From: Cocleimonas flava
GTDB taxonomy: Bacteria; Pseudomonadota; Gammaproteobacteria; Thiotrichales; Thiotrichaceae
NCBI RefSeq assembly: GCF_004339015.1
Contig: NZ_SMFQ01000002.1
Location: 993,351-1,057,350 of the forward strand
Direction of reading: 5' to 3'
Length of the DNA stretch: 64,000 bases
A program made the position numbers and the translations under genes. The notes beneath the pieces were generated by a model. That model worked only from the letters and a program-made list of their open reading frames with translations. It was not told where the DNA came from and did not search any database. Position 1 is the first letter of the stretch; every line of letters begins with the position of its first letter. This document shows positions 1 through 64,000 of the stretch, in pieces.

Positions 1-1033
1 CATAAATGATGTGTCTTTGAAATTAGAGAAAGGCTCTTTGAATGTCCTTTTGGGTCCGACGTTGTCTGGCAAAACGTCATTGATGAGATTAATGGCGGGC
101 CTCGATAAACCTACATCAGGCGATATTCTCATGGATGGCGTTAGCGTGGTTAAAACGCCTGTGCAAAAACGTAATATTGCAATGGTGTACCAGCAGTTTA
201 TTAACTATCCAGCGTTTAGTGTGTATGAAAATATTGCCTCACCTTTGCGTGTTGCAGGTATTGATAAAGTAACCATAGATAAAAAGGTTCGTGAAGCAGC
301 GGAATTGATGAAACTGACCCCTTATCTTGATCGTGGTGTTTTGTATTTATCAGGTGGGCAGCAACAACGAACAGCACTAGCGAGAGCCTTGGTCAAAGAT
401 GCAGAGCTTGTCTTGCTTGATGAGCCTTTAGCTAATCTGGACTATAAACTTCGTGAAGAACTGCGAATAGAACTGCCTCGAATATTTGCTGAAACAGGCG
501 CTATTTTTGTATACGCGACTACAGAGCCACAAGAAGCTTTATTATTGGGTGGCGATACTGCAACGTTACATGAAGGCCATATTACACAGTTTGGTCAGAC
601 TATTGATGTGCACAATAAACCATCAGATTTAGTCACTGCTCAAACCTTTTCTGATCCACCCATGAATGTGATTCCGATGCAAAAGCAAGGCGCACAATTC
701 GTCTTTTCTCAAGGTAATATTGACTGCCCTGAAGATCTATCTGGATTATCAGACGGTTCTTATAGTATTGGTATCCGCCCTCATCACTTATTGCTCAGTG
801 AGCCTAAACAACCATCAGTGAAAGTTGTGGCACCCGTTTCTACTTCAGAAATTGCGGGGTCAGAGACGTTTGTACATGTGGCTTTTGATGACATTAAACT
901 GGTGATTCTCACACACGGTGTTCATCGAGTAGATATCGGTGACCAAGTTCCGGTTTATATGGATCCAGCGAAATTTTTTATATTTGATGGAGAGAATAAA
1001 CTTGTATCTGCTCCAAAGACGGGAGCAGCATAA
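1..1033 (+). CDS. glpS: Glycerol ABC transporter ATP-binding protein GlpS (5' end outside window)
   Basis: This is one of two ATPase subunits of a glycerol importer. The reading frame is open to the first base, so the true start lies upstream; the GTG at 11 is an internal codon. Counting from that codon, Walker A is GPTLSGKT (15-22), the signature LSGGQQQR (113-120) and Walker B LVLLDEP (133-139), followed by a MalK/UgpC-like C-terminal domain. The switch-loop histidine, normally in a THD motif, is replaced: the sequence reads YATTEPQEA. The stop overlaps the next start (TAATG). The GlpS name follows from gene order ATPase-ATPase-permease-permease-small membrane protein-binding protein-glycerol kinase, which matches the rhizobial glpSTPQUV operon. 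Substrate is inferred from context. Confidence 0.85.
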   Translation, partial: INDVSLKLEKGSLNVLLGPTLSGKTSLMRLMAGLDKPTSGDILMDGVSVVKTPVQKRNIAMVYQQFINYPAFSVYENIASPLRVAGIDKVTIDKKVREAAELMKLTPYLDRGVLYLSGGQQQRTALARALVKDAELVLLDEPLANLDYKLREELRIELPRIFAETGAIFVYATTEPQEALLLGGDTATLHEGHITQFGQTIDVHNKPSDLVTAQTFSDPPMNVIPMQKQGAQFVFSQGNIDCPEDLSGLSDGSYSIGIRPHHLLLSEPKQPSVKVVAPVSTSEIAGSETFVHVAFDDIKLVILTHGVHRVDIGDQVPVYMDPAKFFIFDGENKLVSAPKTGAA

Positions 1034-2121
1034 TGGCTCAAATTACACTTGATAAACTGGCGCACTCTTACTTGCCGAACCCAAAAACTGATCATGATTT
1101 TGCATTAAAAGAGCTTGATTATGCATGGGATGATGGTGGTGCTTATGCTCTTTTAGGACCTTCGGGGTGTGGTAAAACAACGCTCCTCAATATTATTTCA
1201 GGGCTTCTGGTTCCATCCAAAGGACAGATACTTTTTGATGGAAAAGATGTGACAAATCTACAGCCTGAGCAACGCAATATTGCTCAAGTTTTTCAGTTTC
1301 CAGTGATCTATGACACGATGACTGTACGTCAAAATCTAGAGTTCCCATTAAAGAATCGTAATGTGCCAAATGATGAAATATCAAAGCGCGTTGCTGAGAT
1401 GATAGACATTCTGGATTTAAGTGATAAAGCAGATAGAAAAGCACGTGGTCTTACTGCTGACGAAAAACAAAAGATTTCACTGGGTCGAGGTTTAGTACGT
1501 TATGACGTGAACGCTATTTTGTTTGATGAGCCTTTGACGGTTATCGATCCGCACATGAAATGGCAACTTAGAACTAAGTTAAAAGATTTACATCGTCAGT
1601 TAGGTCATACCATGATTTACGTCACACACGATCAGACCGAAGCGTTGACCTTCGCTGATAAAGTTGTGGTTATGTATGAAGGTGATGTTGTTCAAATAGG
1701 AACCCCAGAAGAACTGTTTGATGAACCGAAGCATACCTTTGTTGGTTATTTTATTGGTTCACCAGGGATGAATATTTTACCTGTTGAGGTCAGTGGTAAT
1801 CAGGCTAAATTAGGCAGTCATACTGTTACTCTTAAAGGCGCTTACCCAGATTTAACAGGGAAAATTGAGCTTGGCATTCGCCCTGAATTTTTATCCCTGA
1901 CAAATTCAGAATCGGGAATTCCTGCACAAATTAATGGTGTTGAAGACATAGGCCGTTTCAAGATTGTACGAGCAAGCATTGAAGGCGTTGAATTAAATGT
2001 TGTACTAAATGAAGGGGAAAGTATTCCTGCTGAGCCTAAATTAATTTTCGAATCATCACGAATAAATATTTACCAAGATGATCATTTGGTTCGTTCTCTA
2101 GAAAATGGAAAAGGTATTTAG
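1033..2121 (+). CDS. glpT: Glycerol ABC transporter ATP-binding protein GlpT
   Basis: Second ATPase subunit (362 aa) of the glycerol importer, acting at the cytoplasmic face of the inner membrane. Walker A GPSGCGKT is at 42-49, Walker B ILFDEP near 162-167 and the switch histidine in YVTHDQTEA near 199. The ABC signature is degenerate: LTADEKQ stands where LSGGQ is expected (about 140-146). This complements GlpS, which has a good signature but no switch histidine, so one composite ATP site should be canonical and one impaired. The C-terminal third is the usual MalK-type regulatory domain. Translationally coupled to glpS by a one-base overlap, and 3 nt before glpP. Not to be confused with the GlpT antiporter of E. 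coli. Confidence 0.87.
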   Translation: MAQITLDKLAHSYLPNPKTDHDFALKELDYAWDDGGAYALLGPSGCGKTTLLNIISGLLVPSKGQILFDGKDVTNLQPEQRNIAQVFQFPVIYDTMTVRQNLEFPLKNRNVPNDEISKRVAEMIDILDLSDKADRKARGLTADEKQKISLGRGLVRYDVNAILFDEPLTVIDPHMKWQLRTKLKDLHRQLGHTMIYVTHDQTEALTFADKVVVMYEGDVVQIGTPEELFDEPKHTFVGYFIGSPGMNILPVEVSGNQAKLGSHTVTLKGAYPDLTGKIELGIRPEFLSLTNSESGIPAQINGVEDIGRFKIVRASIEGVELNVVLNEGESIPAEPKLIFESSRINIYQDDHLVRSLENGKGI

Positions 2122-2124
2122 ATC

Positions 2125-3006
2125 ATGGATAAGACATATAACAACAAGGCCTGGTTACTAGTAATACCGGTATTCTTGCTGGTTGCCTTATCGGCAATTA
2201 TTCCAATAATGACCGTGGTTAACTATTCTGTGCAAGATACCTTCGGCGGCAATAAGTTTTTCTGGGTAGGTACAGAATGGTTTACCGATGTCCTTAGATC
2301 AGAACGTTTTCACGATGCTTTAGGTCGAAACCTCTTATTCTCATTCATTATTTTATGCATAGAGATTCCCTTAGGTATTTTGATTGCATTATCGATGCCT
2401 AAAAAAGGTATTTGGGTGCCTGTTTGTTTAGTTTTGATGGCCCTTCCATTACTTATCCCATGGAATGTAGTGGGAACAATCTGGCAAATTTTCGGGCGAG
2501 CAGACATCGGTTTACTTGGTCATACGATGGCGACATTAGGCATCGATTATAACTATTCAAGTAATGTAATCGATGCATGGGTAACCATTATCGTTATGGA
2601 TGTATGGCACTGGACAAGTTTGGTTGTATTACTTTGCTATGCTGGCTTAGTTTCAATTCCAGAAGCTTATTATCAAGCAGCAAGAATTGATGGTGCTTCT
2701 AAGTGGTCTGTATTTCGTTACATTCAATTACCCAAAATGCAGGGCGTATTAATCATTGCTTTTTTACTTCGATTTATGGATTCGTTCATGATCTATACCG
2801 AGCCTTTCGTTCTTACGGGCGGTGGTCCGGGTAACTCTACAACCTTTATGTCGATAGACCTTGTAAAACAAGCTATTGGTCAGTTTGATCTTGGGCCCGC
2901 TGCGGCAATGTCGCTTGTTTATCAATTAATCGTGTTGCTGGTTTGTTATGTCTTTTTCACTGTAATGAGCAATGTAGGAACGGATAAACCAGAGGTGGAG
3001 GAATAA
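2125..3006 (+). CDS. glpP: Glycerol ABC transporter permease GlpP
   Basis: Inner-membrane permease of 293 aa, MetI-like fold with about six hydrophobic segments. The first is near residues 10-30 (LLVIPVFLLVALSAIIPIM). The EAA loop that docks to the ATPases is visible as EAYYQAARIDGASKWSVFRY near 180-200. It sits 3 nt after glpT and 2 nt before glpQ, so the five genes are one transcript. Family membership (carbohydrate-type permease, UgpA/MalF class) is clear; glycerol specificity is inferred from the adjacent glycerol kinase and the GlpU-like gene. Confidence 0.85.
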   Translation: MDKTYNNKAWLLVIPVFLLVALSAIIPIMTVVNYSVQDTFGGNKFFWVGTEWFTDVLRSERFHDALGRNLLFSFIILCIEIPLGILIALSMPKKGIWVPVCLVLMALPLLIPWNVVGTIWQIFGRADIGLLGHTMATLGIDYNYSSNVIDAWVTIIVMDVWHWTSLVVLLCYAGLVSIPEAYYQAARIDGASKWSVFRYIQLPKMQGVLIIAFLLRFMDSFMIYTEPFVLTGGGPGNSTTFMSIDLVKQAIGQFDLGPAAAMSLVYQLIVLLVCYVFFTVMSNVGTDKPEVEE

Positions 3007-3008
3007 TC

Positions 3009-3881
3009 ATGGAATCGACTACCAAAGAAACAACACTTTTGGTTGAAGGTGCGCTGCGTCAGACCAATCAAATGAAAAAGCCAAGAAATTTTAGGTGGTT
3101 TACTCCTTCGCTTTATATTTTCTTTTTGATGTTGCCGATTTATTGGCTGGTCAATATGAGTTTTAAAACGAATCAGGAAATTCTCTCAAAATTTACTTTG
3201 ATTCCGGAAAATCCGACATTGAGTAATTATGTGGTAATTTTCAGCGATCCTTCTTGGTATAACGGCTACATAAATTCGATCATTTATGTGGTGATGAATA
3301 CTGTAATTTCTATATCAGTCGCCTTGCCAGCTGCCTATGCATTTTCCAGATATCGTTTTCTAGGTGATAAGCACATGTTCTTCTGGCTGTTATCGAATCG
3401 AATGGCTCCGGCAGCAGTTTTTGTACTTCCATTTTTTCAGCTTTATTCCTCTTTTGGTTTGATTGACACTCATATCGCTGTGGCTCTAGCTCATTGTCTT
3501 TTCAACGTTCCACTAGCTGTTTGGATTCTAGAAGGGTTCATGTCTGGTATACCAAAAGAAATTGATGAAACAGCCTATATTGATGGTTATTCATTTCCAA
3601 AATTCTTTATAAAAGTATTCACCCCATTAATTGCTTCTGGCATAGGCGTGGCTGCATTCTTCTGTTTCATGTTTTCATGGGTTGAGCTATTAATTGCAAG
3701 AACACTAACCACGGTCGATGCAAAACCAATCGCTGCCATTATGACAAGAACGGTTGGTGCTTCAGGGGTTGATTGGGGAGTTTTAGCAGCGGCAGGAGTA
3801 CTAACCATTATTCCTGGTGCATTGGTTATTTACTTCGTTCGAAATTACATCGCCAAGGGCTTTGCCCTAGGCCGCGTTTAA
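3009..3881 (+). CDS. glpQ: Glycerol ABC transporter permease GlpQ
   Basis: Second permease subunit (290 aa), UgpE/MalG class. It starts with a long hydrophilic N-terminus, then a first membrane segment near residue 35-52 (PSLYIFFLMLPIYWLVNMSF). The EAA-type loop reads EIDETAYIDGYSFPKFFIKV near 180-200. The ATG is preceded by a strong GGAGGA ribosome site within the end of glpP. It should form the channel heterodimer with GlpP. The name is the ABC-operon GlpQ, not the glycerophosphodiesterase. Confidence 0.85.
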   Translation: MESTTKETTLLVEGALRQTNQMKKPRNFRWFTPSLYIFFLMLPIYWLVNMSFKTNQEILSKFTLIPENPTLSNYVVIFSDPSWYNGYINSIIYVVMNTVISISVALPAAYAFSRYRFLGDKHMFFWLLSNRMAPAAVFVLPFFQLYSSFGLIDTHIAVALAHCLFNVPLAVWILEGFMSGIPKEIDETAYIDGYSFPKFFIKVFTPLIASGIGVAAFFCFMFSWVELLIARTLTTVDAKPIAAIMTRTVGASGVDWGVLAAAGVLTIIPGALVIYFVRNYIAKGFALGRV

Positions 3882-3904
3882 ACAATTAAAAGGAGTATCA
3901 AATA

Positions 3905-4186
3905 ATGGATCTCTCTTGGATGGCATGGACCGGCCCGACAGCACTTTTCTGGTTAGGAATTGTGAGTTGCCTGGTCATCATGATGGTATGGGAATATTTT
4001 TCACCGGGAGGAAATCCACGGGTAGGAATATTACGATTTGAAACAACAAGAGGCGATCGTCTGTTCATATCGCTTCTTGGTAGTGCTTTTATCCACCTCG
4101 CTTGGCTAGGCTTTATCGGTCCTGGTTTGTGGTGGGCTCTCGGAATTTCATTTGTTTATGCCATTGGCGTATTTAAAACAGTATGA
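3905..4186 (+). CDS. glpU: Small membrane protein GlpU (DUF2160 type)
   Basis: A 93-residue protein with hydrophobic stretches near 15-32, 53-72 and 74-92, separated by a charged loop (FETTRGDRLFIS). This size, and its place between the permeases and the binding protein, match the DUF2160/GlpU small membrane protein of bacterial glycerol ABC operons. Its molecular role is not established to my knowledge. An AGGAG ribosome site lies just upstream. It is the best marker in the operon for a glycerol rather than a generic sugar transporter. Confidence 0.75.
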   Translation: MDLSWMAWTGPTALFWLGIVSCLVIMMVWEYFSPGGNPRVGILRFETTRGDRLFISLLGSAFIHLAWLGFIGPGLWWALGISFVYAIGVFKTV

Positions 4187-4257
4187 AGTCAAAATGGGAA
4201 CGTACTCTATAAGTATGTCCCTTCAATCTACATAAAATCTTAAAGGAGGATTTTATT

Positions 4258-5979
4258 ATGCGAAAACATTTACTAATATCTACGGCAGTAGCTGGTTTGA
4301 TGTTAGGGATGAGTTCTGCACAAGCCGATATGGCTGCTGCAGATAAGTTTCTAACAGACGAAATCGCTGGCGTCTCAGTCTTGAATGCTGATGATCAGAA
4401 AGCAGAAATGAAATGGTTTATTGATGCTGCAAAACCGTTCAAAGACTTGGAGATCAAAGTTGTATCAGAAACTATTGCAACACATGAATATGAGTCGAAA
4501 GTTTTAGCACCTGCATTTACAGCAATTACAGGAATAAAAGTCACTCATGATTTAATCGGTGAAGGGGATGTAGTTGAGAAGCTTCAAACTCAAATGCAAT
4601 CAGGCGAGAATATTTACGATGCTTATGTAAATGACTCTGATTTGATTGGTACACACTGGCGTTATAAACAAGTACGTAACCTAACTGACTGGATGTCAGG
4701 TGATGGTAAGAGCGTTACTAGCCCAACACTTGATATTGCAGACTTCATCGGTACTTCTTTCACAACCGCCCCAGATGGAAAACTTTATCAACTTCCTACA
4801 CAACAGTTCGCAAACCTTTACTGGTTCAGAGCTGACTGGTTTGACGATGAAAAGAACAAAGGCGATTTCAAAGCTAAATATGGCTACGATCTAGGTGTTC
4901 CAGTGAACTGGTCAGCGTATGAAGATATTGCTGAGTTTTTTACAGGACGTGACCTATCGCGTTTAGGCGTTGAAGGTAAAGTGTATGGCAATATGGACTA
5001 CGGAAAGAAAGATCCATCACTTGGCTGGCGCTATACTGATGCTTGGATGTCAATGGCGGGTATGGGCGATGTAGGAGAGCCAAACGGACTTCCAGTTGAT
5101 GAGTGGGGTATTCGTGTAAACGATAAGTCACAACCAACAGGTTCTTGTGTTGCACGTGGTGGCGCGACTAATTCACCTGCTGCTGTTTACGCAGTAACAA
5201 AAGCGATTGAATGGTTAAAGAAATACTCTCCGCCTGAGGCTGCTGGTATGACATTTGGTGAAGCTGGTCCAGTTCCCGCTCAAGGAAATGTTGCTCAACA
5301 AATGTTCTGGTATACAGCGTTTACAGCAGCGACTGTAAAACCTGATCTTCCTGTGATGAATGAAGATGGTACACCGAAATGGCGTATGGCACCTTCACCA
5401 CATGGAGCCTACTGGAAAGAAGGCACTAAGATTGGTTATCAGGATGCTGGTTCATGGACACTAATGGAATCTACTCCGGTTGATCGCGCTAAAGCTGCTT
5501 GGTTATATGCTCAGTTCGTGACATCTAAGACAGTTGACTTAAAGAAATCTGATGTTGGTTTAACGTTTATTCGTAACTCAACAATTAACTCAGATCACTT
5601 TACAAAACGTGCTGATAAATTAGGTGGTTTGGTTGAATTTTACCGCTCACCAGCGCGTGTACAATGGTCTCCGACTGGTACTAACGTTCCTGATTACCCT
5701 AAGCTAGCTCAGCTTTGGTGGCAGAATATCGGTGATGCAATGTCTGGATCTAAAACAGCGCAAGGTGCATTAGATGGATTATGTGCTGCTCAGGAAAAAG
5801 TATTGTCTCGTCTAGAACGTGCAGGTGTTCAGGGTGAACTTGGTCCTAAGTTAAATGAGGAAAAAGGTGCTGAATACTGGCTTGCTCAACCTGGTGCTCC
5901 AAAGCCTAAATTAGCTAATGAGAAACCTCAAGGCGTTACCGTCTCTTATGCTGAACTTGTTAAGAGCTGGACACAATAG
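4258..5979 (+). CDS. glpV: Glycerol ABC transporter periplasmic binding protein GlpV
   Basis: Extracellular solute-binding protein of 573 aa, long for the class but typical of GlpV. A Sec signal peptide ends near residue 23 (GMSSAQA-DM). The mature protein carries the family 1 solute-binding fold, with aromatic-rich stretches that could contact a polyol. A near-perfect AAAGGAGG site sits 9 nt before the ATG at 4258. A strong intrinsic terminator follows at 6046-6074, before glpK, so binding protein and transporter transcripts probably end partly there. The N-terminal extension before the usual lobe (residues 24-75) is seen in this subfamily. Confidence 0.85.
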   Translation: MRKHLLISTAVAGLMLGMSSAQADMAAADKFLTDEIAGVSVLNADDQKAEMKWFIDAAKPFKDLEIKVVSETIATHEYESKVLAPAFTAITGIKVTHDLIGEGDVVEKLQTQMQSGENIYDAYVNDSDLIGTHWRYKQVRNLTDWMSGDGKSVTSPTLDIADFIGTSFTTAPDGKLYQLPTQQFANLYWFRADWFDDEKNKGDFKAKYGYDLGVPVNWSAYEDIAEFFTGRDLSRLGVEGKVYGNMDYGKKDPSLGWRYTDAWMSMAGMGDVGEPNGLPVDEWGIRVNDKSQPTGSCVARGGATNSPAAVYAVTKAIEWLKKYSPPEAAGMTFGEAGPVPAQGNVAQQMFWYTAFTAATVKPDLPVMNEDGTPKWRMAPSPHGAYWKEGTKIGYQDAGSWTLMESTPVDRAKAAWLYAQFVTSKTVDLKKSDVGLTFIRNSTINSDHFTKRADKLGGLVEFYRSPARVQWSPTGTNVPDYPKLAQLWWQNIGDAMSGSKTAQGALDGLCAAQEKVLSRLERAGVQGELGPKLNEEKGAEYWLAQPGAPKPKLANEKPQGVTVSYAELVKSWTQ

Positions 5980-6045
5980 ATGCTTTGCATATCTAGAAAG
6001 TTAGATTTGCACTCCTCCAGCATCGCTTTATAAAGGATGCAATTT

Positions 6046-6074
6046 GGACTTGGGGAAACCCAAGTCCTTTTTTA
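6046..6074 (+). terminator. Intrinsic terminator after glpV
   Basis: Perfect 9-bp stem GGACTTGGG/CCCAAGTCC with a GAAA tetraloop, followed at once by TTTTTT. It should end or attenuate the glpSTPQUV transcript before glpK. Confidence 0.92.
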
Positions 6075-6108
6075 TTATCTAGAATAATTATCTGGAAAAG
6101 GAGCTGTT

Positions 6109-7623
6109 ATGACTTCTTATATTTTGGCTATAGACCAAGGTACAACATCCTCAAGAGCCATACTTTTTGATGAACAGTTTGATATTGTTTCGTCATCACA
6201 ACAAGAATTTGCACAACACTTTCCATCCTCTGGAATGGTAGAACATGACGCCGAGGAAATTTGGCATAGTGTTGTCGCCACTTGTAGAAAAGCAATTGCT
6301 GATGCGGGAATTAACGCTTCACAAATTGCAGGTATCGGAATCACTAACCAACGTGAAACCACCGTTATCTGGGATAAGTCTACGGGTAAACCCATACATC
6401 ATGCGATTGTATGGCAAGACAGACGAACCTCTAATTACTGTAATGAACTAAAAGCCAGTGGTCACGAAGAAACGGTTCGAGATAAAACAGGACTTCTTCT
6501 TGATCCTTATTTTTCTGCGACAAAAATTAACTGGTTGCTCGATCACGTAGATCGGGCAAGAAAAAAGGCAGAAGACGGCAAACTACTTTTCGGCACCATA
6601 GACACCTATTTATTATGGCGCCTTACTGATGGTGCCTCACATAAAACAGATGCGACAAATGCTTCCCGTACCATGCTTTTTAATACGGCAAAAAATGAAT
6701 GGGATGACGCATTACTTAAAATATTTAATGTTCCGCGCCAGATACTTCCGGCTGTGGAAGATTGCGCTGCGGAATTTGGCAACACCGTAACCGATTTATT
6801 TGGTGCATCTATTCCAGTGTTAGGGATAGCAGGTGATCAACACGCTGCAGTTTTGGGTCAGGCTTGTTTCAGCCCGGGAATGATTAAATCGACCTATGGA
6901 ACGGGTTGTTTCGTCATGTTAAATACCGGTGAACAACGTGCAGAATCCAAAAATCGACTACTTTCAACTATCGCATATAGAATTAACGGTAAAACAACCT
7001 ATGCATTAGAAGGTTCGATCTTCATCGCGGGTGCTGCTGTCCAGTGGCTGCGTGATGGTCTGAAAATTATCGATGATGCGAGTCAAACGGGTGGTCTAGC
7101 CGCCGAGGCCGACAGAAGCCAGGATGTGATTATGGTTCCTGCTTTTGCGGGTTTGGGTGCACCCTATTGGGAGCCTGATGTAAGAGGTGCAATATTCGGA
7201 TTAACACGCAACACAGGGCCAAGAGAATTATCACGCGCTGCCTTAGAAGCGGTATGTTACCAAACACGTGATTTGGTAGATGCCATGAAAAAGGATTGGC
7301 AAGGGCAAAAGGAAGAAAGTGTACTCAGAGTTGATGGCGGTATGGTAGCAAGTGATTGGACGATGCAATACCTCGCAGATACCTTGGCGACGCCCATTGA
7401 TAGGCCATCCATTTTAGAAACAACGGCGTTAGGCGCAGCATGGCTGGCAGGAATGAAGAGTGGAGTTTGGCCGGATATGGAAGGTTTTTCCAAATCGTGG
7501 AAACTCCAGAACCGTTTTGAGCCACGACTAGATGAAGCAAAACGTGCGCACAGATATAACAGCTGGCTAGCAGCTGTAGAGAGTACCATCTCTCAATCCA
7601 AAGCCAGTTCAAAAGAGATTTAA
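6109..7623 (+). CDS. glpK: Glycerol kinase
   Basis: ATP-dependent phosphorylation of glycerol to glycerol 3-phosphate in the cytoplasm (FGGY kinase family). The 504-aa length is standard. The N-terminal phosphate motif [13 protein letters not shown] is at residues 8-20; the glycerol-contact signatures NQRETT and VWQDRR follow at about 83-105. The C-terminal ATPase half has [11 protein letters not shown] near 240 and the [13 protein letters not shown] region near 345. ATG is preceded by AAAAGGAG. Downstream of the importer it traps incoming glycerol. No glpD or glpF is in the window; the next gene is a dehydrogenase. Confidence 0.96.
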
Positions 7624-7634
7624 AGGACAGTTTG

Positions 7635-8396
7635 ATGAATAATAATGGGTTTAGCAATGATCTTTTAGCGGGAAAAACTGTTGTAATAACAGGTGCAGGT
7701 CGTGGTATAGGCTTGGCGATTGCTACGACAATGAAAGAATGTGGTGCAAAAGTCATCGCTCATAGTGGACGTTCAGGGACGGCAAATTCGCTTGTTGATA
7801 TTACTGATTCTGTATTTGAAGCGGATATGACCGATGAAAATTCAGTGCGAGCTTTTATTGAGTTTGTAAAAGCCGAGACATCAACCATCGATGTATTAAT
7901 TAATAATGCAGGAACCATGTTAGGTCGTTTTCCAGCAGATGAACTGACAAGCGAGCAATATCAGAACCTTGTTAATTTGAATCAAACTTCAGTGGTGCAA
8001 ATTACCAGAGCGTTAATACCTTCATTGCGTCAATCCTCTAGTGCTTCAATCATAAATACCGTATCAATTTCTGCAACAACAGGTGGAAGCCCCGGTTCTT
8101 CTATATACAGTGCAACCAAGGCATTTGTCAGTACTTACACAAAAGCACTGGCACGCGAACTCGCTCCCGATAACATTAGAGCAAATGCGGTTTCTCCCGG
8201 AACCATCACTACAGATTTCCATAAGCGTTATTCTAGCGAGGAAAAGTTAGAAGCGACTAGATTATCGATACCACTTCAGCGTCTGGGTTTGCCAGAAGAT
8301 TGTGCTCCTGCCTATGTGTTCTTATCTTCTGAAAAGTTATCAGGTTATATTACCGGTCAAGTGCTGGAAATTAACGGTGGTCAGTTGATTGCCTGA
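7635..8396 (+). CDS. Short-chain dehydrogenase/reductase
   Basis: Classical SDR of about 253 aa. Seen: the nucleotide-binding TGAGRGIG near residues 20-27, NNAG near 93, catalytic serine in NTVSIS and the YxxxK pair in YSATK near 160, plus the C-terminal SGYITGQVLEINGG. I start it at the ATG at 7635, 6-7 nt after AAAGGA, rather than at the TTG one codon earlier. It is 11 nt behind glpK and so probably co-transcribed, which suggests a polyol or sugar-alcohol substrate, but sequence alone does not fix it. Confidence 0.85.
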   Translation: MNNNGFSNDLLAGKTVVITGAGRGIGLAIATTMKECGAKVIAHSGRSGTANSLVDITDSVFEADMTDENSVRAFIEFVKAETSTIDVLINNAGTMLGRFPADELTSEQYQNLVNLNQTSVVQITRALIPSLRQSSSASIINTVSISATTGGSPGSSIYSATKAFVSTYTKALARELAPDNIRANAVSPGTITTDFHKRYSSEEKLEATRLSIPLQRLGLPEDCAPAYVFLSSEKLSGYITGQVLEINGGQLIA

Positions 8397-8404
8397 TTCA
8401 TGAG

Positions 8405-8421
8405 GCCTTATTTATTAAGGC
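8405..8421 (+). terminator. Weak hairpin after the dehydrogenase gene
   Basis: GCCTTA and TAAGGC form a 6-bp stem around a 5-nt loop. There is no U-tract, so it may be only a 3' stabilising hairpin for the glycerol operon. Confidence 0.3.
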
Positions 8422-8527
8422 AATGGATTTATCGTTTCACTGATTGCCTCTTATCAGGGAGAAATAGAGGGCAGGGTTATATTTAGCTATAATTATCTTT
8501 CATAAAAAATAATAATGCTAAATTGCT

Positions 8528-10036
8528 ATGAATCTTGCTGTAGTTTTTAGTCGTACTAATGATGGTATCGACGCTCCTTTGGTAACTGTAGAAGTCCATC
8601 TTAGTAATGGTCTTCCAGGCTTTGCGATCGTAGGGCTCCCAGAGCTGGCAGTCAAAGAGAGTAAGGATCGCGTCCGTGCAGCCATTATTAATTCCCGTTT
8701 CGAATTTCCCGCAAAAAGAATTACGGTCAATTTAGCGCCTGCAGATTTGCCAAAAGATGGGGGGCGTTTTGACTTGCCTATCGCTTTGGGGATTTTAGCG
8801 GCATCAGGGCAAATATCAGAGAGCGCCTTGGCAGATTATGAGTTTATCGGTGAACTAGCCTTGGGTGGTCAACTGCGCTCGGTAAAGGGCGTATTACCAA
8901 CAGCCTATGCTGCCAGCGAAGCAGATAGAAAACTCTTTCTTCCTCAGGAAAATGCGAACGAAGCCAGTTTAATTAAAGACTTAGAAGTCTTTCCAGCCAC
9001 TCATTTATTACAAATCTGCGCTCACTTGACCGATACTGAAAGATTATTGGTTCATGAAAACACCGAAATAAACAATGAAGTAAAATACGCTAGTGATTTA
9101 AGCGAAGTAAAAGGTCAGTTTCAAGCGAAACGGGCTTTAGAAATAGCCGCAGCTGGCAATCATAATCTACTGATGATTGGCCCGCCCGGAACAGGAAAAA
9201 CGATGCTTGCTTCAAGGTTAGCAACCATACTTCCACCGATGTCAGAAAAGGAATCCTTAGAGTCAGCGGCAATCGCATCAATCAGCGATCAGGGTTTTGA
9301 TTCTAGTCAGTGGGGGCTACGACCCATAAGAGATCCGCATCATACTTCTTCGGGTGTTGCATTGGTTGGTGGTGGAGCAAAAGTTCGCCCAGGAGAAATC
9401 TCATTAGCGCATAACGGCGTGTTGTTTCTTGATGAATTGGTGGAGTTTGATCGCAAGGTGCTTGATGTGTTGCGTGAGCCTTTAGAGACAGGCTGTATAA
9501 CCATCTCAAGGGCAGCAAGGCAAGCTACCTACCCTGCCCGTTTTCAGTTAATCACCGCGATGAATCCGTGTCCACAAGGTCGAGATTGTGATTTTAAAAG
9601 TAATTGCCATTGTTCCTTAGAGCAACAGCGAAAACATCGCTCAAAGTTATCTGCACCATTCTTAGACAGGATAGATTTGCAGATTGAAGTGTTGCGTTTG
9701 CCGCGTGAAGATTTGCAAAGTCCGAGCACCGGTGAAACCAGCGCAAGCGTTCGTGCGAGAGTTATCGCCGCGAGAAACAGACAGCTTCAACGACAACAAA
9801 AAGCCAATCACTTTCTAAGCAATAAAGAAATCGAGAAGTACTGTAAATTAAGCGAAGCAGATGAAAATTTACTGGCTCAGGTTATGGAAAAATTTAAACT
9901 TTCGGCCCGTGCTTATCATCGTATTCTAAAAGTTGCACGAACCATTGCGGACATAGAAGGCAGTGAACATATTCAAACAACGCACCTAAGCGAAACCATT
10001 AGTTATCGAGCTATGGATCGCATGAACGGTGTTTAA
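8528..10036 (+). CDS. comM: ComM/YifB family Mg-chelatase-like AAA+ ATPase
   Basis: A 502-aa protein with the full YifB/ComM layout: N-terminal ChlI-like domain (NLAVVFSRTNDGIDAPLVTV at 2-21, then VGLPELAVKESKDRVRAA), central AAA+ Mg-chelatase domain with Walker A GPPGTGKT near 218 and Walker B GVLFLDEL near 298, a cysteine-bearing stretch (MNPCPQGRDC), and a C-terminal helical domain ending YRAMDRM. In Vibrio and Haemophilus ComM is a hexameric helicase that promotes branch migration during natural transformation; the family is also widespread in species not known to be competent. It stands alone, with an inverted repeat behind it at 10063-10128. Confidence 0.93.
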   Translation: MNLAVVFSRTNDGIDAPLVTVEVHLSNGLPGFAIVGLPELAVKESKDRVRAAIINSRFEFPAKRITVNLAPADLPKDGGRFDLPIALGILAASGQISESALADYEFIGELALGGQLRSVKGVLPTAYAASEADRKLFLPQENANEASLIKDLEVFPATHLLQICAHLTDTERLLVHENTEINNEVKYASDLSEVKGQFQAKRALEIAAAGNHNLLMIGPPGTGKTMLASRLATILPPMSEKESLESAAIASISDQGFDSSQWGLRPIRDPHHTSSGVALVGGGAKVRPGEISLAHNGVLFLDELVEFDRKVLDVLREPLETGCITISRAARQATYPARFQLITAMNPCPQGRDCDFKSNCHCSLEQQRKHRSKLSAPFLDRIDLQIEVLRLPREDLQSPSTGETSASVRARVIAARNRQLQRQQKANHFLSNKEIEKYCKLSEADENLLAQVMEKFKLSARAYHRILKVARTIADIEGSEHIQTTHLSETISYRAMDRMNGV

Positions 10037-10062
10037 GTTTTAATAAGAAATTAATATTTAAG

Positions 10063-10128
10063 CCACCCCCCTACTTTTAGGCACTTTTTTAAGATAAATC
10101 AAAAAAGTGCTTAAAAGTAGGGGGGTGG
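10063..10128. repeat. Inverted pair of the G6 repeat (large hairpin)
   Basis: Two 28-nt arms with one C/T difference lie head to head around a 10-nt AT-rich spacer (10091-10100). The right arm, 10101-10128, ends in AAGTAGGGGGGTGG; the left arm is its complement. In RNA the one difference becomes a G-U pair, so the whole 28 bp can pair. Each arm is a member of the dispersed family described in the findings. It lies between comM and the dioxygenase gene, both on +, and could act as a terminator or RNA-processing hairpin. Confidence 0.9.
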
Positions 10129-10177
10129 TATTAGATTTATACTAGACTCATATTCCGATTACAAAACGTTCGAGATT

Positions 10178-11518
10178 ATGACTTCTTCTACTGTTCTATC
10201 TAAAGATAAAATTCGCCAGAGTTTTGCTGCTGCCATGTCTGATATGTACCAGCAGGAGGTGCCTGAATATGGCCGATTGTTATCGTTAGTGAAGCAATCC
10301 AATAATAAATTCATCCAGCAAAACTCAATCACATTATCGTCCGATGAAGACGCTTTATTAGCCAAAGAACATCATGGCGCAATTCGTGTTGGAACAGCTG
10401 AAGAACTATCGGCGCTAAGACGTGTTTTCAATGTTATGGGTATGTTCCCTGTAGATTATTATGATTTGAGTGTGGCCGGAATTCCTGTTCATTCCACAGC
10501 TTTCAGGGCTTTGGAGCCCGAGCAGTTACTAATCAGTCCATTTCGTGTTTTTACTTCGCTACTGCGATTAGATTTAATTGCTGATGAAGCACTGCGTGAA
10601 GAAGCTCAACAGATACTTTCTACCAGAAATATAGTCACTGATGAATTAGTCGCCTTACTGGATAAATCAGAAAGTCAGGGTGGCTTAAACGAACAAGATG
10701 CTGCTGTGTTTGTTGCCGAGGCACTCGAAATATTTCGCTGGCATCAACAGGCAAATGTAAAGAAAGAACAATACGATGCATTGAATAATACACACCGACT
10801 CGTTGCTGATGTGGTGTCTTTCAAAGGTCCACATATCAATCATTTGACACCCAAGGTGTTGGATATTGATGAGATTCAAAGTGAGTTTAAGAAACAGGGT
10901 TTCAAAGCAAAAGCCGTTGTTGAAGGACCGCCGAATAGAGACTGTGATATTTTATTACGCCAAACGAGTTTTATCGCACTTGATGAAGCAGTCTCATTTA
11001 CGGATGGAGAAACAGGCACACATACAGCAAGATTCGGAGAGGTAGAACAAAGAGGTATAGCATTAACACCGAAAGGGCGTGCGCTTTACGATGAGCTACT
11101 AAATCTTGCGCGTAGCAATAAAAGCGACAAGGAAGACCATGCAACAACTTTGCAAAATGCCTTCGCTGATTTTCCCGATAGTTATGAGGAATTAAGAAAG
11201 CAGGAGCTGGCATATTTCAACTACTTTGATACCAAGCAACCTTGCTGCCTGGATAAGCAAAAACGTTCCTTGGAAGCGCTTATCGAAAGCGGAAATATTG
11301 ATTTCAAGCCGATTAGATATGAAGACTTTTTGCCAGTGAGTGCAGCAGGAATTTTTACGTCTAACCTAGCGCAAGATAATGAGGCTGAAAATAAGATTCA
11401 ACAAAGTCCAAATCAGGATAGTTTTGAAAAAGCATTGGGTACTCAAGTAGTCAATGCTTTTGATCTATACCAGAGTCAGCAACAAGCTTCTATTGAACGC
11501 GCATTAGCTGAATACTGA
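10178..11518 (+). CDS. hglS: 2-oxoadipate dioxygenase/decarboxylase (HglS/YdcJ, DUF1338)
   Basis: 446 aa, close to the size of HglS/YdcJ proteins. This VOC-superfamily iron enzyme converts 2-oxoadipate to D-2-hydroxyglutarate in D-lysine breakdown. The expected metal ligands are visible: a histidine in KEHHGAIRVGT near 65, one in GPHINHLTPK in the middle, and a glutamate in FGEVEQRG further on. The 2-oxoacid-binding arginine is likely in HGAIRVGTAEE. No other lysine-catabolic gene is adjacent, so the physiological role is inferred from the family only. The gene ends 2 nt from the stop of fimV on the other strand, with no room for a terminator. Confidence 0.87.
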   Translation: MTSSTVLSKDKIRQSFAAAMSDMYQQEVPEYGRLLSLVKQSNNKFIQQNSITLSSDEDALLAKEHHGAIRVGTAEELSALRRVFNVMGMFPVDYYDLSVAGIPVHSTAFRALEPEQLLISPFRVFTSLLRLDLIADEALREEAQQILSTRNIVTDELVALLDKSESQGGLNEQDAAVFVAEALEIFRWHQQANVKKEQYDALNNTHRLVADVVSFKGPHINHLTPKVLDIDEIQSEFKKQGFKAKAVVEGPPNRDCDILLRQTSFIALDEAVSFTDGETGTHTARFGEVEQRGIALTPKGRALYDELLNLARSNKSDKEDHATTLQNAFADFPDSYEELRKQELAYFNYFDTKQPCCLDKQKRSLEALIESGNIDFKPIRYEDFLPVSAAGIFTSNLAQDNEAENKIQQSPNQDSFEKALGTQVVNAFDLYQSQQQASIERALAEY

Positions 11519-11520
11519 TT

Positions 11521-14520
11521 TTATGTGGACTTTTCCGTGGGATCGGCCTTCAAGTCTTTAACTTTTCGTTTTAGTGAAGAGTTGATGTTGATGGATTTTT
11601 CCACACCATCCAGGCTTTTTAGTAAATCTGACATCATTTCATCAAAATCAGTCACATCAGATTCGGTGGCTGGTTTTACGTCTTTGAAGTCAATTACATC
11701 ATTTTTATCTAAGTCACTGTGCTTCGGTGCTGTGACTTTTTGTTCAGAGGCATTAAGTTCTGCAACTTTAGGTGTATCAACGTCTAGAGTATCATCAGCT
11801 AGAGAATCGACGGTAAGCGTATCAACAACGACTTTTGTGTCTTCTTCGTTTTTACTTTCGATGTAGTCATCACAGATTTTTTCAATACTGAGCCACTCAT
11901 TATCACCAATAGAAACTTCTGTTTTGGAGCTAGAGCTGGAATTAAGATCGCTAAAGAGTTCTGTGACTAAATGCTCACAGTGCTCAATCTCTTTTGTTTC
12001 CTTGGAGATTGATTCCTCTTTATGCACTTCATTTTCAGACACTTCAGTCTTAGTCACTTCATTTTCAATGATATCTAATTCAATTTCTTCTACAGTTTCT
12101 TTAACCGTTTCTTCCACAGTTTCTTGATCTGTAAATTCTTGAACCGGGTCGCTATATAACTCAGCGATAGAATTGTTTTCGATATCTTCTACATATTCTT
12201 TTATAGGATCTATTTCGGTTATCGGGTCTTGATGGGTAATATTACGTTCTTTCAATACATAATCATCAATGCCTGGCGCAGGATAATATTTTGGCTCATC
12301 TAAATTAATCGCAGTGTAAGAATAAATTTCGCGGCGATACCTAATCAGTAACCAACCTAAAATCAACGCCATTGATAAATAAGCGAGATTTTTCGGTGAA
12401 GTTTTACCGGAGTAATCCTGTATTAAATTACTTAACATTTGATTAAAACCATCATCAGTTTCTGCAATAGATGATGGTTTTAACATACTTAATGCTGCCG
12501 CTTCCGCGGAAGACGAAGTAGTTTCTGGGTAAAGTTCATCTTCTATGATGATGTCTTCGGGGGCTAATTCCTGACTTTCTAGTATCCCTTGATTTTGCTC
12601 ATTGCTGATTTTAAGTTTAATCAACGATGACTTTAAATCTACTAGCTGGCTGTCCTTTTCAAAAATGATGGCATCCTTTGTAGATAGCTCCGTCTTCATT
12701 TTTGATAAACCAGATTGAGCCTGATCAAGTTCTGATCTAAGTTCACGGATACGCTTTTCTAAATTTGATGTATCTAGACTTGTAATAGGTGAGACAACAG
12801 TTTCAGCATTATTATTAATACTCGTTGTTGCCAGCTTTTCTGTAACAGATTCGCTATTGACGGCAATTTTACCCGCTAGCTTAGTCTGCATATTGATGAC
12901 ATTTGATTTAGCACTGCTTTTGCTGTCATCAGTTTTCTCAGGAGCATCGTTAACGGATGTACTAGCAATAGAACTGTCAGATAATTTCTGAGTGTTTGTT
13001 ACTTCATCTTTTGCTTGTATATCAACGTTAGCTTTAGCATCTGGCGTTGATGTGACTCCTTCGATAACGCTTAGTTCTGGTAACACTAATACAGAACCAA
13101 CTTTCAGTTTTGTTATATTATTTTCTTCAAAAGACTGAGGGTTTTCTGTATAAATCGCCTTCATCATTTTGGTGAAAGATACATTCTTGTAACCAATATC
13201 TTTTACGATTTTTGTTAATGTGTCGCCTTCTTTAATTCGGTATTCATTTTCTTCAAGTACCCTTGTTTTAACAATACTTGTTGAATTTTGATTCGAGGTA
13301 CTCAGAGATAGTTGATCAAGCGGCAGGTCTATTTTGGACTTTGTTTCAGCAGTATTTTCGGTAGACGCCGTCTTTTCTGGTTCTATTTTGCTGGGTTTAA
13401 CCTGTGTAGATTCTGAGCTGATTGCCACAGTAGTCACAGCAGGCGTTTCAACTTTTGGATTTTCCTCTGCTGGTGCAGATGTTACTTCGTTAAAAGAAGG
13501 AATTTTCAGTGTGGCACCTGCTTTTAACTGACTCTTGTTATTCTGGGAGAAAGCCTCGGGGTTAGCCGTAAATATAGCATTCATCATTTTGGTAAAAGAT
13601 GTGTCTTTATCGACAAATTTTTGTGTGATTTTAGACAGACTATCGCCCTTAACAACTTTGTAGGTATCCTTAGAAAGCGTTACTTCTGAAACTTTAGGAG
13701 TTTTACCTTTAAATTCGATTTTCTTTGCAATGTTATTCAAACCAGTTAACTCTTTGTGTGAAGGCAAAGTTAAAACAACGCCTCTTTTAATCTTGTCGAT
13801 ATCCCCACGAATGAATGCCTTCGGGTTTTTATCAAAAATTGCACGCATCATTTTATTCAGCGAAATATCATTGGGTTTGTATTGTTTAGCAATTCGAGAT
13901 AATGAATCACCTGACTTTATTTTGTGATTTTTTGCCTTATTGGTAACAACACTTGTCGATGAATAGGTGACAGGTAAGTCGTTATTGCTAATTTCACTTT
14001 CATTGCTTTGGTAGGTAGCGTCATTTATTGCTTCTGAGGATGAATCATTAGAAAATTCAAACAGCGTGGGTTGGCCCTGCGTTATTTGTGATTCAGCCTG
14101 GTAGCCCTGAGGATCAAGCAGAACGGTGTAATCCTGATAGAGAACACCTTCTGGTCCTTCTATTTCCAATACAAAATTTAAAAAGGGGAGCTGGATTGGA
14201 GAATTTGAGCTTATTTGAATAACAGGTTTATTCGATTGGTTGACGATGTGAAATTGTAAATTATTAAGAATGGGTAGCTTTTCAGCACCAATCTGATCAA
14301 ATACATGCTGTGGAGCTAGCCGTACAGATAATTGACGAGTGCTTTCTACACTAGTAAATAAAAAAGGTATAGAGCCCTTAAATGGTTGATTAAGGTATGA
14401 CGTCGCATTTATGTCTCCCAGATTTAAGCCGACCGAATTATTCGGCATGGCCTGGGCAATGCTAATTGTTGGCGTCGCAAATGCTACACAGCTTGCTAGC
14501 ACAAGAGCTTTCTTCTTCAC
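11521..14520 (-). CDS. fimV: FimV/HubP-type polar landmark protein
   Basis: A 999-aa envelope protein. A signal peptide (about 1-24, ending SIAQA) is followed by the FimV N-terminal domain (SVGLNLGDINATSYLNQPFK). Then come three LysM-type repeats rather than the usual one, near residues 198-255, 285-345 and 430-490; each has a GDSL/GDTL motif and the FimV-specific MM(R/N/K)AI(F/Y)xxNP(K/E/Q)(A/S)F stretch. A coiled coil lies near 590-650 (LEKRIRELRSELDQAQ), one membrane segment near 715-735, and a long acidic cytoplasmic tail ends in the FimV C-terminal motif DFDEMMSDLL. Homologues organise the pole for type IV pili, flagella and chromosome origin. The start is GTG after AAGGAAAA. Confidence 0.88.
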   Translation of the reverse strand: MKKKALVLASCVAFATPTISIAQAMPNNSVGLNLGDINATSYLNQPFKGSIPFLFTSVESTRQLSVRLAPQHVFDQIGAEKLPILNNLQFHIVNQSNKPVIQISSNSPIQLPFLNFVLEIEGPEGVLYQDYTVLLDPQGYQAESQITQGQPTLFEFSNDSSSEAINDATYQSNESEISNNDLPVTYSSTSVVTNKAKNHKIKSGDSLSRIAKQYKPNDISLNKMMRAIFDKNPKAFIRGDIDKIKRGVVLTLPSHKELTGLNNIAKKIEFKGKTPKVSEVTLSKDTYKVVKGDSLSKITQKFVDKDTSFTKMMNAIFTANPEAFSQNNKSQLKAGATLKIPSFNEVTSAPAEENPKVETPAVTTVAISSESTQVKPSKIEPEKTASTENTAETKSKIDLPLDQLSLSTSNQNSTSIVKTRVLEENEYRIKEGDTLTKIVKDIGYKNVSFTKMMKAIYTENPQSFEENNITKLKVGSVLVLPELSVIEGVTSTPDAKANVDIQAKDEVTNTQKLSDSSIASTSVNDAPEKTDDSKSSAKSNVINMQTKLAGKIAVNSESVTEKLATTSINNNAETVVSPITSLDTSNLEKRIRELRSELDQAQSGLSKMKTELSTKDAIIFEKDSQLVDLKSSLIKLKISNEQNQGILESQELAPEDIIIEDELYPETTSSSAEAAALSMLKPSSIAETDDGFNQMLSNLIQDYSGKTSPKNLAYLSMALILGWLLIRYRREIYSYTAINLDEPKYYPAPGIDDYVLKERNITHQDPITEIDPIKEYVEDIENNSIAELYSDPVQEFTDQETVEETVKETVEEIELDIIENEVTKTEVSENEVHKEESISKETKEIEHCEHLVTELFSDLNSSSSSKTEVSIGDNEWLSIEKICDDYIESKNEEDTKVVVDTLTVDSLADDTLDVDTPKVAELNASEQKVTAPKHSDLDKNDVIDFKDVKPATESDVTDFDEMMSDLLKSLDGVEKSININSSLKRKVKDLKADPTEKST

Positions 14521-14993
14521 GCATTTTCCTTTTATTTTTTTTTATTATTACGTAAGGTATTTCTCGTACGCATCTTATATCTTTCTCGCACGATCTAATT
14601 TATTTCATCTGACGATATAAGGCGATTATTACGTGACAAACGGTATATGAGTTTTTTTATGGGGGTAATAAGTTAACTTAGTTAAGTTATCTATTTAATC
14701 ACGAACGTGATAATGAAAAGAGTGACGCTAACAAAAAATAACTAATTAAATTAATAGCTTAAAATTTTAATTTTATTATTAGGTTTACGTTAAAGACCAT
14801 GTTTGTAGCAATTAGAGCTTGGTCTGTTTAACAAGAAGGCCCTATAAAAGCCGTTATAAATCAGCACTTTTTTATAACCCCCCTACTCACAAAGGATAAA
14901 TTCTATTGAGTTTTAACAGAATAAAAAAGATATATCCTTCATAAGTAGGGGGGTGACAATGTTTAATTACTAGAATAATGCTCCAATAAACGA
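14521..14993. other. Intergenic region between fimV and lysA
   Basis: 473 nt, very AT-rich. It holds the fimV leader, in which I see no convincing promoter, and a diverged inverted pair of the G6 repeat at 14878-14957. No other ORF or RNA structure is evident. Confidence 0.6.
14878..14957. repeat. Diverged inverted pair of the G6 repeat
   Basis: CCCCCCTACT at 14878-14887 faces AAGTAGGGGGGTGAC at 14943-14957. Between them AAGGAT and ATCCTT continue the pairing for part of the arms, and an AAAAAA tract precedes the right core. The spacer is about 55 nt, much longer than in the 10063-10128 pair. Both flanking genes run on the minus strand. Confidence 0.75.
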
Positions 14994-16247
14994 TTATTCC
15001 TTGGGTAGCATGATTTCATTTTCAAACAGGCTTTCAATCGTTTCACGTTTTCTAATGACCGTGGATTGTTCGCCATCGACTAAAACTTCAGCAGCACGTG
15101 GTCGTGTATTGTAGTTTGAAGCCATGGTAAAACCGTAAGCACCAGCAGAACGTATTGCCAATAAATCTTCTTGTTCTAATGCCAAGTCACGATCTTTACC
15201 GAGAAAGTCGCCGGTTTCACAAATAGGGCCAACAATATCGTAGGTTCTGGTTTCTGCAGAGCTATCTTCATTCACAGGAATAATTGCTTGCCATGCTTGA
15301 TACAGAGAAGGTCGGATCAAGTCATTCATCGCGGCATCAACGATGGCAAAGTTCTTTTCTTCACCGTGTTTTAGGTATTCGACTTTAGTCAGTAATACAG
15401 CTGTATTTGCTGCAATCGCCCTACCCGGCTCGATAACGATTTCGTATTCTTTTAGTTTTTCATTGGTGAATAATTTTTCGGTATATTCAGACGGCAATGG
15501 TGGCGTTTCATCTTTATAGCGCACACCCAAACCACCCCCTAAATCGAGATGTTTGATATCAATACCTTGTGCTTTTAAACGATCTGCTAAATCCAGCAAA
15601 CGTTCAAGTGCATCCATAAATGGCGTAACATCAGTGAGTTGTGAACCGATATGGCAATCAATGCCAGTGACATTAATATTTTCCATCGCCGCAGCGCGAA
15701 GGTAAACTGCTTCAACAAGGCTGATATCGATACCAAACTTATTTTCTTTTAAGCCCGTTGAGATATAAGGGTGAGTTTTTGCATCGACATCAGGATTCAC
15801 ACGAATCGAGATGCTAGCGATTTTATCCATGCTCGCAGCAACATCGTTAAGTCGTACCAATTCACCTTCTGATTCGACATTAAAACAGCGAATGCCGACT
15901 TCCAATGCGCGTTGCATTTCATCCGCACGTTTACCAACACCAGAAAATACTATTTTCTTAGGGTCTCCACCGGCTTTCAAAACGCGTTCTAATTCACCCA
16001 CAGAAACAATGTCAAAGCCAGAACCCAAGCGCGCCAATAAATTTAAAATAGCAATATTTGAATTAGCTTTTACCGAATAGCAGATTAAATGTGGTTGCTC
16101 ACCGAAAGCATCATTGAATGCATGATAATGTCGTTCTAAGGTTGCTCTTGAATATACATAGCAAGGGGTTCCGTATTGTTTTGCAATATCGTCTAGTGCT
16201 ACATCTTCGGCAAATAGTTGCCCATTTTTATAATTAAAAAAGTCCAT
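14994..16247 (-). CDS. lysA: Diaminopimelate decarboxylase
   Basis: PLP-dependent fold-III decarboxylase, last step of lysine synthesis (meso-diaminopimelate to L-lysine). The PLP lysine is in LICYSVKANSN near residue 59; the glycine-rich phosphate site LDLGGGLGVRY and the EPGRAIAAN motif follow, then the dimer-interface CETGDFLGKDR with its active-site cysteine. I place the start at 16247 (MDFFNYKNGQLFAE), the usual N-terminus; the frame stays open for 32 further codons upstream but that part overlaps lptM. Directly after lptM, as in many proteobacteria; dapF, the usual third gene, is not present here. Confidence 0.95.
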   Translation of the reverse strand: MDFFNYKNGQLFAEDVALDDIAKQYGTPCYVYSRATLERHYHAFNDAFGEQPHLICYSVKANSNIAILNLLARLGSGFDIVSVGELERVLKAGGDPKKIVFSGVGKRADEMQRALEVGIRCFNVESEGELVRLNDVAASMDKIASISIRVNPDVDAKTHPYISTGLKENKFGIDISLVEAVYLRAAAMENINVTGIDCHIGSQLTDVTPFMDALERLLDLADRLKAQGIDIKHLDLGGGLGVRYKDETPPLPSEYTEKLFTNEKLKEYEIVIEPGRAIAANTAVLLTKVEYLKHGEEKNFAIVDAAMNDLIRPSLYQAWQAIIPVNEDSSAETRTYDIVGPICETGDFLGKDRDLALEQEDLLAIRSAGAYGFTMASNYNTRPRAAEVLVDGEQSTVIRKRETIESLFENEIMLPKE

Positions 16248-16248
16248 A

Positions 16249-16434
16249 TCAATGCTTCTTTGGTGATTGTTTTGAGTTAGGTGTTTTTGATTTAGCAGCA
16301 GAACTTTTGCTATCAGGTAAATACAAATCACCTTTGTTGCCACAGCCAGTGACTAAGCTGGAAACACTCAAGATGAATAATGCGAAAACCATTAGCGCGA
16401 ATAGTTTTTGAGCCCAGCAGAAATTTTTTAGCAT
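16249..16434 (-). CDS. lptM: LPS translocon maturation lipoprotein LptM (YifL)
   Basis: 61-aa small lipoprotein. A hydrophobic signal segment (residues 10-30) ends in the lipobox LVTGC, and the mature part begins CGNKGDLYLPD, the hallmark of LptM/YifL. The tail is a basic Ser/Lys-rich stretch (SKSSAAKSKTPNS). LptM helps assembly of the LptDE outer-membrane translocon in E. coli. Its position one base before lysA is the conserved arrangement. Confidence 0.88.
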   Translation of the reverse strand: MLKNFCWAQKLFALMVFALFILSVSSLVTGCGNKGDLYLPDSKSSAAKSKTPNSKQSPKKH

Positions 16435-16534
16435 GGTAGTTCTGTTTCTAAATGTGTGAAAACGACGAAGTATACCAATTCTTTACATAAACGTTTTACA
16501 AAAACGTGTATTTACCCATTTACAAAAATATAAG

Positions 16535-16565
16535 AAAAAATGCCCGAAAGTGGGGGGATGCCTTT
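16535..16565 (+). repeat. G6 repeat copy, G strand on +
   Basis: AAAAAA, then TGCCCG, then AAAGTGGGGGGATGCC and TTT. Compared with the core AAGTAGGGGGGTGRC it has A to G at the fourth core position and T to A after the G-run. Between lptM and nirD, both on the minus strand. Confidence 0.75.
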
Positions 16566-16600
16566 GTTCTTTTGTTGTTGCTGTGGATGGACAATGGGCA

Positions 16601-16707
16601 TGAGATCATTGTCTCTGTTATTAAACAGGTTTTTAATAACAGTGATCTCAGGCAAGTGAATATTATTAGGATTTGCTAAGCCATTAACTTTAATGACTTA
16701 GCAAATC
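16601..16707. other. Two consecutive long stem-loops between nirD and lptM
   Basis: First hairpin 16601-16650: TGAGATCA/TGATCTCA plus TGTTATTAAA/TTTAATAACA, with an asymmetric internal loop. Second hairpin 16670-16707: GATTTGCTAAG/CTTAGCAAATC continuing into CATTA/TAATG across one mismatch. Neither has a U-tract. Together with the G6 copy at 16535 they fill most of the 372-nt gap (16435-16806). They could end the nirBD transcript or be remnants of a small repeat element. Confidence 0.7.
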
Positions 16708-16806
16708 GAATAGAGGTAATTAACACTGTTTAATCTTATTTTTACTTTATTGCTAATAAAGCTATCCCAAAAAGTAACTAAATAGGATATTTAGCTAACT
16801 GAAATA

Positions 16807-17124
16807 TTAGCTGGAAGGACTCTTTAAAAATACTTTACCGTCTTCGACTTTCGTTTCATAAACATTAGTACAACCTTCATCCGCACCTAAAGCTTCACCA
16901 GAAACCAAGCTTATTTTCCAGTTGTGTAACGGGCAGGTGACTGAATCGCCATGCATAATACCTTGTGAAAGAGGCCCTTGTTTATGAGGGCATTGATCTT
17001 TTATGGCAAACACGGTGTCTTCTTTGCCTCTGAATACAGCGATATTGACGGTGTCTGTTTCTACCACTCGCGAACCTAAAACAGGAATTTCTTCAAGGGC
17101 GACTATTTCTAACCAATTGTTCAT
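16807..17124 (-). CDS. nirD: Nitrite reductase (NADH) small subunit
   Basis: 105-aa Rieske-like protein that partners NirB in reducing nitrite to ammonium in the cytoplasm. Unlike enterobacterial NirD, it keeps a complete Rieske [2Fe-2S] ligand set: CPH near residue 41 and CPLH near 60. This makes an iron-sulfur cluster likely. It lies 23 nt after nirB in one transcript, with an AGGAT site before the ATG. Confidence 0.92.
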   Translation of the reverse strand: MNNWLEIVALEEIPVLGSRVVETDTVNIAVFRGKEDTVFAIKDQCPHKQGPLSQGIMHGDSVTCPLHNWKISLVSGEALGADEGCTNVYETKVEDGKVFLKSPSS

Positions 17125-17147
17125 ATTTTTATCCTATGTCCCGTCGC

Positions 17148-19592
17148 TTACGCCGCTGTAATTTTAATTGATTTAAACTGATTTTCATCCACGCCATCTG
17201 CATGTTTCTTCCAAGGGTCAATCTGCGCAGGTTTTTGTGAAATGATGAAACGCTCATAAAGTTCTTTTCGGTTCGCTTCATCATCCAGAACAGCAGCTTT
17301 AATTTTGTCCAGACCAACACGTTCTATCCAGGGTGCTGTTCTCTCTAAGTAGTGTGCATCTTCACGATAGTATTGGCTGAAGGCGGCACAGTATTCGAGC
17401 ACTTCTTCTTCGGTATCTAGTTTGATTAAGAAGTCCGTTACGCGAACTTTAATTCCACCATTACCACCGACATGAATTTCATAACCAGAATCAACACAGA
17501 CCACACCAAAATCTTTGATGGTTGCTTCAGCACAATTACGTGGACAACCTGATACTGCCAGTTTGTATTTATGTGGCATCCAGGAACCCCAAGTGAGCTC
17601 TTCTAGTTTTACCCCTAAACCGGTTGAATCCTGAGTACCCATTCTGCACCAGGAATCTCCAACACAGGTTTTACAGGTTCGCATTGCTTTACCGTAAGCA
17701 TGCCCGGAAACAAAACCAGCTTCGCTGAGATCTTTCCATACCAATGGTAAATCTTCTTTTTTGATGCCGAACATATCAATACGCTGACCACCTGTCACTT
17801 TCATTTCAGGGACTTTGAATTTTTCTGCCACATCAGCTATTGCGTGAAGGTCTTTTGGCGTACACATACCGCCAAACATACGTGGAACCACAGAATACGT
17901 TCCGTCCTTCTGGATATTTCCATGTGCCCGTTCATTTATAAAGCGAGACTCAGGATCGTTGTATTCAGGGTTTTCGCACAGTAGATAATAGTTGGTTGCC
18001 TGTCTACAAACCGCGCAACCATCTTCTGTTTTCCAGTTTAGTGTTTTGCGCACATCTTCATGATCTTTTAAGTGCATTTCTCGAATACCAGCACGAACTT
18101 CTTCATGGGTTAACTCGGTGCAACCACACAATGATTTCTTGCTGGGTGCTTGTGAATAATCACCACCCAAAGTATGAGCCAGCAAAGATTCAACCAAACC
18201 CGTACAAGAACCACATGATGCAGAAGCTTTGGTATGTGCGCGGACGTCATCTAGGGTAAATAATTTCTTTTCTGTGATGGCATTAACGATTTCACTTTTA
18301 CAAACGCCGTTACAACCACAAATTTCAGCATTATCTGCCATTGCTGCTACACGGGTTTCATCGCCGTGACCTGCATCACCTAAGTGCGCTTGTCCGAATA
18401 AAATAGAATCACGGAAATCGGAAATATTGGTCCCGTCTTTCATCATCTGGAAGTACCAGGTGCCGTCCATGGTATCGCCGTATAAACAGGCGCCAATAAT
18501 AATGTTGTCACGTAGTATTAATTTTTTGTAGGTGCCGCTGGCTACATCGCGAAATAATAATTCTTCGGTATCGTCGTCACCGATAAAGTCACCGGCTGAG
18601 AACAATGAAATGCCCGTTACTTTAAGCATCGTAGAAGTAACAGTGCCTTCGTAGCGACCATAACCTAATTCAGCAAGGTGATTAGCTGCAACTTTAGCTT
18701 GCTCAAATAATGGTGCAACCAAACCGTAGACTTGTCCACGATGCTGAACACACTCACCAATCGCGTAAATATTGGGGTCGAAAGTTTGCATCGTGTCGCT
18801 GACTACTATGCCGCGCTCACAGTGCAAGCCAGTCGATTTGGCAAGTTCGAAATTAGGTTTGATACCTACCGCCATAACTAGCAAATCAGCATCAACTTCT
18901 GAGCCATCACTGAAACGTAACCCTGTAACTCGTCCATCACCTAAAATTTCTTCAGAAGCATGAGACATTAAAAACTTCATGCCTTTTTCTTCGAGCGATG
19001 TTTTGAGCATTGTCGCCGCGTCTTTATCAAGCTGGCGATCCATAAGGCTGTCACCGATATGAACAACGGTAACATCCATGCCTTGTTTCATTAATCCGTT
19101 AGCCGCTTCAAGTCCTAATAAACCACCGCCTATTACGACAGCTTTCTTGTAATTGAGGGCGGCATCGACCATCGCATCGACATCTTTAACATCACGGAAA
19201 CCAATTACGCCTTCTTTATCTGCACCTGGTAGAGGCAGCATGAATGACGTGGAACCCGTCGCTATTAATAATTTATCGTAGGATAATTCTGTGCCATCTT
19301 CAGCAATAACCTTTTTAGCAACTCGGTCAATATCAGTAACTCTTTTACCTTTTTCGAAACGGATATTGTTTTCCTGATACCAATTGTCATCGTTAAGCAT
19401 GACCTCTTCGAGTGTTTTTTCATTCGCTAAAACAGGAGATAACATGATGCGGTTGTAGTTACCGTAAGGCTCATCACCAAATACAGTAATATTGTATTTT
19501 TCAGGTTCTAGCTTTAAGAGCTCCTCAATCGTGCGCATGCCGGCCATTCCGTTGCCGACTAATATAAGGTTTTGTTTAGCAATATCACTCAC
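17148..19592 (-). CDS. nirB: Nitrite reductase (NADH) large subunit
   Basis: 814-aa cytoplasmic assimilatory enzyme reducing nitrite to ammonium with NAD(P)H. Order of parts: N-terminal FAD/NAD domains (VGNGMAGMRT at 12-21; VVIGGGLLGLEAANG near 150), a BFD-like [2Fe-2S] domain (CGCNGVCKSEIVNAI near 420 with CGSC further on), then the sulfite/nitrite reductase half with the siroheme/[4Fe-4S] cysteines CKTCVGDSWC and SGCPRNCAEA. The start is GTG with a TGGAGT ribosome site. A sigma-54 promoter (19630-19645) lies just upstream, so nitrogen control by NtrC is likely. Confidence 0.95.
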   Translation of the reverse strand: MSDIAKQNLILVGNGMAGMRTIEELLKLEPEKYNITVFGDEPYGNYNRIMLSPVLANEKTLEEVMLNDDNWYQENNIRFEKGKRVTDIDRVAKKVIAEDGTELSYDKLLIATGSTSFMLPLPGADKEGVIGFRDVKDVDAMVDAALNYKKAVVIGGGLLGLEAANGLMKQGMDVTVVHIGDSLMDRQLDKDAATMLKTSLEEKGMKFLMSHASEEILGDGRVTGLRFSDGSEVDADLLVMAVGIKPNFELAKSTGLHCERGIVVSDTMQTFDPNIYAIGECVQHRGQVYGLVAPLFEQAKVAANHLAELGYGRYEGTVTSTMLKVTGISLFSAGDFIGDDDTEELLFRDVASGTYKKLILRDNIIIGACLYGDTMDGTWYFQMMKDGTNISDFRDSILFGQAHLGDAGHGDETRVAAMADNAEICGCNGVCKSEIVNAITEKKLFTLDDVRAHTKASASCGSCTGLVESLLAHTLGGDYSQAPSKKSLCGCTELTHEEVRAGIREMHLKDHEDVRKTLNWKTEDGCAVCRQATNYYLLCENPEYNDPESRFINERAHGNIQKDGTYSVVPRMFGGMCTPKDLHAIADVAEKFKVPEMKVTGGQRIDMFGIKKEDLPLVWKDLSEAGFVSGHAYGKAMRTCKTCVGDSWCRMGTQDSTGLGVKLEELTWGSWMPHKYKLAVSGCPRNCAEATIKDFGVVCVDSGYEIHVGGNGGIKVRVTDFLIKLDTEEEVLEYCAAFSQYYREDAHYLERTAPWIERVGLDKIKAAVLDDEANRKELYERFIISQKPAQIDPWKKHADGVDENQFKSIKITAA

Positions 19593-19629
19593 AGGAAAAA
19601 CTCCATTTAATGGTTGTTAGTCTAATAAC

Positions 19630-19645
19630 AGCAAATAATGTGCCA
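19630..19645 (-). promoter_or_regulatory. Sigma-54 promoter of nirBD
   Basis: On the minus strand TGGCACATTATTTGCT, which fits the -24/-12 consensus TGGCAY-N5-TTGCW exactly. The predicted transcript would start about 27 nt before the nirB GTG. I found no clear NtrC palindrome in the 311-nt gap 19593-19903. Confidence 0.85.
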
Positions 19646-19658
19646 AAGTGAATTTTTT

Positions 19659-19688
19659 AAAAAAGCCGTTATAAGTGGGGAGGTGGGT
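19659..19688 (+). repeat. G6 repeat copy (interrupted G-run), G strand on +
   Basis: AAAAAAGCCGTTAT then AAGTGGGGAGGTGGG. The G-run is broken by an A. It lies 13 nt beyond the -24 end of the nirB sigma-54 promoter, inside the gap between nirB and the PP2C gene, which are both on minus. Confidence 0.7.
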
Positions 19689-19903
19689 ATTAATTATTTA
19701 TAATCATTAATGCGTTGCCCATAATCAGTGCATACGTCCTCAAAATGGGCATTAACGCCTTGTATTTGTGCAATTTGATGGATTAGGCTATTTCCATCAC
19801 GCTTTATTTTGTTATTAAAGAATGTTCACTGTTCGGCACGGGATGATTCTACTAACTGTTTTTATATTGAGTTAGAGATTTCAGTGTGTTTAAGACTGTC
19901 TTT

Positions 19904-20683
19904 TTAAGGCAACTCATCAATTTTCACTAATTGCGCAGTAAGGCTATCCGAGCTTCCTACTTGATAAGCTTGTTCCACTAACAATTCTGCTGCCAAATCA
20001 AGATCATCGATATGCTCTTCGATAGTATCGATAATAAAATCATTACTGACATGTTCGTAAACACCGTCTGTTGTCATGAAAAACACGTCGTCTAGTTTCA
20101 TGGGGGTGGTTTGATAATCGATATCCAGAATTGAATAAATGCCAAGCCCTCTATTGAGATAACTGATTTCATCCGATACTCGCAAGCAATGATCCGTCGT
20201 TAATTGTTCTAGTTTTCCTGCCCTAAATCGATAAATACGCGTATCACCGATATGTAGAATATGGGCGGTGGTAGATTTGAGAATTAGCGAGCTAAAGGTA
20301 CACACATAGTCTTTGTCATTATCAGGGTGTCCATGAGTTTTCTGTGACTGTGCGTGCAACCATGAGTTAGTTGCTATAAGGACTTGTTCGGCAGAACGTT
20401 TTACTGCTGAGGATTTAGACGTGTCGTAATAATCATCTAAAAAACCAGCAACGCTTGTTTCACTGGCGATCTGGCTTATGTAACTGTTATTAATACCGTC
20501 GGCTATAGCCAAAGCGATTCCTTTGGATGACAGTAAAGGTTCTTCGGGATAGTAAGATCCATGAAAATCCTGATTGATTTCTTTACGACCTTTATCTGAA
20601 TATTCGCCTATTGATACAGTTAGTTTACCCGGCATTTTTGTATCCCATTTTTTATTTTCTGGTTTCTCTAATATTTGATTCAT
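19904..20683 (-). CDS. PP2C-family serine/threonine phosphatase, kinase domain absent
   Basis: 259 aa, one PP2C domain. Metal-site motifs are visible: SDKGRKEINQD near 29-39 (the Asp before FHG), ADGINNS near 61-67, HIGDTRIYRF near 145 and TTDGVYEHV near 205, then SDSLTAQLV at the end. In Pseudomonas and relatives the gene beside nirBD-nasA encodes a longer protein with PP2C followed by a Ser/Thr kinase and a membrane anchor; here the frame stops cleanly after the phosphatase part and no kinase remnant follows. Its own sigma-54 promoter (20721-20736) ties it to the nitrogen regulon. The target is unknown. Confidence 0.85.
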   Translation of the reverse strand: MNQILEKPENKKWDTKMPGKLTVSIGEYSDKGRKEINQDFHGSYYPEEPLLSSKGIALAIADGINNSYISQIASETSVAGFLDDYYDTSKSSAVKRSAEQVLIATNSWLHAQSQKTHGHPDNDKDYVCTFSSLILKSTTAHILHIGDTRIYRFRAGKLEQLTTDHCLRVSDEISYLNRGLGIYSILDIDYQTTPMKLDDVFFMTTDGVYEHVSNDFIIDTIEEHIDDLDLAAELLVEQAYQVGSSDSLTAQLVKIDELP

Positions 20684-20720
20684 GGTTATTTTCTGCCAAT
20701 TTTAAATTTACTTAAGATTT

Positions 20721-20736
20721 TGCAAAATGCATGCCA
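20721..20736 (-). promoter_or_regulatory. Sigma-54 promoter of the PP2C gene
   Basis: Minus strand TGGCATGCATTTTGCA, a full match to TGGCAY-N5-TTGCW, about 38 nt before the start codon. The 338-nt gap 20684-21021 also holds a G6 repeat copy and a hairpin near nasA; I see no further gene there. Confidence 0.85.
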
Positions 20737-20933
20737 AGTTAATAAAAGTTAAGACCTGTTATTTTCAATACGAGTTATTTGTTTTGATTAAGTTACTGAT
20801 TAATATGAATTTAATGGGTCGTGAACTGCCGTTTACAGTTTATGTTGAAGTCTTTATTTAGGTTTAATGATGGGGTTCAGCAAAAGAATCAGAGTGCTTG
20901 AGCGTAAAAGCCTATGTATTTGAAGATTCAAAT

Positions 20934-20962
20934 AAAAAAAGGCCTGTAAGTAGGGGGGTGAC
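20934..20962 (+). repeat. G6 repeat copy, G strand on +
   Basis: AAAAAAAGGCCTGT followed by the perfect core AAGTAGGGGGGTGAC. Between the PP2C gene and nasA, both on minus. Confidence 0.85.
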
Positions 20963-20992
20963 AATTTTTAAAAGCGCATGACAGGGGTATTA

Positions 20993-21020
20993 TGGTGCAA
21001 TAGTGTTTTCTATCGCACCA
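20993..21020 (-). terminator. Hairpin after nasA
   Basis: On the minus strand TGGTGCGATAG pairs with CTATTGCACCA, 11 bp including one G-U in RNA, around AAAACA. It begins 2 nt beyond the nasA stop. There is no U-tract. The two GGTGC/GCACC ends also resemble NtrC half-sites, so a second role cannot be excluded. Confidence 0.55.
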
Positions 21021-21021
21021 G

Positions 21022-23721
21022 TTAGGCGCTAGCGAATGTGTTGCTCGCTAAAATACCGCGTAATTCTGGTAAACATGAGCCACAGTTAGTGCCTGCCTGT
21101 AAACATTCACCTATTTGTTCTGGCGTGGTTAGCCCTTTTTCATTTATCGCCTTTAGAATGGTTTTCTCTCCCACATTAAAGCAGGCGCAGACTGTCTTGC
21201 CCGCATCTTCCTGATCAGCGGGTGGTTTGCCACTGAGCAAACTCATACGCTCACTTATCGATATCTCTTCTTTTTGAAAAAGGCTGATTAGCCAGTCACG
21301 TGGCGGTAGTTTTTCATTGGGGCCGATAAAGATGATATTGATTAATTTCGACCCTCTAAACTGGGCTGCTCTATACGTATGGTTAGATTTATCGAAGTAT
21401 TCAATCCATTCATCTTCACTGATTGTGCCGAGCAGTTCTTTAGAGAACGCTGCCCAATTTGGGCCACAGTGATACCCTGCCATTTCATAACGCCAGAAAC
21501 CACGTCCACGAGATTTAACCCAGTATTTGGCAAAACCAAGATCAAGATTGGTTGAGTTGTTGGATAGGATAAAGCCATGCCAGTTTCCCACATAGGGTTC
21601 TATATTGACGATACCGTGTTTAGATTCTGGTTGACCGGAAATAGGATCAACCACTGACGGGATTAAAGCGCCTACATTCGCGCGACTACTAAATTGGCCG
21701 TTCCAATGTATGGGCAGGAATATACTGCCGCGTTGCTGTTTGTCAGAATATTGAACTCTGACAATCACGGATTTTTCCAGCGGTCCGTTTATCCGTGCAA
21801 GGCTGCGATCCGTTAATCCATATTGTGCCGCATCAAGCGGATTTACTTCCACAAAAGGCTCATGGATATGTGCAGATAAACGGGGCGATACACCTGTGCG
21901 TGTCATGGTATGCCAGTGATCACGAACTCGGCCTGTATTGAGTACCAGGTCAAATTCTTTGGTGGTGCTGAATGCGGGTGCCCTGGGTGTTACGCTAATA
22001 AAACGTGCTTTACCATCGGGCGTATTAAATTTTCCATTCGAAAAAAGTCGCTTAGTCCCTGCTGGTGATTCTGCTGTTATTGGCCAAGGCTTGATAGGAA
22101 ACGTTTCGTATTCCTGATTAGTGATATTCTGTAATTCACTAATGTTAAAAAAGCGATGAGCGTTTGCCTTATCGTCGTTTTCAAATGCTGATAATGCCGC
22201 ATGTTCACGAAAGATATCCGCCGCTGATGCATAAGGAAAGTGTTCTGCAAAACCCATACGATGGGCAACTTCAGTAATAATGTCCCAATCTGCTTTAGCT
22301 TGACCGGGAGCAGTTAAAAAAGAACGGCGACGAGAAATATGGCGATCCGAATTGGTGACAGTGCCATCATTTTCGCCCCATGTTAGAGCAGGTAACAAAA
22401 TATCCGCAACTTTAGCGGTGTCTGTTTCTCTGACACAATCCGAAACAATGACTAACTCGCACTTTTTTAGCGCTGCTTTTACTTTTTCAGCATCAGGCAT
22501 GCTGACAACAGGGTTCGTTGCCATTATCCAAACCGCTTTAACTTTGCCTTGATCGATGGCTTCGAATAAATCGACAGCTTTTAAGCCTTGTTTATTAGCG
22601 ATAGTGGGCGAATTCCAGAAGCGTTGTACACGGTCACAATGCTCTGGGTTTTCAAGATCCATGTGAGCGGCGAGTTGATTGGCTAAACCGCCAACTTCTC
22701 TGCCACCCATGGCATTGGGTTGTCCGGTAAATGAAAAGGGTCCCATGCCTGGTCGGCCAATTCTTCCTGTGAAAAGGTGGCAGTTAATGATTGCATTACC
22801 TTTATCAACACCACTGGATGATTGATTAATACCTTGTGAAAAAACAGTGACAACTTTTTCGGTATTGGCAAACAGGTTATAAAATTCACTGACATCTTCT
22901 TCTGAAAGAGCGCATTGTTCAGCAACACTCGCAATACTGGGGGCTGATTCCTTTGCCGCCTGCAAAGCACCATCTATTCCACTGGTACAGTTTTCAGTAA
23001 AGAAGTTGTTTTCTATATCGAGTTCTTTTAAATAATTAAGTAATCCATTGAATAGAACCGCATCGGTTCCTGGTTTTAAAGAAAGTTGAATATCTGCAGC
23101 GCTAGTAGTTTGTGTTTCACGCGGATCAATATTGATGACTTTTAATTTAGGGTTGGCTTTTTTAGCACGCACTATTTGCTGAAATAAAATAGGGTGGCAC
23201 CACGCGGCATTGCTGCCTGTTAATACAATTAAGTTGGCTTTATCTAAATCTTCAAAGCTACAAGGTACGCAATCTTCACCAAATGCGCGTTTATAGGCAG
23301 CAACCGCTGATGACATGCACAGTCGTGAATTGGTATCGATATTCGCAGAGCCAATGAAGCCCTTCATCAATTTATTGGCAACGTAGTAATCTTCGGTTAA
23401 CAATTGCCCTGATACGTAAAAAGCGACAGCATCTGCACCATGTTCGTCAATTATTTCAGAAAAGCGCCCTGAAATAGTGCTAAGTGCTTGATCCCAGCTA
23501 ACTTGTTCTCCTTTTATTTCAGGGTATAGCAATCTATCCTGTAGATAGGCCGTCTCCCCAAGCGCTGTTCCCTTAGAGCATAAGCGTCCGTAATTCGCAG
23601 GATGATCAGGATCTCCCTTAACTGATACCACACCTTGCTCATCCATTGAGGCTAATACACCACAACCTACACCACAGTAGGGGCAAGTAGTTTTAATACT
23701 TCCAGTTTGTAATACATTCAT
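21022..23721 (-). CDS. nasA: Assimilatory nitrate reductase, catalytic subunit
   Basis: 899-aa molybdopterin enzyme reducing nitrate to nitrite in the cytoplasm. The N-terminal [4Fe-4S] ligands are CPYCGVGCGV (14-23) with a fourth cysteine in GRLCSKG near 48. The molybdopterin guanine dinucleotide domains follow (SRLCMSSAV near 132, SQGINQSS, and the C-terminal molydopterin-binding fold starting DLVLNTGRVRDHWHTMTRTG). A C-terminal BFD-like [2Fe-2S] domain carries VCACFNVGE and TNCGSCLPEL, as in NasA of gammaproteobacteria that lack a separate NasB. A sigma-54 promoter lies at 23761-23776, divergent from the nitrate importer. Confidence 0.95.
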   Translation of the reverse strand: MNVLQTGSIKTTCPYCGVGCGVLASMDEQGVVSVKGDPDHPANYGRLCSKGTALGETAYLQDRLLYPEIKGEQVSWDQALSTISGRFSEIIDEHGADAVAFYVSGQLLTEDYYVANKLMKGFIGSANIDTNSRLCMSSAVAAYKRAFGEDCVPCSFEDLDKANLIVLTGSNAAWCHPILFQQIVRAKKANPKLKVINIDPRETQTTSAADIQLSLKPGTDAVLFNGLLNYLKELDIENNFFTENCTSGIDGALQAAKESAPSIASVAEQCALSEEDVSEFYNLFANTEKVVTVFSQGINQSSSGVDKGNAIINCHLFTGRIGRPGMGPFSFTGQPNAMGGREVGGLANQLAAHMDLENPEHCDRVQRFWNSPTIANKQGLKAVDLFEAIDQGKVKAVWIMATNPVVSMPDAEKVKAALKKCELVIVSDCVRETDTAKVADILLPALTWGENDGTVTNSDRHISRRRSFLTAPGQAKADWDIITEVAHRMGFAEHFPYASAADIFREHAALSAFENDDKANAHRFFNISELQNITNQEYETFPIKPWPITAESPAGTKRLFSNGKFNTPDGKARFISVTPRAPAFSTTKEFDLVLNTGRVRDHWHTMTRTGVSPRLSAHIHEPFVEVNPLDAAQYGLTDRSLARINGPLEKSVIVRVQYSDKQQRGSIFLPIHWNGQFSSRANVGALIPSVVDPISGQPESKHGIVNIEPYVGNWHGFILSNNSTNLDLGFAKYWVKSRGRGFWRYEMAGYHCGPNWAAFSKELLGTISEDEWIEYFDKSNHTYRAAQFRGSKLINIIFIGPNEKLPPRDWLISLFQKEEISISERMSLLSGKPPADQEDAGKTVCACFNVGEKTILKAINEKGLTTPEQIGECLQAGTNCGSCLPELRGILASNTFASA

Positions 23722-23760
23722 ACAGATCGTTAAACCATTAAGTGTTTCATACTTTGTAAT

Positions 23761-23776
23761 TGCAACTTATATGCCA
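23761..23776 (-). promoter_or_regulatory. Sigma-54 promoter of nasA
   Basis: Minus strand TGGCATATAAGTTGCA matches TGGCAY-N5-TTGCW. The -12 GC is about 41 nt from the nasA ATG. Confidence 0.85.
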
Positions 23777-23787
23777 AAGGTATTTAT

Positions 23788-23811
23788 GGCTGTAAGTAGG
23801 GGGGGGGCTTT
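23788..23811 (+). repeat. G6 repeat copy with nine G's
   Basis: GGCTGTAAGTAGGGGGGGGGC: the core with T changed to G, giving an uninterrupted G9. The usual upstream A-tract is missing. It lies 12 nt beyond the nasA -24 box, in the nasA/nrtA divergent gap. Confidence 0.75.
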
Positions 23812-23826
23812 GATGAAAATAAGAAA

Positions 23827-23843
23827 TGCACTTGTATGATGCA
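23827..23843. promoter_or_regulatory. Putative NtrC-binding site between nasA and nrtA
   Basis: TGCACTTGTATGATGCA is a near-palindrome close to the NtrC consensus TGCACY-N5-RGTGCA, with one position off in the right half. It lies between the two divergent sigma-54 promoters in the 322-nt gap 23722-24043 and could serve both. Confidence 0.55.
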
Positions 23844-23985
23844 ATTCTAATGTTTGATGCCTTATTTTGAAGAAGAATATTCTACTGATAATAAGTACTG
23901 ATAGAAATTCGAGAACTTTTAATTTGAATAATAGTGTTATTTATCAGTAAGTTAATAGTTAATTTAGTTAGTCTTTGTTTATTTT

Positions 23986-24001
23986 TGGCATGGGCTTTGC
24001 A
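23986..24001 (+). promoter_or_regulatory. Sigma-54 promoter of nrtABD
   Basis: TGGCATGGGCTTTGCA, an exact TGGCAY-N5-TTGCW element, ending 42 nt before the nrtA start. Confidence 0.88.
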
Positions 24002-24043
24002 AAGGCTCTAATAATTATAGAAAAATAGTTATTGGAGTTTTAA

Positions 24044-25465
24044 GTGAAAATTAGCAGTAGCAAAAGTAAACCAAAACATAAATCAACATACAAAAGCATT
24101 CTTAAGAAGGTGACTTTGTCTATCAGTGTCGCTTTCACAATAAGTGCTGCACTAATTACACTTCCTGCTCATGCAGAAATAGGCGAACCTGAAAAAGAAG
24201 ATTTGAAGTTCGGTTTCATCAAACTAACCGATATGGCTCCATTAGCGATTGCATACGAAAAAGGGTATTTCGAAGACGAAGGACTGTACGTAAAGCTAGA
24301 AGCACAGGCGAACTGGAAAGTACTTTTAGATGGCGTTATCGATGGTCAATTAGATGGTGCGCACATGTTGGCTGGTCAGCCGCTTGCAGCAACCATAGGT
24401 TTTGGTACTAAAGCACATATTGTTACACCTTTTTCCATGGACTTGAATGGTAACGGTATTACGGTATCGAATGCTGTTTGGGAAGAAATGAAAAAGCACG
24501 TTGAGTACAAAGACGAAAAGCCAGTTCATCCAATCAGTGCAGCTGCGTTAAAACCCGTTGTTGAATCTTACAAAGATAAAGGTAAGGCATTCAAAATGGG
24601 TATGGTATTTCCTGTATCTACACATAACTACGAACTACGTTACTGGCTAGCGGCGGGTGGTTTAAGCCCTGGTTATTACGCACCTTCTAAGGGCGATATC
24701 AAAGGTCAACTACAAGCAGATGTTCAACTTTCAGTAACACCACCACCACAAATGCCAGCAACCATGGAAGCAGGCACAATCGATGGTTATTGCGTCGGTG
24801 AGCCATGGAACCAGCAAGCAGTATTTAAAGGCATTGGTGTGCCAGTTATAACTGACTACGAAATCTGGAAAGATAACCCGGAAAAAGTATTTGGTATGAC
24901 GGATGAATTTACTAAAAAATACCCAAATACCACGGCAAGAATTGTTAAAGCAATGATTCGTGCGGCTAAATGGTTAGATGAAGACAACAACAAAAATAGA
25001 ATGGAAGCAGTAAAGATTCTTGCTAAGCCAAACTATGTTGGTGCAGATGTTGACGTTATCGCTAACTCAATGACAGGTACATTTGAATACGAGAAAGGCG
25101 ATAAGCGTGAAGTGCCTGATTTCAATGTGTTCTTCCGTTATAACGCAACTTACCCTTATTACTCAGATGCTATCTGGTACCTCACGCAAATGCGTCGCTG
25201 GGGACAGATTGATGAGAAAAAGCCAGACAGTTGGTATACCGATATGGCGAAGAAAGTGTACAAGCCAGAGTTATACAAAGTTGCTGCATTAGAATTAATT
25301 GCAGAAGGAAAAATTTCGAAAGAAGAGTTTCCTGATTTTGCGACTGAAACCGGATTTAAACCAGCTCAAAATGAATTTATCGATGGTCTTACTTACGACG
25401 GTAGCAAGCCAAATGACTATATTGAGTCATTTAAAATCGGCCTAAAAGGCGATGACAAAGGCTAA
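24044..25465 (+). CDS. nrtA: Nitrate ABC transporter substrate-binding protein
   Basis: 473-aa NrtA/CmpA-family binding protein. A long basic N-terminus (about 25 residues, rich in K and S) precedes a hydrophobic signal segment ending LPAHA-EI near residue 44. The mature domain begins [20 protein letters not shown], the start typical of the family, and includes [13 protein letters not shown] and [13 protein letters not shown]. The start is GTG at 24044 after TTGGAG. First gene of nrtABD, followed by a hairpin with U-run that should favour extra nrtA transcript. Nitrate, possibly also nitrite or cyanate; the nas neighbours favour nitrate. Confidence 0.92.
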
Positions 25466-25481
25466 CAAGTTCCTAGCGGTT

Positions 25482-25520
25482 CCCGCCCACTTTCTTTAGA
25501 GATTGTGTGGCGGGCTTTTT
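25482..25520 (+). terminator. Partial terminator between nrtA and nrtB
   Basis: CCCGCC (25482-25487) pairs with GGCGGG (25509-25514), followed by CTTTTT. The position after the binding-protein gene is typical of attenuation inside ABC operons. Confidence 0.75.
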
Positions 25521-25550
25521 AGGCCAGGAAACAAGGAAGAGGATAAAGCA

Positions 25551-26525
25551 GTGAGTACGCAAAGCATAGAATCCAGAACATTTAGTAAAGCAGACTTTAA
25601 AGCATTTTTTGTCAGTTTTGCTGTGCCTATTTTAGGTGTTCTAATCTTTTTGATGCTATGGAGTTTATTAGCGCCAAAAGTAGTGACATCTTTGGGTGCA
25701 GTGCCAGGTCCAAAACAGGTTTACTCACAATTTGAAGCGTTAGTTGTTGAGCATAAAGATGAGCGCCAAAAGCAGGTCGATTTTTATGAAAGACAAGAAA
25801 CACGTAATGCAAAGAAGTTAGCAAAAGACCCAGAAGCAACCATTAAGGTTCGTAAATACGCAGGTAATCCGACGTTTTTTGATCAGATCATTACCAGCGT
25901 AGTGACTGTAATGGCAGGGTTTTTATTGGCCTCTTTGATCGCAATTCCCATTGGAATAGTCGCAGGCTTAAGTAAAACGGTTTATGCCGCTTTAAATCCA
26001 TTGGTGCAAATATTTAAACCGGTTTCTCCACTCGCATGGTTGCCAATTGTAACCATGATCGTGAGTGCGACCTACGTTACATCCGATGATGCATGGTTTG
26101 ATAAATCATTTTTAAACTCTGCAATTACGGTTCTACTTTGCTGCTTGTGGCCAACCATTATCAGTACTGCAGTTGGCGTTACCAATGTGAGTAAAGATTT
26201 GCAAAATGTCAGCCATGTATTGCGCTTAAGCTGGTGGACGCATGTAAGAAAAATTGTTTTACCTTCAGCCATTCCAATGATTTTTACAGGTTTACGTTTG
26301 TCATTGGGTATTGCGTGGATGGTATTAATTGCGGCAGAAATGCTGTCGCAGAACCCTGGTTTAGGAAAGTTTGTTTGGGATGAATTCCAGAACGGCAGTT
26401 CTAATTCACTGGGTAGAATCATGGTAGCGGTTGTTGTGATAGGCCTGATAGGCTTTTTACTGGATCGAATCATGCTGTTTCTACAGAAAAAAGTGTCTTG
26501 GGATAAGTCGGTTGCATTACGTTAA
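25551..26525 (+). CDS. nrtB: Nitrate ABC transporter permease
   Basis: 324 aa from the GTG at 25551. The frame is open further up to a TTG at 25503, but that part overlaps the terminator; AGGAAGAGGA lies 8 nt before the GTG. One N-terminal membrane segment (VPILGVLIFLMLWSLLAP), a charged periplasmic or cytoplasmic loop (KDERQKQVDFYERQE), then the BPD transporter domain with four to five membrane segments. The end IMLFLQKKVSWDK is typical of NrtB/NasE. It works with nrtA and nrtD as the inner-membrane pore. Confidence 0.92.
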   Translation: MSTQSIESRTFSKADFKAFFVSFAVPILGVLIFLMLWSLLAPKVVTSLGAVPGPKQVYSQFEALVVEHKDERQKQVDFYERQETRNAKKLAKDPEATIKVRKYAGNPTFFDQIITSVVTVMAGFLLASLIAIPIGIVAGLSKTVYAALNPLVQIFKPVSPLAWLPIVTMIVSATYVTSDDAWFDKSFLNSAITVLLCCLWPTIISTAVGVTNVSKDLQNVSHVLRLSWWTHVRKIVLPSAIPMIFTGLRLSLGIAWMVLIAAEMLSQNPGLGKFVWDEFQNGSSNSLGRIMVAVVVIGLIGFLLDRIMLFLQKKVSWDKSVALR

Positions 26526-26582
26526 TAGAAGACGCCATGCGTGCATTAGTACGCTGATAAAAGTCTGATAGGAGGTTTGATC

Positions 26583-27482
26583 ATGGAAAAAATTCATCTT
26601 GAATTAACAGGCGTAAATATGGATTTTCCTACGCCTAATGGTTCGTTTAGAGCGTTAGAAAACGTCAATCTTAAGATCCAAAAAGGTGAGTTCGTCTCAA
26701 TCATTGGTCATTCGGGTTGTGGTAAATCGACCGTTTTAAATGTCATCGCTGGGCTTTATCAAGCAACCGCTGGTGGCGTGATTTTAAACGGTAAAGAAGT
26801 GACTGTTCCAGGGCCTGAGCGTGCGATGGTTTTTCAGAATCATTCATTATTACCCTGGTTAACAGCCTACGAAAATGTTGAGCTTGCCGTTAAAACTATT
26901 TTTAAAGGCAAAAAAAGCAAATCAGAAATGCGCGAATGGATTGAACACAATATGCAACTGGTGCATATGGAACATGCTCTGGATAAGCGTCCCGATGAAA
27001 TATCAGGCGGCATGAAGCAGCGCGTCGGTATCGCAAGAGCTTTAGCAATGGAACCTGAAGTTCTATTGCTGGATGAACCTTTTGGTGCCTTAGACGCCTT
27101 AACACGCGCGCACTTACAAGATTCAGTGATGGAAATACAGGCCGATCTTGGTAACACCATGATGATGGTTACTCATGATGTTGATGAGGCAGTACTTTTG
27201 TCTGATCGTATAGTGATGATGACAAATGGACCTGCAGCAACCGTTGGCGAAATACTCGAGGTTAATTTACCGCAGCCACGTGACAGAATTAAGGTGTCTG
27301 AGAGTACGCAGTACAACCATTGTCGTCATGAAGTATTGCGTTTCTTGTATGAGAGGCATGGAAAAAAAGCAGAAGAATTAACAGAAGATGAAACTATTGA
27401 CGAGACTGTTGTCGATAGTTCAGAAAAATCGCCCGTTGTTGATTTCAAAGAAAGTCAGCAACCAAAGAATAAAGTAGCTTAG
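26583..27482 (+). CDS. nrtD: Nitrate ABC transporter ATP-binding protein
   Basis: 299 aa. ATG at 26583 preceded by a strong AGGAGG; two extra upstream codons are possible from a TTG. Walker A GHSGCGKST near 41-49, signature SGGMKQRVGIARAL near 140-153, Walker B VLLLDEPFGALD, switch histidine MMVTHDVDEAV. The NrtD/SsuB class is recognised by the SGGMKQR form. A variable acidic C-terminus (ELTEDETIDETVVDSSEKS) extends beyond the fold. Only one ATPase gene is present, so it should form a homodimer. Confidence 0.92.
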   Translation: MEKIHLELTGVNMDFPTPNGSFRALENVNLKIQKGEFVSIIGHSGCGKSTVLNVIAGLYQATAGGVILNGKEVTVPGPERAMVFQNHSLLPWLTAYENVELAVKTIFKGKKSKSEMREWIEHNMQLVHMEHALDKRPDEISGGMKQRVGIARALAMEPEVLLLDEPFGALDALTRAHLQDSVMEIQADLGNTMMMVTHDVDEAVLLSDRIVMMTNGPAATVGEILEVNLPQPRDRIKVSESTQYNHCRHEVLRFLYERHGKKAEELTEDETIDETVVDSSEKSPVVDFKESQQPKNKVA

Positions 27483-27556
27483 CAACCAACTAGCTACAAA
27501 ATAATAATTACAATAAAGTGGACCGTCAGACTCTAGCGGGATCTGACTTGATGATC

Positions 27557-27640
27557 AGGAACGGAAGGTATTTATATTGGTTTGGTTTCTCCTCCTATGT
27601 AGCTTTTACCAAAATACCTTTTGTTCCTGATTTCTTTTTT
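27557..27640 (+). other. Long interrupted hairpin with U-run after nrtD
   Basis: AGGAACGGAAGGTATTT (27557-27573) pairs with AAATACCTTTTGTTCCT (27612-27628), 15 of 17 positions, and TTGGT/ACCAA extends it inward. After GATTTC comes TTTTTT at 27635-27640. It is far larger than a normal terminator; termination of nrtABD is the simplest reading, a leader element for the next gene another. Confidence 0.7.
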
Positions 27641-27693
27641 GTAAAAAATGTAGAGCAAGCCCTTCTTGAAAGATAACGAAACATAAAAAACAC

Positions 27694-27730
27694 TAAAAAA
27701 ACGCGTCAAAGTAGGGGGGTGGCTTTTATT
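27694..27730 (+). repeat. G6 repeat copy, G strand on +
   Basis: AAAAAAACGCGTCA, perfect core AAGTAGGGGGGTGGC, then TTTT. It ends only 34 nt before the start codon of the PDC-sensor gene at 27764, so it would lie in its leader if transcribed from nrtABD. Confidence 0.85.
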
Positions 27731-27763
27731 TAAACCGTAACTGAAGCGAAGGGGATTAATGCA

Positions 27764-28708
27764 ATGCATGCTCAACTCTTGGAAATAAACACTAAACGCA
27801 AAGATCGTTTAGGGGCGCAGTTAAAATTTAAATTGCTGGCAATCGCTATGGATTGCGCAAAGTTCTGGGAATACCCGGAAGAAATCGACCAATATCTGAT
27901 TCAGGCTGTGAGTAGAATTCCTCAATCAAAATTATTTTACGTGATTGATTTTCAAGGCTTACAGATAAGCTCTAATATTTTCCCAGACGGATCAACAAAA
28001 CGACATGCTCGCGGTCAGGATTTATCGAAGCGACCCTATACGCATAATATCCACAGTGAAAAAGGCTTTGCATTATCGCCAGTGTATTTAAGTAGTGTTG
28101 ATCATAAGCCCAGCATCACTGCGACCCACCCTGTGTTTCATGAAAACGGAAATTTATTAGGTTTTGTGGTCGCTGATTTTGACATTGATGACTTCCCTGA
28201 TAATGACCTTAAAGTGAATCAAGAACAGTCCTGGCGGCAAATAAAAGGTGATCCTGCTATTCGCAAGAACCTGTTTCAGCAAGAGCGTGTTATCAGTGCA
28301 ATGGACCAGAACCTGGATCAGGTGCATAAAATCATTACCAACTTAGTCTGCAATCGCGGGATTTTTCACGCGAAGCTGCATTATGGTAGTTCACGAGCAA
28401 CATTGTGGGCTTATGAGCGGCCTTACGAATATCAGTTACACGTTCTGGATGAGATTATTAATCCCGATGTGTGTCTTGCTTATCCGTCGCATCCATATCC
28501 TACGGAATCTACCGTACCTGAGCACCAGGTAAAAATGGTATTGGATAGGCTAAAGGATCTTAGAAATGCCGATGAAACGGTCTATTTACGCTCAGGATCC
28601 ATAAATGTGATCAATGGCATGGTAGGGCTCACGTTTTCTTGTGATGGCTCTCACTACATGACTGTTAAAGAGTTTCTAAGCAAAGCGGATAGTTTTTGGT
28701 TCGGCTAG
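27764..28708 (+). CDS. Stand-alone PDC/Cache sensor domain protein
   Basis: 314 aa, no signal peptide and no membrane segment. Residues about 60-145 resemble a PDC (Cache) sensor: KLFYVIDFQGLQISSN, then the recognisable RPYTHNI and ISPVYLSS-like FALSPVYLSS, and LGFVVADFDIDDFP. The second half (170-314) I do not recognise in detail. Cache domains are usually extracytoplasmic parts of receptors; a soluble one without kinase, cyclase or MCP output is unusual. Next to nitrate assimilation it might sense a nitrogen compound or redox state; this is inference only. Confidence 0.8.
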   Translation: MHAQLLEINTKRKDRLGAQLKFKLLAIAMDCAKFWEYPEEIDQYLIQAVSRIPQSKLFYVIDFQGLQISSNIFPDGSTKRHARGQDLSKRPYTHNIHSEKGFALSPVYLSSVDHKPSITATHPVFHENGNLLGFVVADFDIDDFPDNDLKVNQEQSWRQIKGDPAIRKNLFQQERVISAMDQNLDQVHKIITNLVCNRGIFHAKLHYGSSRATLWAYERPYEYQLHVLDEIINPDVCLAYPSHPYPTESTVPEHQVKMVLDRLKDLRNADETVYLRSGSINVINGMVGLTFSCDGSHYMTVKEFLSKADSFWFG

Positions 28709-28749
28709 CCTAAATTAATCTATTTCACCCTTTTGCCGTTTTTTAAATT

Positions 28750-28778
28750 GGCACCCCCCTACTTATAGGCAGTTTTTT
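28750..28778 (-). repeat. G6 repeat copy, G strand on -
   Basis: On the minus strand AAAAAACTGCCTAT then perfect AAGTAGGGGGGTGCC-like core (TGCC instead of TGRC). It overlaps the terminator at 28769-28802: the A-tract and CTGC end of the repeat provide one terminator arm. It lies between convergent genes. Confidence 0.85.
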
Positions 28779-28802
28779 GGTAACCCTTAAAACTGCTTTT
28801 TT
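28769..28802 (+). terminator. Intrinsic terminator after the PDC-sensor gene
   Basis: GCAGTTTT (28769-28776) pairs with AAAACTGC (28789-28796), followed by TTTTTT. Confidence 0.85.
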
Positions 28803-28956
28803 ATGCGTGCTTTCGGCTGGTTTTCTGTTTTTCCTCTATTGCTTCTCTGTCATCTCTTCATTTGATGGTGAATCAGTTTATCGCCGTATCTTCGGGGTAA
28901 AGTTAGCAGATGATCTTGATGATCTTGATGATTTTAGTGATGTTGAGTTGAGATAA
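28777..28956 (+). CDS. Possible 59-residue membrane peptide with DDL repeats (doubtful)
   Basis: An open frame from TTG 28777 (or GTG 28807) encodes one hydrophobic segment (FLCVLSAGFLFFLYCFSVI) and an acidic tail ADDLDDLDDFSDVELR. The tail comes from a 9-nt GATGATCTT repeat. There is no ribosome site, and the start overlaps a terminator. It has the look of a small membrane protein but may be chance. Confidence 0.25.
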   Translation: MVTLKTAFLCVLSAGFLFFLYCFSVISSFDGESVYRRIFGVKLADDLDDLDDFSDVELR

Positions 28957-29184
28957 ACAAAACATCCACCGCAAAATAAAGAAAAAAGTTGTTCAATCTA
29001 ACAAGTGGAGGGATCGTTTTTTTAGGAAAATGGTGACTGTTTCACATTAATTTAAAATTTTTTAAAAAAAAATATCAGCACTAAGATATTGATTATCCGA
29101 TAAATCTATTTTTAATCTTTCTATACAAGATAATTTTCTTATTTTATTTGGAACTAATCAGAAATGTTACCGTCAAATGTTTAT

Positions 29185-29290
29185 ATGGAGGGACTTTCCT
29201 TACCTTCATATTGGTTTCAGAGAGGCCATGGTTGATACACTTCAGCTGCGCATATCTTCTCCCCATGGCTAATCTGGGACCGTTTTTTTT
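29185..29290 (+). ncRNA. Candidate structured small RNA
   Basis: Nested stems: GGTTTCAGA (29213-29221) with TCTGGGACC (29273-29281), two G-U pairs; inside it GCCATGG (29225-29231) with CCATGGC (29263-29269) around a 31-nt loop. T8 follows at 29283-29290. No ORF ends nearby on +, so this is not a simple gene terminator. The 5' end is a guess. TGGAGGGA occurs at 29185 and also near 29003. The whole 697-nt gap 28709-29405 otherwise holds only the repeat, two terminators, the doubtful peptide and AT-rich sequence. Confidence 0.5.
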
Positions 29291-29337
29291 ACAATATTTT
29301 TATTTATAATAATTTCTTGTATAAAAATAACCCTCAT

Positions 29338-29370
29338 AAAAAAAGAGAGCCTAGGCTCTCTTTTTTTTTG
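29338..29370 (-). terminator. Terminator of glnK-amtB (bidirectional)
   Basis: AGAGAGCC/GGCTCTCT 8-bp stem with a two-base TA loop centre, flanked by an A7 tract on the left and a T9 run on the right. It terminates in either direction and lies 36 nt past the amtB stop. Confidence 0.88.
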
Positions 29371-29405
29371 TCTAATTAAAGACTGTTTTACTATTAAGTA
29401 CGTTC

Positions 29406-30689
29406 TTATTTACCAGTGAATTCTGGGTAAGCTTCCATACCACACTCACCAATATCAACACCTTCGTACTCTTCTTCTTCAGATACTCGAATACCCATAA
29501 TCATCTTGATAACCATCCAGACGATGAATGAAGTAACAAATACCCAGACAAAGATAGTGATAGCACCCATGATCTGACCAAAGAAGCTAGCGCCATCATT
29601 CGTTAGAGGTACAGCAAGTAGTCCCCAAAGACCAACAACACCGTGAACAGAAATCGCACCAACTGGATCATCTATCTTCATTTTATCAAGCGTGATGATT
29701 GAGAATACAACGATAAGACCACCGATACCGCCGATGATAGTAGCCATTAAAGGTGTAGGAGTAGAAGGCTCAGCAGTGATTGCTACAAGACCTGCTAATG
29801 CGCCGTTAAGTGCCATTGTTAAGTCAGCTTTACCGAACATTAAGCGTGCAACGATAAGTGCAACAATAACGCCACCAGCAGCAGCTGCATTTGTATTTAG
29901 GAATACCATTGCAACAGAGTTAGCATTTGCAACATCACCTAGCTTAAGTACAGAACCACCGTTAAATCCGAACCAACCCATCCAAAGAATGAATGTACCT
30001 AGTGTTGCTAAAGGTAAGTTAGAACCAGGGATTGGCGTGATCTTTCCGTCTTTACCGTATTTGCCTTTTCTTGCGCCGAGTAGAATAACACCCGATAACG
30101 CAGCAGCAGCACCAGCCATGTGAACGATACCAGAACCAGCGAAGTCAGAGAATCCGAAGTCATCGCCTAGGCTATACATACCGAATACTGATTTTCCGCC
30201 CCAAGTCCAAGAACCTTCCATTGGGTAGATGAAAGCAGTCATTACTACAGCGAATAGTAGGAAAGACCATAACTTCATACGCTCAGCAACTGCACCAGAA
30301 ACGATAGACATTGCAGTTGCAACGAAAACTACCTGGAAGAAGAAGTCAGATGCGTTTGAGTAAACAGATCCGCCATCAAATTTAGCTTCTGCAGATTCAG
30401 CTAATACCGCAGCCGTTAAACCTTCAGCTGTTTTAGCGCCATCTAAAGCAATATCTTTAAGGAACATACCGCCGTCATACATAATCTCGTAACCAACTAC
30501 TAAGTATGCAGTACAAGCGATAGCAAAAAGTGCGACGTTCTTGGTTAAAATTTCGGTTGTACTTTTCGATCGTACCAAACCTGCTTCTAGCATGGCAAAA
30601 CCCGCTGCCATCCACATTACTAATGCGCCACATACCAAGAAGTAAAAGGTATCTAACGCATACTGTAATTCAAATATATTATTTTCCAT
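29406..30689 (-). CDS. amtB: Ammonium transporter
   Basis: 427-aa inner-membrane ammonium channel of the Amt/Rh family, about eleven membrane segments, with no evident cleaved signal. Family motifs seen: MWMAAGFAMLEAGLVRSKS near 25-43, DFAGSGIVHMAGAAAALSG (first pore histidine context) near 180, WMGWFGFNGGS near 235, and DPVGAISVHGVVGLWG with the second pore histidine near 345. The end IRVSEEEEYEGVDIGECGMEAYPEF is the conserved GlnK-interacting tail. It follows glnK by 68 nt and shares its sigma-54 promoter. Confidence 0.96.
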   Translation of the reverse strand: MENNIFELQYALDTFYFLVCGALVMWMAAGFAMLEAGLVRSKSTTEILTKNVALFAIACTAYLVVGYEIMYDGGMFLKDIALDGAKTAEGLTAAVLAESAEAKFDGGSVYSNASDFFFQVVFVATAMSIVSGAVAERMKLWSFLLFAVVMTAFIYPMEGSWTWGGKSVFGMYSLGDDFGFSDFAGSGIVHMAGAAAALSGVILLGARKGKYGKDGKITPIPGSNLPLATLGTFILWMGWFGFNGGSVLKLGDVANANSVAMVFLNTNAAAAGGVIVALIVARLMFGKADLTMALNGALAGLVAITAEPSTPTPLMATIIGGIGGLIVVFSIITLDKMKIDDPVGAISVHGVVGLWGLLAVPLTNDGASFFGQIMGAITIFVWVFVTSFIVWMVIKMIMGIRVSEEEEYEGVDIGECGMEAYPEFTGK

Positions 30690-30757
30690 TGTGAAATACT
30701 CCTGTTTCGTATTCTAAATAATTTAATTAAAAGGACTCTTTATTAAGAGGCTTTTGT

Positions 30758-31135
<378 letters not shown>

Positions 31136-31147
31136 TTATGCGTACTT

Positions 31148-31163
31148 CGCAAAATACGTGCCA
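31148..31163 (-). promoter_or_regulatory. Sigma-54 promoter of glnK-amtB
   Basis: Minus strand TGGCACGTATTTTGCG, a very good -24/-12 element, 52 nt before the glnK ATG. Confidence 0.9.
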
Positions 31164-31236
31164 ACTTTAAAAAAGGCGCTATGGGTGTTATTCAGTGGGG
31201 CTTAGGGCAAGTAGAAGGAGGAAATTCGAGATAAAA

Positions 31237-31251
31237 GCACCAATAAGGTGC
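31237..31251. promoter_or_regulatory. NtrC-binding palindrome upstream of glnK
   Basis: GCACCAATAAGGTGC is a perfect GCACC-N5-GGTGC palindrome about 88 nt from the promoter centre. A further half-site GCACC is at 31268-31272. The gap 31097-31428 separates glnK from ntrB; I see no other gene in it. Confidence 0.82.
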
Positions 31252-31428
31252 ATTAGTATGATAAAAAGCACCATAATAGTTTCAGGGAGATAAATAACTG
31301 CGAGTTTTGTTTATTTAAGCCCTTTTAGAAGTTGGCTCAAAGATTGCATTGTTAATTTAAATTCAAGATTTTTGTTAATTACATTAATAACTCTCAGATA
31401 CATTACCTTTTAGTTTCAGGATAAAAAG

Positions 31429-32505
31429 TTGGCTAAAGATATACAGACTCAATTCTCACCAAATGAAATTAGCGACACTATTAGTATTGCGATAATCGTA
31501 TTAGATGAGTCATTGCGGGTTCGCCAAATGAATGCTGCTGCTGAAAATTTATTTGGTCAGTCTAGAGAGCGTATTATCGATAAATCATTTTCCGTGATAT
31601 TGCATGAAGACATCATGCGGGATCACCTTGATTTTGTGATTGAAAATGAAGAGCCACAAGCGGTTCGTGGTCGCTATTTAAAAGGTCAGCAAAAGAAAGA
31701 TATTATTGTTGATTGTGTTGCTACCCCGTTTATCAAAAATTCCAAGTTAAAAGGAATTGTACTCGAGCTGTATCGAACCGATTTTCAATTAAGAATCGCG
31801 CGTGAAGAGCAGTTATTAAGTCAGCAAGAAGCTACTCAAAGTTTAGTCAGGGGAATGGCACACGAAATTAAAAATCCTTTAGGGGGATTGCGTGGTGCTG
31901 CACAGCTACTCGATTCTGAGTTAGACAGTGAAGAGTTAAAAGAATACACCCGAATTATCATTTCTGAAGCAGACCGTTTGCAGAAATTAGTAGATCGACT
32001 ATTGGGCTCAAGACAGCCAACCAAAAATCAATGGATCAACATTCACGAAGTTTTGGAGCGGGTTCGCCGATTAGTTAAAGCGGATATACCTAAGGGTGTA
32101 AATTTACAATTTGATTACGACCCGAGTATTCCCGAGTTACAAGCAGATTTGGATAATTTGATTCAAATTGTTTTTAACATTGTAGGTAATGCCTTAAAAG
32201 CGGTCGGTGATTCAGGCAACATTTTATTTAGAACACGAATTCTCAGAAATTACGTCATCAATAACAAACAGTATCGGTTAGCCCTAAAACTGGAAGTCAT
32301 TGATGATGGTGGTGGCGTTCCGGAAAATATCCGTAACAAGCTATTCTTTCCCATGATCAGCGGTTCAGCCAATGGCACTGGGCTTGGTTTATCCATCGCC
32401 CAATCATTAGCGAATCGACATCATGGGGTGATTGAGTTTACATCGGAACCCGGCGAAACCTGTTTTACGCTGTTATTACCAATAGATAATTCAAAAGCAG
32501 ATTAA
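31429..32505 (+). CDS. glnL: Nitrogen regulation sensor kinase NtrB (GlnL)
   Basis: 358-aa cytoplasmic histidine kinase. An N-terminal PAS domain (ISIAIIVLDESLRVRQMNAA at about 18-38) is followed by the H-box RGMAHEIKNPLGGLRGAAQLL near 140-160, the N-box NIVGNALKAV and the G-boxes DDGGGVPENI and GTGLGLSIAQ. This is the NtrB layout: no membrane segment, H-box with KNPLGGLRGAAQ. It phosphorylates NtrC under PII control. TTG start after an AGGAT site. No sigma-54 site precedes it. Confidence 0.94.
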   Translation: MAKDIQTQFSPNEISDTISIAIIVLDESLRVRQMNAAAENLFGQSRERIIDKSFSVILHEDIMRDHLDFVIENEEPQAVRGRYLKGQQKKDIIVDCVATPFIKNSKLKGIVLELYRTDFQLRIAREEQLLSQQEATQSLVRGMAHEIKNPLGGLRGAAQLLDSELDSEELKEYTRIIISEADRLQKLVDRLLGSRQPTKNQWINIHEVLERVRRLVKADIPKGVNLQFDYDPSIPELQADLDNLIQIVFNIVGNALKAVGDSGNILFRTRILRNYVINNKQYRLALKLEVIDDGGGVPENIRNKLFFPMISGSANGTGLGLSIAQSLANRHHGVIEFTSEPGETCFTLLLPIDNSKAD

Positions 32506-32569
32506 TCCACAGTAGCAATACGTAGTTACATTGAAATAAAACTGAAATTTTTAAAAGAGGCGAGACAAA

Positions 32570-33982
32570 GTGCCAACAAGAAAACCAGAAAAATTATGGA
32601 TAGTAGATGACGACCAGTCCATTCGTTGGGTTTTACAAAAGGCGTTAGAAAAAGCGGGTATGGACGTTCGTGCTTACGAATTTGCCAGTGATTTAATCCG
32701 CGACTTAAACGATGCTGATGTGGAAAATCCTGAAGCCGTTATTTCAGATATACGCATGCCTGGCATGAGCGGTTTTGAGTTGATTAAAGAAATTCACAGC
32801 CTTTATCCAGATTTGCCTGTGATTATAATGACGGCGCATTCGGATATGGATAGTGCAATGTCCGCATACGAAAGTGGTGCTTTTGAATACTTGCCAAAGC
32901 CTTTTGATATCAACGAGGCCACTGAACTCGCCAGACGTGCTTGCTCGATCAACAAAGTTAAAAGTGGGCAAGTTGCAGAAAATGCACCGTTAGATTCACC
33001 ACAGGAAATTATTGGTCAGTCAGTAGCAATGCAGGAATTGTTCCGCTCGATAGGGCGACTCAGTAAAACCAGTATTTCAGTTTTGATCACGGGTGAGTCT
33101 GGAACCGGTAAAGAATTGGTGGCTAAAGCCTTGCATACCCACAGCCCCAGAGCGAATAGAACGTTTATCGCGATAAACACGGCTGCAATTCCTAAAGAGT
33201 TACTTGAATCAGAATTATTTGGGCATGAAAAAGGCTCATTCACCGGCGCACAAACACAGCGAATTGGGCGATTTGAACAGGCCGATGGCGGCACGTTATT
33301 TCTCGATGAAATAGGGGATATGCCAGCAGAATTACAAACACGTTTACTTCGTGTTTTAGCGGATGGCGAATTTTATCGAGTCGGTGGCACTAAAGCGATT
33401 AAAGTTGATGTGCGTGTAGTGGCGGCAACCCATCAAAACTTAGAAGAGCACGTAAAAAATGGCACATTTCGTGAGGATTTATTCCATCGTCTAAACGTTA
33501 TTCGATTGCAGATACCAGCATTAAGAGAGCGAGATGAAGATATCATCGTTCTATTGAATCACTTCCTGGCACAAGCCGCGATTGAACTGAACGCAGAGCA
33601 AAAGCGATTGAGCAATGAAGTCAGTGATTACCTGCAAACCTTAGAATGGCCGGGTAATGTTCGTCAGCTAGAAAATGTCAGTCGCTGGTTAACCGTAATG
33701 GCAACGGGCAGTGAAATTACCATGGAGGATTTACCGCAAGAATTAAAGCAAAGCGATGAGCAAAAGGCGAGCAACTGGGAAGCGTTGTTATTTCAAAATT
33801 TATTGCAAAGACTCAATCGTGGCGACACTCGAATTCTTGATGATGTTACCCCTAAATTTGAAACCATCGCATTGAATGCGGCATTACAAAAAACCGGTGG
33901 TAGAAAAAAAGATGCGGCTGAATTACTGGGTTGGGGTAGAAATACATTAACCAGAAAGTTAAAAGAACTGGATGCTTCTTAA
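32570..33982 (+). CDS. glnG: Nitrogen regulation response regulator NtrC (GlnG)
   Basis: 470-aa sigma-54 activator. Receiver domain with the acidic triad VDDDQS and phospho-acceptor Asp in AVISDIRMPGMSG near 61; AAA+ domain with Walker A GESGTGKE near 175, the sigma-54-contact loop GSFTGA near 222 and Walker B GGTLFLDEIGDM; C-terminal Fis-type HTH (GGRKKDAAELLGWGRNTLTR). GTG start after AGAGGCGAG. It should act at the sigma-54 promoters listed here for nirB, the PP2C gene, nasA, nrtA, glnK and the urease operon. Confidence 0.95.
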   Translation: MPTRKPEKLWIVDDDQSIRWVLQKALEKAGMDVRAYEFASDLIRDLNDADVENPEAVISDIRMPGMSGFELIKEIHSLYPDLPVIIMTAHSDMDSAMSAYESGAFEYLPKPFDINEATELARRACSINKVKSGQVAENAPLDSPQEIIGQSVAMQELFRSIGRLSKTSISVLITGESGTGKELVAKALHTHSPRANRTFIAINTAAIPKELLESELFGHEKGSFTGAQTQRIGRFEQADGGTLFLDEIGDMPAELQTRLLRVLADGEFYRVGGTKAIKVDVRVVAATHQNLEEHVKNGTFREDLFHRLNVIRLQIPALRERDEDIIVLLNHFLAQAAIELNAEQKRLSNEVSDYLQTLEWPGNVRQLENVSRWLTVMATGSEITMEDLPQELKQSDEQKASNWEALLFQNLLQRLNRGDTRILDDVTPKFETIALNAALQKTGGRKKDAAELLGWGRNTLTRKLKELDAS

Positions 33983-34053
33983 TTCTGTGAAAAATGATAA
34001 ATTTTGATATTATGCAGCGCTTATTTTTAACATCTTTAATGAGTCATTTAGTT

Positions 34054-34090
34054 AAAAAAGCCACCCCCCCACTTATAGCGCTATTTTTTG
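34054..34090 (-). repeat. G7 variant of the G6 repeat, G strand on -
   Basis: Minus strand AAAAAATAGCGCTAT then AAGTGGGGGGGTGGC and TTTTTT. It lies in the possible leader of the carboxylesterase gene and is readable in its frame if an upstream start were used. Confidence 0.8.
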
Positions 34091-34149
34091 CACAAGTTCT
34101 ATTTAGTACGTTATTGGGTTATTCAGGACATATAGGAAGCGTAGAAGCC

Positions 34150-34815
34150 ATGGAAAAATTACCAGCAGAAATCGTAAAAACCGCAGAAGAAACTGAATTC
34201 ACAGTCATCTGGATGCACGGCTTAGGCGCAGACGGAAATGATTTTGTGCCAGTGATTCCTGAATTACGTTTACCGGCTTCGCTAAAAGTTAAATTTATTT
34301 TCCCACACGCGCCATCACGACCAGTAACATTAAATAATGGCATGTCGATGCCAGCGTGGTATGACTTGCTGTCATTAGACAGAAGTAAAAATGCCAATGA
34401 AGATGATATCTTAACCACGGTCACATGGATCAATAAAATGATTGATGATGAAATTGAAAGTGGCACACCTTCAGAAAAAATTCTGCTAGCTGGCTTCTCG
34501 CAAGGTGGCGTAATAGCACTTCACACTGGTTTGCGTTATCCGAAGAAACTGGGTGGAATCATGGCACTTTCTACTTACATTCCGTTTGCCGACAACTTGC
34601 TGGGTGAAGTCCCAGACGTGCAAAAGGGCATGGCTATTTTTGCTGCTCACGGTCAACAAGATCCGGTGATTCCATTCGCTAGCTGGCAAGATTATGTGCC
34701 GCAATTAGAAGCCAAAGGTTTTGATGTTGAAGCACACTCCTATCAAATGGAGCATTCCGTGAATATGGAAGAAATTAACGATATTTCTGCCTGGTTACAA
34801 AAAACACTCAAATAA
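34150..34815 (+). CDS. Carboxylesterase/phospholipase family alpha/beta hydrolase
   Basis: 221 aa from the ATG at 34150 (MEKLPAEIVKTAEE), the usual start and size for this family. Catalytic triad visible: Ser in GFSQGG near 116, Asp in HGQQDPVIPF near 167, His in MEHSVNMEE near 200; the oxyanion motif is WMHGLGADGNDF near 21-32. Known relatives are broad esterases of short-chain esters or acyl-protein thioesterases. The frame continues upstream to 33994 through a G6 repeat and would give a hydrophobic N-terminus (see findings). An AGGAAG site precedes the chosen ATG. It stands behind ntrC but is probably unrelated to nitrogen control. Confidence 0.88.
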   Translation: MEKLPAEIVKTAEETEFTVIWMHGLGADGNDFVPVIPELRLPASLKVKFIFPHAPSRPVTLNNGMSMPAWYDLLSLDRSKNANEDDILTTVTWINKMIDDEIESGTPSEKILLAGFSQGGVIALHTGLRYPKKLGGIMALSTYIPFADNLLGEVPDVQKGMAIFAAHGQQDPVIPFASWQDYVPQLEAKGFDVEAHSYQMEHSVNMEEINDISAWLQKTLK

Positions 34816-34855
34816 ACGAAGTGGTTGTTTTTCTAACTGGTAACAAAATAAGGAA

Positions 34856-34890
34856 TAAAAAGTGCCCCAAAGGTGGGGGGTGGCTTTTTC
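34856..34890 (+). repeat. G6 repeat copy between convergent genes
   Basis: AAAAAGTGCCCCA, then AAGGTGGGGGGTGGC and TTTTTC. On + RNA the GCCCC can pair with GG-U-GGC, with A- and U-tracts outside, so here the copy could terminate the esterase gene. Confidence 0.8.
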
Positions 34891-34929
34891 ATCGAATAGA
34901 ACCTTGATTTACTGTTATTAGACAAGTGA

Positions 34930-35991
34930 TCAAGTGTTGATATCCGGCGAAATACTAAATTTGTCATCTACATACTTGATGATGAATTGTGTTGATTGAT
35001 CATCTTTGAGTATTTCTCTCGCCACTAACGGTTCCAGTTTCACTCTGATATGTTGTGCGAGATTGCGTGCTCCGTACTCTTCATCGTAATAAGTGTATAG
35101 CTGCTGTCTCGCGGTTTCATCTAATTCAAGAGTGGCGTTTTTGGCTTTTAGTCGTAGATTTAGTTTTTCAAGTTCCACATCCAGTATCTTATCTAGAAAC
35201 TCATCGCTTAAATAATCATACGATAAAATTCGATCGATTCTGTTTAAAAACTCAGGATCAAATTTTTTCTGTAAGGCTTGCTTAAGATGGCTTTTTTCAT
35301 CGATGGTATTGCCCCCAAGCCACTTTTTTATCCCTTTGTTTTGTGCGGCGCGATGTGCATTTAATTCTTTAACGCCAATATTGCTGGTCATGAATATTAG
35401 GCAGTTACTAAAATCAATCTCATGCGTACCGGATGACAACACGAGATGACCGGTATCCAGCACATTCAATAGCGCGCGGATTACTTCTGTACTGGCTTTT
35501 TCAAGCTCATCGAATAACACAATGCCGGGTTTGCTAAAGCTACCTTTAATAGCATCGCTATCAAATAAAGAATGCCCTTCTTTACTGCCAACATAACCCG
35601 GAGGAGCGCCCGTTAAAGAGGCGGCATAATGTTCTTGAGCGAGCGTATTCATATCTATTCGGCAAAAGTTGTCGGTACTGCCCAAGATACTTTTTGCAAT
35701 GATTTTGACGGTTTCGGTTTTGCCGACACCTGTGGGGCCAAGAAATAGGTTAACCGCCAATGGACGATGTTTTATGCCGAAGTCTGCTTTCACCAGATAT
35801 AACATTTCCTCTACTGAGGACAAAACATCATCTTGACCGATGATGTTTGTCCGTAGAGCATTCATAACGTCTTCAGGTTTGAAATGAAAGCGTGATTGTC
35901 GGGCTACAGTATTATCCGTAGTAGGCTTTTCATATCTAGCCTTATCGATACTGGTCTGATTTGCTGACAATCTTTCGTTTATGAATGGCAT
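34930..35991 (-). CDS. amiB: AmiB-like ClpB-type AAA+ ATPase
   Basis: About 353 aa, a single AAA+ domain of the ClpB/ClpA D2 type plus the C-terminal ClpB small domain, with no Clp N-domain and no D1. Walker A GPTGVGKT, pore-loop region TGAPPGYVGSKEG, Walker B IVLFDELEKA, sensor 1 TSNIG, arginine finger FLNRID and sensor 2 GARNL are all present. The P. aeruginosa amidase operon has such an ATPase, AmiB, directly after amiE, as here. I start it at ATG 35991; ATG 36078, inside the amiE coding end, is the alternative and neither has a strong ribosome site. Partner and substrate are unknown. Confidence 0.82.
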   Translation of the reverse strand: MPFINERLSANQTSIDKARYEKPTTDNTVARQSRFHFKPEDVMNALRTNIIGQDDVLSSVEEMLYLVKADFGIKHRPLAVNLFLGPTGVGKTETVKIIAKSILGSTDNFCRIDMNTLAQEHYAASLTGAPPGYVGSKEGHSLFDSDAIKGSFSKPGIVLFDELEKASTEVIRALLNVLDTGHLVLSSGTHEIDFSNCLIFMTSNIGVKELNAHRAAQNKGIKKWLGGNTIDEKSHLKQALQKKFDPEFLNRIDRILSYDYLSDEFLDKILDVELEKLNLRLKAKNATLELDETARQQLYTYYDEEYGARNLAQHIRVKLEPLVAREILKDDQSTQFIIKYVDDKFSISPDINT

Positions 35992-36049
35992 GATCGACTC
36001 GGTTTTTTTGCTCGAATATCTTTGTTCGAATGTCTTAATAACGTAAGCG

Positions 36050-37096
36050 TTATTCGCCGGCTGTTTTTTCTTTGCCATCAACGGGCAAATCACCGACAGG
36101 GCATTCTGCAACACCGATAGTTTTACGAGTCAGTGCTTCCACATCTTCTCGGGTTTTTTCGGCATCCAAAACCCAGCTTCGGTAAAAATCAAATGGGCAA
36201 TCAGCAACGCCTTTGTCGCCGTCGCCAGAGTTGTAAACACCGGTATAACCACGATGCAATAATTTAAAGAGGTGGTTTTGAGATTGATCGTTTGCACGAG
36301 CATCGCGAATCTGGCTAACAGATAACTGAGCGTATTGAACACCCATATCTTCTTCGCCACATTCACCTAATGTTCTTCCATCAAAGCCAATAAGTGCTGA
36401 GTGTCCAAAGTAAGAATAAACACCATCAAAACCAGTCGCGTTAGCAACGGCAACGTAACTATTATTTGCCCACGCCATAGACTTCGCCATCATCACTTGC
36501 TGTTCTTTAGCAGGGTACATATAGCCCTGACATCGAATGATTAATTCTGCGCCTTTCATGGCACAGTCACGCCAAATCTCTGGATAGTTGCCATCATCAC
36601 AGATAATTAAGCTTATTTTCATGCCCTTAGGGCCTTCACTGACATACGTGGTATCGCCTGGATACCAACCTTCAATAGGACACCATGGAATACATTTGCG
36701 GTATTTCTGAACTATTTCACCTTGATCATTAATCAACACTAAAGTGTTGTATGGCGCTTTATTAGGGTGATCTTCGTGTCTTTCTCCTGTTAGAGAAAAT
36801 ACGCCCCATGTATTTGCTTCTTTACATGCGGCACTGAATATTGCTGTTTCATCGCCCGGAATAGTGGCCGCTGTAGCCATCATTTCGTCTTTGTCGTACA
36901 TGATGCCCATGGTGCTGTATTCAGGAAATATAACTAAATCCATTCCTGGAAGGCCTTGTTTCATGCCTTTGATCATTTCCGCAATATTGTGTGCATTCTC
37001 TAACACTTCTTCACGAGTATGTAATCTTGGCATTTTGTAATTTACTACAGCAACACCCACTGTATCTGCACTGCTGGAAACGTCACCGTGTCTCAT
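36050..37096 (-). CDS. amiE: Aliphatic amidase
   Basis: 348 aa, nitrilase superfamily, hydrolyses short-chain amides such as acetamide to the acid and ammonium. It starts [20 protein letters not shown], nearly identical to the P. aeruginosa AmiE opening as I remember it. The catalytic residues are visible: Glu in VIFPEYST near 59, Lys in [15 protein letters not shown] near 134 and Cys in [12 protein letters not shown] near 166. The full family length is kept. It follows fmdB by 116 nt and precedes amiB. The amiC, amiR and amiS genes of Pseudomonas are absent; regulation probably comes from the divergent kinase-regulator pair. Confidence 0.95.
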
Positions 37097-37212
37097 GCGT
37101 ATTCTCCGATATAAATATGATTAAAAAGCGTCGAAAAAGCTGGTTGGAAGTCTGTATAAACGTATATGTATTCCAACCAGCCCTAATCGATTATTGAGTT
37201 CTGACTACTGCT

Positions 37213-37566
37213 TTAATGACTGATCATCCAAGGTCGCATAGAAGGAAACATCTTGTTACCTTCAGCCGTATACATAAGGTTGCTCGCTCGTTTTTTGTGT
37301 TCGCAACCGCAACCACTTTTAAGCATTTCGGCATTTTCTGCGCGTGAATCAACCGTTGAATGTTGAGGCTCATGTTGAGCCTTCTCATTCTTTTCCATCG
37401 CTTGTTTTTTCTCTTTAGGCATTTCAAAAAGTGCAGGCGACATGATAATCACGCGTGGTGATAACGTTTGACACTCAGGACAACAAGCTGGCTTTGCATG
37501 GTCTTCCATACTTGCAAGCTCATAGAACAAACCGTGTTCAGAACATTTATAATCGTAAACTGGCAT
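37213..37566 (-). CDS. fmdB: FmdB-family zinc-ribbon protein
   Basis: 117 aa. The N-terminus MPVYDYKCSEHGLFYELASM and the CPEC motif near 33-36 form the FmdB zinc ribbon. The rest is a charged, low-complexity linker (EKNEKAQHEPQHS) and a second cysteine motif CGCEHKK near 90, then an unusual tail. In Methylophilus the fmdB gene beside formamidase was proposed to be regulatory. It lies 19 nt after fmdA. Confidence 0.85.
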   Translation of the reverse strand: MPVYDYKCSEHGLFYELASMEDHAKPACCPECQTLSPRVIIMSPALFEMPKEKKQAMEKNEKAQHEPQHSTVDSRAENAEMLKSGCGCEHKKRASNLMYTAEGNKMFPSMRPWMISH

Positions 37567-37585
37567 TGTTATTCTCCTTTAGCTG

Positions 37586-38818
37586 TTAGTCTTCATCCGG
37601 TGCAATAGGCATATCAATACTGCCATCAAGGTATTTTGTTGGGCCATCTGCACTTGGATTAATGTCGAAATCAAAGATGTCGGTAGGCAACCACAGAGTG
37701 GCACAGGAGTTGGGCACATCGACCACACCACTGATATGGCCCTGCACTGGTGCAGTTCCCAGAAGTGAGTATGCTTGTGCGCCTGAGTAACCAAACTTTT
37801 TCAGGTATTCGATAGCATTCAAACAAGCCTGTCTGTAGGCAACCTGCACATCTAGGTAATGCTGTTCGCCTTCTTCATCGACAGAGATGCCTTCAAAGAT
37901 TAGGTAATCTTCATATTTTGGAGCAATAGGACTTGGTTTGAAAATAGGGTTTTTAATACCGTAAGCTTCCATACCGTTTTTAACCAGATTTACACGCATG
38001 TGAATCCAGCCCGCCATTTCGATTGCACCACAGAATGTGATTTCGCCATCACCCTGACTGAAATGAAGGTCGCCTACTGAAAGTCCGCCGCCTTTTACAT
38101 AAACCGGGAAGTAAACTTTTGAGCCACGAGATAAATCTTTAATATCACAGTTACCGCCATGTTCACGTGGAGGTACGGTTCTAGCCGCTTCTGCAGCCGC
38201 TGCTTTAGCGTCGTCTTTAGACATACGTCCCATGTGTGCTGTATCTACATAAGGAAGTGTAGCGAGTGGCGGTACTCTGTCTGGGTCTGTCGCCACTAAT
38301 GCTGATTCACGCTTATTCCACTCATCAAGTAGTTCCTGTGATGGCAGACAACCAATTAAGCCAGGGTGTATAAGACCTGCAAATTCTACGCCTGGGATAT
38401 GACGTGAGCTGGTGAACATACCTTTAAAATCCCAGATAGATTTTTGTGCGTCTGGGTAATGCTCTGTTAAGAAGCCACCGCCATTTTGTTTAGAGAAGAA
38501 ACCGTTAAAGCCCCATTGGCTATCATCAAAAGTACCGATATCAAGTATATCTACAACTAGCAAATCACCAGGTTCTGCACCTTCAACACCGACAGGACCA
38601 GATAGGAAATGTACTTGCGTTAAATCGACGTCTCTAACATCGGCAGCATCATCGTCATTTTTTATTTGTCCGCCAGTCCAGTCGATACATTCGATAATGA
38701 AATCATCGCCTGGTTTCACCGTTTCGACCATCGGAATATCTGGATGCCAACGATTATGAAGTTTGTCATTATCGTAAGCAGACTCGTTTAGGTTTACTTT
38801 AATAATTGTGTCTGTCAT
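37586..38818 (-). CDS. fmdA: Formamidase (FmdA/AmdA acetamidase-formamidase family)
   Basis: 410 aa, hydrolyses formamide to formate and ammonium. Family landmarks: NRWHPDIPMVETVKPGDDF near 21-40, HFLSGPVGVEGAEPGDLLVVDI near 70, HPGLIGCLPS near 147, and GDLHFSQGDGEITFCGAIEM near 245. This is unrelated in fold to AmiE, so the cluster carries two distinct amide hydrolases. Located directly after urtE in the same transcript direction, with AGGAG before the ATG. Confidence 0.94.
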   Translation of the reverse strand: MTDTIIKVNLNESAYDNDKLHNRWHPDIPMVETVKPGDDFIIECIDWTGGQIKNDDDAADVRDVDLTQVHFLSGPVGVEGAEPGDLLVVDILDIGTFDDSQWGFNGFFSKQNGGGFLTEHYPDAQKSIWDFKGMFTSSRHIPGVEFAGLIHPGLIGCLPSQELLDEWNKRESALVATDPDRVPPLATLPYVDTAHMGRMSKDDAKAAAAEAARTVPPREHGGNCDIKDLSRGSKVYFPVYVKGGGLSVGDLHFSQGDGEITFCGAIEMAGWIHMRVNLVKNGMEAYGIKNPIFKPSPIAPKYEDYLIFEGISVDEEGEQHYLDVQVAYRQACLNAIEYLKKFGYSGAQAYSLLGTAPVQGHISGVVDVPNSCATLWLPTDIFDFDINPSADGPTKYLDGSIDMPIAPDED

Positions 38819-38892
38819 TTTAAACTCCTACTGTAATTACAGTGTTTGAAAATTTGTGGTTGTTGATAACGTTTAAATCTATCCAAATGGCT

Positions 38893-39582
38893 CTATACGG
38901 ATAAATATTTCTTGATTTGCTCGGTGTTTACTTCATCTCTAAGATCCTCGTGTATAAAATTACCCTTATCGATAACGATGATGCGATCTGCGATTGCCAT
39001 AGTGAAACTAAGCACCTGTTCTGAAACGATAATTGTGATATCACGCATCTTTTTAATTTCATTAAGAACGTTTGCGATATCTTTAATAATGGAAGGTTGA
39101 ATACCTTCGGTTGGCTCATCTAGTAATAAGACTTTAGGGTTTGTGACAAGTGCTCTCGCAATAGCTAATTGTTGCTGCTGTCCACCAGAAAGGTTTCCAC
39201 CTTTACGTTTTCGCATATCTTGTAATACAGGGAATAGGGCATAGATATCATCTGGGATTCTCTTTAATTTCGAGACTTCCATTCCTGTTTCTATATTTTC
39301 TTGAACGGTCAGTGAAGGAAAAATCATTCTGCCTTGAGGGACGTAGGCAATACCGTTTTCGACTCTTTTGTAACTGTCTGTATTCGTAACATTTATACCA
39401 TCGATACTAATTTGACCGTCGGTGGAATCAAGAATGCCAATCAAGGATTTAAACAGCGTGGTTTTACCCATTCCATTGCGGCCCATAATTGCTAATGTTT
39501 CATTTTTTGGGACAGTAAAATCCAGGCCATGTATGACCTCACTTTGACCGTAGCTAACTTTTAAGTTTGAGACGTCTAGCAT
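38893..39582 (-). CDS. urtE: Urea/amide ABC transporter ATP-binding protein UrtE
   Basis: 229 aa, LivF/UrtE class. Walker A GRNGMGKTT near 34-42, signature LSGGQQQQLAIARAL near 132-146, Walker B VLLLDEPTEGIQPSI. The form GRNGMGKTTLFKSL with EGIQPSI is typical of UrtE rather than LivF. Substrate may be urea, formamide or short amides; the formamidase next to it argues for amides as well. Confidence 0.9.
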   Translation of the reverse strand: MLDVSNLKVSYGQSEVIHGLDFTVPKNETLAIMGRNGMGKTTLFKSLIGILDSTDGQISIDGINVTNTDSYKRVENGIAYVPQGRMIFPSLTVQENIETGMEVSKLKRIPDDIYALFPVLQDMRKRKGGNLSGGQQQQLAIARALVTNPKVLLLDEPTEGIQPSIIKDIANVLNEIKKMRDITIIVSEQVLSFTMAIADRIIVIDKGNFIHEDLRDEVNTEQIKKYLSV

Positions 39583-39636
39583 CTGAATACCTTCGTTATT
39601 TGGTTAATAGTTGTTTGATTAATAGTTATTTAGGTC

Positions 39637-40383
39637 TTAGTGACCAAGATATACTTCAATAACTTTTGGATCGTTTTGTACTTCTTCCATATTTCCGGCC
39701 GCTAGTATTTTGCCTTGGTGTAAAACGGTTACCTTATGCGCTATACGCTCAACAAACTCCATGTCGTGTTCTATAACGAGAACAGAACGACCTTTACTAA
39801 TTTTGTTCAAAAGTTCTGCGGTTTGTTCTCTCTCTTTTACACTCATGCCGGCTACAGGCTCATCGAGCATTAATAATTGAGGGTCCTGAATAAGTAACAT
39901 GCCGATTTCAAGCCATTGCTTTTGGCCATGACTTAATAATCCAGCTTCAGTATCTAAGTCATCTTGCAGCATGATTTCACTGGCTGTTTGATTGATCTTT
40001 TCAAGAACTTCGGAGGATCGTTTAAACATCAATGAGCCAGCAACAGTTCGACCATAAGGGTAAGAAATTTCGAGGTTTTCCAGGACGGTTAAATTTTCAT
40101 ATATCGATGGTGTTTGAAATTTACGTCCAACCCCCGCCCTTACAATTTCATGTTCAGACATTTTAGTAAGCTCCTCATTTAGGAACTTAATACTGCCCGA
40201 GGTTGATTTGGTTTTACCGCAAATCAAATCTAGAACGGTAGTCTTACCTGCCCCATTGGGTCCAATGACTACGTGGAGCTCATTTTGATCAAGATAAAAA
40301 TTCAAGCTATCTACCGCTTTGAAACCATCAAATGAAACGGTGAGATCTTCTATTGCTAAAGTAAAATCAGTATTTGAATTCAT
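39637..40383 (-). CDS. urtD: Urea/amide ABC transporter ATP-binding protein UrtD
   Basis: 248 aa, LivG/UrtD class. Walker A GPNGAGKTT near 38-46, LICGKTKSTSGSI typical for UrtD, signature LSHGQKQWLEIGMLL near 149-163 (the SHGQKQWLEIGM variant is a UrtD hallmark), Walker B LLMLDEPVAGM, switch VIEHDMEFV. Forms the ATPase pair with UrtE. Confidence 0.92.
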   Translation of the reverse strand: MNSNTDFTLAIEDLTVSFDGFKAVDSLNFYLDQNELHVVIGPNGAGKTTVLDLICGKTKSTSGSIKFLNEELTKMSEHEIVRAGVGRKFQTPSIYENLTVLENLEISYPYGRTVAGSLMFKRSSEVLEKINQTASEIMLQDDLDTEAGLLSHGQKQWLEIGMLLIQDPQLLMLDEPVAGMSVKEREQTAELLNKISKGRSVLVIEHDMEFVERIAHKVTVLHQGKILAAGNMEEVQNDPKVIEVYLGH

Positions 40384-40440
40384 TTATTACTCCAGAAAGT
40401 AATGTATAAAAAGTAATGTCAATCAGGGTGTACATGAGAT

Positions 40441-41592
40441 TTAAGCTGCACTCTCATCAGACTTCTTTTCAACAATTTCGGGTGAGTCTTCTTTTGTTTT
40501 TTTAGATTTTGAAAATCTATCGGTAATGTAGTGTCCGTAGTCATCCCAAAGCCCTGCTAAACCATTCGGGAAGAACATAACGACAGAGATGAATAAGCCA
40601 CCCATCAAAAACAGCCATAATTCAGGAAATGATTCAGAGAAGGCGGTCTTACCGAAGTTAATTAATAAGGTTCCGTAGACTGCACCTATGAGTGACATTC
40701 TGCCACCAACTGCGGCAAAGATGACCATCTCAATCGAAGGAACGATGCCAACAAAAGAAGGGGACATGAAGCCCACCTGCAGTGTGAACATCGCGCCGCC
40801 GATCGATGAAATTAAGGCAGAAAAACAGAAAATGAATATTTTAAAATTGGAAACGTCGTAGCCAGAGAAACGCACACGATCTTCCTTATCTCTAATGGCT
40901 AACAGCAAGCTACCAAACTTACTCGTTAGAATAAGTCTTGAGAGTAAAATAACTCCTAACAGCAACGCTACATTGATGAAGTAGAAGATGTACTTTGCAC
41001 TATCAGTCGTGATGTCCCAGCCGTTTAAGGTACGTAAATCTGTAATACCATTAATACCGCCTGTATATCCTTGCTGACCCACAATTAATATTGTCAAAAT
41101 TACTGCTATAACTTGCGTAATTATCGCAAAATAAACCCCACCAACACGGCGTTTAAACATTGCTGCACCGATAATGTAAGCAAAAGCGGCAGGTAATATC
41201 AGGATGGCTAAAATGGTTAATGTAAGACTGTTGAAAGGCTCCCAAAACCAAGGTAGTGAAGTTAACTGGTTCCAATCCATGAAATCAGGAATACCAGGGG
41301 TAGATTGGATTTTAGTGTTCTCTACAGATGAAGCTTCAAGCTTCAAAAACATGGCCATGCCATAGCCACCTAAGCCAAAGAAAACACCTTGTCCTAAGCT
41401 TAATATTCCACCGTAACCCCAAAGAAGAACAAGGCTGACTGCAGGGAATGCATAAGTAAGGTATTTGCCCACTAAATTAAGACGAAAAATATCTAAAAAT
41501 AAAGGGAAGATAACAAGTATCAAGGTCGCTAAGATCAGAAACCCTGTGAGACCTTTTTTGCCTCCCATCATTTTTTCATATACAAAGTTCAT
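40441..41592 (-). CDS. urtC: Urea/amide ABC transporter permease UrtC
   Basis: 383 aa, LivM/UrtC class with about nine membrane segments. LLWGYGGILSLGQGVFFGLGGYGMAMFLKL near 57-86 is the UrtC signature, and the loop WFWEPFNSL follows. VGFMSPSFVGIVPSIEMVIFAAVGGR precedes the last segments. A charged lysine/serine tail ends the protein. It pairs with UrtB. Confidence 0.92.
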   Translation of the reverse strand: MNFVYEKMMGGKKGLTGFLILATLILVIFPLFLDIFRLNLVGKYLTYAFPAVSLVLLWGYGGILSLGQGVFFGLGGYGMAMFLKLEASSVENTKIQSTPGIPDFMDWNQLTSLPWFWEPFNSLTLTILAILILPAAFAYIIGAAMFKRRVGGVYFAIITQVIAVILTILIVGQQGYTGGINGITDLRTLNGWDITTDSAKYIFYFINVALLLGVILLSRLILTSKFGSLLLAIRDKEDRVRFSGYDVSNFKIFIFCFSALISSIGGAMFTLQVGFMSPSFVGIVPSIEMVIFAAVGGRMSLIGAVYGTLLINFGKTAFSESFPELWLFLMGGLFISVVMFFPNGLAGLWDDYGHYITDRFSKSKKTKEDSPEIVEKKSDESAA

Positions 41593-41642
41593 ACTATCTC
41601 CAGAATAAATATAAGTTTTTCTATGGTTTATAGTTAATAGTT

Positions 41643-42566
41643 TTAACGACGAACCTTGCTCGCGAATAAACCTTCAGGCTTAAACATTAAGATCAAGACA
41701 AGTGCAAATAAGGTGTATACCTTTGCCATTGATCCACTGATAAAGAATTCTAATATTGATTGTGCTTGAGCGATGCTAAAGGCCGATACGATTGTGCCGA
41801 TCAAGCTTGCTGCACCACCAAATACAACTACCATAAATGTATCAACGATATACAAAGTGCCGGTTGTTGGGCCTGTTGAAGCTATGGTTGTAAAAGCTGC
41901 TCCTGCGATGCCTGCTATTCCACAACCTAACGCAAAGGTATATCTATCTACTTTTTTAGTATTTATACCGACAGCACCACTCATTACTCGATTTTGAGTA
42001 GTTGCTCTTACACGTAATCCCCAGCTTGATTTGTACAGTAAGTAGAAAACACCTAAAGTTACAACGGCAGTTAAAGCTAGAACAAACATGCCATTTAAAG
42101 GAATATCAATAGTCTCTGTTGGCTGGTAAGAACCTAATAACCAGTCAGGTAAAGTTGGGCTTACTTCTCTTGCTCCGAAAAGAGTTCGGAATGATTGCTG
42201 CATAATTAAGCTTAAACCCCAGGTTGCAAGGAGAGTATCTAGAGGTCTTTTGTATAGATGCCGTATCAAGACAAATTCAGCTAAGTAGCCTAAAATTCCT
42301 GCAACAAAGAAGGCGACCACGATTGCAAAAATAAAGTAATAAGGCATGAAACTAGGAAAATAAGTTTCTGTAAGTGAAGACATAAAATAGGTCGTATATG
42401 CGCCAACAGCCATGAATTCACCATGAGCCATGTTAATAACGCCCATTTGACCAAATATAATTGCCAGGCCAAGTGCCATTAATAGAAGTACGCTGAATAA
42501 ACTAATACCAGCAAATCCTTGCATTGCGAATATAGAAACCAACTCGCTAGATGTGTAATCGCCCAT
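41643..42566 (-). CDS. urtB: Urea/amide ABC transporter permease UrtB
   Basis: 307 aa, LivH/UrtB class. It begins ELVSIFAMQGFAGISLFSVLLLMALGLAIIFGQMGVINMAHGEF in essence; the GVINMAHGEFMAVGAYT box near 40-56 is diagnostic. TLLATWGLSLIMQQSFRTLFG and VTLGVFYLLYKSSWGLRVRAT follow. The usual long periplasmic N-terminal domain of some UrtB proteins is absent, as is common when the gene belongs to a formamide-type cluster. Confidence 0.92.
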   Translation of the reverse strand: MGDYTSSELVSIFAMQGFAGISLFSVLLLMALGLAIIFGQMGVINMAHGEFMAVGAYTTYFMSSLTETYFPSFMPYYFIFAIVVAFFVAGILGYLAEFVLIRHLYKRPLDTLLATWGLSLIMQQSFRTLFGAREVSPTLPDWLLGSYQPTETIDIPLNGMFVLALTAVVTLGVFYLLYKSSWGLRVRATTQNRVMSGAVGINTKKVDRYTFALGCGIAGIAGAAFTTIASTGPTTGTLYIVDTFMVVVFGGAASLIGTIVSAFSIAQAQSILEFFISGSMAKVYTLFALVLILMFKPEGLFASKVRR

Positions 42567-42649
42567 TTGATAATCTCCGTATTAAATAGAACTTTTTTGT
42601 GTTGCAAATAATGCTTACTTGTAAATGGTCTATCGACTTTCTAAGAAGT

Positions 42650-42679
42650 GAGTAATGCGGGTTTATACCCACATTACTC
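42650..42679 (-). terminator. Hairpin between urtA and urtB
   Basis: On the minus strand GAGTAATG pairs with CATTACTC, with an internal TGGG/CCCG continuing it, giving an 11-12 bp stem around TATAAA. No U-run. It probably stabilises the urtA end of the transcript. Confidence 0.6.
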
Positions 42680-42695
42680 TGTTTCAACTTAAAGC

Positions 42696-43958
42696 TTATT
42701 GATAACCAGCTGGGAATGGATCTGGTTCAATTAACTCAGATGTGTAAACAACTGTTGCTTGACCGTCTTTCTTCCATTGGCCAACACGAGCTTTACTCCA
42801 TAAGTGATGGTTCTTATGTAACTTCACATAACCTTCTGGTGCAGTCGTTAATTCAATATCGCCTTTTTCAGATTCTGCTACGACTTTATCAACATCAAAT
42901 GATCCCGCTCTTTCAACCGCAGCTTTCCATAACCAAGGACCTAAGTAAGCAGCTTGAGTTACATCACCTATTACACTATCGTCACCCCACATTTCCTTAA
43001 ACGCAGCAACAAATTTCTTGTTGTTTTCGTTATCCTGACTTTGGAAATACTTCATGATTGAGTAGAAACCTTCAAGGTTTTCACCACCGATACCCAATAC
43101 TTCATCTTCTGTAACTGAGATTGTTAACAGTGTTTGTTTCTTAGAGGTGATACCTGCAGCTTTTAGCTGTTTGAACCATGCAACGTTACTTCCGCCAACG
43201 ACAGCAGCGTAGATAACGTCAGGCTTTTTCAAACGGATTTTGTTGATTACAGAACCGAATTGAGTATCGCCAAGAGGCTTGTATTCTTCACCAACAACCT
43301 TTCCACCTAATACTTTTTCAATGTGCTTACGCGCTATTTTCATTGAGGTTCTTGGCCAGATATAGTCAGAACCGATCAGGTAGAACGTTTTTGCTTTCTT
43401 TTCTTTTGCTACCCAGTTAAGTCCATCGAGGATTTGTTGAGTTGCTTCCTGACCTGTGTAGATAACGTTTTTAGACTGTTCCAGACCTTCGTAGAAAGTT
43501 GGGTAGTAGAGAAGTCCATTTTCTTTTTCAAATACAGGTAAAACAGCCTTACGAGAAGCCGAAGTCCAGGCGCCAAATACTGCAGCTACTTTATCTTGAA
43601 CTAATAATTTACGACTTTTTTCAGCAAATGTAGGCCAGTCACTAGCTCCATCTTCCTGAATCACTTCTATTTTGCGGCCTAAAATACCGCCCATATCGTT
43701 TATTTGTTTGATCGCAAGTTTTTCAGCTTCCTGAGCACCTGTTTCACTGATAGCCATTGTTCCAGTAAGTGAATGCAGTATTCCTACTGTTACTGTGTCA
43801 TCCGTTACAGCTAAACCAGTAGTGCTTATTTCTGACGTTGGTGGTGTTGCCGCAATACAAGATGTAGATAAGAAAATAGCGGCAGGTAATGCCATAAATC
43901 CTTTTAATATATGTCGGCGCAATTCATTGTGCCTTTTGGAGAAACCTGAATACTTCAT
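42696..43958 (-). CDS. urtA: Urea/amide ABC transporter binding protein UrtA (FmdD-like)
   Basis: 420 aa, type 1 periplasmic binding fold. The N-terminus has a possible Tat motif (RRHILKG, residues 14-20) before a hydrophobic stretch ending STSCIAA. Mature part: TVTVGILHSLTGTMAISE, GASDWPTFAEKSRKLL, VFGAWTSASRKAVLPVFE, LLYYPTFYEGLEQS, all hallmarks of UrtA/FmdD/AmiC-type urea and amide receptors. First gene of the minus-strand cluster; its promoter must be in the 235-nt gap before the divergent kinase gene. Confidence 0.92.
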   Translation of the reverse strand: MKYSGFSKRHNELRRHILKGFMALPAAIFLSTSCIAATPPTSEISTTGLAVTDDTVTVGILHSLTGTMAISETGAQEAEKLAIKQINDMGGILGRKIEVIQEDGASDWPTFAEKSRKLLVQDKVAAVFGAWTSASRKAVLPVFEKENGLLYYPTFYEGLEQSKNVIYTGQEATQQILDGLNWVAKEKKAKTFYLIGSDYIWPRTSMKIARKHIEKVLGGKVVGEEYKPLGDTQFGSVINKIRLKKPDVIYAAVVGGSNVAWFKQLKAAGITSKKQTLLTISVTEDEVLGIGGENLEGFYSIMKYFQSQDNENNKKFVAAFKEMWGDDSVIGDVTQAAYLGPWLWKAAVERAGSFDVDKVVAESEKGDIELTTAPEGYVKLHKNHHLWSKARVGQWKKDGQATVVYTSELIEPDPFPAGYQ

Positions 43959-44193
43959 GTTTTTACCTCTTTAATAAAATGGAAGTTGCTTGACTGTCAT
44001 TGTCCAGCGAAAGTATCCGTATCTAGAGGGTTTCTGTGAATTCGCCATTCGCACCAGTGAGGTACGTCATTTGACGCATATCCTTTGGCATGAAACTTGT
44101 ATACCGATAGTAGAGGCTGTCTTTATATGATCCGAACTGGATTAAATAGGGATGTTAATCCTGATTAAATAGTTTGGTTTGAGTGACATTGGT

Positions 44194-47100
44194 ATGAATG
44201 AACAGCATGTTTCAAAATTCAGAAGAAAATACAATCGTTTGGCTGCCAACCAGACGATGGAAGATTATGCGTTACGTTTTACCGCAAAAAGCGGACGTTT
44301 ATGGTCGGTGTCACGTGTCTCTAACACTGCTTTGGGGGCTATCTCTTTTCTGGCGTTAGAAGCCATTGGTGGTGCGATTACTCTACGTTATGGTTTTGAC
44401 AATACCGTGATCGCGGTGATGGTCGTTTCACTTATTATATTTCTTACAAGTTTGCCAATTAGCTATTATGCGGCGCGCTATGGTGTAGACATTGATTTAC
44501 TTACCAGAGGGGCAGGTTTTGGCTATATTGGTTCAACCATAACCTCGCTAATTTATGCCTCTTTTACCTTTATTTTCTTTGCCATAGAAGCCGCAATAAT
44601 GTCGCTGGCACTGGAAATGCTATTCGATATACCGCTTAGCATTGCTTATCTGCTGAGCTCATTAATGGTCATACCGCTAGCGACTCACGGAATAACCTTT
44701 ATCAGTCGTTTTCAATTATGGAGTCAGCCACTTTGGTTGGTATTACAAATACTCCCATTTGTTTTTATTCTTTATTATGAATGGTCTGCTGTTGAAGACT
44801 GGACAAACTATAAAGGAACCCTGGAACAGCAACAGAATACTACCGGCTTTAATCTGATCTTTTTTGGTGCGGCATCAGGCGTCATATTCTCGTTAATCGC
44901 ACAAATAGGAGAACAAGTTGATTTTTTACGTTTTTTACCTGAGAAGAATGCATCGAATAGTCGCCGTTGGTGGTTAGCTCTTATCTCTGCTGGACCTGGG
45001 TGGATTATAGTCGGAGCGATTAAAATCCTAGCTGGTTCATTTCTGGTGGTGCTTGCTATAAACCATGGAATACCGGAGGAACTTGCTGATAATCCAACTC
45101 AAATGTACTTAATTGCGTTTAGTTTTTTAACAGACTCCCCAAACGTGGTTTTAGCACTAACCGGTATCTTCGTTATTATCAGCCAATTAAAAATTAACGT
45201 AACAAATGCTTATGCAGGGTCTATTGCCTGGTCAAACTTCTTCTCTCGTTTAACTCACAGTCATCCTGGGCGAGTTGTCTGGCTGGTTTTCAACGTAACA
45301 ATAGCTTTGCTACTGATGGAGCTGGGTATATATGAAGCGCTAGAGCATATACTCGGCGTTTACGCCAATGTGGCGGTAGCGTGGGTAGGAGCACTAGTCG
45401 CAGATTTAGTCATTAACAAACCACTTGGTTATAGCCCGAAGCACATAGAATTCAAGCGTGCACATTTATACGATATTAATCCGGTTGGTTTTGGTGCAAT
45501 GCTTATTGCTTCAGTTGCTGGTATCGTCTCTTATACTGGGGTATTTGGTGAATTAGCTCATGCTTTGTCACCTTATATTTCTTTGGTAACAGCATTTATA
45601 GTGTCTCCGATCATTGCAATCTATACCAAAGGGAAATACTACATAGCGCGTAAATCAAATCTACAAAAAACATCAACAAGAATCTTGACCTGTACTGTTT
45701 GTCAAAATGATTTTGAGACAGAGGATATGACCTCATGCCCAGCTTACGGAGGAGCTATTTGTTCTTTATGCTGCTCATTAGACGGGCGCTGTCATGATCA
45801 ATGTAAGGCTGGTGCTAGATTTAATGATCAACTGAAATTATTTATCAATAGCATTTTGCCGCATAATATTGCCGCTAAAATTGATAATAGATTGCTGCAA
45901 TTTGTATTCTTGCTTAGTTTGATTTCTTCTTTGATAGCAACGGTTTTCTGGCTTGTTTATCAACAGGTTCCTAATGAGAATATAGAGGCAAACGAATTAA
46001 TTACATCAGCGATGAAGAATGTATTTGTTCTGCTAATGATCATTGTGGGTGTATTAGTTTGGTTATTTGTATTAGCGACAGAAAGCCGACAATTTGCACT
46101 AGAAGAATCGCAACGCCAAACGCATTTGCTGAGCAAAGAGATAAAAGCTCACGGACAGACAGGACAAGCACTGCAAGAGGCAATGAAAACGGCAGATTCA
46201 GCCAATCTGGCCAAAAGCAGATACCTTATCGGTATCAGTCATGAATTAAGAAGCCCTTTAAATACAATACTAGGTTACACGCAGTTATTAGAGAAAGATC
46301 AACGCTTGCTCGAAGATCAGGAAGCCAAGCTGACATTGATTCATCGTAGTGGCGAGCATCTAAACGATTTGATCGAAGGTATGCTGGATATATCCCGAAT
46401 TGAAGCAGGTCGAATCGAATTGCGACGCGATCAACTGCCGTTAAAAATGTTAGTAGATGATTTGGCAGAGATGTTTAGCATGCAGGCGGATGCTAAAGAT
46501 TTGACGTTTGAATATGACGTCACGAATCAGATCCCTGATGTTGTCATTGGGGATGAAAAGCGCTTGAGACAGATACTCATCAACCTGCTTTCGAACGCAA
46601 TAAAATACACCCAAAGTGGGGGGGTGACTTTTTCGGTTATCTATCGCAATCAAGTGGCTAAATTTATAATTTCAGATACCGGGGTGGGAATTGGAACGGA
46701 AGATAAAGAACTTATTTTTCAACCTTTTGAAAGAATCCGCACTCTTGATTCTCCACAAATTCCAGGTGTCGGTTTAGGGCTAACGATTAGCAAATTTTTT
46801 GCCGAAATAATGGGGGGCGAAATCACCCTGCAAAGCGAACACGGCAAAGGCAGTAGTTTTCAATTATCCCTGATGTTGCCGAATGTTTCAGAGCCTACTT
46901 TACGCACCGAAGTTATCAGGCGCATAGCGTCTTATGAAGGTAGTAAAAAAACCATCATGGTGGTCGATGATGAACCTTCACATCGTGGTCTAATCAGTGA
47001 AATTCTATTACCGCTTAATTTTGACGTTTTAGAGGCTTCTGACGCTTATAACTGTTTAGAAGGTTTGGAGGATAAAAACGTCGATTTGTTTCTGCTCGAC

Positions 47101-47604
47101 ATCTCTATGCCAGGCATGAATGGGTGGCAATTAGTGAAAGTTCTGCGAAATAGAGGCATAAAAACCCCCATTATTATGGTATCTGCTGATGCTTTTGAAA
47201 GCCCTGAAAACAATCCTAAAAATCAGGATGTTGATGCTGATAAGAGGCTGCACAATGATTATTTAACCAAACCTATTAATGATAATTTGCTGCTGGATAA
47301 AATCGCCAATGTGTTGGGTTTAAGGTGGACTTATGAAACCGAGAAAGGACTGCTTAAAAACAAAAAAACAGAACCTAAAGATAAACCAGACTTAACAACT
47401 CTATTCAGCGGGATTAAAAAAAGTGATTGTCATGAACTTATCTCAATGGCGGAAATAGGGTATATACAAGGTATCGAAAAAATATTAACACGCATGGATA
47501 AATTAGAAAGTAATCAAGAACTTGTTAAACGGATTCGCAAATATGTGAAATGTTGTAAGTTTGCAAAAATTATTTCATTGGCTGAAAAAGGCTTAGATTC
47601 ATGA
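44194..47604 (+). CDS. NCS1-permease-fused hybrid sensor histidine kinase
   Basis: About 1136 aa. Residues 1-490: NCS1-type (cytosine/purine/hydantoin) permease-like domain with about 12 membrane segments, opening YNRLAANQTMEDYALRFTA. Residues 500-537: eight cysteines (CTVC, C, CSLCC, C, C), a likely metal site. Two more membrane segments near 570-635. Then H-box GISHELRSPLNTILGY (His near 683), N-box with IKYTQSGG, G-boxes DTGVGIG and GVGLGLT, a receiver with Asp near 969 (LLDISMPGMNGW), and a helical C-terminal domain. The ATG at 44194 is chosen over a TTG five codons earlier. ATGA overlap with the next gene. It probably senses an imported or external amide, urea or nucleobase-like ligand. 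Confidence 0.88.
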   Translation: MNEQHVSKFRRKYNRLAANQTMEDYALRFTAKSGRLWSVSRVSNTALGAISFLALEAIGGAITLRYGFDNTVIAVMVVSLIIFLTSLPISYYAARYGVDIDLLTRGAGFGYIGSTITSLIYASFTFIFFAIEAAIMSLALEMLFDIPLSIAYLLSSLMVIPLATHGITFISRFQLWSQPLWLVLQILPFVFILYYEWSAVEDWTNYKGTLEQQQNTTGFNLIFFGAASGVIFSLIAQIGEQVDFLRFLPEKNASNSRRWWLALISAGPGWIIVGAIKILAGSFLVVLAINHGIPEELADNPTQMYLIAFSFLTDSPNVVLALTGIFVIISQLKINVTNAYAGSIAWSNFFSRLTHSHPGRVVWLVFNVTIALLLMELGIYEALEHILGVYANVAVAWVGALVADLVINKPLGYSPKHIEFKRAHLYDINPVGFGAMLIASVAGIVSYTGVFGELAHALSPYISLVTAFIVSPIIAIYTKGKYYIARKSNLQKTSTRILTCTVCQNDFETEDMTSCPAYGGAICSLCCSLDGRCHDQCKAGARFNDQLKLFINSILPHNIAAKIDNRLLQFVFLLSLISSLIATVFWLVYQQVPNENIEANELITSAMKNVFVLLMIIVGVLVWLFVLATESRQFALEESQRQTHLLSKEIKAHGQTGQALQEAMKTADSANLAKSRYLIGISHELRSPLNTILGYTQLLEKDQRLLEDQEAKLTLIHRSGEHLNDLIEGMLDISRIEAGRIELRRDQLPLKMLVDDLAEMFSMQADAKDLTFEYDVTNQIPDVVIGDEKRLRQILINLLSNAIKYTQSGGVTFSVIYRNQVAKFIISDTGVGIGTEDKELIFQPFERIRTLDSPQIPGVGLGLTISKFFAEIMGGEITLQSEHGKGSSFQLSLMLPNVSEPTLRTEVIRRIASYEGSKKTIMVVDDEPSHRGLISEILLPLNFDVLEASDAYNCLEGLEDKNVDLFLLDISMPGMNGWQLVKVLRNRGIKTPIIMVSADAFESPENNPKNQDVDADKRLHNDYLTKPINDNLLLDKIANVLGLRWTYETEKGLLKNKKTEPKDKPDLTTLFSGIKKSDCHELISMAEIGYIQGIEKILTRMDKLESNQELVKRIRKYVKCCKFAKIISLAEKGLDS
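46602..46634 (+). repeat. G7 variant of the G6 repeat inside the kinase gene
   Basis: AAAATACACCC, AAAGTGGGGGGGTGAC, TTTTTC. It matches the intergenic copy at 49918-49950 over the core and the downstream T-tract, yet it codes for KYTQSGGVTF in the kinase N-box region. It may be chance, since this peptide is close to what the family needs. Confidence 0.6.
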
Positions 47605-48509
47605 TTGAAAAAGAAACAAAAGGCATCGTATTAGTTGCCGATGATTCCGCGGAAGCGCTGGGTATGATCAATGAAGCATTGATCAATGAAGGTTATACAG
47701 TGCTGGTCGCAATGAATGGTGAACAAGCTATTTCAATAGCTAACCGCATGGTGCCCGACATTATTTTAATGGACATTATCATGCCGATAATGGATGGCGT
47801 AGAAGCCTGCAAAGAGCTAAAGAAAAATAGTGATTTAACGGATATACCCGTTATTTTTATGACGGGCTTAAGTGACAAAGATTATCTGTTTCAAAGCTTG
47901 GATGCGGGTGGGGTTGATTACATTAATAAACCCGTACAGTTCGATGAGTTATTGGCAAGAATCAAAGTACATTTAAGGAATTCAAAGTCGACACGAAGTG
48001 CTCACAAAGCATTGAATCAGATTGGTCAACTAGCATTTACCTGTGACGCAAACGCCAAAATAATATGGGCCACAAATACGGCGCAAAAGCTATTGGAAAG
48101 TGCCGGTATTAATACTGAAGAAAATTCTGAATTGATGTCTGAGCAAATCCGGTTTTGGCTATCCTCAAATCCAGAGAAGCATGGAAGCCTGTGGCTCAAA
48201 GATTTTGATAAACCGATTCAGGTGTGTTTTCTAGGAAGACCAGCACCCGGTGAATACTTACTCAGGCTGACTAATGATGATGAAATCAGTACACGCGAAT
48301 TATTTTGCGAGCGCTTCTCCGTCACAGAGAGAGAATCAGAAGTATTGTTTTGGCTGGTACGGGGGAAAACCAATCGAGAAATTGGTCAAATATTATCAAT
48401 GAGTCCAAGAACGGTTAATAAGCATCTAGAACCGATATTTAGAAAATTAGGTGTAGAAAACAGAACCTCGGCGACAGCCGTGTGTTTACGTTTTTTGAGC
48501 CATCATTAA
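47601..48509 (+). CDS. LuxR-family response regulator
   Basis: 302 aa. N-terminal receiver with VADDS near 12-16, phospho-acceptor Asp in IILMDIIMPIMDG near 55 and the Lys in INKPVQF near 107; a central unassigned region (residues 130-225) that could be PAS-like (FTCDANAKIIWATNTAQKLL); C-terminal LuxR/NarL HTH with TERESEVLFWLVRGKTNREIGQ and MSPRTVNKHLEPIFRKLGVENR. It overlaps the kinase stop by 4 nt, so the two form one two-component system. Targets are probably the divergent urt-fmd-ami cluster. The urease operon lies downstream but has its own sigma-54 promoter. Confidence 0.9.
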   Translation: MIEKETKGIVLVADDSAEALGMINEALINEGYTVLVAMNGEQAISIANRMVPDIILMDIIMPIMDGVEACKELKKNSDLTDIPVIFMTGLSDKDYLFQSLDAGGVDYINKPVQFDELLARIKVHLRNSKSTRSAHKALNQIGQLAFTCDANAKIIWATNTAQKLLESAGINTEENSELMSEQIRFWLSSNPEKHGSLWLKDFDKPIQVCFLGRPAPGEYLLRLTNDDEISTRELFCERFSVTERESEVLFWLVRGKTNREIGQILSMSPRTVNKHLEPIFRKLGVENRTSATAVCLRFLSHH

Positions 48510-48527
48510 TATCATCTAACAATATTT

Positions 48528-48542
48528 GCACCACCAAGGTGC
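48528..48542. promoter_or_regulatory. NtrC-binding palindrome upstream of the urease operon
   Basis: GCACCACCAAGGTGC, a perfect GCACC-N5-GGTGC palindrome with the same spacing as that at glnK. A half-site GCACC follows at 48559-48563. Centre about 106 nt upstream of the sigma-54 element. Confidence 0.82.
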
Positions 48543-48633
48543 TAAAACTGCGGTTATTGCACCAAAACGATTAAATGTGACGCCGTTCTAACTCACCTAA
48601 CTACCAAATTAGCTAATATTATTAGATCAACAT

Positions 48634-48649
48634 TGGCATATAAACTGCA
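48634..48649 (+). promoter_or_regulatory. Sigma-54 promoter of the urease operon
   Basis: TGGCATATAAACTGCA fits TGGCAY-N5-YTGCA. It predicts a leader of about 115 nt before the small membrane-protein gene. Confidence 0.85.
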
Positions 48650-48773
48650 TTAGGTGTTTAGAGTATTTCGTTCTGTCATGGTGTGTTGAATTTTGCACCA
48701 TAAAAAGCTGACATTTTCGGCAAACAGTACGTTAACTTTTAAGAGCCATTTAAAATGCGTGAGGATATATGCT

Positions 48774-48986
48774 ATGACTAAATTATTTCTAACAGTAATT
48801 ACTGTGTTTTTAAGCCTGGGCTTTTCAGTCACAGCATCTGCTCATTCAGGGCACGAAAACGTTTCAGTAATGCATTTGATGTTTCATGCTGTAGTCACAG
48901 TAAGTATTTACCTGTCGCTAATGGCAGCTGGATTTTACGTAATTAAACGTTTACCTAAAGCGATAAAGCAACGAGTTAAGAAATAA
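48774..48986 (+). CDS. Small membrane protein at the head of the urease operon
   Basis: 70 aa from ATG 48774, preceded by GAGGAT. Signal-like hydrophobic segment (residues 4-20), then SAHSGHENVSVMHLMFHAVV and one more membrane segment, ending in a basic tail KRLPKAIKQRVKK. Four histidines lie between the two segments, which recalls the start of HupE/UreJ nickel proteins, but it is far too short to be one. It precedes ureD by 3 nt and is the first gene under the sigma-54 promoter. Function unknown; nickel handling is a guess. Confidence 0.7.
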   Translation: MTKLFLTVITVFLSLGFSVTASAHSGHENVSVMHLMFHAVVTVSIYLSLMAAGFYVIKRLPKAIKQRVKK

Positions 48987-48989
48987 CAA

Positions 48990-49877
48990 GTGCCTGCAAT
49001 TCAGCCATTAACAGAACAATCATCAAAGCCCTCAATTAAGCCCCAGACAAAACAGACGGATTCACAGGGCTGGAAGGCGCATTTGACTCTAGGGTTTGAG
49101 AAACGCTCTGGTAAATCTGTATTAGCGAGTCGAACGCAATGCGGACCTTTGACGGTACAACGCCCTTTCTATCCGGAAGGTGATGTTTGCCACTTGTACT
49201 TATTGCATCCACCGGGTGGTGTTGTTGGTGGGGATGAGCTGCATATCAATGTAGAAGCAGCTAAACAGGCTAATGCATTAATAACCACACCGGGTGCAAC
49301 CAAGTTTTATCGTAATACAGGAAAATTGGCAAAACAGATTCAAATACTCACTGTTTTGAATGACTCATCACTGGAGTGGTTTCCTCAGGAAAATATATTT
49401 TTTGATGGAACCCACACGCAATTAACCACACGGATAGAACTAGAAGAATCAGCGCGTTTCATGGGGTGGGAAATTAATTGCTACGGAAGACCTGCATCAA
49501 AAGAATTGTTCAATAGTGGCAAGGTTGACACCAAACTTGAAATCACCAGAAATGGAGAACCGTTGTTACTTGATCGCTTAAAAATTATTAACAATGACGC
49601 ATTACAAAGCCCTGCCAGTTTGGCCGGGTATCCTTGTTTCGGTACTTTTATTGCGACGCATGTTACGCCTCAATTACTCGAAAAAGCACGTGAGGCAATA
49701 ACAGGCATCGGTGGCAATCAACAAGTCGGCATTACATTGCTCGATGATATTTTAGTAGCGCGTTGCCTTGGGCAATATGCAGAACAGATTTCGACAATAC
49801 TTAAATTAATCTGGATGGCTCTTCGACCTGAAGTGATGGGAAGAGATGCCTGCCATCCAAGGATATGGGCTACATAA
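48990..49877 (+). CDS. ureD: Urease accessory protein UreD
   Basis: 295 aa from a GTG. It binds apo-urease and UreF/UreG for nickel-centre assembly. Family motifs: HLTLGFEKRSGKSVLASRTQ near 30-49, GPLTVQRPFYPEGDVCHLYLLHPPGGVVGGD near 52-82, TTPGATKFYRNTGKLA near 98-113, and WFPQENIFFDGT near 129. The N-terminal 28 residues are a hydrophilic extension with a Lys/Gln-rich repeat (PSIKPQTKQT). Confidence 0.93.
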   Translation: MPAIQPLTEQSSKPSIKPQTKQTDSQGWKAHLTLGFEKRSGKSVLASRTQCGPLTVQRPFYPEGDVCHLYLLHPPGGVVGGDELHINVEAAKQANALITTPGATKFYRNTGKLAKQIQILTVLNDSSLEWFPQENIFFDGTHTQLTTRIELEESARFMGWEINCYGRPASKELFNSGKVDTKLEITRNGEPLLLDRLKIINNDALQSPASLAGYPCFGTFIATHVTPQLLEKAREAITGIGGNQQVGITLLDDILVARCLGQYAEQISTILKLIWMALRPEVMGRDACHPRIWAT

Positions 49878-49917
49878 ATGCTTTTCCTATTTATCAATAG
49901 TGTTCCTTCAACGTTAA

Positions 49918-49950
49918 GAAAAAGTGCTCAAAAGTGGGGGGGTGACTTTA
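49918..49950 (+). repeat. G7 variant of the G6 repeat between ureD and ureA
   Basis: AAAAAGTGCTCAA, AAGTGGGGGGGTGAC, TTT. It is inside the urease operon, in the 125-nt gap between ureD and ureA, so it must be transcribed. Confidence 0.85.
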
Positions 49951-50002
49951 ATTCTAAAATTAAACACCTGTCCCAGTTACAGATTAAAAAGGTGGATTTA
50001 GA

Positions 50003-50305
50003 ATGGATTTAACACCCAGAGAAAAAGACAAACTGCTTATTTTTACTGCGGCTTTACTTGCAGAAAGACGCAAAGATCGTGGCGTAAAACTCAACTACCC
50101 AGAAGCGATTGCTTTTATCAGCGCTGCCATTATGGAAGGCGCTCGTGATGGCAGAACGGTTGCTGAATTAATGAGTTTTGGGCAAACGCTTCTTACGCGT
50201 GATGATGTCATGGAAGGGATTCCAGAAATGATTCATGACGTGCAGGTAGAAGCGACTTTTCCTGATGGCACCAAGCTGGTGACCGTGCATAACCCAATCG
50301 TATAG
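50003..50305 (+). CDS. ureA: Urease gamma subunit
   Basis: 100 aa, standard size. Opens [35 protein letters not shown] and [22 protein letters not shown] end it. Structural subunit of the cytoplasmic urease that hydrolyses urea to ammonium and carbamate. Ribosome site AAAGGTGG. Separate ureA and ureB genes are usual in bacteria other than Helicobacter. Confidence 0.97.
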
Positions 50306-50323
50306 GACTAGAGGAGCTTTAGA

Positions 50324-50629
50324 ATGATTCCCGGAGAAATGATTGTAGCTGCTGGTGACATTGAATTAAATGTCGGTAGAAATTCGGTAACGGTAGAAGT
50401 TGCTAATAGTGGAGATCGTCCTATTCAAGTGGGCTCGCATTATCACTTTTACGAAACAAACCATGCACTGCTCTTTGACCGTGAAAAAACCAGAGGTTTT
50501 AGACTGGATATTGCTGCAGGTACAGCAGTTCGTTTTGAGCCTGGGCAAACACGTTCGGTAACGCTTGTTGAATATGCGGGTGACCGCAAGATTTATGGTT
50601 TCAATGCCGAAGTTATGGGAGCGCTTTGA
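50324..50629 (+). CDS. ureB: Urease beta subunit
   Basis: 101 aa. [19 protein letters not shown] opening, [18 protein letters not shown] and [16 protein letters not shown] in the middle are family-typical. It lies 18 nt after ureA with a GAGGAG site. Confidence 0.97.
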
Positions 50630-50671
50630 TGATTAAAAACAGTGGACGACTAAATACAGTTGAGGACTCTA

Positions 50672-52375
50672 ATGAGTAAGATAAGCCGACAAGCCTACGC
50701 AGAAATGTACGGACCTACGACGGGTGATCGTTTACGTTTAGGTGATACAGAACTCTGGCTGGAGGTCGAAAAAGATCTCACAACCTATGGTGATGAAGTG
50801 AAATTTGGTGGCGGAAAAGTTATCCGCGACGGCATGGGTCAAAGCCAGCGAGTATCAGCAGAAGTTGCCGATACAGTAATAACTAATGCCCTGATAGTAG
50901 ATCATTGGGGAATAATAAAAGCAGATATAGGTATCAAGAACGGTCGAATCTCAGGAATCGGCAAAGCAGGTAATCCTGATGTACAGCCCAATGTTGATAT
51001 TATTGTAGGTCCGGGAACAGAAGCGATCGCAGGAGAAGGTTCAATAATCACTGCGGGTGGCATCGATGCACACATCCATTTCATTTGTCCGCAACAAATT
51101 GAAGAAGCACTAACGTCTGGCGTTACAACGATGCTGGGTGGAGGAACAGGACCAGCGACCGGAACCAACGCCACTACGTGTACCCCAGGCCCATGGAATA
51201 TTCACCGCATGTTAGAAGCTGCGGAAGAATTCCCGATGAACTTAGGATTCATGGGTAAAGGGAATGCGAGTTTACCAGAAGCATTGGATGAGCAAGTTGA
51301 AGCTGGTGTGATGGGTCTAAAACTGCATGAAGATTGGGGAACAACACCTGCTTCAATCGATACCTGTTTATCTGTTGCAGAACGTCACGATATTCAAGTG
51401 GCGATACATACCGATACGCTCAATGAATCTGGATTTGTTGAAGACACGATTGCCGCTTTTAAAGAACGCACCATTCATACGTTTCATACGGAAGGTGCAG
51501 GCGGAGGTCACGCCCCTGATATCATCAAAGCATGTGGTGAACTAAATGTTTTACCATCATCAACAAATCCAACGCGTCCTTACACCATAAACACGGTTGA
51601 TGAACATCTTGATATGCTGATGGTTTGTCATCACCTTGATCCAAGCATCGCTGAAGACGTGGCATTTGCTGAATCACGTATTCGTAGAGAAACAATTGCT
51701 GCTGAGGATATATTGCATGACTTGGGTGCGTTTTCGATGATTGCGTCTGATTCGCAAGCGATGGGGCGCGTCGGAGAAGTCATAAGCCGCACATGGCAAA
51801 CTGCACATAAAATGAAAGTACAACGCGGAAGTCTCGACGGTGATCCCGCACAAAATGACAATAATCGTATTAAGCGCTATATCGCTAAATATACGATTAA
51901 CCCTGCACTTTCTCATGGAATGTCCCATGAAATAGGTTCGATTGAAGTCGGTAAACTTGCTGATATCGTTTTGTGGAAACCAGCTTTTTTTGCCACTAAA
52001 CCCAGCATGATTATCAAAGGCGGAATGATTGCATCAGCACCGATGGGTGATCCAAACGCTTCTATACCAACGCCCCAACCTGTGCATTATCGTCCCATGT
52101 TTGGTGCTTATGGTGGTGCGCGTTTAGCCACAAGAATGACCTTCCTTTCTAAAGCGAGCATCGATGCAGGTATAACCGACCAGCTCAATTTAAAGAGTTT
52201 GATTGGTGAGACCAAAGGCTGCCGTACGGTGAAGAAAACCGACATGATCCACAACAGCTATATGCCAAAAATCGAAGTCGATTCACAAACCTATGAAGTA
52301 CGTGCCGATGGCAATTTATTAACTTGCGAGCCAGCTGATGTGTTGCCGCTTGCGCAGCGTTACTTCTTGTTTTAA
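50672..52375 (+). CDS. ureC: Urease alpha subunit (catalytic)
   Basis: 567 aa from the ATG at 50672 after GAGGA; an ATG 4 codons up lacks a ribosome site. It holds the dinickel centre: histidines of [10 protein letters not shown] near 134-143, the carbamylated lysine in [12 protein letters not shown] near 217, further nickel ligands in HTDTLNESG and [10 protein letters not shown], the mobile-flap region [22 protein letters not shown] near 318-340 and the nickel-ligand Asp in ASDSQAMGR near 360. No cysteine or histidine of the active site appears altered. Confidence 0.98.
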
Positions 52376-52400
52376 TGACTCGTTTGAGTATAAAAAGTAA

Positions 52401-52928
52401 ATGATTAAATTCGAAAAAAAGATAGATAAAACAGACGCTACAGCTGAAACGACCTTAACGCTGGGAAAAGATCAGCGTGAAAAAAGCAGACTGAAAGTCA
52501 CTCTGGATGATGGTCGCGATGGTGGTTTGTTTTTTGCCAAGGGCACCAGTTTTCAAGATGGAGATTTAATCATCAGCACCGATGGTGAAACCGTAGTAGA
52601 AATTAAAGCGGCGGCAGAAACAGTATCTACCGTGCATTGTGATGATCCATTGTTATTAGCAAAGGCGTGCTATCACCTTGGAAATCGACACATTCCGTTG
52701 CAGATTGATGCGACCGAATTGCGCTATCAGCATGATCATGTATTAGATGAAATGGTCAGAGGTTTAGGCTTGGAGGTGACCACTGAGCAGGCACCTTTCG
52801 AACCAGAATCTGGCGCATACAGTGGCGGCGGGCATCACCATCATGCGGATGATCACGCGCATGATCATAGCCATAAGCATGATCAAAGCCACGATCATGA
52901 CCATAACCACAGTCATTCTCATGACTGA
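52401..52928 (+). CDS. ureE: Urease accessory protein UreE with long His tail
   Basis: 175 aa nickel chaperone. N-terminal peptide-binding domain (residues 1-75), then the metal domain near 80-145 (ACYHLGNRHIPLQI is the conserved part). The last 34 residues hold 15 histidines in HHHH, HxH and DHDH patterns, a nickel-storage tail like that of Klebsiella UreE. The end overlaps ureF by 8 nt. Confidence 0.95.
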   Translation: MIKFEKKIDKTDATAETTLTLGKDQREKSRLKVTLDDGRDGGLFFAKGTSFQDGDLIISTDGETVVEIKAAAETVSTVHCDDPLLLAKACYHLGNRHIPLQIDATELRYQHDHVLDEMVRGLGLEVTTEQAPFEPESGAYSGGGHHHHADDHAHDHSHKHDQSHDHDHNHSHSHD

Positions 52929-53598
52929 TTCACATCTAAGCCTGCTTAAGCTGTTACAACTCAGCAGTCCAACGCTTCCTGTAGGTGCATTTGCATACTC
53001 GCAAGGCCTGGAATCAGCGATTGATTCAGGGATCATTAAAGACAGTAAAGCACTTCGCGTGTGGTTAACAGATTCGCTTGAGTTGAGTCTGAAACATGTC
53101 GATCTGCCGATTTTTTTTCGTCTATACCATGCTTGGCAAAATGAAGATTTGAATGTTGTGATGCAGTGGAATCAAATACTGCGTGCGCAAAGAGAAACAA
53201 ACGAATTGCGCAGTGAGGATCATCACTTGGGACTTGCACTAGCAAGATTGCTAAAAGATCTGGATGTTACCGAAGCCAAAGCACTGCATAAAAGAAATGA
53301 TCTTTGTTTCATCACATTATTCACCCTGGCGGCGAACAAATGGAACATAGATATCCAACAGGCGGCCAATGGTTTTGTCTGGTCGTGGCTGGATAATCAG
53401 ATCGCTGCAGCGATTAAACTAGTGCCACTTGGTCAAACAGATGGACAGAAAGTGCTTTCTGATTTGCTGCCTAAGATCCCTAATATCGTTGAGCAGAGCA
53501 CATTGATTGAAGATGATGATATTGGCGCATCGTTACCGATGATGGCAATTCTTAGTGCGCAGCATGAAACACAGTATTCAAGATTGTTCAGATCTTGA
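52921..53598 (+). CDS. ureF: Urease accessory protein UreF
   Basis: 225 aa from ATG 52921 (MTDSHLSLLKLLQLSSPTLPVGAFAYSQGLE). The frame is open upstream but that part is the shadow of the UreE His tail. Conserved SSPTLPVGAFAYSQGLESA at about 15-33, all-helical. UreF acts with UreD and UreG in nickel insertion. Confidence 0.94.
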   Translation: MTDSHLSLLKLLQLSSPTLPVGAFAYSQGLESAIDSGIIKDSKALRVWLTDSLELSLKHVDLPIFFRLYHAWQNEDLNVVMQWNQILRAQRETNELRSEDHHLGLALARLLKDLDVTEAKALHKRNDLCFITLFTLAANKWNIDIQQAANGFVWSWLDNQIAAAIKLVPLGQTDGQKVLSDLLPKIPNIVEQSTLIEDDDIGASLPMMAILSAQHETQYSRLFRS

Positions 53599-53643
53599 GT
53601 TATAAATTTTCTTGAAAGAATGAATAAATAAGGAAGAGTTTAA

Positions 53644-54267
53644 ATGAGCAATGATCAAGTATTACGCGTTGGTGTTGGCGGCCCAGTAGGGTCAGGAAAA
53701 ACAGCATTACTGCGTCAACTATGCAAAAGAATGCAGGACGATTACGACCTTGCCGTCGTCACTAATGATATTTACACCAAAGAAGATGCAGAGTTTTTAC
53801 TTCGCCATAATGCGCTTGATGCCGATCGTATCATGGGCGTTGAAACAGGTGGTTGTCCACATACTGCGATTCGTGAGGATGCATCGATCAACTTGTCTGC
53901 TGTGGATACTATGTGTGATCGTTTCCCAGATCTTGATTTTGTGATTATCGAAAGCGGTGGAGATAACCTGAGTGCCACATTCAGCCCTGAATTGTCTGAT
54001 CTAACAATCTATGTGATTGATGTTGCCGCCGGCGATAAGATTCCACGAAAAGGTGGTCCTGGCATAACCAAGTCTGATCTATTAATTATCAATAAAACCG
54101 ATTTAGCGCCGATGGTGGGTGCTTCTCTGGAAGTCATGGATCAAGATACCAAACGTATGCGTGGCGATAAACCTTATCTTTTTACCAACTTGAAAGATGG
54201 TGAAAATGTTGAGGCAGTTATCGACTTTATTGTTGATAAAGGGATGTTAAAGCCTGTTAGTGACTGA
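53644..54267 (+). CDS. ureG: Urease accessory GTPase UreG
   Basis: 207 aa. P-loop [10 protein letters not shown] near 13-22, the CPH metal motif in [15 protein letters not shown] near 64-78, [17 protein letters not shown] (Walker B region), and the guanine motif NKTD near 152. Last gene of the operon. A G6 repeat copy follows at 54300. Confidence 0.96.
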
Positions 54268-54299
54268 TGTTCTTTTGATAACTACTTAGATCTGATAAT

Positions 54300-54333
54300 A
54301 AAAAAAACGGCCTATAAGTAGGGGGGTGGCTAT
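54300..54333 (+). repeat. G6 repeat copy after the urease operon
   Basis: AAAAAAACGGCCTAT then perfect core AAGTAGGGGGGTGGC. No T-tract follows. It begins 33 nt past the ureG stop in a 316-nt gap (54268-54583). Confidence 0.85.
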
Positions 54334-54459
54334 GGTGTTAGCTATCCCTATATCTCGTTAATTCTTAATGGTATTCCTTGTTTTTAAAGCCCTTGTAATT
54401 ATTTTTAAAATCCAATAATATGTATTAAATACACAAAATAACACAAAAGCACATAATTA

Positions 54460-54494
54460 CCCAATCATCCAACAATGAGTCTCTCTTGATTGGG
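54460..54494. promoter_or_regulatory. Inverted repeat upstream of the transporter operon
   Basis: CCCAATCA (54460-54467) and TGATTGGG (54487-54494) are perfect 8-nt arms, 19 nt apart, 90 nt before the binding-protein gene. It could be an operator, perhaps for the DeoR regulator of the operon, or an RNA hairpin. The rest of the gap is AT-rich without visible genes. Confidence 0.5.
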
Positions 54495-54583
54495 TCATAT
54501 TGGAGGAGATAAACGAGTTTAGTTTGAAATCTGCGAATTTCACTGGCTTACATGCACCTCAACAATGGAAATAGGGAAAAGAT

Positions 54584-55591
54584 ATGAAAAACATTCTGCT
54601 TAAACTTACTGCTTCGATGGTCTTATTTAGTGCTTCAACCGCTGCCTTATCTGAATCTCTTACGGTGTATAGTGCGCTCGAGGAAGAAGAAATTGCGGTT
54701 TATATGAAAGCTGCCAAGAAAGCGATGCCAGATGTAGATATAAACGTACTGCGCTTATCTACCGGTAAACTGGGGGCACGCTTACTCGCTGAAGCTGATA
54801 ATCCACAAGCTGATGTGATCTGGGGTTGGGCTGTGACAGCCATGATGGATCCACAAGTTTTAAAATTACTCGAACCCGTTAAAGTTGCTGGTGTCGAAAA
54901 ACTCGCCCCGGAGTTTCGCGATGCTGACAGCAAATGGTTTGCTCAAATGGGGTATATGGGAGCGTTTTGTGTAAATAAAGAACGCCTTGAAAAGAAAGGC
55001 TTGAAAATGCCAGAAAGCTGGGCAGATCTGGCTGACCCTAAATTTAAAGGTGAAGTGTTGATGCCTGATCCTAATTCATCAGGTACTGGCTATTTACACG
55101 TGAATGCAGTTTTGCAGTCACTAGGCCTGGAAAAAGGTTGGGCGCAACTTGAAGCGGTTGATCCAAACATGGCGCAATATACGTCATCAGGTTCAAAGCC
55201 TTGTAAAGCTGCAAGAACAGGTGAATATACCGTCGGTATTTCGTTAGCCTTTACAGCCATGAAATCAATCGAAGACGGCTATCCGCTAGCAATGGTATTT
55301 CCTAAAGGCGGCGTTGGTTATGAACTAGAAGCATCAGGGCTTTTAGCGAGCAGCGATAACAAAAAAGATGCAAAACGTTTTCTAGATTGGAGCATGTCAG
55401 ATAGCGCAATCACTATGTTTGGCCAGTATAAAGCATTAATCACTATGCCAGGTGTTACACAGTCAGAAGCTGCAAAAGCATCTGGTCTTCCTGCAGATTT
55501 AAGCACCATCCTTGCACCGGTTAATTTCGTTGAGTCAGCTGGTCGACAGACTGCAATCAAAGCGGAATGGCGAGAAAAGTTCGCACGCTAA
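54584..55591 (+). CDS. ABC transporter binding protein, PhnS/AfuA (Fe3+-type) family
   Basis: 335 aa. Signal peptide to near residue 22 (TAALS-ESLTVYSALEEEE). The fold is that of ferric- or phosphonate-type binding proteins: LTVYSALEEEEIAVY, NPQADVIWGWAV, SWADLADPKFKGEVLMPDP. Iron-binding members need paired tyrosines at the C-lobe; I do not see a clear YY here, which argues against iron. Relatives with this three-gene layout were annotated for 2-aminoethylphosphonate (PhnS) or shown to bind sugar phosphates (AfuA). The DeoR regulator and phosphatase downstream favour a phosphorylated sugar or polyol. Ribosome site AGGGAAAAG. Confidence 0.8.
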   Translation: MKNILLKLTASMVLFSASTAALSESLTVYSALEEEEIAVYMKAAKKAMPDVDINVLRLSTGKLGARLLAEADNPQADVIWGWAVTAMMDPQVLKLLEPVKVAGVEKLAPEFRDADSKWFAQMGYMGAFCVNKERLEKKGLKMPESWADLADPKFKGEVLMPDPNSSGTGYLHVNAVLQSLGLEKGWAQLEAVDPNMAQYTSSGSKPCKAARTGEYTVGISLAFTAMKSIEDGYPLAMVFPKGGVGYELEASGLLASSDNKKDAKRFLDWSMSDSAITMFGQYKALITMPGVTQSEAAKASGLPADLSTILAPVNFVESAGRQTAIKAEWREKFAR

Positions 55592-55598
55592 TCTAAAG

Positions 55599-55641
55599 AG
55601 CCTGCGAATAGATGCTTGTTATAGCTATCTGTTCGTAGGCT
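55599..55641 (+). terminator. Hairpin between the binding protein and ATPase genes
   Basis: AGCCTGCGAATAGAT pairs with ATCTGTTCGTAGGCT: 15 bp in RNA with two G-U pairs and a 13-nt loop. There is no U-run. It probably sets the binding-protein:transporter ratio. Confidence 0.7.
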
Positions 55642-55727
55642 ACTTCTATTCGTATCATATTAATGATGTTTAGTATGGTATTCATGTAAATCACGTAAGT
55701 GACAATATTTCATGGAATGAATCATTC

Positions 55728-56756
55728 ATGTATTTAACTGTGCGTAACGCAACCAAACTTTATGGGTCATTCACCGCTTTAGATGATGTATCTATATCCA
55801 TTGAACAAGGTGAATTCGTCTGCCTTTTAGGCCCAAGCGGGTGTGGCAAAACCACATTGTTACGACTCATCGCTGGCTTAACTGATATCGATAGTGGTGA
55901 AGTGACATTAGAGGGTGAGTCTTTGTCTGGACTTCCTGCACGCAAACGCGGATTTGGCATCGTTTTTCAGTCCTATTCTTTATTTCCTAATATGACGATT
56001 GCCGAAAATATCGGTTATGGATTAAAAATCAGGGACACTCCTGTTAATCAAATAAATACACGAGTTACTGAATTATTAGATTTGATAAAATTGCCACAGA
56101 TTGCAGACAAATTTCCTGGTCAGCTTTCAGGCGGTCAGCAACAACGTGTTGCACTGGCGCGAGCGATTGCCGTTGATCCACGAGTTCTTTTACTCGATGA
56201 GCCACTTTCAGCACTGGACGCAAAAGTACGCGGAGATTTGCGCGATGAAATTTTACAATTGCAACGTGCATTAGGAATTCCCACGTTAATGGTGACTCAC
56301 GATCAAGAGGAAGCACTAGCGCTGGCCGACAAAATCATTTGTATGAATCAAGGTGCAGTAGTGCAGGCTGGAACACCGAAAGAACTGTATCAAAAACCAG
56401 CAACACGATTTGTTGCTGATTTCATGGGAACAAGTAACCTCATCAAGACTGAAGTTATTAGAAGTTTTATGCCGGAATTACTCGGTATGCGACCCGAAGG
56501 CGATGATGAGCTTTATGATGCCTGTATTCGCCCAGAAGCAATCAAGATTGAACCTAACGTAAATGGCGATGCGCTAGTCAAATCCATCGGTTTTCTAGGT
56601 AACTTAAGTAAGATCAAACTAGAAAGTACGCTGGGTGATTTGATTGTAGAAGTACACGGCGCAATAGATCTCGAAGAAAATCAGAATGTATCGCTGCAGA
56701 TAAATCCCGCTGATTGTAACTGGGTTCTCAATGATGCTGTAGAGACAGCCTCATGA
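55728..56756 (+). CDS. ABC transporter ATP-binding protein (PhnT/AfuC-like)
   Basis: 342 aa. Walker A GPSGCGKTT near 36-44, signature LSGGQQQRVALARAI near 134-148, Walker B VLLLDEPLSALD, switch VTHDQEEAL, then a short TOBE domain (RPEGDDELYDACIRPEAIKI). Class is the ferric/phosphonate/spermidine type. It overlaps the permease start by 4 nt (ATGA). Confidence 0.88.
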   Translation: MYLTVRNATKLYGSFTALDDVSISIEQGEFVCLLGPSGCGKTTLLRLIAGLTDIDSGEVTLEGESLSGLPARKRGFGIVFQSYSLFPNMTIAENIGYGLKIRDTPVNQINTRVTELLDLIKLPQIADKFPGQLSGGQQQRVALARAIAVDPRVLLLDEPLSALDAKVRGDLRDEILQLQRALGIPTLMVTHDQEEALALADKIICMNQGAVVQAGTPKELYQKPATRFVADFMGTSNLIKTEVIRSFMPELLGMRPEGDDELYDACIRPEAIKIEPNVNGDALVKSIGFLGNLSKIKLESTLGDLIVEVHGAIDLEENQNVSLQINPADCNWVLNDAVETAS

Positions 56757-58414
56757 AAGCAGTATCCAGTAGAGGTTTTGATGGAGATAAGCTCTTAACA
56801 ATAACCTGTGTGGTTATTCCGCTGGTAGCGTTGGCACTATTTTTTCTTTATCCGATGTACATTGTTTTTATTCGTTCGATCACTTTGCCTGACGGTGGAT
56901 TGGGCTTACAAAACTATATAGAAACACTTTCATCAACAGGTTTCTGGCGTGCCACTCGACACTCGATGTTAATGGGTTTGACGACCATGGTATTTAGTGT
57001 TCTTTTTGGGTTTATCATTGCGCTAGGGCTGCATCGTTGTTCATTCAAAGGTAAGTGGTTAATACGCGCGGTCATTATTTTGCCGTTACTCGCACCCTCG
57101 CTGGTTCAGGCGCTTGGGTTGATATTTCTGTTGGGTCGTAATGGTGTGATTAATCGCTTTTTTGGTCTAGAGCTAGACATCTATGGGTTCTGGGGCTTAA
57201 CCATTGCAAATACCTTATATGCCCTCCCTCAGGTCGTTATGATTATTAGCGCATCGTTAGTGTTATTGGATCAGCGTTTATATGAAGCGGCAGAGATTAT
57301 GGGAGCAAAACCATTACGACAGTTCCGAGATCTAACACTGCCTGCTATTTATTATGCTGTGCTCAACGCTGCTTTTGTCGTATTCATCATAACGATCACA
57401 GACTTTGGTAATGCGGCAGTTATTGGTGGCGACTATTCCGTACTTGCGACTGAAATATATACACAAGTCATAGGGTTACGTAATTTCAATATGGGTGCTG
57501 TGGTGGGTATTATGCTGCTGTTGCCCACGGTCATCTCCTATTATATTGAGCGCAAAGCAATGCAGCGCCAGCAAGGAAAAACCAGTACTAATATCCAGCC
57601 CTTTGTTCCTAAATTCATGCCTTATAGAGATATCCCGATGGCGATTGCATGCTACTTAATCATCGGGGCTATACTTGCGGTGATTGGTATTGTGGTTTAT
57701 GCGAGTTTTGTAAAACTTTGGCCTTACAATTTTGATTTTACGTTTAAACATTTTGATATAACGTTGGCGGGTGGATACTCCTCTTTGTGGATAACGATTG
57801 CAATTTCATTAGGTGCAGCAATCGGTGGCACATTCTTAATATTCATTCTGGCTTTTGGGTTGCTTCGGTTACCACAAAAATTATCTCAGGCACTTCAAGT
57901 GTTAGCGGCAATGCCAGCGGCAGTTCCAGGGATAGTGTTAGGTCTTGCCTATATTCTGACTTTCAACTCTACGTCAACTCCGCTTCATGTTTTGTATGGA
58001 ACGGCCATATTGATTGCTGCAATTAATTTTTATCACTATCATACGCAAGCTTTTTTAACGGTGATGACAGGTTTTAGACAGTTCCCTGCAGCACTTGAAG
58101 AAGCATCGAGTACTTTAGGCGCGGGTTTGGGAAGAACCGCAATAAGCGTCATCGTCCCTTTTATTGCTCCCATGTTGGTGTCAGTTTTTTTCTTTCTCTT
58201 TATGCGTTCTATGGTGACTTTATCTGCGGTTATCTTTTTGACAACTCCGCAGCTTGATGTGGCTGCTGTAACAATAATGCGACTCGATGATGCAGGGTTA
58301 ACCTCTCAAGCAGCGGCTTTTTCTACCTGTGTCATGGCGGTTGTTTGTCTTTCTCTGGGTATTATGAAATTAATTTTATCGATGCAATCAAAAAATAAAG
58401 TCGGGGCAGCATAA
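56753..58414 (+). CDS. ABC transporter permease, two fused domains (PhnU/AfuB-like)
   Basis: 553 aa with about 12 membrane segments, two BPD permease halves in one chain. The first EAA loop is EAAEIMGAKPLRQFRDLTLP near 180-200 and the second EEASSTLGAGLGRTAISVIVP near 447-467. The fused arrangement is normal for the FbpB/AfuB/PhnU class. It ends TAATG with the regulator gene, so the five genes 54584-60043 are probably one operon. Confidence 0.88.
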   Translation: MKAVSSRGFDGDKLLTITCVVIPLVALALFFLYPMYIVFIRSITLPDGGLGLQNYIETLSSTGFWRATRHSMLMGLTTMVFSVLFGFIIALGLHRCSFKGKWLIRAVIILPLLAPSLVQALGLIFLLGRNGVINRFFGLELDIYGFWGLTIANTLYALPQVVMIISASLVLLDQRLYEAAEIMGAKPLRQFRDLTLPAIYYAVLNAAFVVFIITITDFGNAAVIGGDYSVLATEIYTQVIGLRNFNMGAVVGIMLLLPTVISYYIERKAMQRQQGKTSTNIQPFVPKFMPYRDIPMAIACYLIIGAILAVIGIVVYASFVKLWPYNFDFTFKHFDITLAGGYSSLWITIAISLGAAIGGTFLIFILAFGLLRLPQKLSQALQVLAAMPAAVPGIVLGLAYILTFNSTSTPLHVLYGTAILIAAINFYHYHTQAFLTVMTGFRQFPAALEEASSTLGAGLGRTAISVIVPFIAPMLVSVFFFLFMRSMVTLSAVIFLTTPQLDVAAVTIMRLDDAGLTSQAAAFSTCVMAVVCLSLGIMKLILSMQSKNKVGAA

Positions 58415-59190
58415 TGTGGCCTAAAGAACGACATCAACGCATCCTCTCACTGCTTAATAACAAGTCATTAGTGAGTGCGAATGATCTTGCAGAGTTTTTA
58501 TCCGTTTCCCGGGAGACAGTTCGACGAGATCTGCTTGAGCTTGAGAATAGCGGCTTAATTGACCGGGTGCATGGTGGCGCTGTCTTAGCAAACAAAGGCG
58601 ATGAAGCCCCGTTTGAAAAACGCAAAAATGTGCAGACTCGAGCAAAACAGGATATAGCACGCAAGGCGGTATCACTCATTAAGCCCGGTGAATCAATCAT
58701 GGTTGATGCGGGTACTACGACCTCTGCTTTTGGGCATTATCTGGCAAAGCTAGCAGGAATTATGGTTGTTACAAATTCAATCGATATTGCACAAACGATC
58801 AAGGCTAGTGGTGCTGATATTGATCTTATTCTATTGGGTGGGCAGTTGACCTCAGACGTACCGGCAACCTATGGCGAACTAACATTATCTGAAATCCAAC
58901 GCTTTAATGTTAACTTGGCTTTTATTTCGCCCGTAGCCATCGATGCTGATAAAGGTGTTTTTTCTTATGCCTTAAAAGAGGCCGAAGTCGCTAAAGCCAT
59001 GATATCTAAAGCCAGTAAAAGCGTGATTTTAAGCGACCATTCCAAGATTGGTGAAACGAACCGCGTGCGCTTCGCAGAAACGAATGAAATTAATTATTTG
59101 ATAACAGATAGTAGAGTAAAACCGGAGCAGTTAAAACCGTTTGAAAAAACCGGTGTTGAGATAATTTCTGAAAAATCGAATAAAGATTAA
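58414..59190 (+). CDS. DeoR/GlpR-family transcriptional regulator
   Basis: 258 aa. N-terminal DeoR winged HTH (ERHQRILSLLNNKSLVSANDLAEFLSVSRETVRRDL), then the DeoRC sugar-phosphate sensor domain with DAGTTTSAFGHYLA near 94-107 and SDHSKIGETNRVRFA near 209. DeoR regulators usually sense a phosphorylated sugar or glycerol 3-phosphate. Encoded inside the transporter operon, so autoregulation is likely; the inverted repeat at 54460 is one candidate operator. Confidence 0.9.
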   Translation: MWPKERHQRILSLLNNKSLVSANDLAEFLSVSRETVRRDLLELENSGLIDRVHGGAVLANKGDEAPFEKRKNVQTRAKQDIARKAVSLIKPGESIMVDAGTTTSAFGHYLAKLAGIMVVTNSIDIAQTIKASGADIDLILLGGQLTSDVPATYGELTLSEIQRFNVNLAFISPVAIDADKGVFSYALKEAEVAKAMISKASKSVILSDHSKIGETNRVRFAETNEINYLITDSRVKPEQLKPFEKTGVEIISEKSNKD

Positions 59191-59236
59191 ATTAAGTATT
59201 TTCTAAATGCTTAATTCAAAAAATTGGAGTGAGACT

Positions 59237-60043
59237 ATGATTATGACAAGTTCAGATGATTACGACTACACACAAGTTCTAAGTGATTGTGAGACATGGG
59301 CTGAGGAAGCAGCAGTCTTGGCTCGCCAGTATTTTCGACAGCCAACCAAGGTCGATTTCAAAGAAGATGAAAGCCCGGTTACTGTCATTGATCAGCTCAT
59401 TGAAAATGAAATTAAAAACGCAATCAGTTTAAAGTATCCAGACGATGGAATACTGGGCGAAGAAAGCGGAATAAAGGGGGAGATTGATGATAACTTATGG
59501 GTTATCGATCCAATCGATGGAACGCGCTCTTTCGTTTCAGGTAACCCTCTATTTGGATTTTTACTCGCTTTTGTGAAATCTGGAGTACCAGTTGCTGGTG
59601 TTATTTCTATGCCGATGTTAAATGAAATATACAGTGGGGCTGTTGGCTTATCTGCTACTTGCAATGGCAAACCCATAAAAGTTTCGAATCAAACAAGTCT
59701 CGACGAGTGCGTGCTTTATATTAACGAAGGAGAAAAGCTGGTTGCTGGTCATCCGGAAAAGCTCTCACGTTTATTGAAAGTCGGAAAGGTCAGACGGTTT
59801 TCTTATGATTGCTACCCTCACGCATTACTTGCTCAGGGGCAAATTGATGCTGTTATCGATTACGATCTAAAGCCTTATGATTACTTTTCTTTGTCTGCGG
59901 TTATAGAAGCTGCGGGAGGTATTGTGACTGATTGGAAAGGGAAAAAACTGGATATGAATTCAAAAGGAGATGTTGTTTCAGCCGCAACTCCCGAACTGCA
60001 TAAAGCACTGATAGATTTGCTAGATATATTAAAATTTAATTAA
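59237..60043 (+). CDS. Inositol-monophosphatase-family phosphatase
   Basis: 268 aa from ATG 59237 (GGAGTGAG site), not the earlier ATG at 59207. Mg2+-site motifs of the IMPase/HisN/CysQ superfamily: GEESG near 73-77, WVIDPIDGTRSFVSGNP near 86-102, and the C-terminal DYDLKPYDYFSLSAVIEAAGG near 215-235 (usual form is KPWDxAAG, so the second aspartate context is altered). It may dephosphorylate histidinol phosphate, inositol phosphate or a sugar phosphate; the neighbouring importer suggests the last. Confidence 0.87.
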   Translation: MIMTSSDDYDYTQVLSDCETWAEEAAVLARQYFRQPTKVDFKEDESPVTVIDQLIENEIKNAISLKYPDDGILGEESGIKGEIDDNLWVIDPIDGTRSFVSGNPLFGFLLAFVKSGVPVAGVISMPMLNEIYSGAVGLSATCNGKPIKVSNQTSLDECVLYINEGEKLVAGHPEKLSRLLKVGKVRRFSYDCYPHALLAQGQIDAVIDYDLKPYDYFSLSAVIEAAGGIVTDWKGKKLDMNSKGDVVSAATPELHKALIDLLDILKFN

Positions 60044-60059
60044 TAGTCTAAAACGGTGA

Positions 60060-60350
60060 TCACTGAACAACCATAACGATTCTGGCAAATTCATTAGTAC
60101 TGGATTCAATGTGTTGCTGATAATTTATATTGTTTAAATGCTTTTTTAAATTATCTGCTTGAATTACGCAGTTTGAAGATGATTCATTGTAGAGGGCAGC
60201 ATTCCCATCAGTGCTTATATGAAAATCGCATTTCGTTGGCTCTTTGACAACCACACTGATTCCAATTTTGATTGTGTTTGACGCACCCGCAAATACAAGT
60301 TGTGGGAAAGTGCCAATCATTAGACATAATAAAATCTTAGCATGAAGCAT
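60060..60350 (-). CDS. Small secreted protein of unknown function
   Basis: 96 aa. An apparent signal peptide (residues 1-21, ending QLVFA-GAS), then a beta-rich stretch NTIKIGISVVVKEPTKC and a second cysteine in NCVIQADN, so one disulfide is possible. The end is ARIVMVVQ. No family recognised. Ribosome site is poor; coding status rests on the clean signal peptide and the two cysteines. It runs convergent to the phosphatase gene. Confidence 0.55.
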   Translation of the reverse strand: MLHAKILLCLMIGTFPQLVFAGASNTIKIGISVVVKEPTKCDFHISTDGNAALYNESSSNCVIQADNLKKHLNNINYQQHIESSTNEFARIVMVVQ

Positions 60351-60482
60351 ATTTCAAACCAGTGTGATAATTAGTGTTAATTATCCTGATTTGAAGTCAA
60401 TCGTGATTGTTTGCTGATCAGCGATTGTATGACAGTTAGTCAGTAAATCGCCTTCTGTCGTTGATAATAACCAACGCTGAAT

Positions 60483-60517
60483 TAAAAAAAGTGCCCCAAA
60501 GTAGGGGGGTGCCTTTT
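60483..60517 (+). repeat. G6 repeat copy directly after lepB
   Basis: AAAAAAAGTGCCCCA, AAGTAGGGGGGTGCC, TTTTC. It abuts the lepB stop codon (60518-60520). Read in the + direction GTGCCCC can pair with GGGGTGC (two G-U pairs) between A- and U-tracts; read in the lepB direction the pairing is poorer. Confidence 0.85.
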
Positions 60518-61204
60518 CTATTTAAGCATTTCCAAAAAGCGCTCAAAACGTGGTTTATAGCTGTCTTTAGTGTTTAGTGATAGAAGTATGCGCGTTGCAT
60601 GTCCTCGAAGTTCAGAACGTGGAACAAATCCGTAATAACGTGAATCAGCACTATTGTCACGATTGTCGCCCATAAAGAAATAATGATCTTCAGGGATGGT
60701 GATTTTTTCGAAGTTCTTAAGAGGGTTGTATTCTGTAGGTTTTACCTGAACTACATGAGGCTCTAAATCACTGAGTGACTCAAGCGCATAAACACCTTCT
60801 TCTTTATCGATATCTCGTTGTGGCTCTAGTTTTTCGTCTCTTAAATTAGTGTATTGAGCAGCTTCATCATTAATGAAAAGTTGGTTATTTCGAACTTCAA
60901 TGGTATCGCCTGGTAATCCCATTAAACGTTTTATCATGCGTTTGTCTGCTGCCGCTGAGGTAAATACAATAATTTCACCGCGCTTCGGTTCGCCAGTTCT
61001 CATTAGGGAAATATCCGTGAATGGGATTTGTAAATCGTAAGCCAGTTTATTTTCCCAAACCACATCACCTTCTAAGATCGTTGGCTTCATGGAGCCCGTT
61101 GGTACTGGATGCCAATCAGCAACCGCACCTCTGAATACAAACAGAAATATGATAAAAAATATGAAACCCTTGTTGTTTCTAATAATGGAAAATAGTTTAT
61201 TCAT
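60518..61204 (-). CDS. lepB: Signal peptidase I
   Basis: 228 aa, shorter than E. coli LepB and with a single N-terminal membrane anchor (residues 14-30) instead of two. The catalytic Ser is in VPTGSMKPTI near 38 and the Lys in DKRMIKRLMGLPGD near 90; box E is GDNRDNSADSRYYGFVP near 180. It cleaves Sec and Tat signal peptides at the periplasmic face. The usual neighbours lepA and rnc are not here. Confidence 0.95.
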   Translation of the reverse strand: MNKLFSIIRNNKGFIFFIIFLFVFRGAVADWHPVPTGSMKPTILEGDVVWENKLAYDLQIPFTDISLMRTGEPKRGEIIVFTSAAADKRMIKRLMGLPGDTIEVRNNQLFINDEAAQYTNLRDEKLEPQRDIDKEEGVYALESLSDLEPHVVQVKPTEYNPLKNFEKITIPEDHYFFMGDNRDNSADSRYYGFVPRSELRGHATRILLSLNTKDSYKPRFERFLEMLK

Positions 61205-61253
61205 AGTATGTGTTTAGTATTAATTTATGGGTGTAATGTAAGAAAGCTGCGAA

Positions 61254-62843
61254 CTAGAGTTCATTGGCAAAGTATTTCTGTAAGAATGTATCAAAATCCA
61301 AGGTATCTTGCGATTCTAATTTCTTCTGCTCTTTGATTGATTTTTCTGCCATTAGTTCAATTTCAGACTGTGTTTCAGGCGTTAACTGTCTTTTAATAAA
61401 ATAGTCACGATGCTCTTCCGATTGGCGTTTTGCAAAGTGATAGTAGCTTCCATCCCGATTCAGTACTTCATCAAGTACTTTGGCTGAAGGCGTTAAGCTG
61501 GGATCTTTAACCAGCTCCATTTGTTCTGATATTGCTTTGGCGTAACAAGACTCATCATGTGTACTATTGAGTAAGTTGGCAACACCAGACATTTCATCGA
61601 GTAATTGCGTTGCCCACTCTTTAAGTGTGATTTCTTCACCTTTATTACTTAAGGTTAATCCGGGTTTGCGACCTTGATGTGCAACAGTATGTTGATTGCT
61701 GTCAATTTCTTCAGCTTCTTTGGTACAGATTTCAGGACTTTCCTGCAATAGGCAAAACAGCATGAAAATCTCTAGAAAATAGAGCTGAGTATGCGTCAGT
61801 CCTGCTGGTTTGAATACATTGATATCAACAGAACGAAGTTCTACGTATTGAATACCTCTGCTTTCAAGCGCATCGGTAGGTTTTTCAAATCCCTTGAGTA
61901 CTCTTTTAGGACGAACACTGCTGTAATATTCGTTTTCGATTTGCAGGATATTGGTATTTAACTGTAAATACTTATCCCCATCTTTGAGGCCAATTCTTTC
62001 GTAATCCTCAAAAGGTGTATTGATTGCACAACGAAGACTGGCAATGTAATTTTCGAGCGAGTTGTAATTTGCTTTGATGCCACTTTTGTCTTCTTTGCTG
62101 TTGGTGTAACCAACATCACCCATTCTTAATGAAGTACCCCATTTTTCATAATAGGTGTTTCCATTAAATTCGATCATGGATTCTGGTTTGGGTTGACCCG
62201 CAAGGAATGATTTACAGATTGCTGGTGAGGCACCAAATAAATAGGGAATGATCCAGCCGTAACGTTGAATGTTTCGCGTCATCCCCATATATCTTTCATT
62301 GATAAATGCTTGCGGTTCTTGCTCCGAAGCACCTTCAATTTCTTGAAATGCAGGCCAGAAATCTACAGCAACTGAATAATTGAAGTGAATGCCGGCAATC
62401 ACTTGCATAATTTTACCGTAGCGTTCAGCCAGACCTTGGCGGTAAATAGACTTCATCTTACCGGCATTACTCGAGCCATATTGTGCAATGTCGATATCTT
62501 GCTCGCCCCGAATCACGCAAGGCATACTGCTGGTCCAGAGTAATTCGTTATCAGACAAATGCTGATAAACAAATATTTCTATATTTAATAGAAAGTCGAG
62601 TGACTTGTAAGCCCTATCACATGGTGGCGTGATCAGCTCTAACATCGCTTCGCCGTAATCTGTCGTGATCCACGGGTTGGTTAAAGCAGAGCCAAGCACT
62701 TCAGGGTGGGGAGTCGTCGAGATGGTTCCCTCAGGATTAACACGAAGGCTCTCTTTTTCTAATCCTGTCAGGGATTTTTTGAGTAATTTAGTTGCGCAAG
62801 TTGATTCGATCTTTTCTAAGCGCTGATTCAGTGTTTGGTACAA
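61254..62843 (-). CDS. gshA: Glutamate-cysteine ligase
   Basis: 529 aa, gammaproteobacterial GshA class, first step of glutathione synthesis (ATP-dependent gamma-Glu-Cys formation). Motifs: GLEKESLRVNPEG near 26-38, TDYGEAMLELITPP near 61-74, HFNYSVAVDFW near 149, and YVELRSVDINVFKP near 324. TTG start with an AAGGA site. Confidence 0.95.
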   Translation of the reverse strand: MYQTLNQRLEKIESTCATKLLKKSLTGLEKESLRVNPEGTISTTPHPEVLGSALTNPWITTDYGEAMLELITPPCDRAYKSLDFLLNIEIFVYQHLSDNELLWTSSMPCVIRGEQDIDIAQYGSSNAGKMKSIYRQGLAERYGKIMQVIAGIHFNYSVAVDFWPAFQEIEGASEQEPQAFINERYMGMTRNIQRYGWIIPYLFGASPAICKSFLAGQPKPESMIEFNGNTYYEKWGTSLRMGDVGYTNSKEDKSGIKANYNSLENYIASLRCAINTPFEDYERIGLKDGDKYLQLNTNILQIENEYYSSVRPKRVLKGFEKPTDALESRGIQYVELRSVDINVFKPAGLTHTQLYFLEIFMLFCLLQESPEICTKEAEEIDSNQHTVAHQGRKPGLTLSNKGEEITLKEWATQLLDEMSGVANLLNSTHDESCYAKAISEQMELVKDPSLTPSAKVLDEVLNRDGSYYHFAKRQSEEHRDYFIKRQLTPETQSEIELMAEKSIKEQKKLESQDTLDFDTFLQKYFANEL

Positions 62844-62967
62844 ACCAATTCCTTATGATTCATGTGAGTGTTTTTAATAGCAGGATGTTAACAGGTTTTA
62901 ACGAACTGTTATTAGATTTGGATGTAGATAATGGATGTTGATATTAGTACAACAATAACAATTATGT

Positions 62968-63813
62968 TTAATAAACTTGCATGGCTAATACATATATAGA
63001 CAAAATCACCCATGTACATAAGTGAAAAACCAATGCACGTTTATAACGAACAACAAGTTCATCGGGGTGGATGCTACTTATAATGTAGGGACGTCCATCC
63101 TCTGGATTAGAAACTACGTGAGTGGCGGGATTTTGGTAGGTTTCTTCTAGGGCTAAATCTACCATTCTACTGGCTGCCTGCTTGGCAGTTTCTAGTTCAC
63201 CATCGTCGATTTTACTGTCTTTGTTTTTATCAAAATACTCTAGGAAACTAAAGTGATTGCGTTTCCACTCTGCAAGTTTGGATAGCATCAAATTGTTAAT
63301 TTCAAAATCGTTGCGTTGTTTTTTTAAGGTATGTAATTGGCCGAGAACGTATATTTTTTCACCGGGATAAATTGCATTGTACGTGTGGTGGTTGTAGGTA
63401 TATAGCGGGGTAATGATTTCAGCACCGCGAGGATCAACTGTACACCTGCCCTTTTCATCTCCTAAGATGAAACCCGCCCAGCTATCTATGGAATAGTTTC
63501 TAAACCATAGCATGGGAGGGAGTTCTGGATGAGGTCCTCTGACTACCTCTCCATCATATAAAGAGGCTTTACCTTCAAGCTCTACATAACCTTGTGCAGC
63601 TGAATTCAAAACGGTTTGCGAGGTGTCTTCTATTAGACGAATGCGTCTGTATAAAAGCAGAGAAAAAATCAGGCTCATTACTGAAAAAGCAGTCATTAGC
63701 ACTGCTTTTTCGTATCGTTGAGTTTCGTCAAAAAGCAATAAACTTAAAAACACTAATGGATAAATGAACGAGCTAATTAGTACGAACAGCCGTCCTTTAA
63801 AGCGAGAAATCAT
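62968..63813 (-). CDS. GIDE-domain membrane protein with EF-hand
   Basis: 281 aa. Two N-terminal membrane segments (about 8-28 and 35-55), then a GIDE-like domain (YVELEGKASLYDGEVVRGPHPELPPMLWFR near 76-105, with GRCTVDPRGAEII), an EF-hand loop DKNKDSKIDDGE near 190-203 with all acidic ligand positions filled, and a C-terminal membrane segment. Similar genes accompany lemA in bacteria; function unknown. It is 34 nt from lemA. Confidence 0.75.
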   Translation of the reverse strand: MISRFKGRLFVLISSFIYPLVFLSLLLFDETQRYEKAVLMTAFSVMSLIFSLLLYRRIRLIEDTSQTVLNSAAQGYVELEGKASLYDGEVVRGPHPELPPMLWFRNYSIDSWAGFILGDEKGRCTVDPRGAEIITPLYTYNHHTYNAIYPGEKIYVLGQLHTLKKQRNDFEINNLMLSKLAEWKRNHFSFLEYFDKNKDSKIDDGELETAKQAASRMVDLALEETYQNPATHVVSNPEDGRPYIISSIHPDELVVRYKRALVFHLCTWVILSIYVLAMQVY

Positions 63814-63847
63814 TCTTTCTAAACTTTAATTTAAATGTGAATAAGAG

Positions 63848-64000
63848 TTAAATAAAGTTTGCAGCTATGTCTACATCTTGCAACTCGCTCATGTGGAACT
63901 CAAGTAAATCAAATTCTTTGAAGCTAAACATGTTAGCCACAATGTTATCTGGAAATTGTTGAATTCTTGTATTGCTTAATGCAGCAGTATCGTTATAAAA
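63848..64000 (-). CDS. lemA: LemA family protein (3' end only)
   Basis: The last 50 codons of a minus-strand gene that continues beyond the window. The visible part reads YNDTAALSNTRIQQFPDNIV and MFSFKEFDLLEF, the C-terminal signature of LemA (YNxxxxxYNxxIxxFPxNxxA..FxF). LemA is a coiled-coil inner-membrane protein of uncertain role. Confidence 0.85.
   Translation of the reverse strand, partial: FYNDTAALSNTRIQQFPDNIVANMFSFKEFDLLEFHMSELQDVDIAANFI

Follow-up and report, generated by a model that had tools for sequence, protein, structure and literature searches.

A hybrid histidine kinase with an NCS1-like permease domain opposite a urea and amide utilization operon in Cocleimonas flava: a candidate transceptor

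In several known sensor kinases, a whole transporter precedes the histidine kinase. Those closest to the kinase described here are the SLC5/STAC kinases CbrA, CrbS/MxtR and RpuS (PMC13022988; PMC7918813; PMC5715377; PMC9100948), of which CrbS is a hybrid kinase and CbrA was shown to transport histidine (PMC13022988; PMC7918813). A nitrogen-nutrient transporter domain is also found on the ammonium sensor kinase of the anammox bacterium Candidatus Kuenenia stuttgartiensis, where the transporter is of the Amt type and the ligand is ammonium (PMC5764959). Such transceptor kinases are few, and their signaling is unsolved. The kinase described here, a hybrid kinase like CrbS, differs from the SLC5/STAC kinases in its NCS1-like transporter domain, in the presence of an eight-cysteine segment and two helices in the place of STAC, in its presumed amide/urea ligand class and in having a candidate operator of its own. 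As transporter-fused kinases of the SLC5 and Amt types are already known, it is the transporter class, the ligand class and the operator that appear to be new.

The NCS1 permeases Mhp1, CodB, PA0476 and MetT have the same fold as the N-terminal domain of this kinase and are distantly related to it in sequence, and the portions of the reports considered mention no kinase part of these proteins (PMC11633122; PMC13390362). MetT, which is probably proton-coupled and for which residues F47, W117, W231 and T260 are named, illustrates that substrates of the family also include a guanidine compound that is not a nucleobase (PMC13390362). An operon for amide import and amidase is also controlled by AmiC/AmiR; however, this system consists of a periplasmic-binding-type sensor and an RNA-binding antiterminator and not of a membrane kinase (PMC13209695). 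The original prediction held that Pseudomonas uses AmiC/AmiR instead of a kinase, but this is not generally the case. In the genome of Ectopseudomonas guguanensis, genes for a hybrid kinase and a LuxR regulator lie beside a second urtABCDE set, with fmdA at the next locus number; the available portion of the paper names both genes without analyzing them (PMC13296017). Likewise, a urtABCDE-fmdAB-amiE locus of a Pseudomonas veronii strain is presented without amiC/amiR in the part of the report considered (PMC13209695). Among the matches listed in searches of an open-access collection with few subscription papers, no title or abstract opening described a kinase fused to an NCS1 domain or a permease of the NCS1 type for urea or amides. 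A 2024 review on formamide uses neither "histidine kinase" nor "urtA" (PMC10781810), the main text of a paper on the plasmid-borne "urea transport system" of Klebsiella pneumoniae ST307/CG307 does not contain "histidine kinase" (PMC5506382), and that of a second paper on the ST307/CG307 system contains neither "histidine" nor "two-component" (PMC13060141). The papers cited, including the latter two, name no regulator with a function for the urt-fmd cluster, which is widespread; the kinase and its partner would provide one.

The DNA analyzed here (the window) is a stretch of 64,000 nucleotides from Cocleimonas flava. Between positions 34930 and 48509, its sizeable ORFs are those of an operon, the kinase and a regulator with a GerE domain:

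34930..36114, minus strand: AAA ATPase with a ClpB-like D2 domain (PF07724 and PF10431), here labelled "AmiB"
36050..37096, minus strand: amiE, aliphatic amidase (NF009802, 713.8 bits, cut-off 427)
37213..37566, minus strand: fmdB-type zinc-ribbon protein (TIGR02605, over cut-off)
37586..38818, minus strand: fmdA, formamidase (NF045496, 782.5 bits, cut-off 500)
38893..39582, minus strand: urtE, ATPase (TIGR03410, over cut-off)
39637..40383, minus strand: urtD, ATPase (TIGR03411, over cut-off)
40441..41592, minus strand: urtC, permease (TIGR03408, over cut-off)
41643..42566, minus strand: urtB, permease (TIGR03409, over cut-off)
42696..43958, minus strand: urtA, substrate-binding protein (TIGR03407, 516.9 bits, cut-off 492.75)
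44194..47604, plus strand: hybrid sensor kinase, 1136 residues from ATG (alternative TTG start at 44179)
44269..45651, plus strand: NCS1-like permease domain, residues 26-486 as spanned by PDB matches (about the first 490 residues)
45691..45804, plus strand: eight-cysteine segment, residues 500-537, cysteines invariant in the alignment
45886..46125, plus strand: two long helices, residues 565-591 and 597-644 (secondary structure of the model)
46213..46410, plus strand: HisKA domain (Pfam), phospho-acceptor His683 in SHELRSPLN
46549..46878, plus strand: HATPase_c domain (Pfam)
46954..47304, plus strand: kinase receiver domain (Response_reg, Pfam), Asp969
47601..48509, plus strand: response regulator, Response_reg and GerE (Pfam), 302 residues

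The kinase was expected to diverge from urtABCDE-fmdAB-amiE, and it does: the facing genes all score above their NCBIfam cut-offs and are followed by the AAA ATPase, which was identified with Pfam. UrtA is the sole TIGR03407 match over the cut-off in the genome. An AmiC-type binding protein and an AmiR antiterminator are absent between 34930 and 48509. The predicted pairing of a permease-fused hybrid kinase with a LuxR regulator is likewise borne out by the ORFs, the Pfam domains and the NCS1-like predicted fold, and the eight-cysteine segment and two further helices are indeed present, by alignment and model, ahead of the kinase core. These helices are probably a transmembrane helix and a signaling helix. 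With a HisKA domain containing the histidine, a HATPase_c domain and a C-terminal receiver containing the aspartate, the protein is a hybrid histidine kinase; His683 and Asp969 are invariant in an alignment of three full-length proteins, and Pfam finds no HPt domain in it. The regulator, which combines a receiver with a GerE helix-turn-helix as in the LuxR/NarL type, is the probable output of the kinase. Its ORF overlaps that of the kinase by 4 nt, and a relative of it is present at 78 of the 80 loci of the most similar kinases.

We consider it likely that the kinase is a ligand-gated transceptor phosphorelay that activates the use of amides and urea. Domain order, NCS1 fold, gene association, conservation of a palindrome and the neighborhoods of permease-only siblings support this computationally, while we infer the ligand, transport, metal binding, direction of signaling and DNA binding. 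The NCS1-like domain would bind a small amide, i.e., formamide, acetamide, urea or a close relative, in the way a permease does, and perhaps it still transports this ligand. The resulting conformational change would be relayed via the cysteine module and the two helices to the HisKA/HATPase core, from which phosphate would pass to the receiver of the kinase and then to the LuxR-type regulator. The latter would bind the palindrome TACGTCA-N2-TGACGTA between both gene blocks, and activate both its own gene and, in the opposite direction, urtABCDE-fmdAB-amiE.

The fold of the sensor domain was assessed by comparing its predicted model with the PDB. The best matches were CodB (Z 33.2) and Mhp1 (Z 26.4-28.5), with all remaining rows at 23.1 or less, and chains of these two proteins took ranks 1-5 in Foldseek and ranks 1-4 in VIA-align 2; the closest structures are thus NCS1 transporters (LeuT fold). 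Transporters of the SLC5 fold scored lower in the structure comparison (5nva, Z 21.4, vs. 33.2 for CodB), which makes NCS1 the closer fold, and the Pfam scan of the kinase revealed neither an SSF (SLC5-type) domain at E ≤ 1 nor a STAC linker, at whose position the cysteine segment and the two helices stand. At the sequence level, hhalign aligned the N-terminus with an NCS1 profile at E 1.5e-5 in a single comparison, and a profile built from four kinase N-termini detected permeases that are genuine PF02133 members, with per-genome E-values of 8e-8 to 6e-5. The PF02133 profile itself matched none of 47 kinase N-termini at E ≤ 1, and the N-terminal half of the window kinase has no hit to it. Searches of PDB sequences with the N-terminus gave no match with phmmer and two chance-level matches with a profile. 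We call the domain NCS1-like, a term that claims no membership of the curated PF02133 family. As PF02133 has no matches in the genome either, no canonical NCS1 gene is at hand there as its source.

Within the kinase, the sensor domain is the best conserved part: median identity to the window kinase is 65.6% for this domain, 53.3% for the kinase core and 41.8% for the receiver, and 163 of its 487 columns are at least 98% conserved among 81 kinases. The canonical substrate- and sodium-site residues of Mhp1 are Trp117, Gln121, Ser312, Thr313 and Asn318. By both hhalign and MAFFT, Gln121 corresponds to Glu132 and Ser312 to Lys333 of the kinase, whereas the two alignments disagree in the remaining columns of TM8. 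Since these two residues are not kept in the alignments, either the site has been remodeled or the alignment is off; a lysine at position 333 would predict that the domain works independently of sodium. The changed residues would also fit a kinase that controls the facing genes but senses another signal, be it the overall nitrogen status, a compound resembling a nucleobase, or ammonium or formate as a breakdown product, with the permease domain as a relic or generic membrane sensor. Indeed, NCS1 proteins usually carry nucleobases and allantoin, according to the PF02133 description and the part of the literature considered (PMC11633122). Moreover, one genome has the module in fusions with PAS-GGDEF-EAL and with PAS-PAS-HisKA, neither of which has amide or urea genes in its vicinity, and the neighbor searches were limited to urt, fmd, ami, ure, amt/ntr, porin and NCS1 permease genes. 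Such a signal is nevertheless improbable in view of the high conservation of the sensor half and of the permease-only siblings.

Of 17 such siblings examined, which are relatives of the sensor half that lack a kinase, 16 are located within or next to genes for urease, formamidase or amidase. They comprise all 11 found by searches, each of them inside an operon for urease or for fmdA-fmdB-amiE, and 5 of 6 plasmid cases that were picked by hand. They therefore favor urea and short amides over nucleobases as the ligand; their database labels are "allantoin" or "cytosine" permease. PF02133 (cut-off 23.5 bits) is passed by two siblings, L169 (31.8 bits) and L208, a permease from Klebsiella (37.7 bits), but is not matched at E ≤ 0.01 by L206, L207, L209, L210 and L211, or at E ≤ 1 by L113/L168. 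Together with the structure and profile comparisons, these two passing siblings uphold the predicted NCS1 type of the domain.

The cysteine segment is a probable zinc-binding module. Cysteines 500, 503, 515, 523, 526, 527, 533 and 537 are invariant in all 81 aligned kinases, some of which are near-copies of one another. Modeled in isolation (pLDDT 73), the segment has only weak zinc-finger look-alikes (RING, PHD, FYVE), and a comparison with the PDB gave no match at E ≤ 0.001. That urease is a nickel enzyme would, like the invariance of the cysteines, suit a segment that is itself the real sensor, of zinc, redox state or nickel, anchored by the permease domain. However, the permease-only relatives also terminate in this segment, where they have eight or more, four to five or, once, one cysteine; hence, it is to be assigned to the permease and not to signaling, and the full set of cysteines is not needed everywhere. 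We regard this sensor as very unlikely.

The original prediction was open to refutation by a neighborhood survey without an association with amide or urea genes; the survey gave the opposite. Among the 80 most similar relatives, a choice that favors the amide clade, urtA diverges from the kinase in 76, fmdA is present in 69 and amiE in 37, and urt, fmdA or amiE genes lie beside the kinase in 78, the other two being contig-end pieces. The divergent arrangement is thus kept far beyond chance. Urease operons recur opposite remoter kinases, and each of four genomes holds two paralogs, one of the amide type and one of the urease type. In the stretches fetched, urt, fmdA, amiE and urease genes were absent at L164, L165, L167, L174, L175, L177, L179 (a 5.7-kb contig with a porin gene) and L180. 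BceS-type kinases read their ABC transporter, and the frequent facing of urtA could similarly mean that the kinase monitors the operating state of UrtABCDE instead of binding a ligand itself. This is very unlikely, since no urt gene is found in the stretch beside kinases L149, L151, L157, L158 and L160, which have urease, or in four genomes (L168, L226-L228) where the kinase faces an fmdA-fmdB-amiE operon whose first gene is a permease-only one.

The region between kinase and urtA contains a candidate operator and a promoter-like sequence:

44063..44078, no strand: candidate operator TACGTCATTTGACGCA (palindrome, consensus TACGTCA-N2-TGACGTA)
44012..44040, minus strand: promoter-like TTCACA-17-GATACT towards urtA, just downstream of the operator (simple scan and placing by eye)

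The palindrome reaches at least 11 of 14 letters in 49 of 63 intergenic regions, from which its consensus was also drawn, vs. 1 of 63 shuffled ones. In the 4.49-Mb genome, it is the only site with at most one mismatch; two sites have at most two, vs. 15 on each strand for the control pattern read backwards. When 12 of 14 letters are required, the operator is absent from the urease-facing loci L147, L149, L151, L153, L157, L158, L160 and L162, from Methylovirgula L211, which has fmdA opposite its kinase, and from those permease-only urease loci that were scanned. None was found at 11 of 14 before the window's own urease operon, and direct control of urease in this organism is therefore not supported. 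As the simple promoter scan showed no excess over shuffles (11 found, 14.6 expected), the urtA promoter is a suggestion only; a sigma-54 type pattern gave no signal (187 matches, 184 expected).

For the family as a whole, the best reading is an undescribed NCS1-type family of urea/short-amide permeases that was recruited as a phosphorelay sensor. With somewhat less assurance than for the transceptor itself, we favor the following broader account: a so far unrecognized clade of NCS1-type urea/short-chain-amide permeases, filed as "allantoin" or "cytosine" carriers, would serve genes for urease, formamidase and amidase in bacteria ranging from Klebsiella and Acinetobacter to Arthrobacter; hybrid kinases and, in one genome, a PAS-GGDEF-EAL enzyme would have acquired the permease-plus-cysteine module of this clade as their sensor; and the kinases would have re-specialized between amide and urea several times. 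If so, importer and sensor of the same nutrient share one fold, and permeases annotated as allantoin or cytosine carriers within urease operons gain a suggested function. In M. smegmatis, the genes for a "cytosine permease" (msmeg_3402) and a "formamidase" (msmeg_3403), probably adjacent to judge by their locus numbers, both increase when nitrogen is limiting (PMC4617892), and this permease may be a further relative in the Actinomycetota. The kinase would add to the transceptor kinases a third transporter class, one for which a ligand class and an operator are predicted and for which permease-only siblings can serve as controls. It would thereby offer a clean test case for how a transporter became a receptor. 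On the kinase tree, the urease label requires six changes, five of them forced by starred branches, and none of 500 shuffles gave a number as low. Several residues are candidates, by frequency, for distinguishing amide- from urea-linked members; a separating pattern is not established, as the four to six independent pairs cannot decide. In the phage collection, two records named Acinetobacter phage MD-2021a also match; they are probably bacterial DNA.

The kinase and regulator genes of Cocleimonas flava were delimited as follows.

44194-47604, + strand: ORF of the hybrid kinase, 1136 residues (alternative start at the upstream TTG at 44179)
47601-48509, + strand: ORF of the regulator, 302 residues, overlapping the kinase gene by 4 nt

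By Pfam, the kinase contains HisKA, HATPase_c and Response_reg domains and the regulator Response_reg and GerE domains. Divergent from the kinase gene, on the opposite strand, lies the amide operon, i.e., urtA-E, fmdA, an fmdB-type gene and amiE, all above curated NCBIfam cut-offs, closed by a gene for an AAA ATPase with AAA_2 and ClpB_D2 domains (Pfam). Only one UrtA in the genome exceeds the family cut-off. A urease operon follows closely 3' of the regulator gene on the same strand; its genes were named by sequence, and their proteins match annotated ure genes in three stretches fetched around relatives (L206, L208 and L216). Judged from gene order, its co-transcription with the kinase and regulator genes is possible. 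A 97-residue ORF between the regulator gene and ureD (48693-48986) matches no NCBIfam family; among the nearest relatives, it is conserved in L002 (98%) and, more weakly, in L004 (40%). Beyond the amide operon as seen from the kinase gene, at 29406-33982, lie genes that, from their sequence, resemble amt, glnK, ntrB and ntrC, and the region therefore reads as a general nitrogen block.

The N-terminal half of the kinase belongs with the NCS1 permeases on four results, even though PF02133 was matched in this half by none of 47 scanned kinase relatives and the C. flava genome contains no PF02133 permease. Residues 1-645 as modeled by AlphaFold (mean pLDDT 79.3, pTM 0.81) retrieved CodB (Z 33.2) and Mhp1 (Z 26.4-28.5) in a structure search, the next rows reaching at most 23.1. 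Compared once with a profile of four genuine NCS1 permeases, the half gave an E-value of 1.5e-5 at a probability of 80%. A search through 369 genomes of the class with a profile built from four kinase N-termini retrieved five permeases filed by Pfam under PF02133 (E 8e-8 to 6e-5 per genome), and two kinase-less relatives pass the PF02133 cut-off. Given these results and the missing PF02133 match, the half is called NCS1-like rather than a member of PF02133. Matches were found in 23 of the 369 genomes, 17 of them strong (E<1e-150), one a fragment of the cysteine region and five weak, the latter being the PF02133-filed permeases; in the phylum, 56 of 398 genomes had a match.

The permease part is also the best-kept region: in 81 kinases, its median identity to the C. 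flava protein is 65.6%, while the kinase core reaches 53.3% and the receiver 41.8%. The eight cysteines of residues 500-537, which may bind a metal, are invariant in all 81. In relatives consisting of the permease only, the number of cysteines in the last 75 residues is at least 8, 4-5 or, in one case, 1; thus, the segment belongs to the permease. An alignment of 65 kinases with 16 permease-only relatives has 71 positions at which at most one sequence deviates, Glu132, Lys333, Asn335 and Asn338 among them. Glu132 aligns with Gln121 of Mhp1 and Lys333 with Ser312, the two Mhp1 residues belonging to its substrate and sodium sites. A lysine at this position would be compatible with a function independent of sodium, although only as a lead, since TM8 beyond Lys333 was aligned differently by two methods.

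Transporter-kinase fusions are described with an SLC5 domain, i.e., CbrA, CrbS/MxtR and RpuS (PMC13022988 and PMC7918813), and with an Amt domain (PMC5764959), whereas the C. flava kinase carries an NCS1-like domain instead. Among the listed titles and abstract starts of open-access papers, no NCS1-fused kinase or NCS1 permease for urea or amides was found. The nearest in print is a genome paper, which names a hybrid kinase and a LuxR gene next to a second urtABCDE (PMC13296017).

The best 80 of 556 relatives in named genomes were compared with the C. flava genes, a choice of the most similar that favors one clade; they include Alcanivorax, Marinobacter, Thalassolituus, Cellvibrio, Bradyrhizobium, Afipia, Roseibium, Azospirillum and some Betaproteobacteria. 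Of these 80 loci, 76 encode UrtA (at least 65% identical) divergently from the kinase, 69 encode FmdA, 37 AmiE and 78 the regulator, and none has urease genes; the counts are lower bounds, as 11 loci are shorter than 15 kb. The four loci without UrtA have fmdA-fmdB (L053) or amiE (L066) or are contig-end pieces (L029, L085).

Forty more stretches, picked for diversity, were fetched and mapped. In eight (L147, L149, L151, L153, L157, L158, L160 and L162), the kinase gene faces or adjoins a urease operon; in L178 and L181, its neighbors are a porin gene, a urt operon of lower similarity and urease genes. In Sphingobium TomTYG65, ureDABC-ureFG and one further accessory gene precede the kinase and regulator genes. 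Of the 123 classified loci, duplicates included, 99 belong to the amide class, 11 to the urease class and 1 to an other-urt class, while 12 have no such genes. Contig ends (L029, L085), a short duplicate (L005, of which L181 is the longer version) and amiE (L066) account for four of these 12, which leaves eight. Seven genomes have two mapped fused paralogs: one amide-facing and one urease-facing in four (G629, G761, G608 and G542), one amide copy plus a copy near fmdA (G479) or without such genes (G283), and neither beside amide or urease genes in G171. On a quick tree of 77 rows, including two permease-only relatives (one on a very long branch) and two outgroup rows, the urease label requires 6 changes, 5 of them forced by starred branches, a number as low in none of 500 shuffles. 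Thus, the urease association is clustered, yet arose repeatedly.

The positions of the permease-only genes weigh more than that of the kinase gene, and they argue that the sensor module handles urea and short amides. All 11 found by genome searches lie inside urease or fmdA-fmdB-amiE operons. Seven directly follow ureG (L169, L221-L225 and L229, the last split over two frames), and four head fmdA-fmdB-amiE opposite the kinase gene (L168, L226-L228), with no urt gene in the fetched stretches; three of these genomes (G850, G857, G860) contain both kinds. Six further cases were hand-picked from plasmid matches. The gene precedes ureEFG-HupE/UreJ-ureDABC in Acinetobacter ursingii, lies opposite fmdA-fmdB in Moraxella osloensis, follows ureG in Klebsiella pneumoniae, is followed by genes for an aliphatic amidase and an AAA ATPase in Arthrobacter U41, and is located in Methylovirgula HY1 between a kinase-regulator pair facing fmdA-fmdB and an aliphatic amidase gene; the Streptomyces case has no urease, formamidase or amidase neighbor. 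These relatives are annotated as allantoin permease, cytosine permease or hypothetical protein. Two sensor-domain relatives in urease operons, a Klebsiella 'cytosine permease' (L208 7962-9569) and an Acinetobacter 'allantoin permease' (L206 7971-9578), are probably misannotated urea permeases.

The palindrome TACGTCA-N2-TGACGTA lies between the divergent kinase and target genes. After dereplication, 34 of 63 intergenic regions contain an exact TACG-N8-CGTA dyad vs. about 0.25 expected from letter shuffles, and 49 contain a site of at least 11 of 14 letters vs. 1 of 63 shuffled once, the consensus being drawn from the same regions. In the C. flava genome, no site other than 44063-44078 stays within one mismatch; one more has two mismatches, a level at which the pattern read backwards gives 15 per strand. 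The palindrome also separates the kinase and permease genes of L168 and L226-L228 and the porin and kinase genes of L179, and it is located where the kinase and porin genes of L178 and L181 meet, with the porin start codon uncertain in these two. At 12 of 14 letters, none of the eight urease-facing loci has it, nor do Methylovirgula L211, with a kinase gene facing fmdA, and the eight or so loci lacking amide and urea genes, apart from L179; these must rely on another site. Nothing similar precedes the C. flava urease operon. In Sphingobium TomTYG65 (L216), a urea ABC transporter gene is divergent from the urease operon ending in the kinase and regulator genes, and the region separating them contains two copies with two mismatches each (1285 and 2102), which hints at a wider regulon in this strain.

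Beside the computed NCS1-like fold, gene association and palindrome, we infer the most likely signaling path. An amide or urea would bind the permease-like domain, which may also transport it, and activate the kinase; the regulator, once phosphorylated, would bind the palindrome and turn on the genes for amide import and hydrolysis as well as its own synthesis.

Matches also occur in 536 plasmid records (342 from Klebsiella), usually annotated in sampled records as 'ATP-binding protein', ArcB or response regulator. A Klebsiella 'urea transport system' is described as UrtA, UrtB, UrtC and AmiF (PMC5506382 and PMC13060141), and the cluster on the K. pneumoniae MGH 39 plasmid (L212, NZ_CP072950.1) has the same make-up. 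There (9822-13324), the kinase gene is divergent from the urt cluster, with the palindrome between urtA and the kinase gene, and the annotated formamidase of the cluster matches the C. flava AmiE (37%), not FmdA. Two Acinetobacter phage MD-2021a records (CAKLQF020000001.1 and CAKLQH020000001.1) encode a kinase relative annotated arcB, for which bacterial sequence within these records is a likelier source than a phage.

Other architectures were also seen. In L165 (= L114; G171:C3, about 5852-9520), PAS, GGDEF and EAL domains, indicative of c-di-GMP turnover, take the place of the hybrid kinase behind the NCS1-like module, and its paralog L164 (= L103) reads PAS-PAS-HisKA; neither fetched stretch contains urt, fmd, ami or ure genes. 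In L176 (G670:C6), a kinase core like that of the hybrid kinase is preceded by no more than the end of the sensor region (profile 519-637), a regulator gene lies on the other strand, and this copy seems to have lost the permease part.
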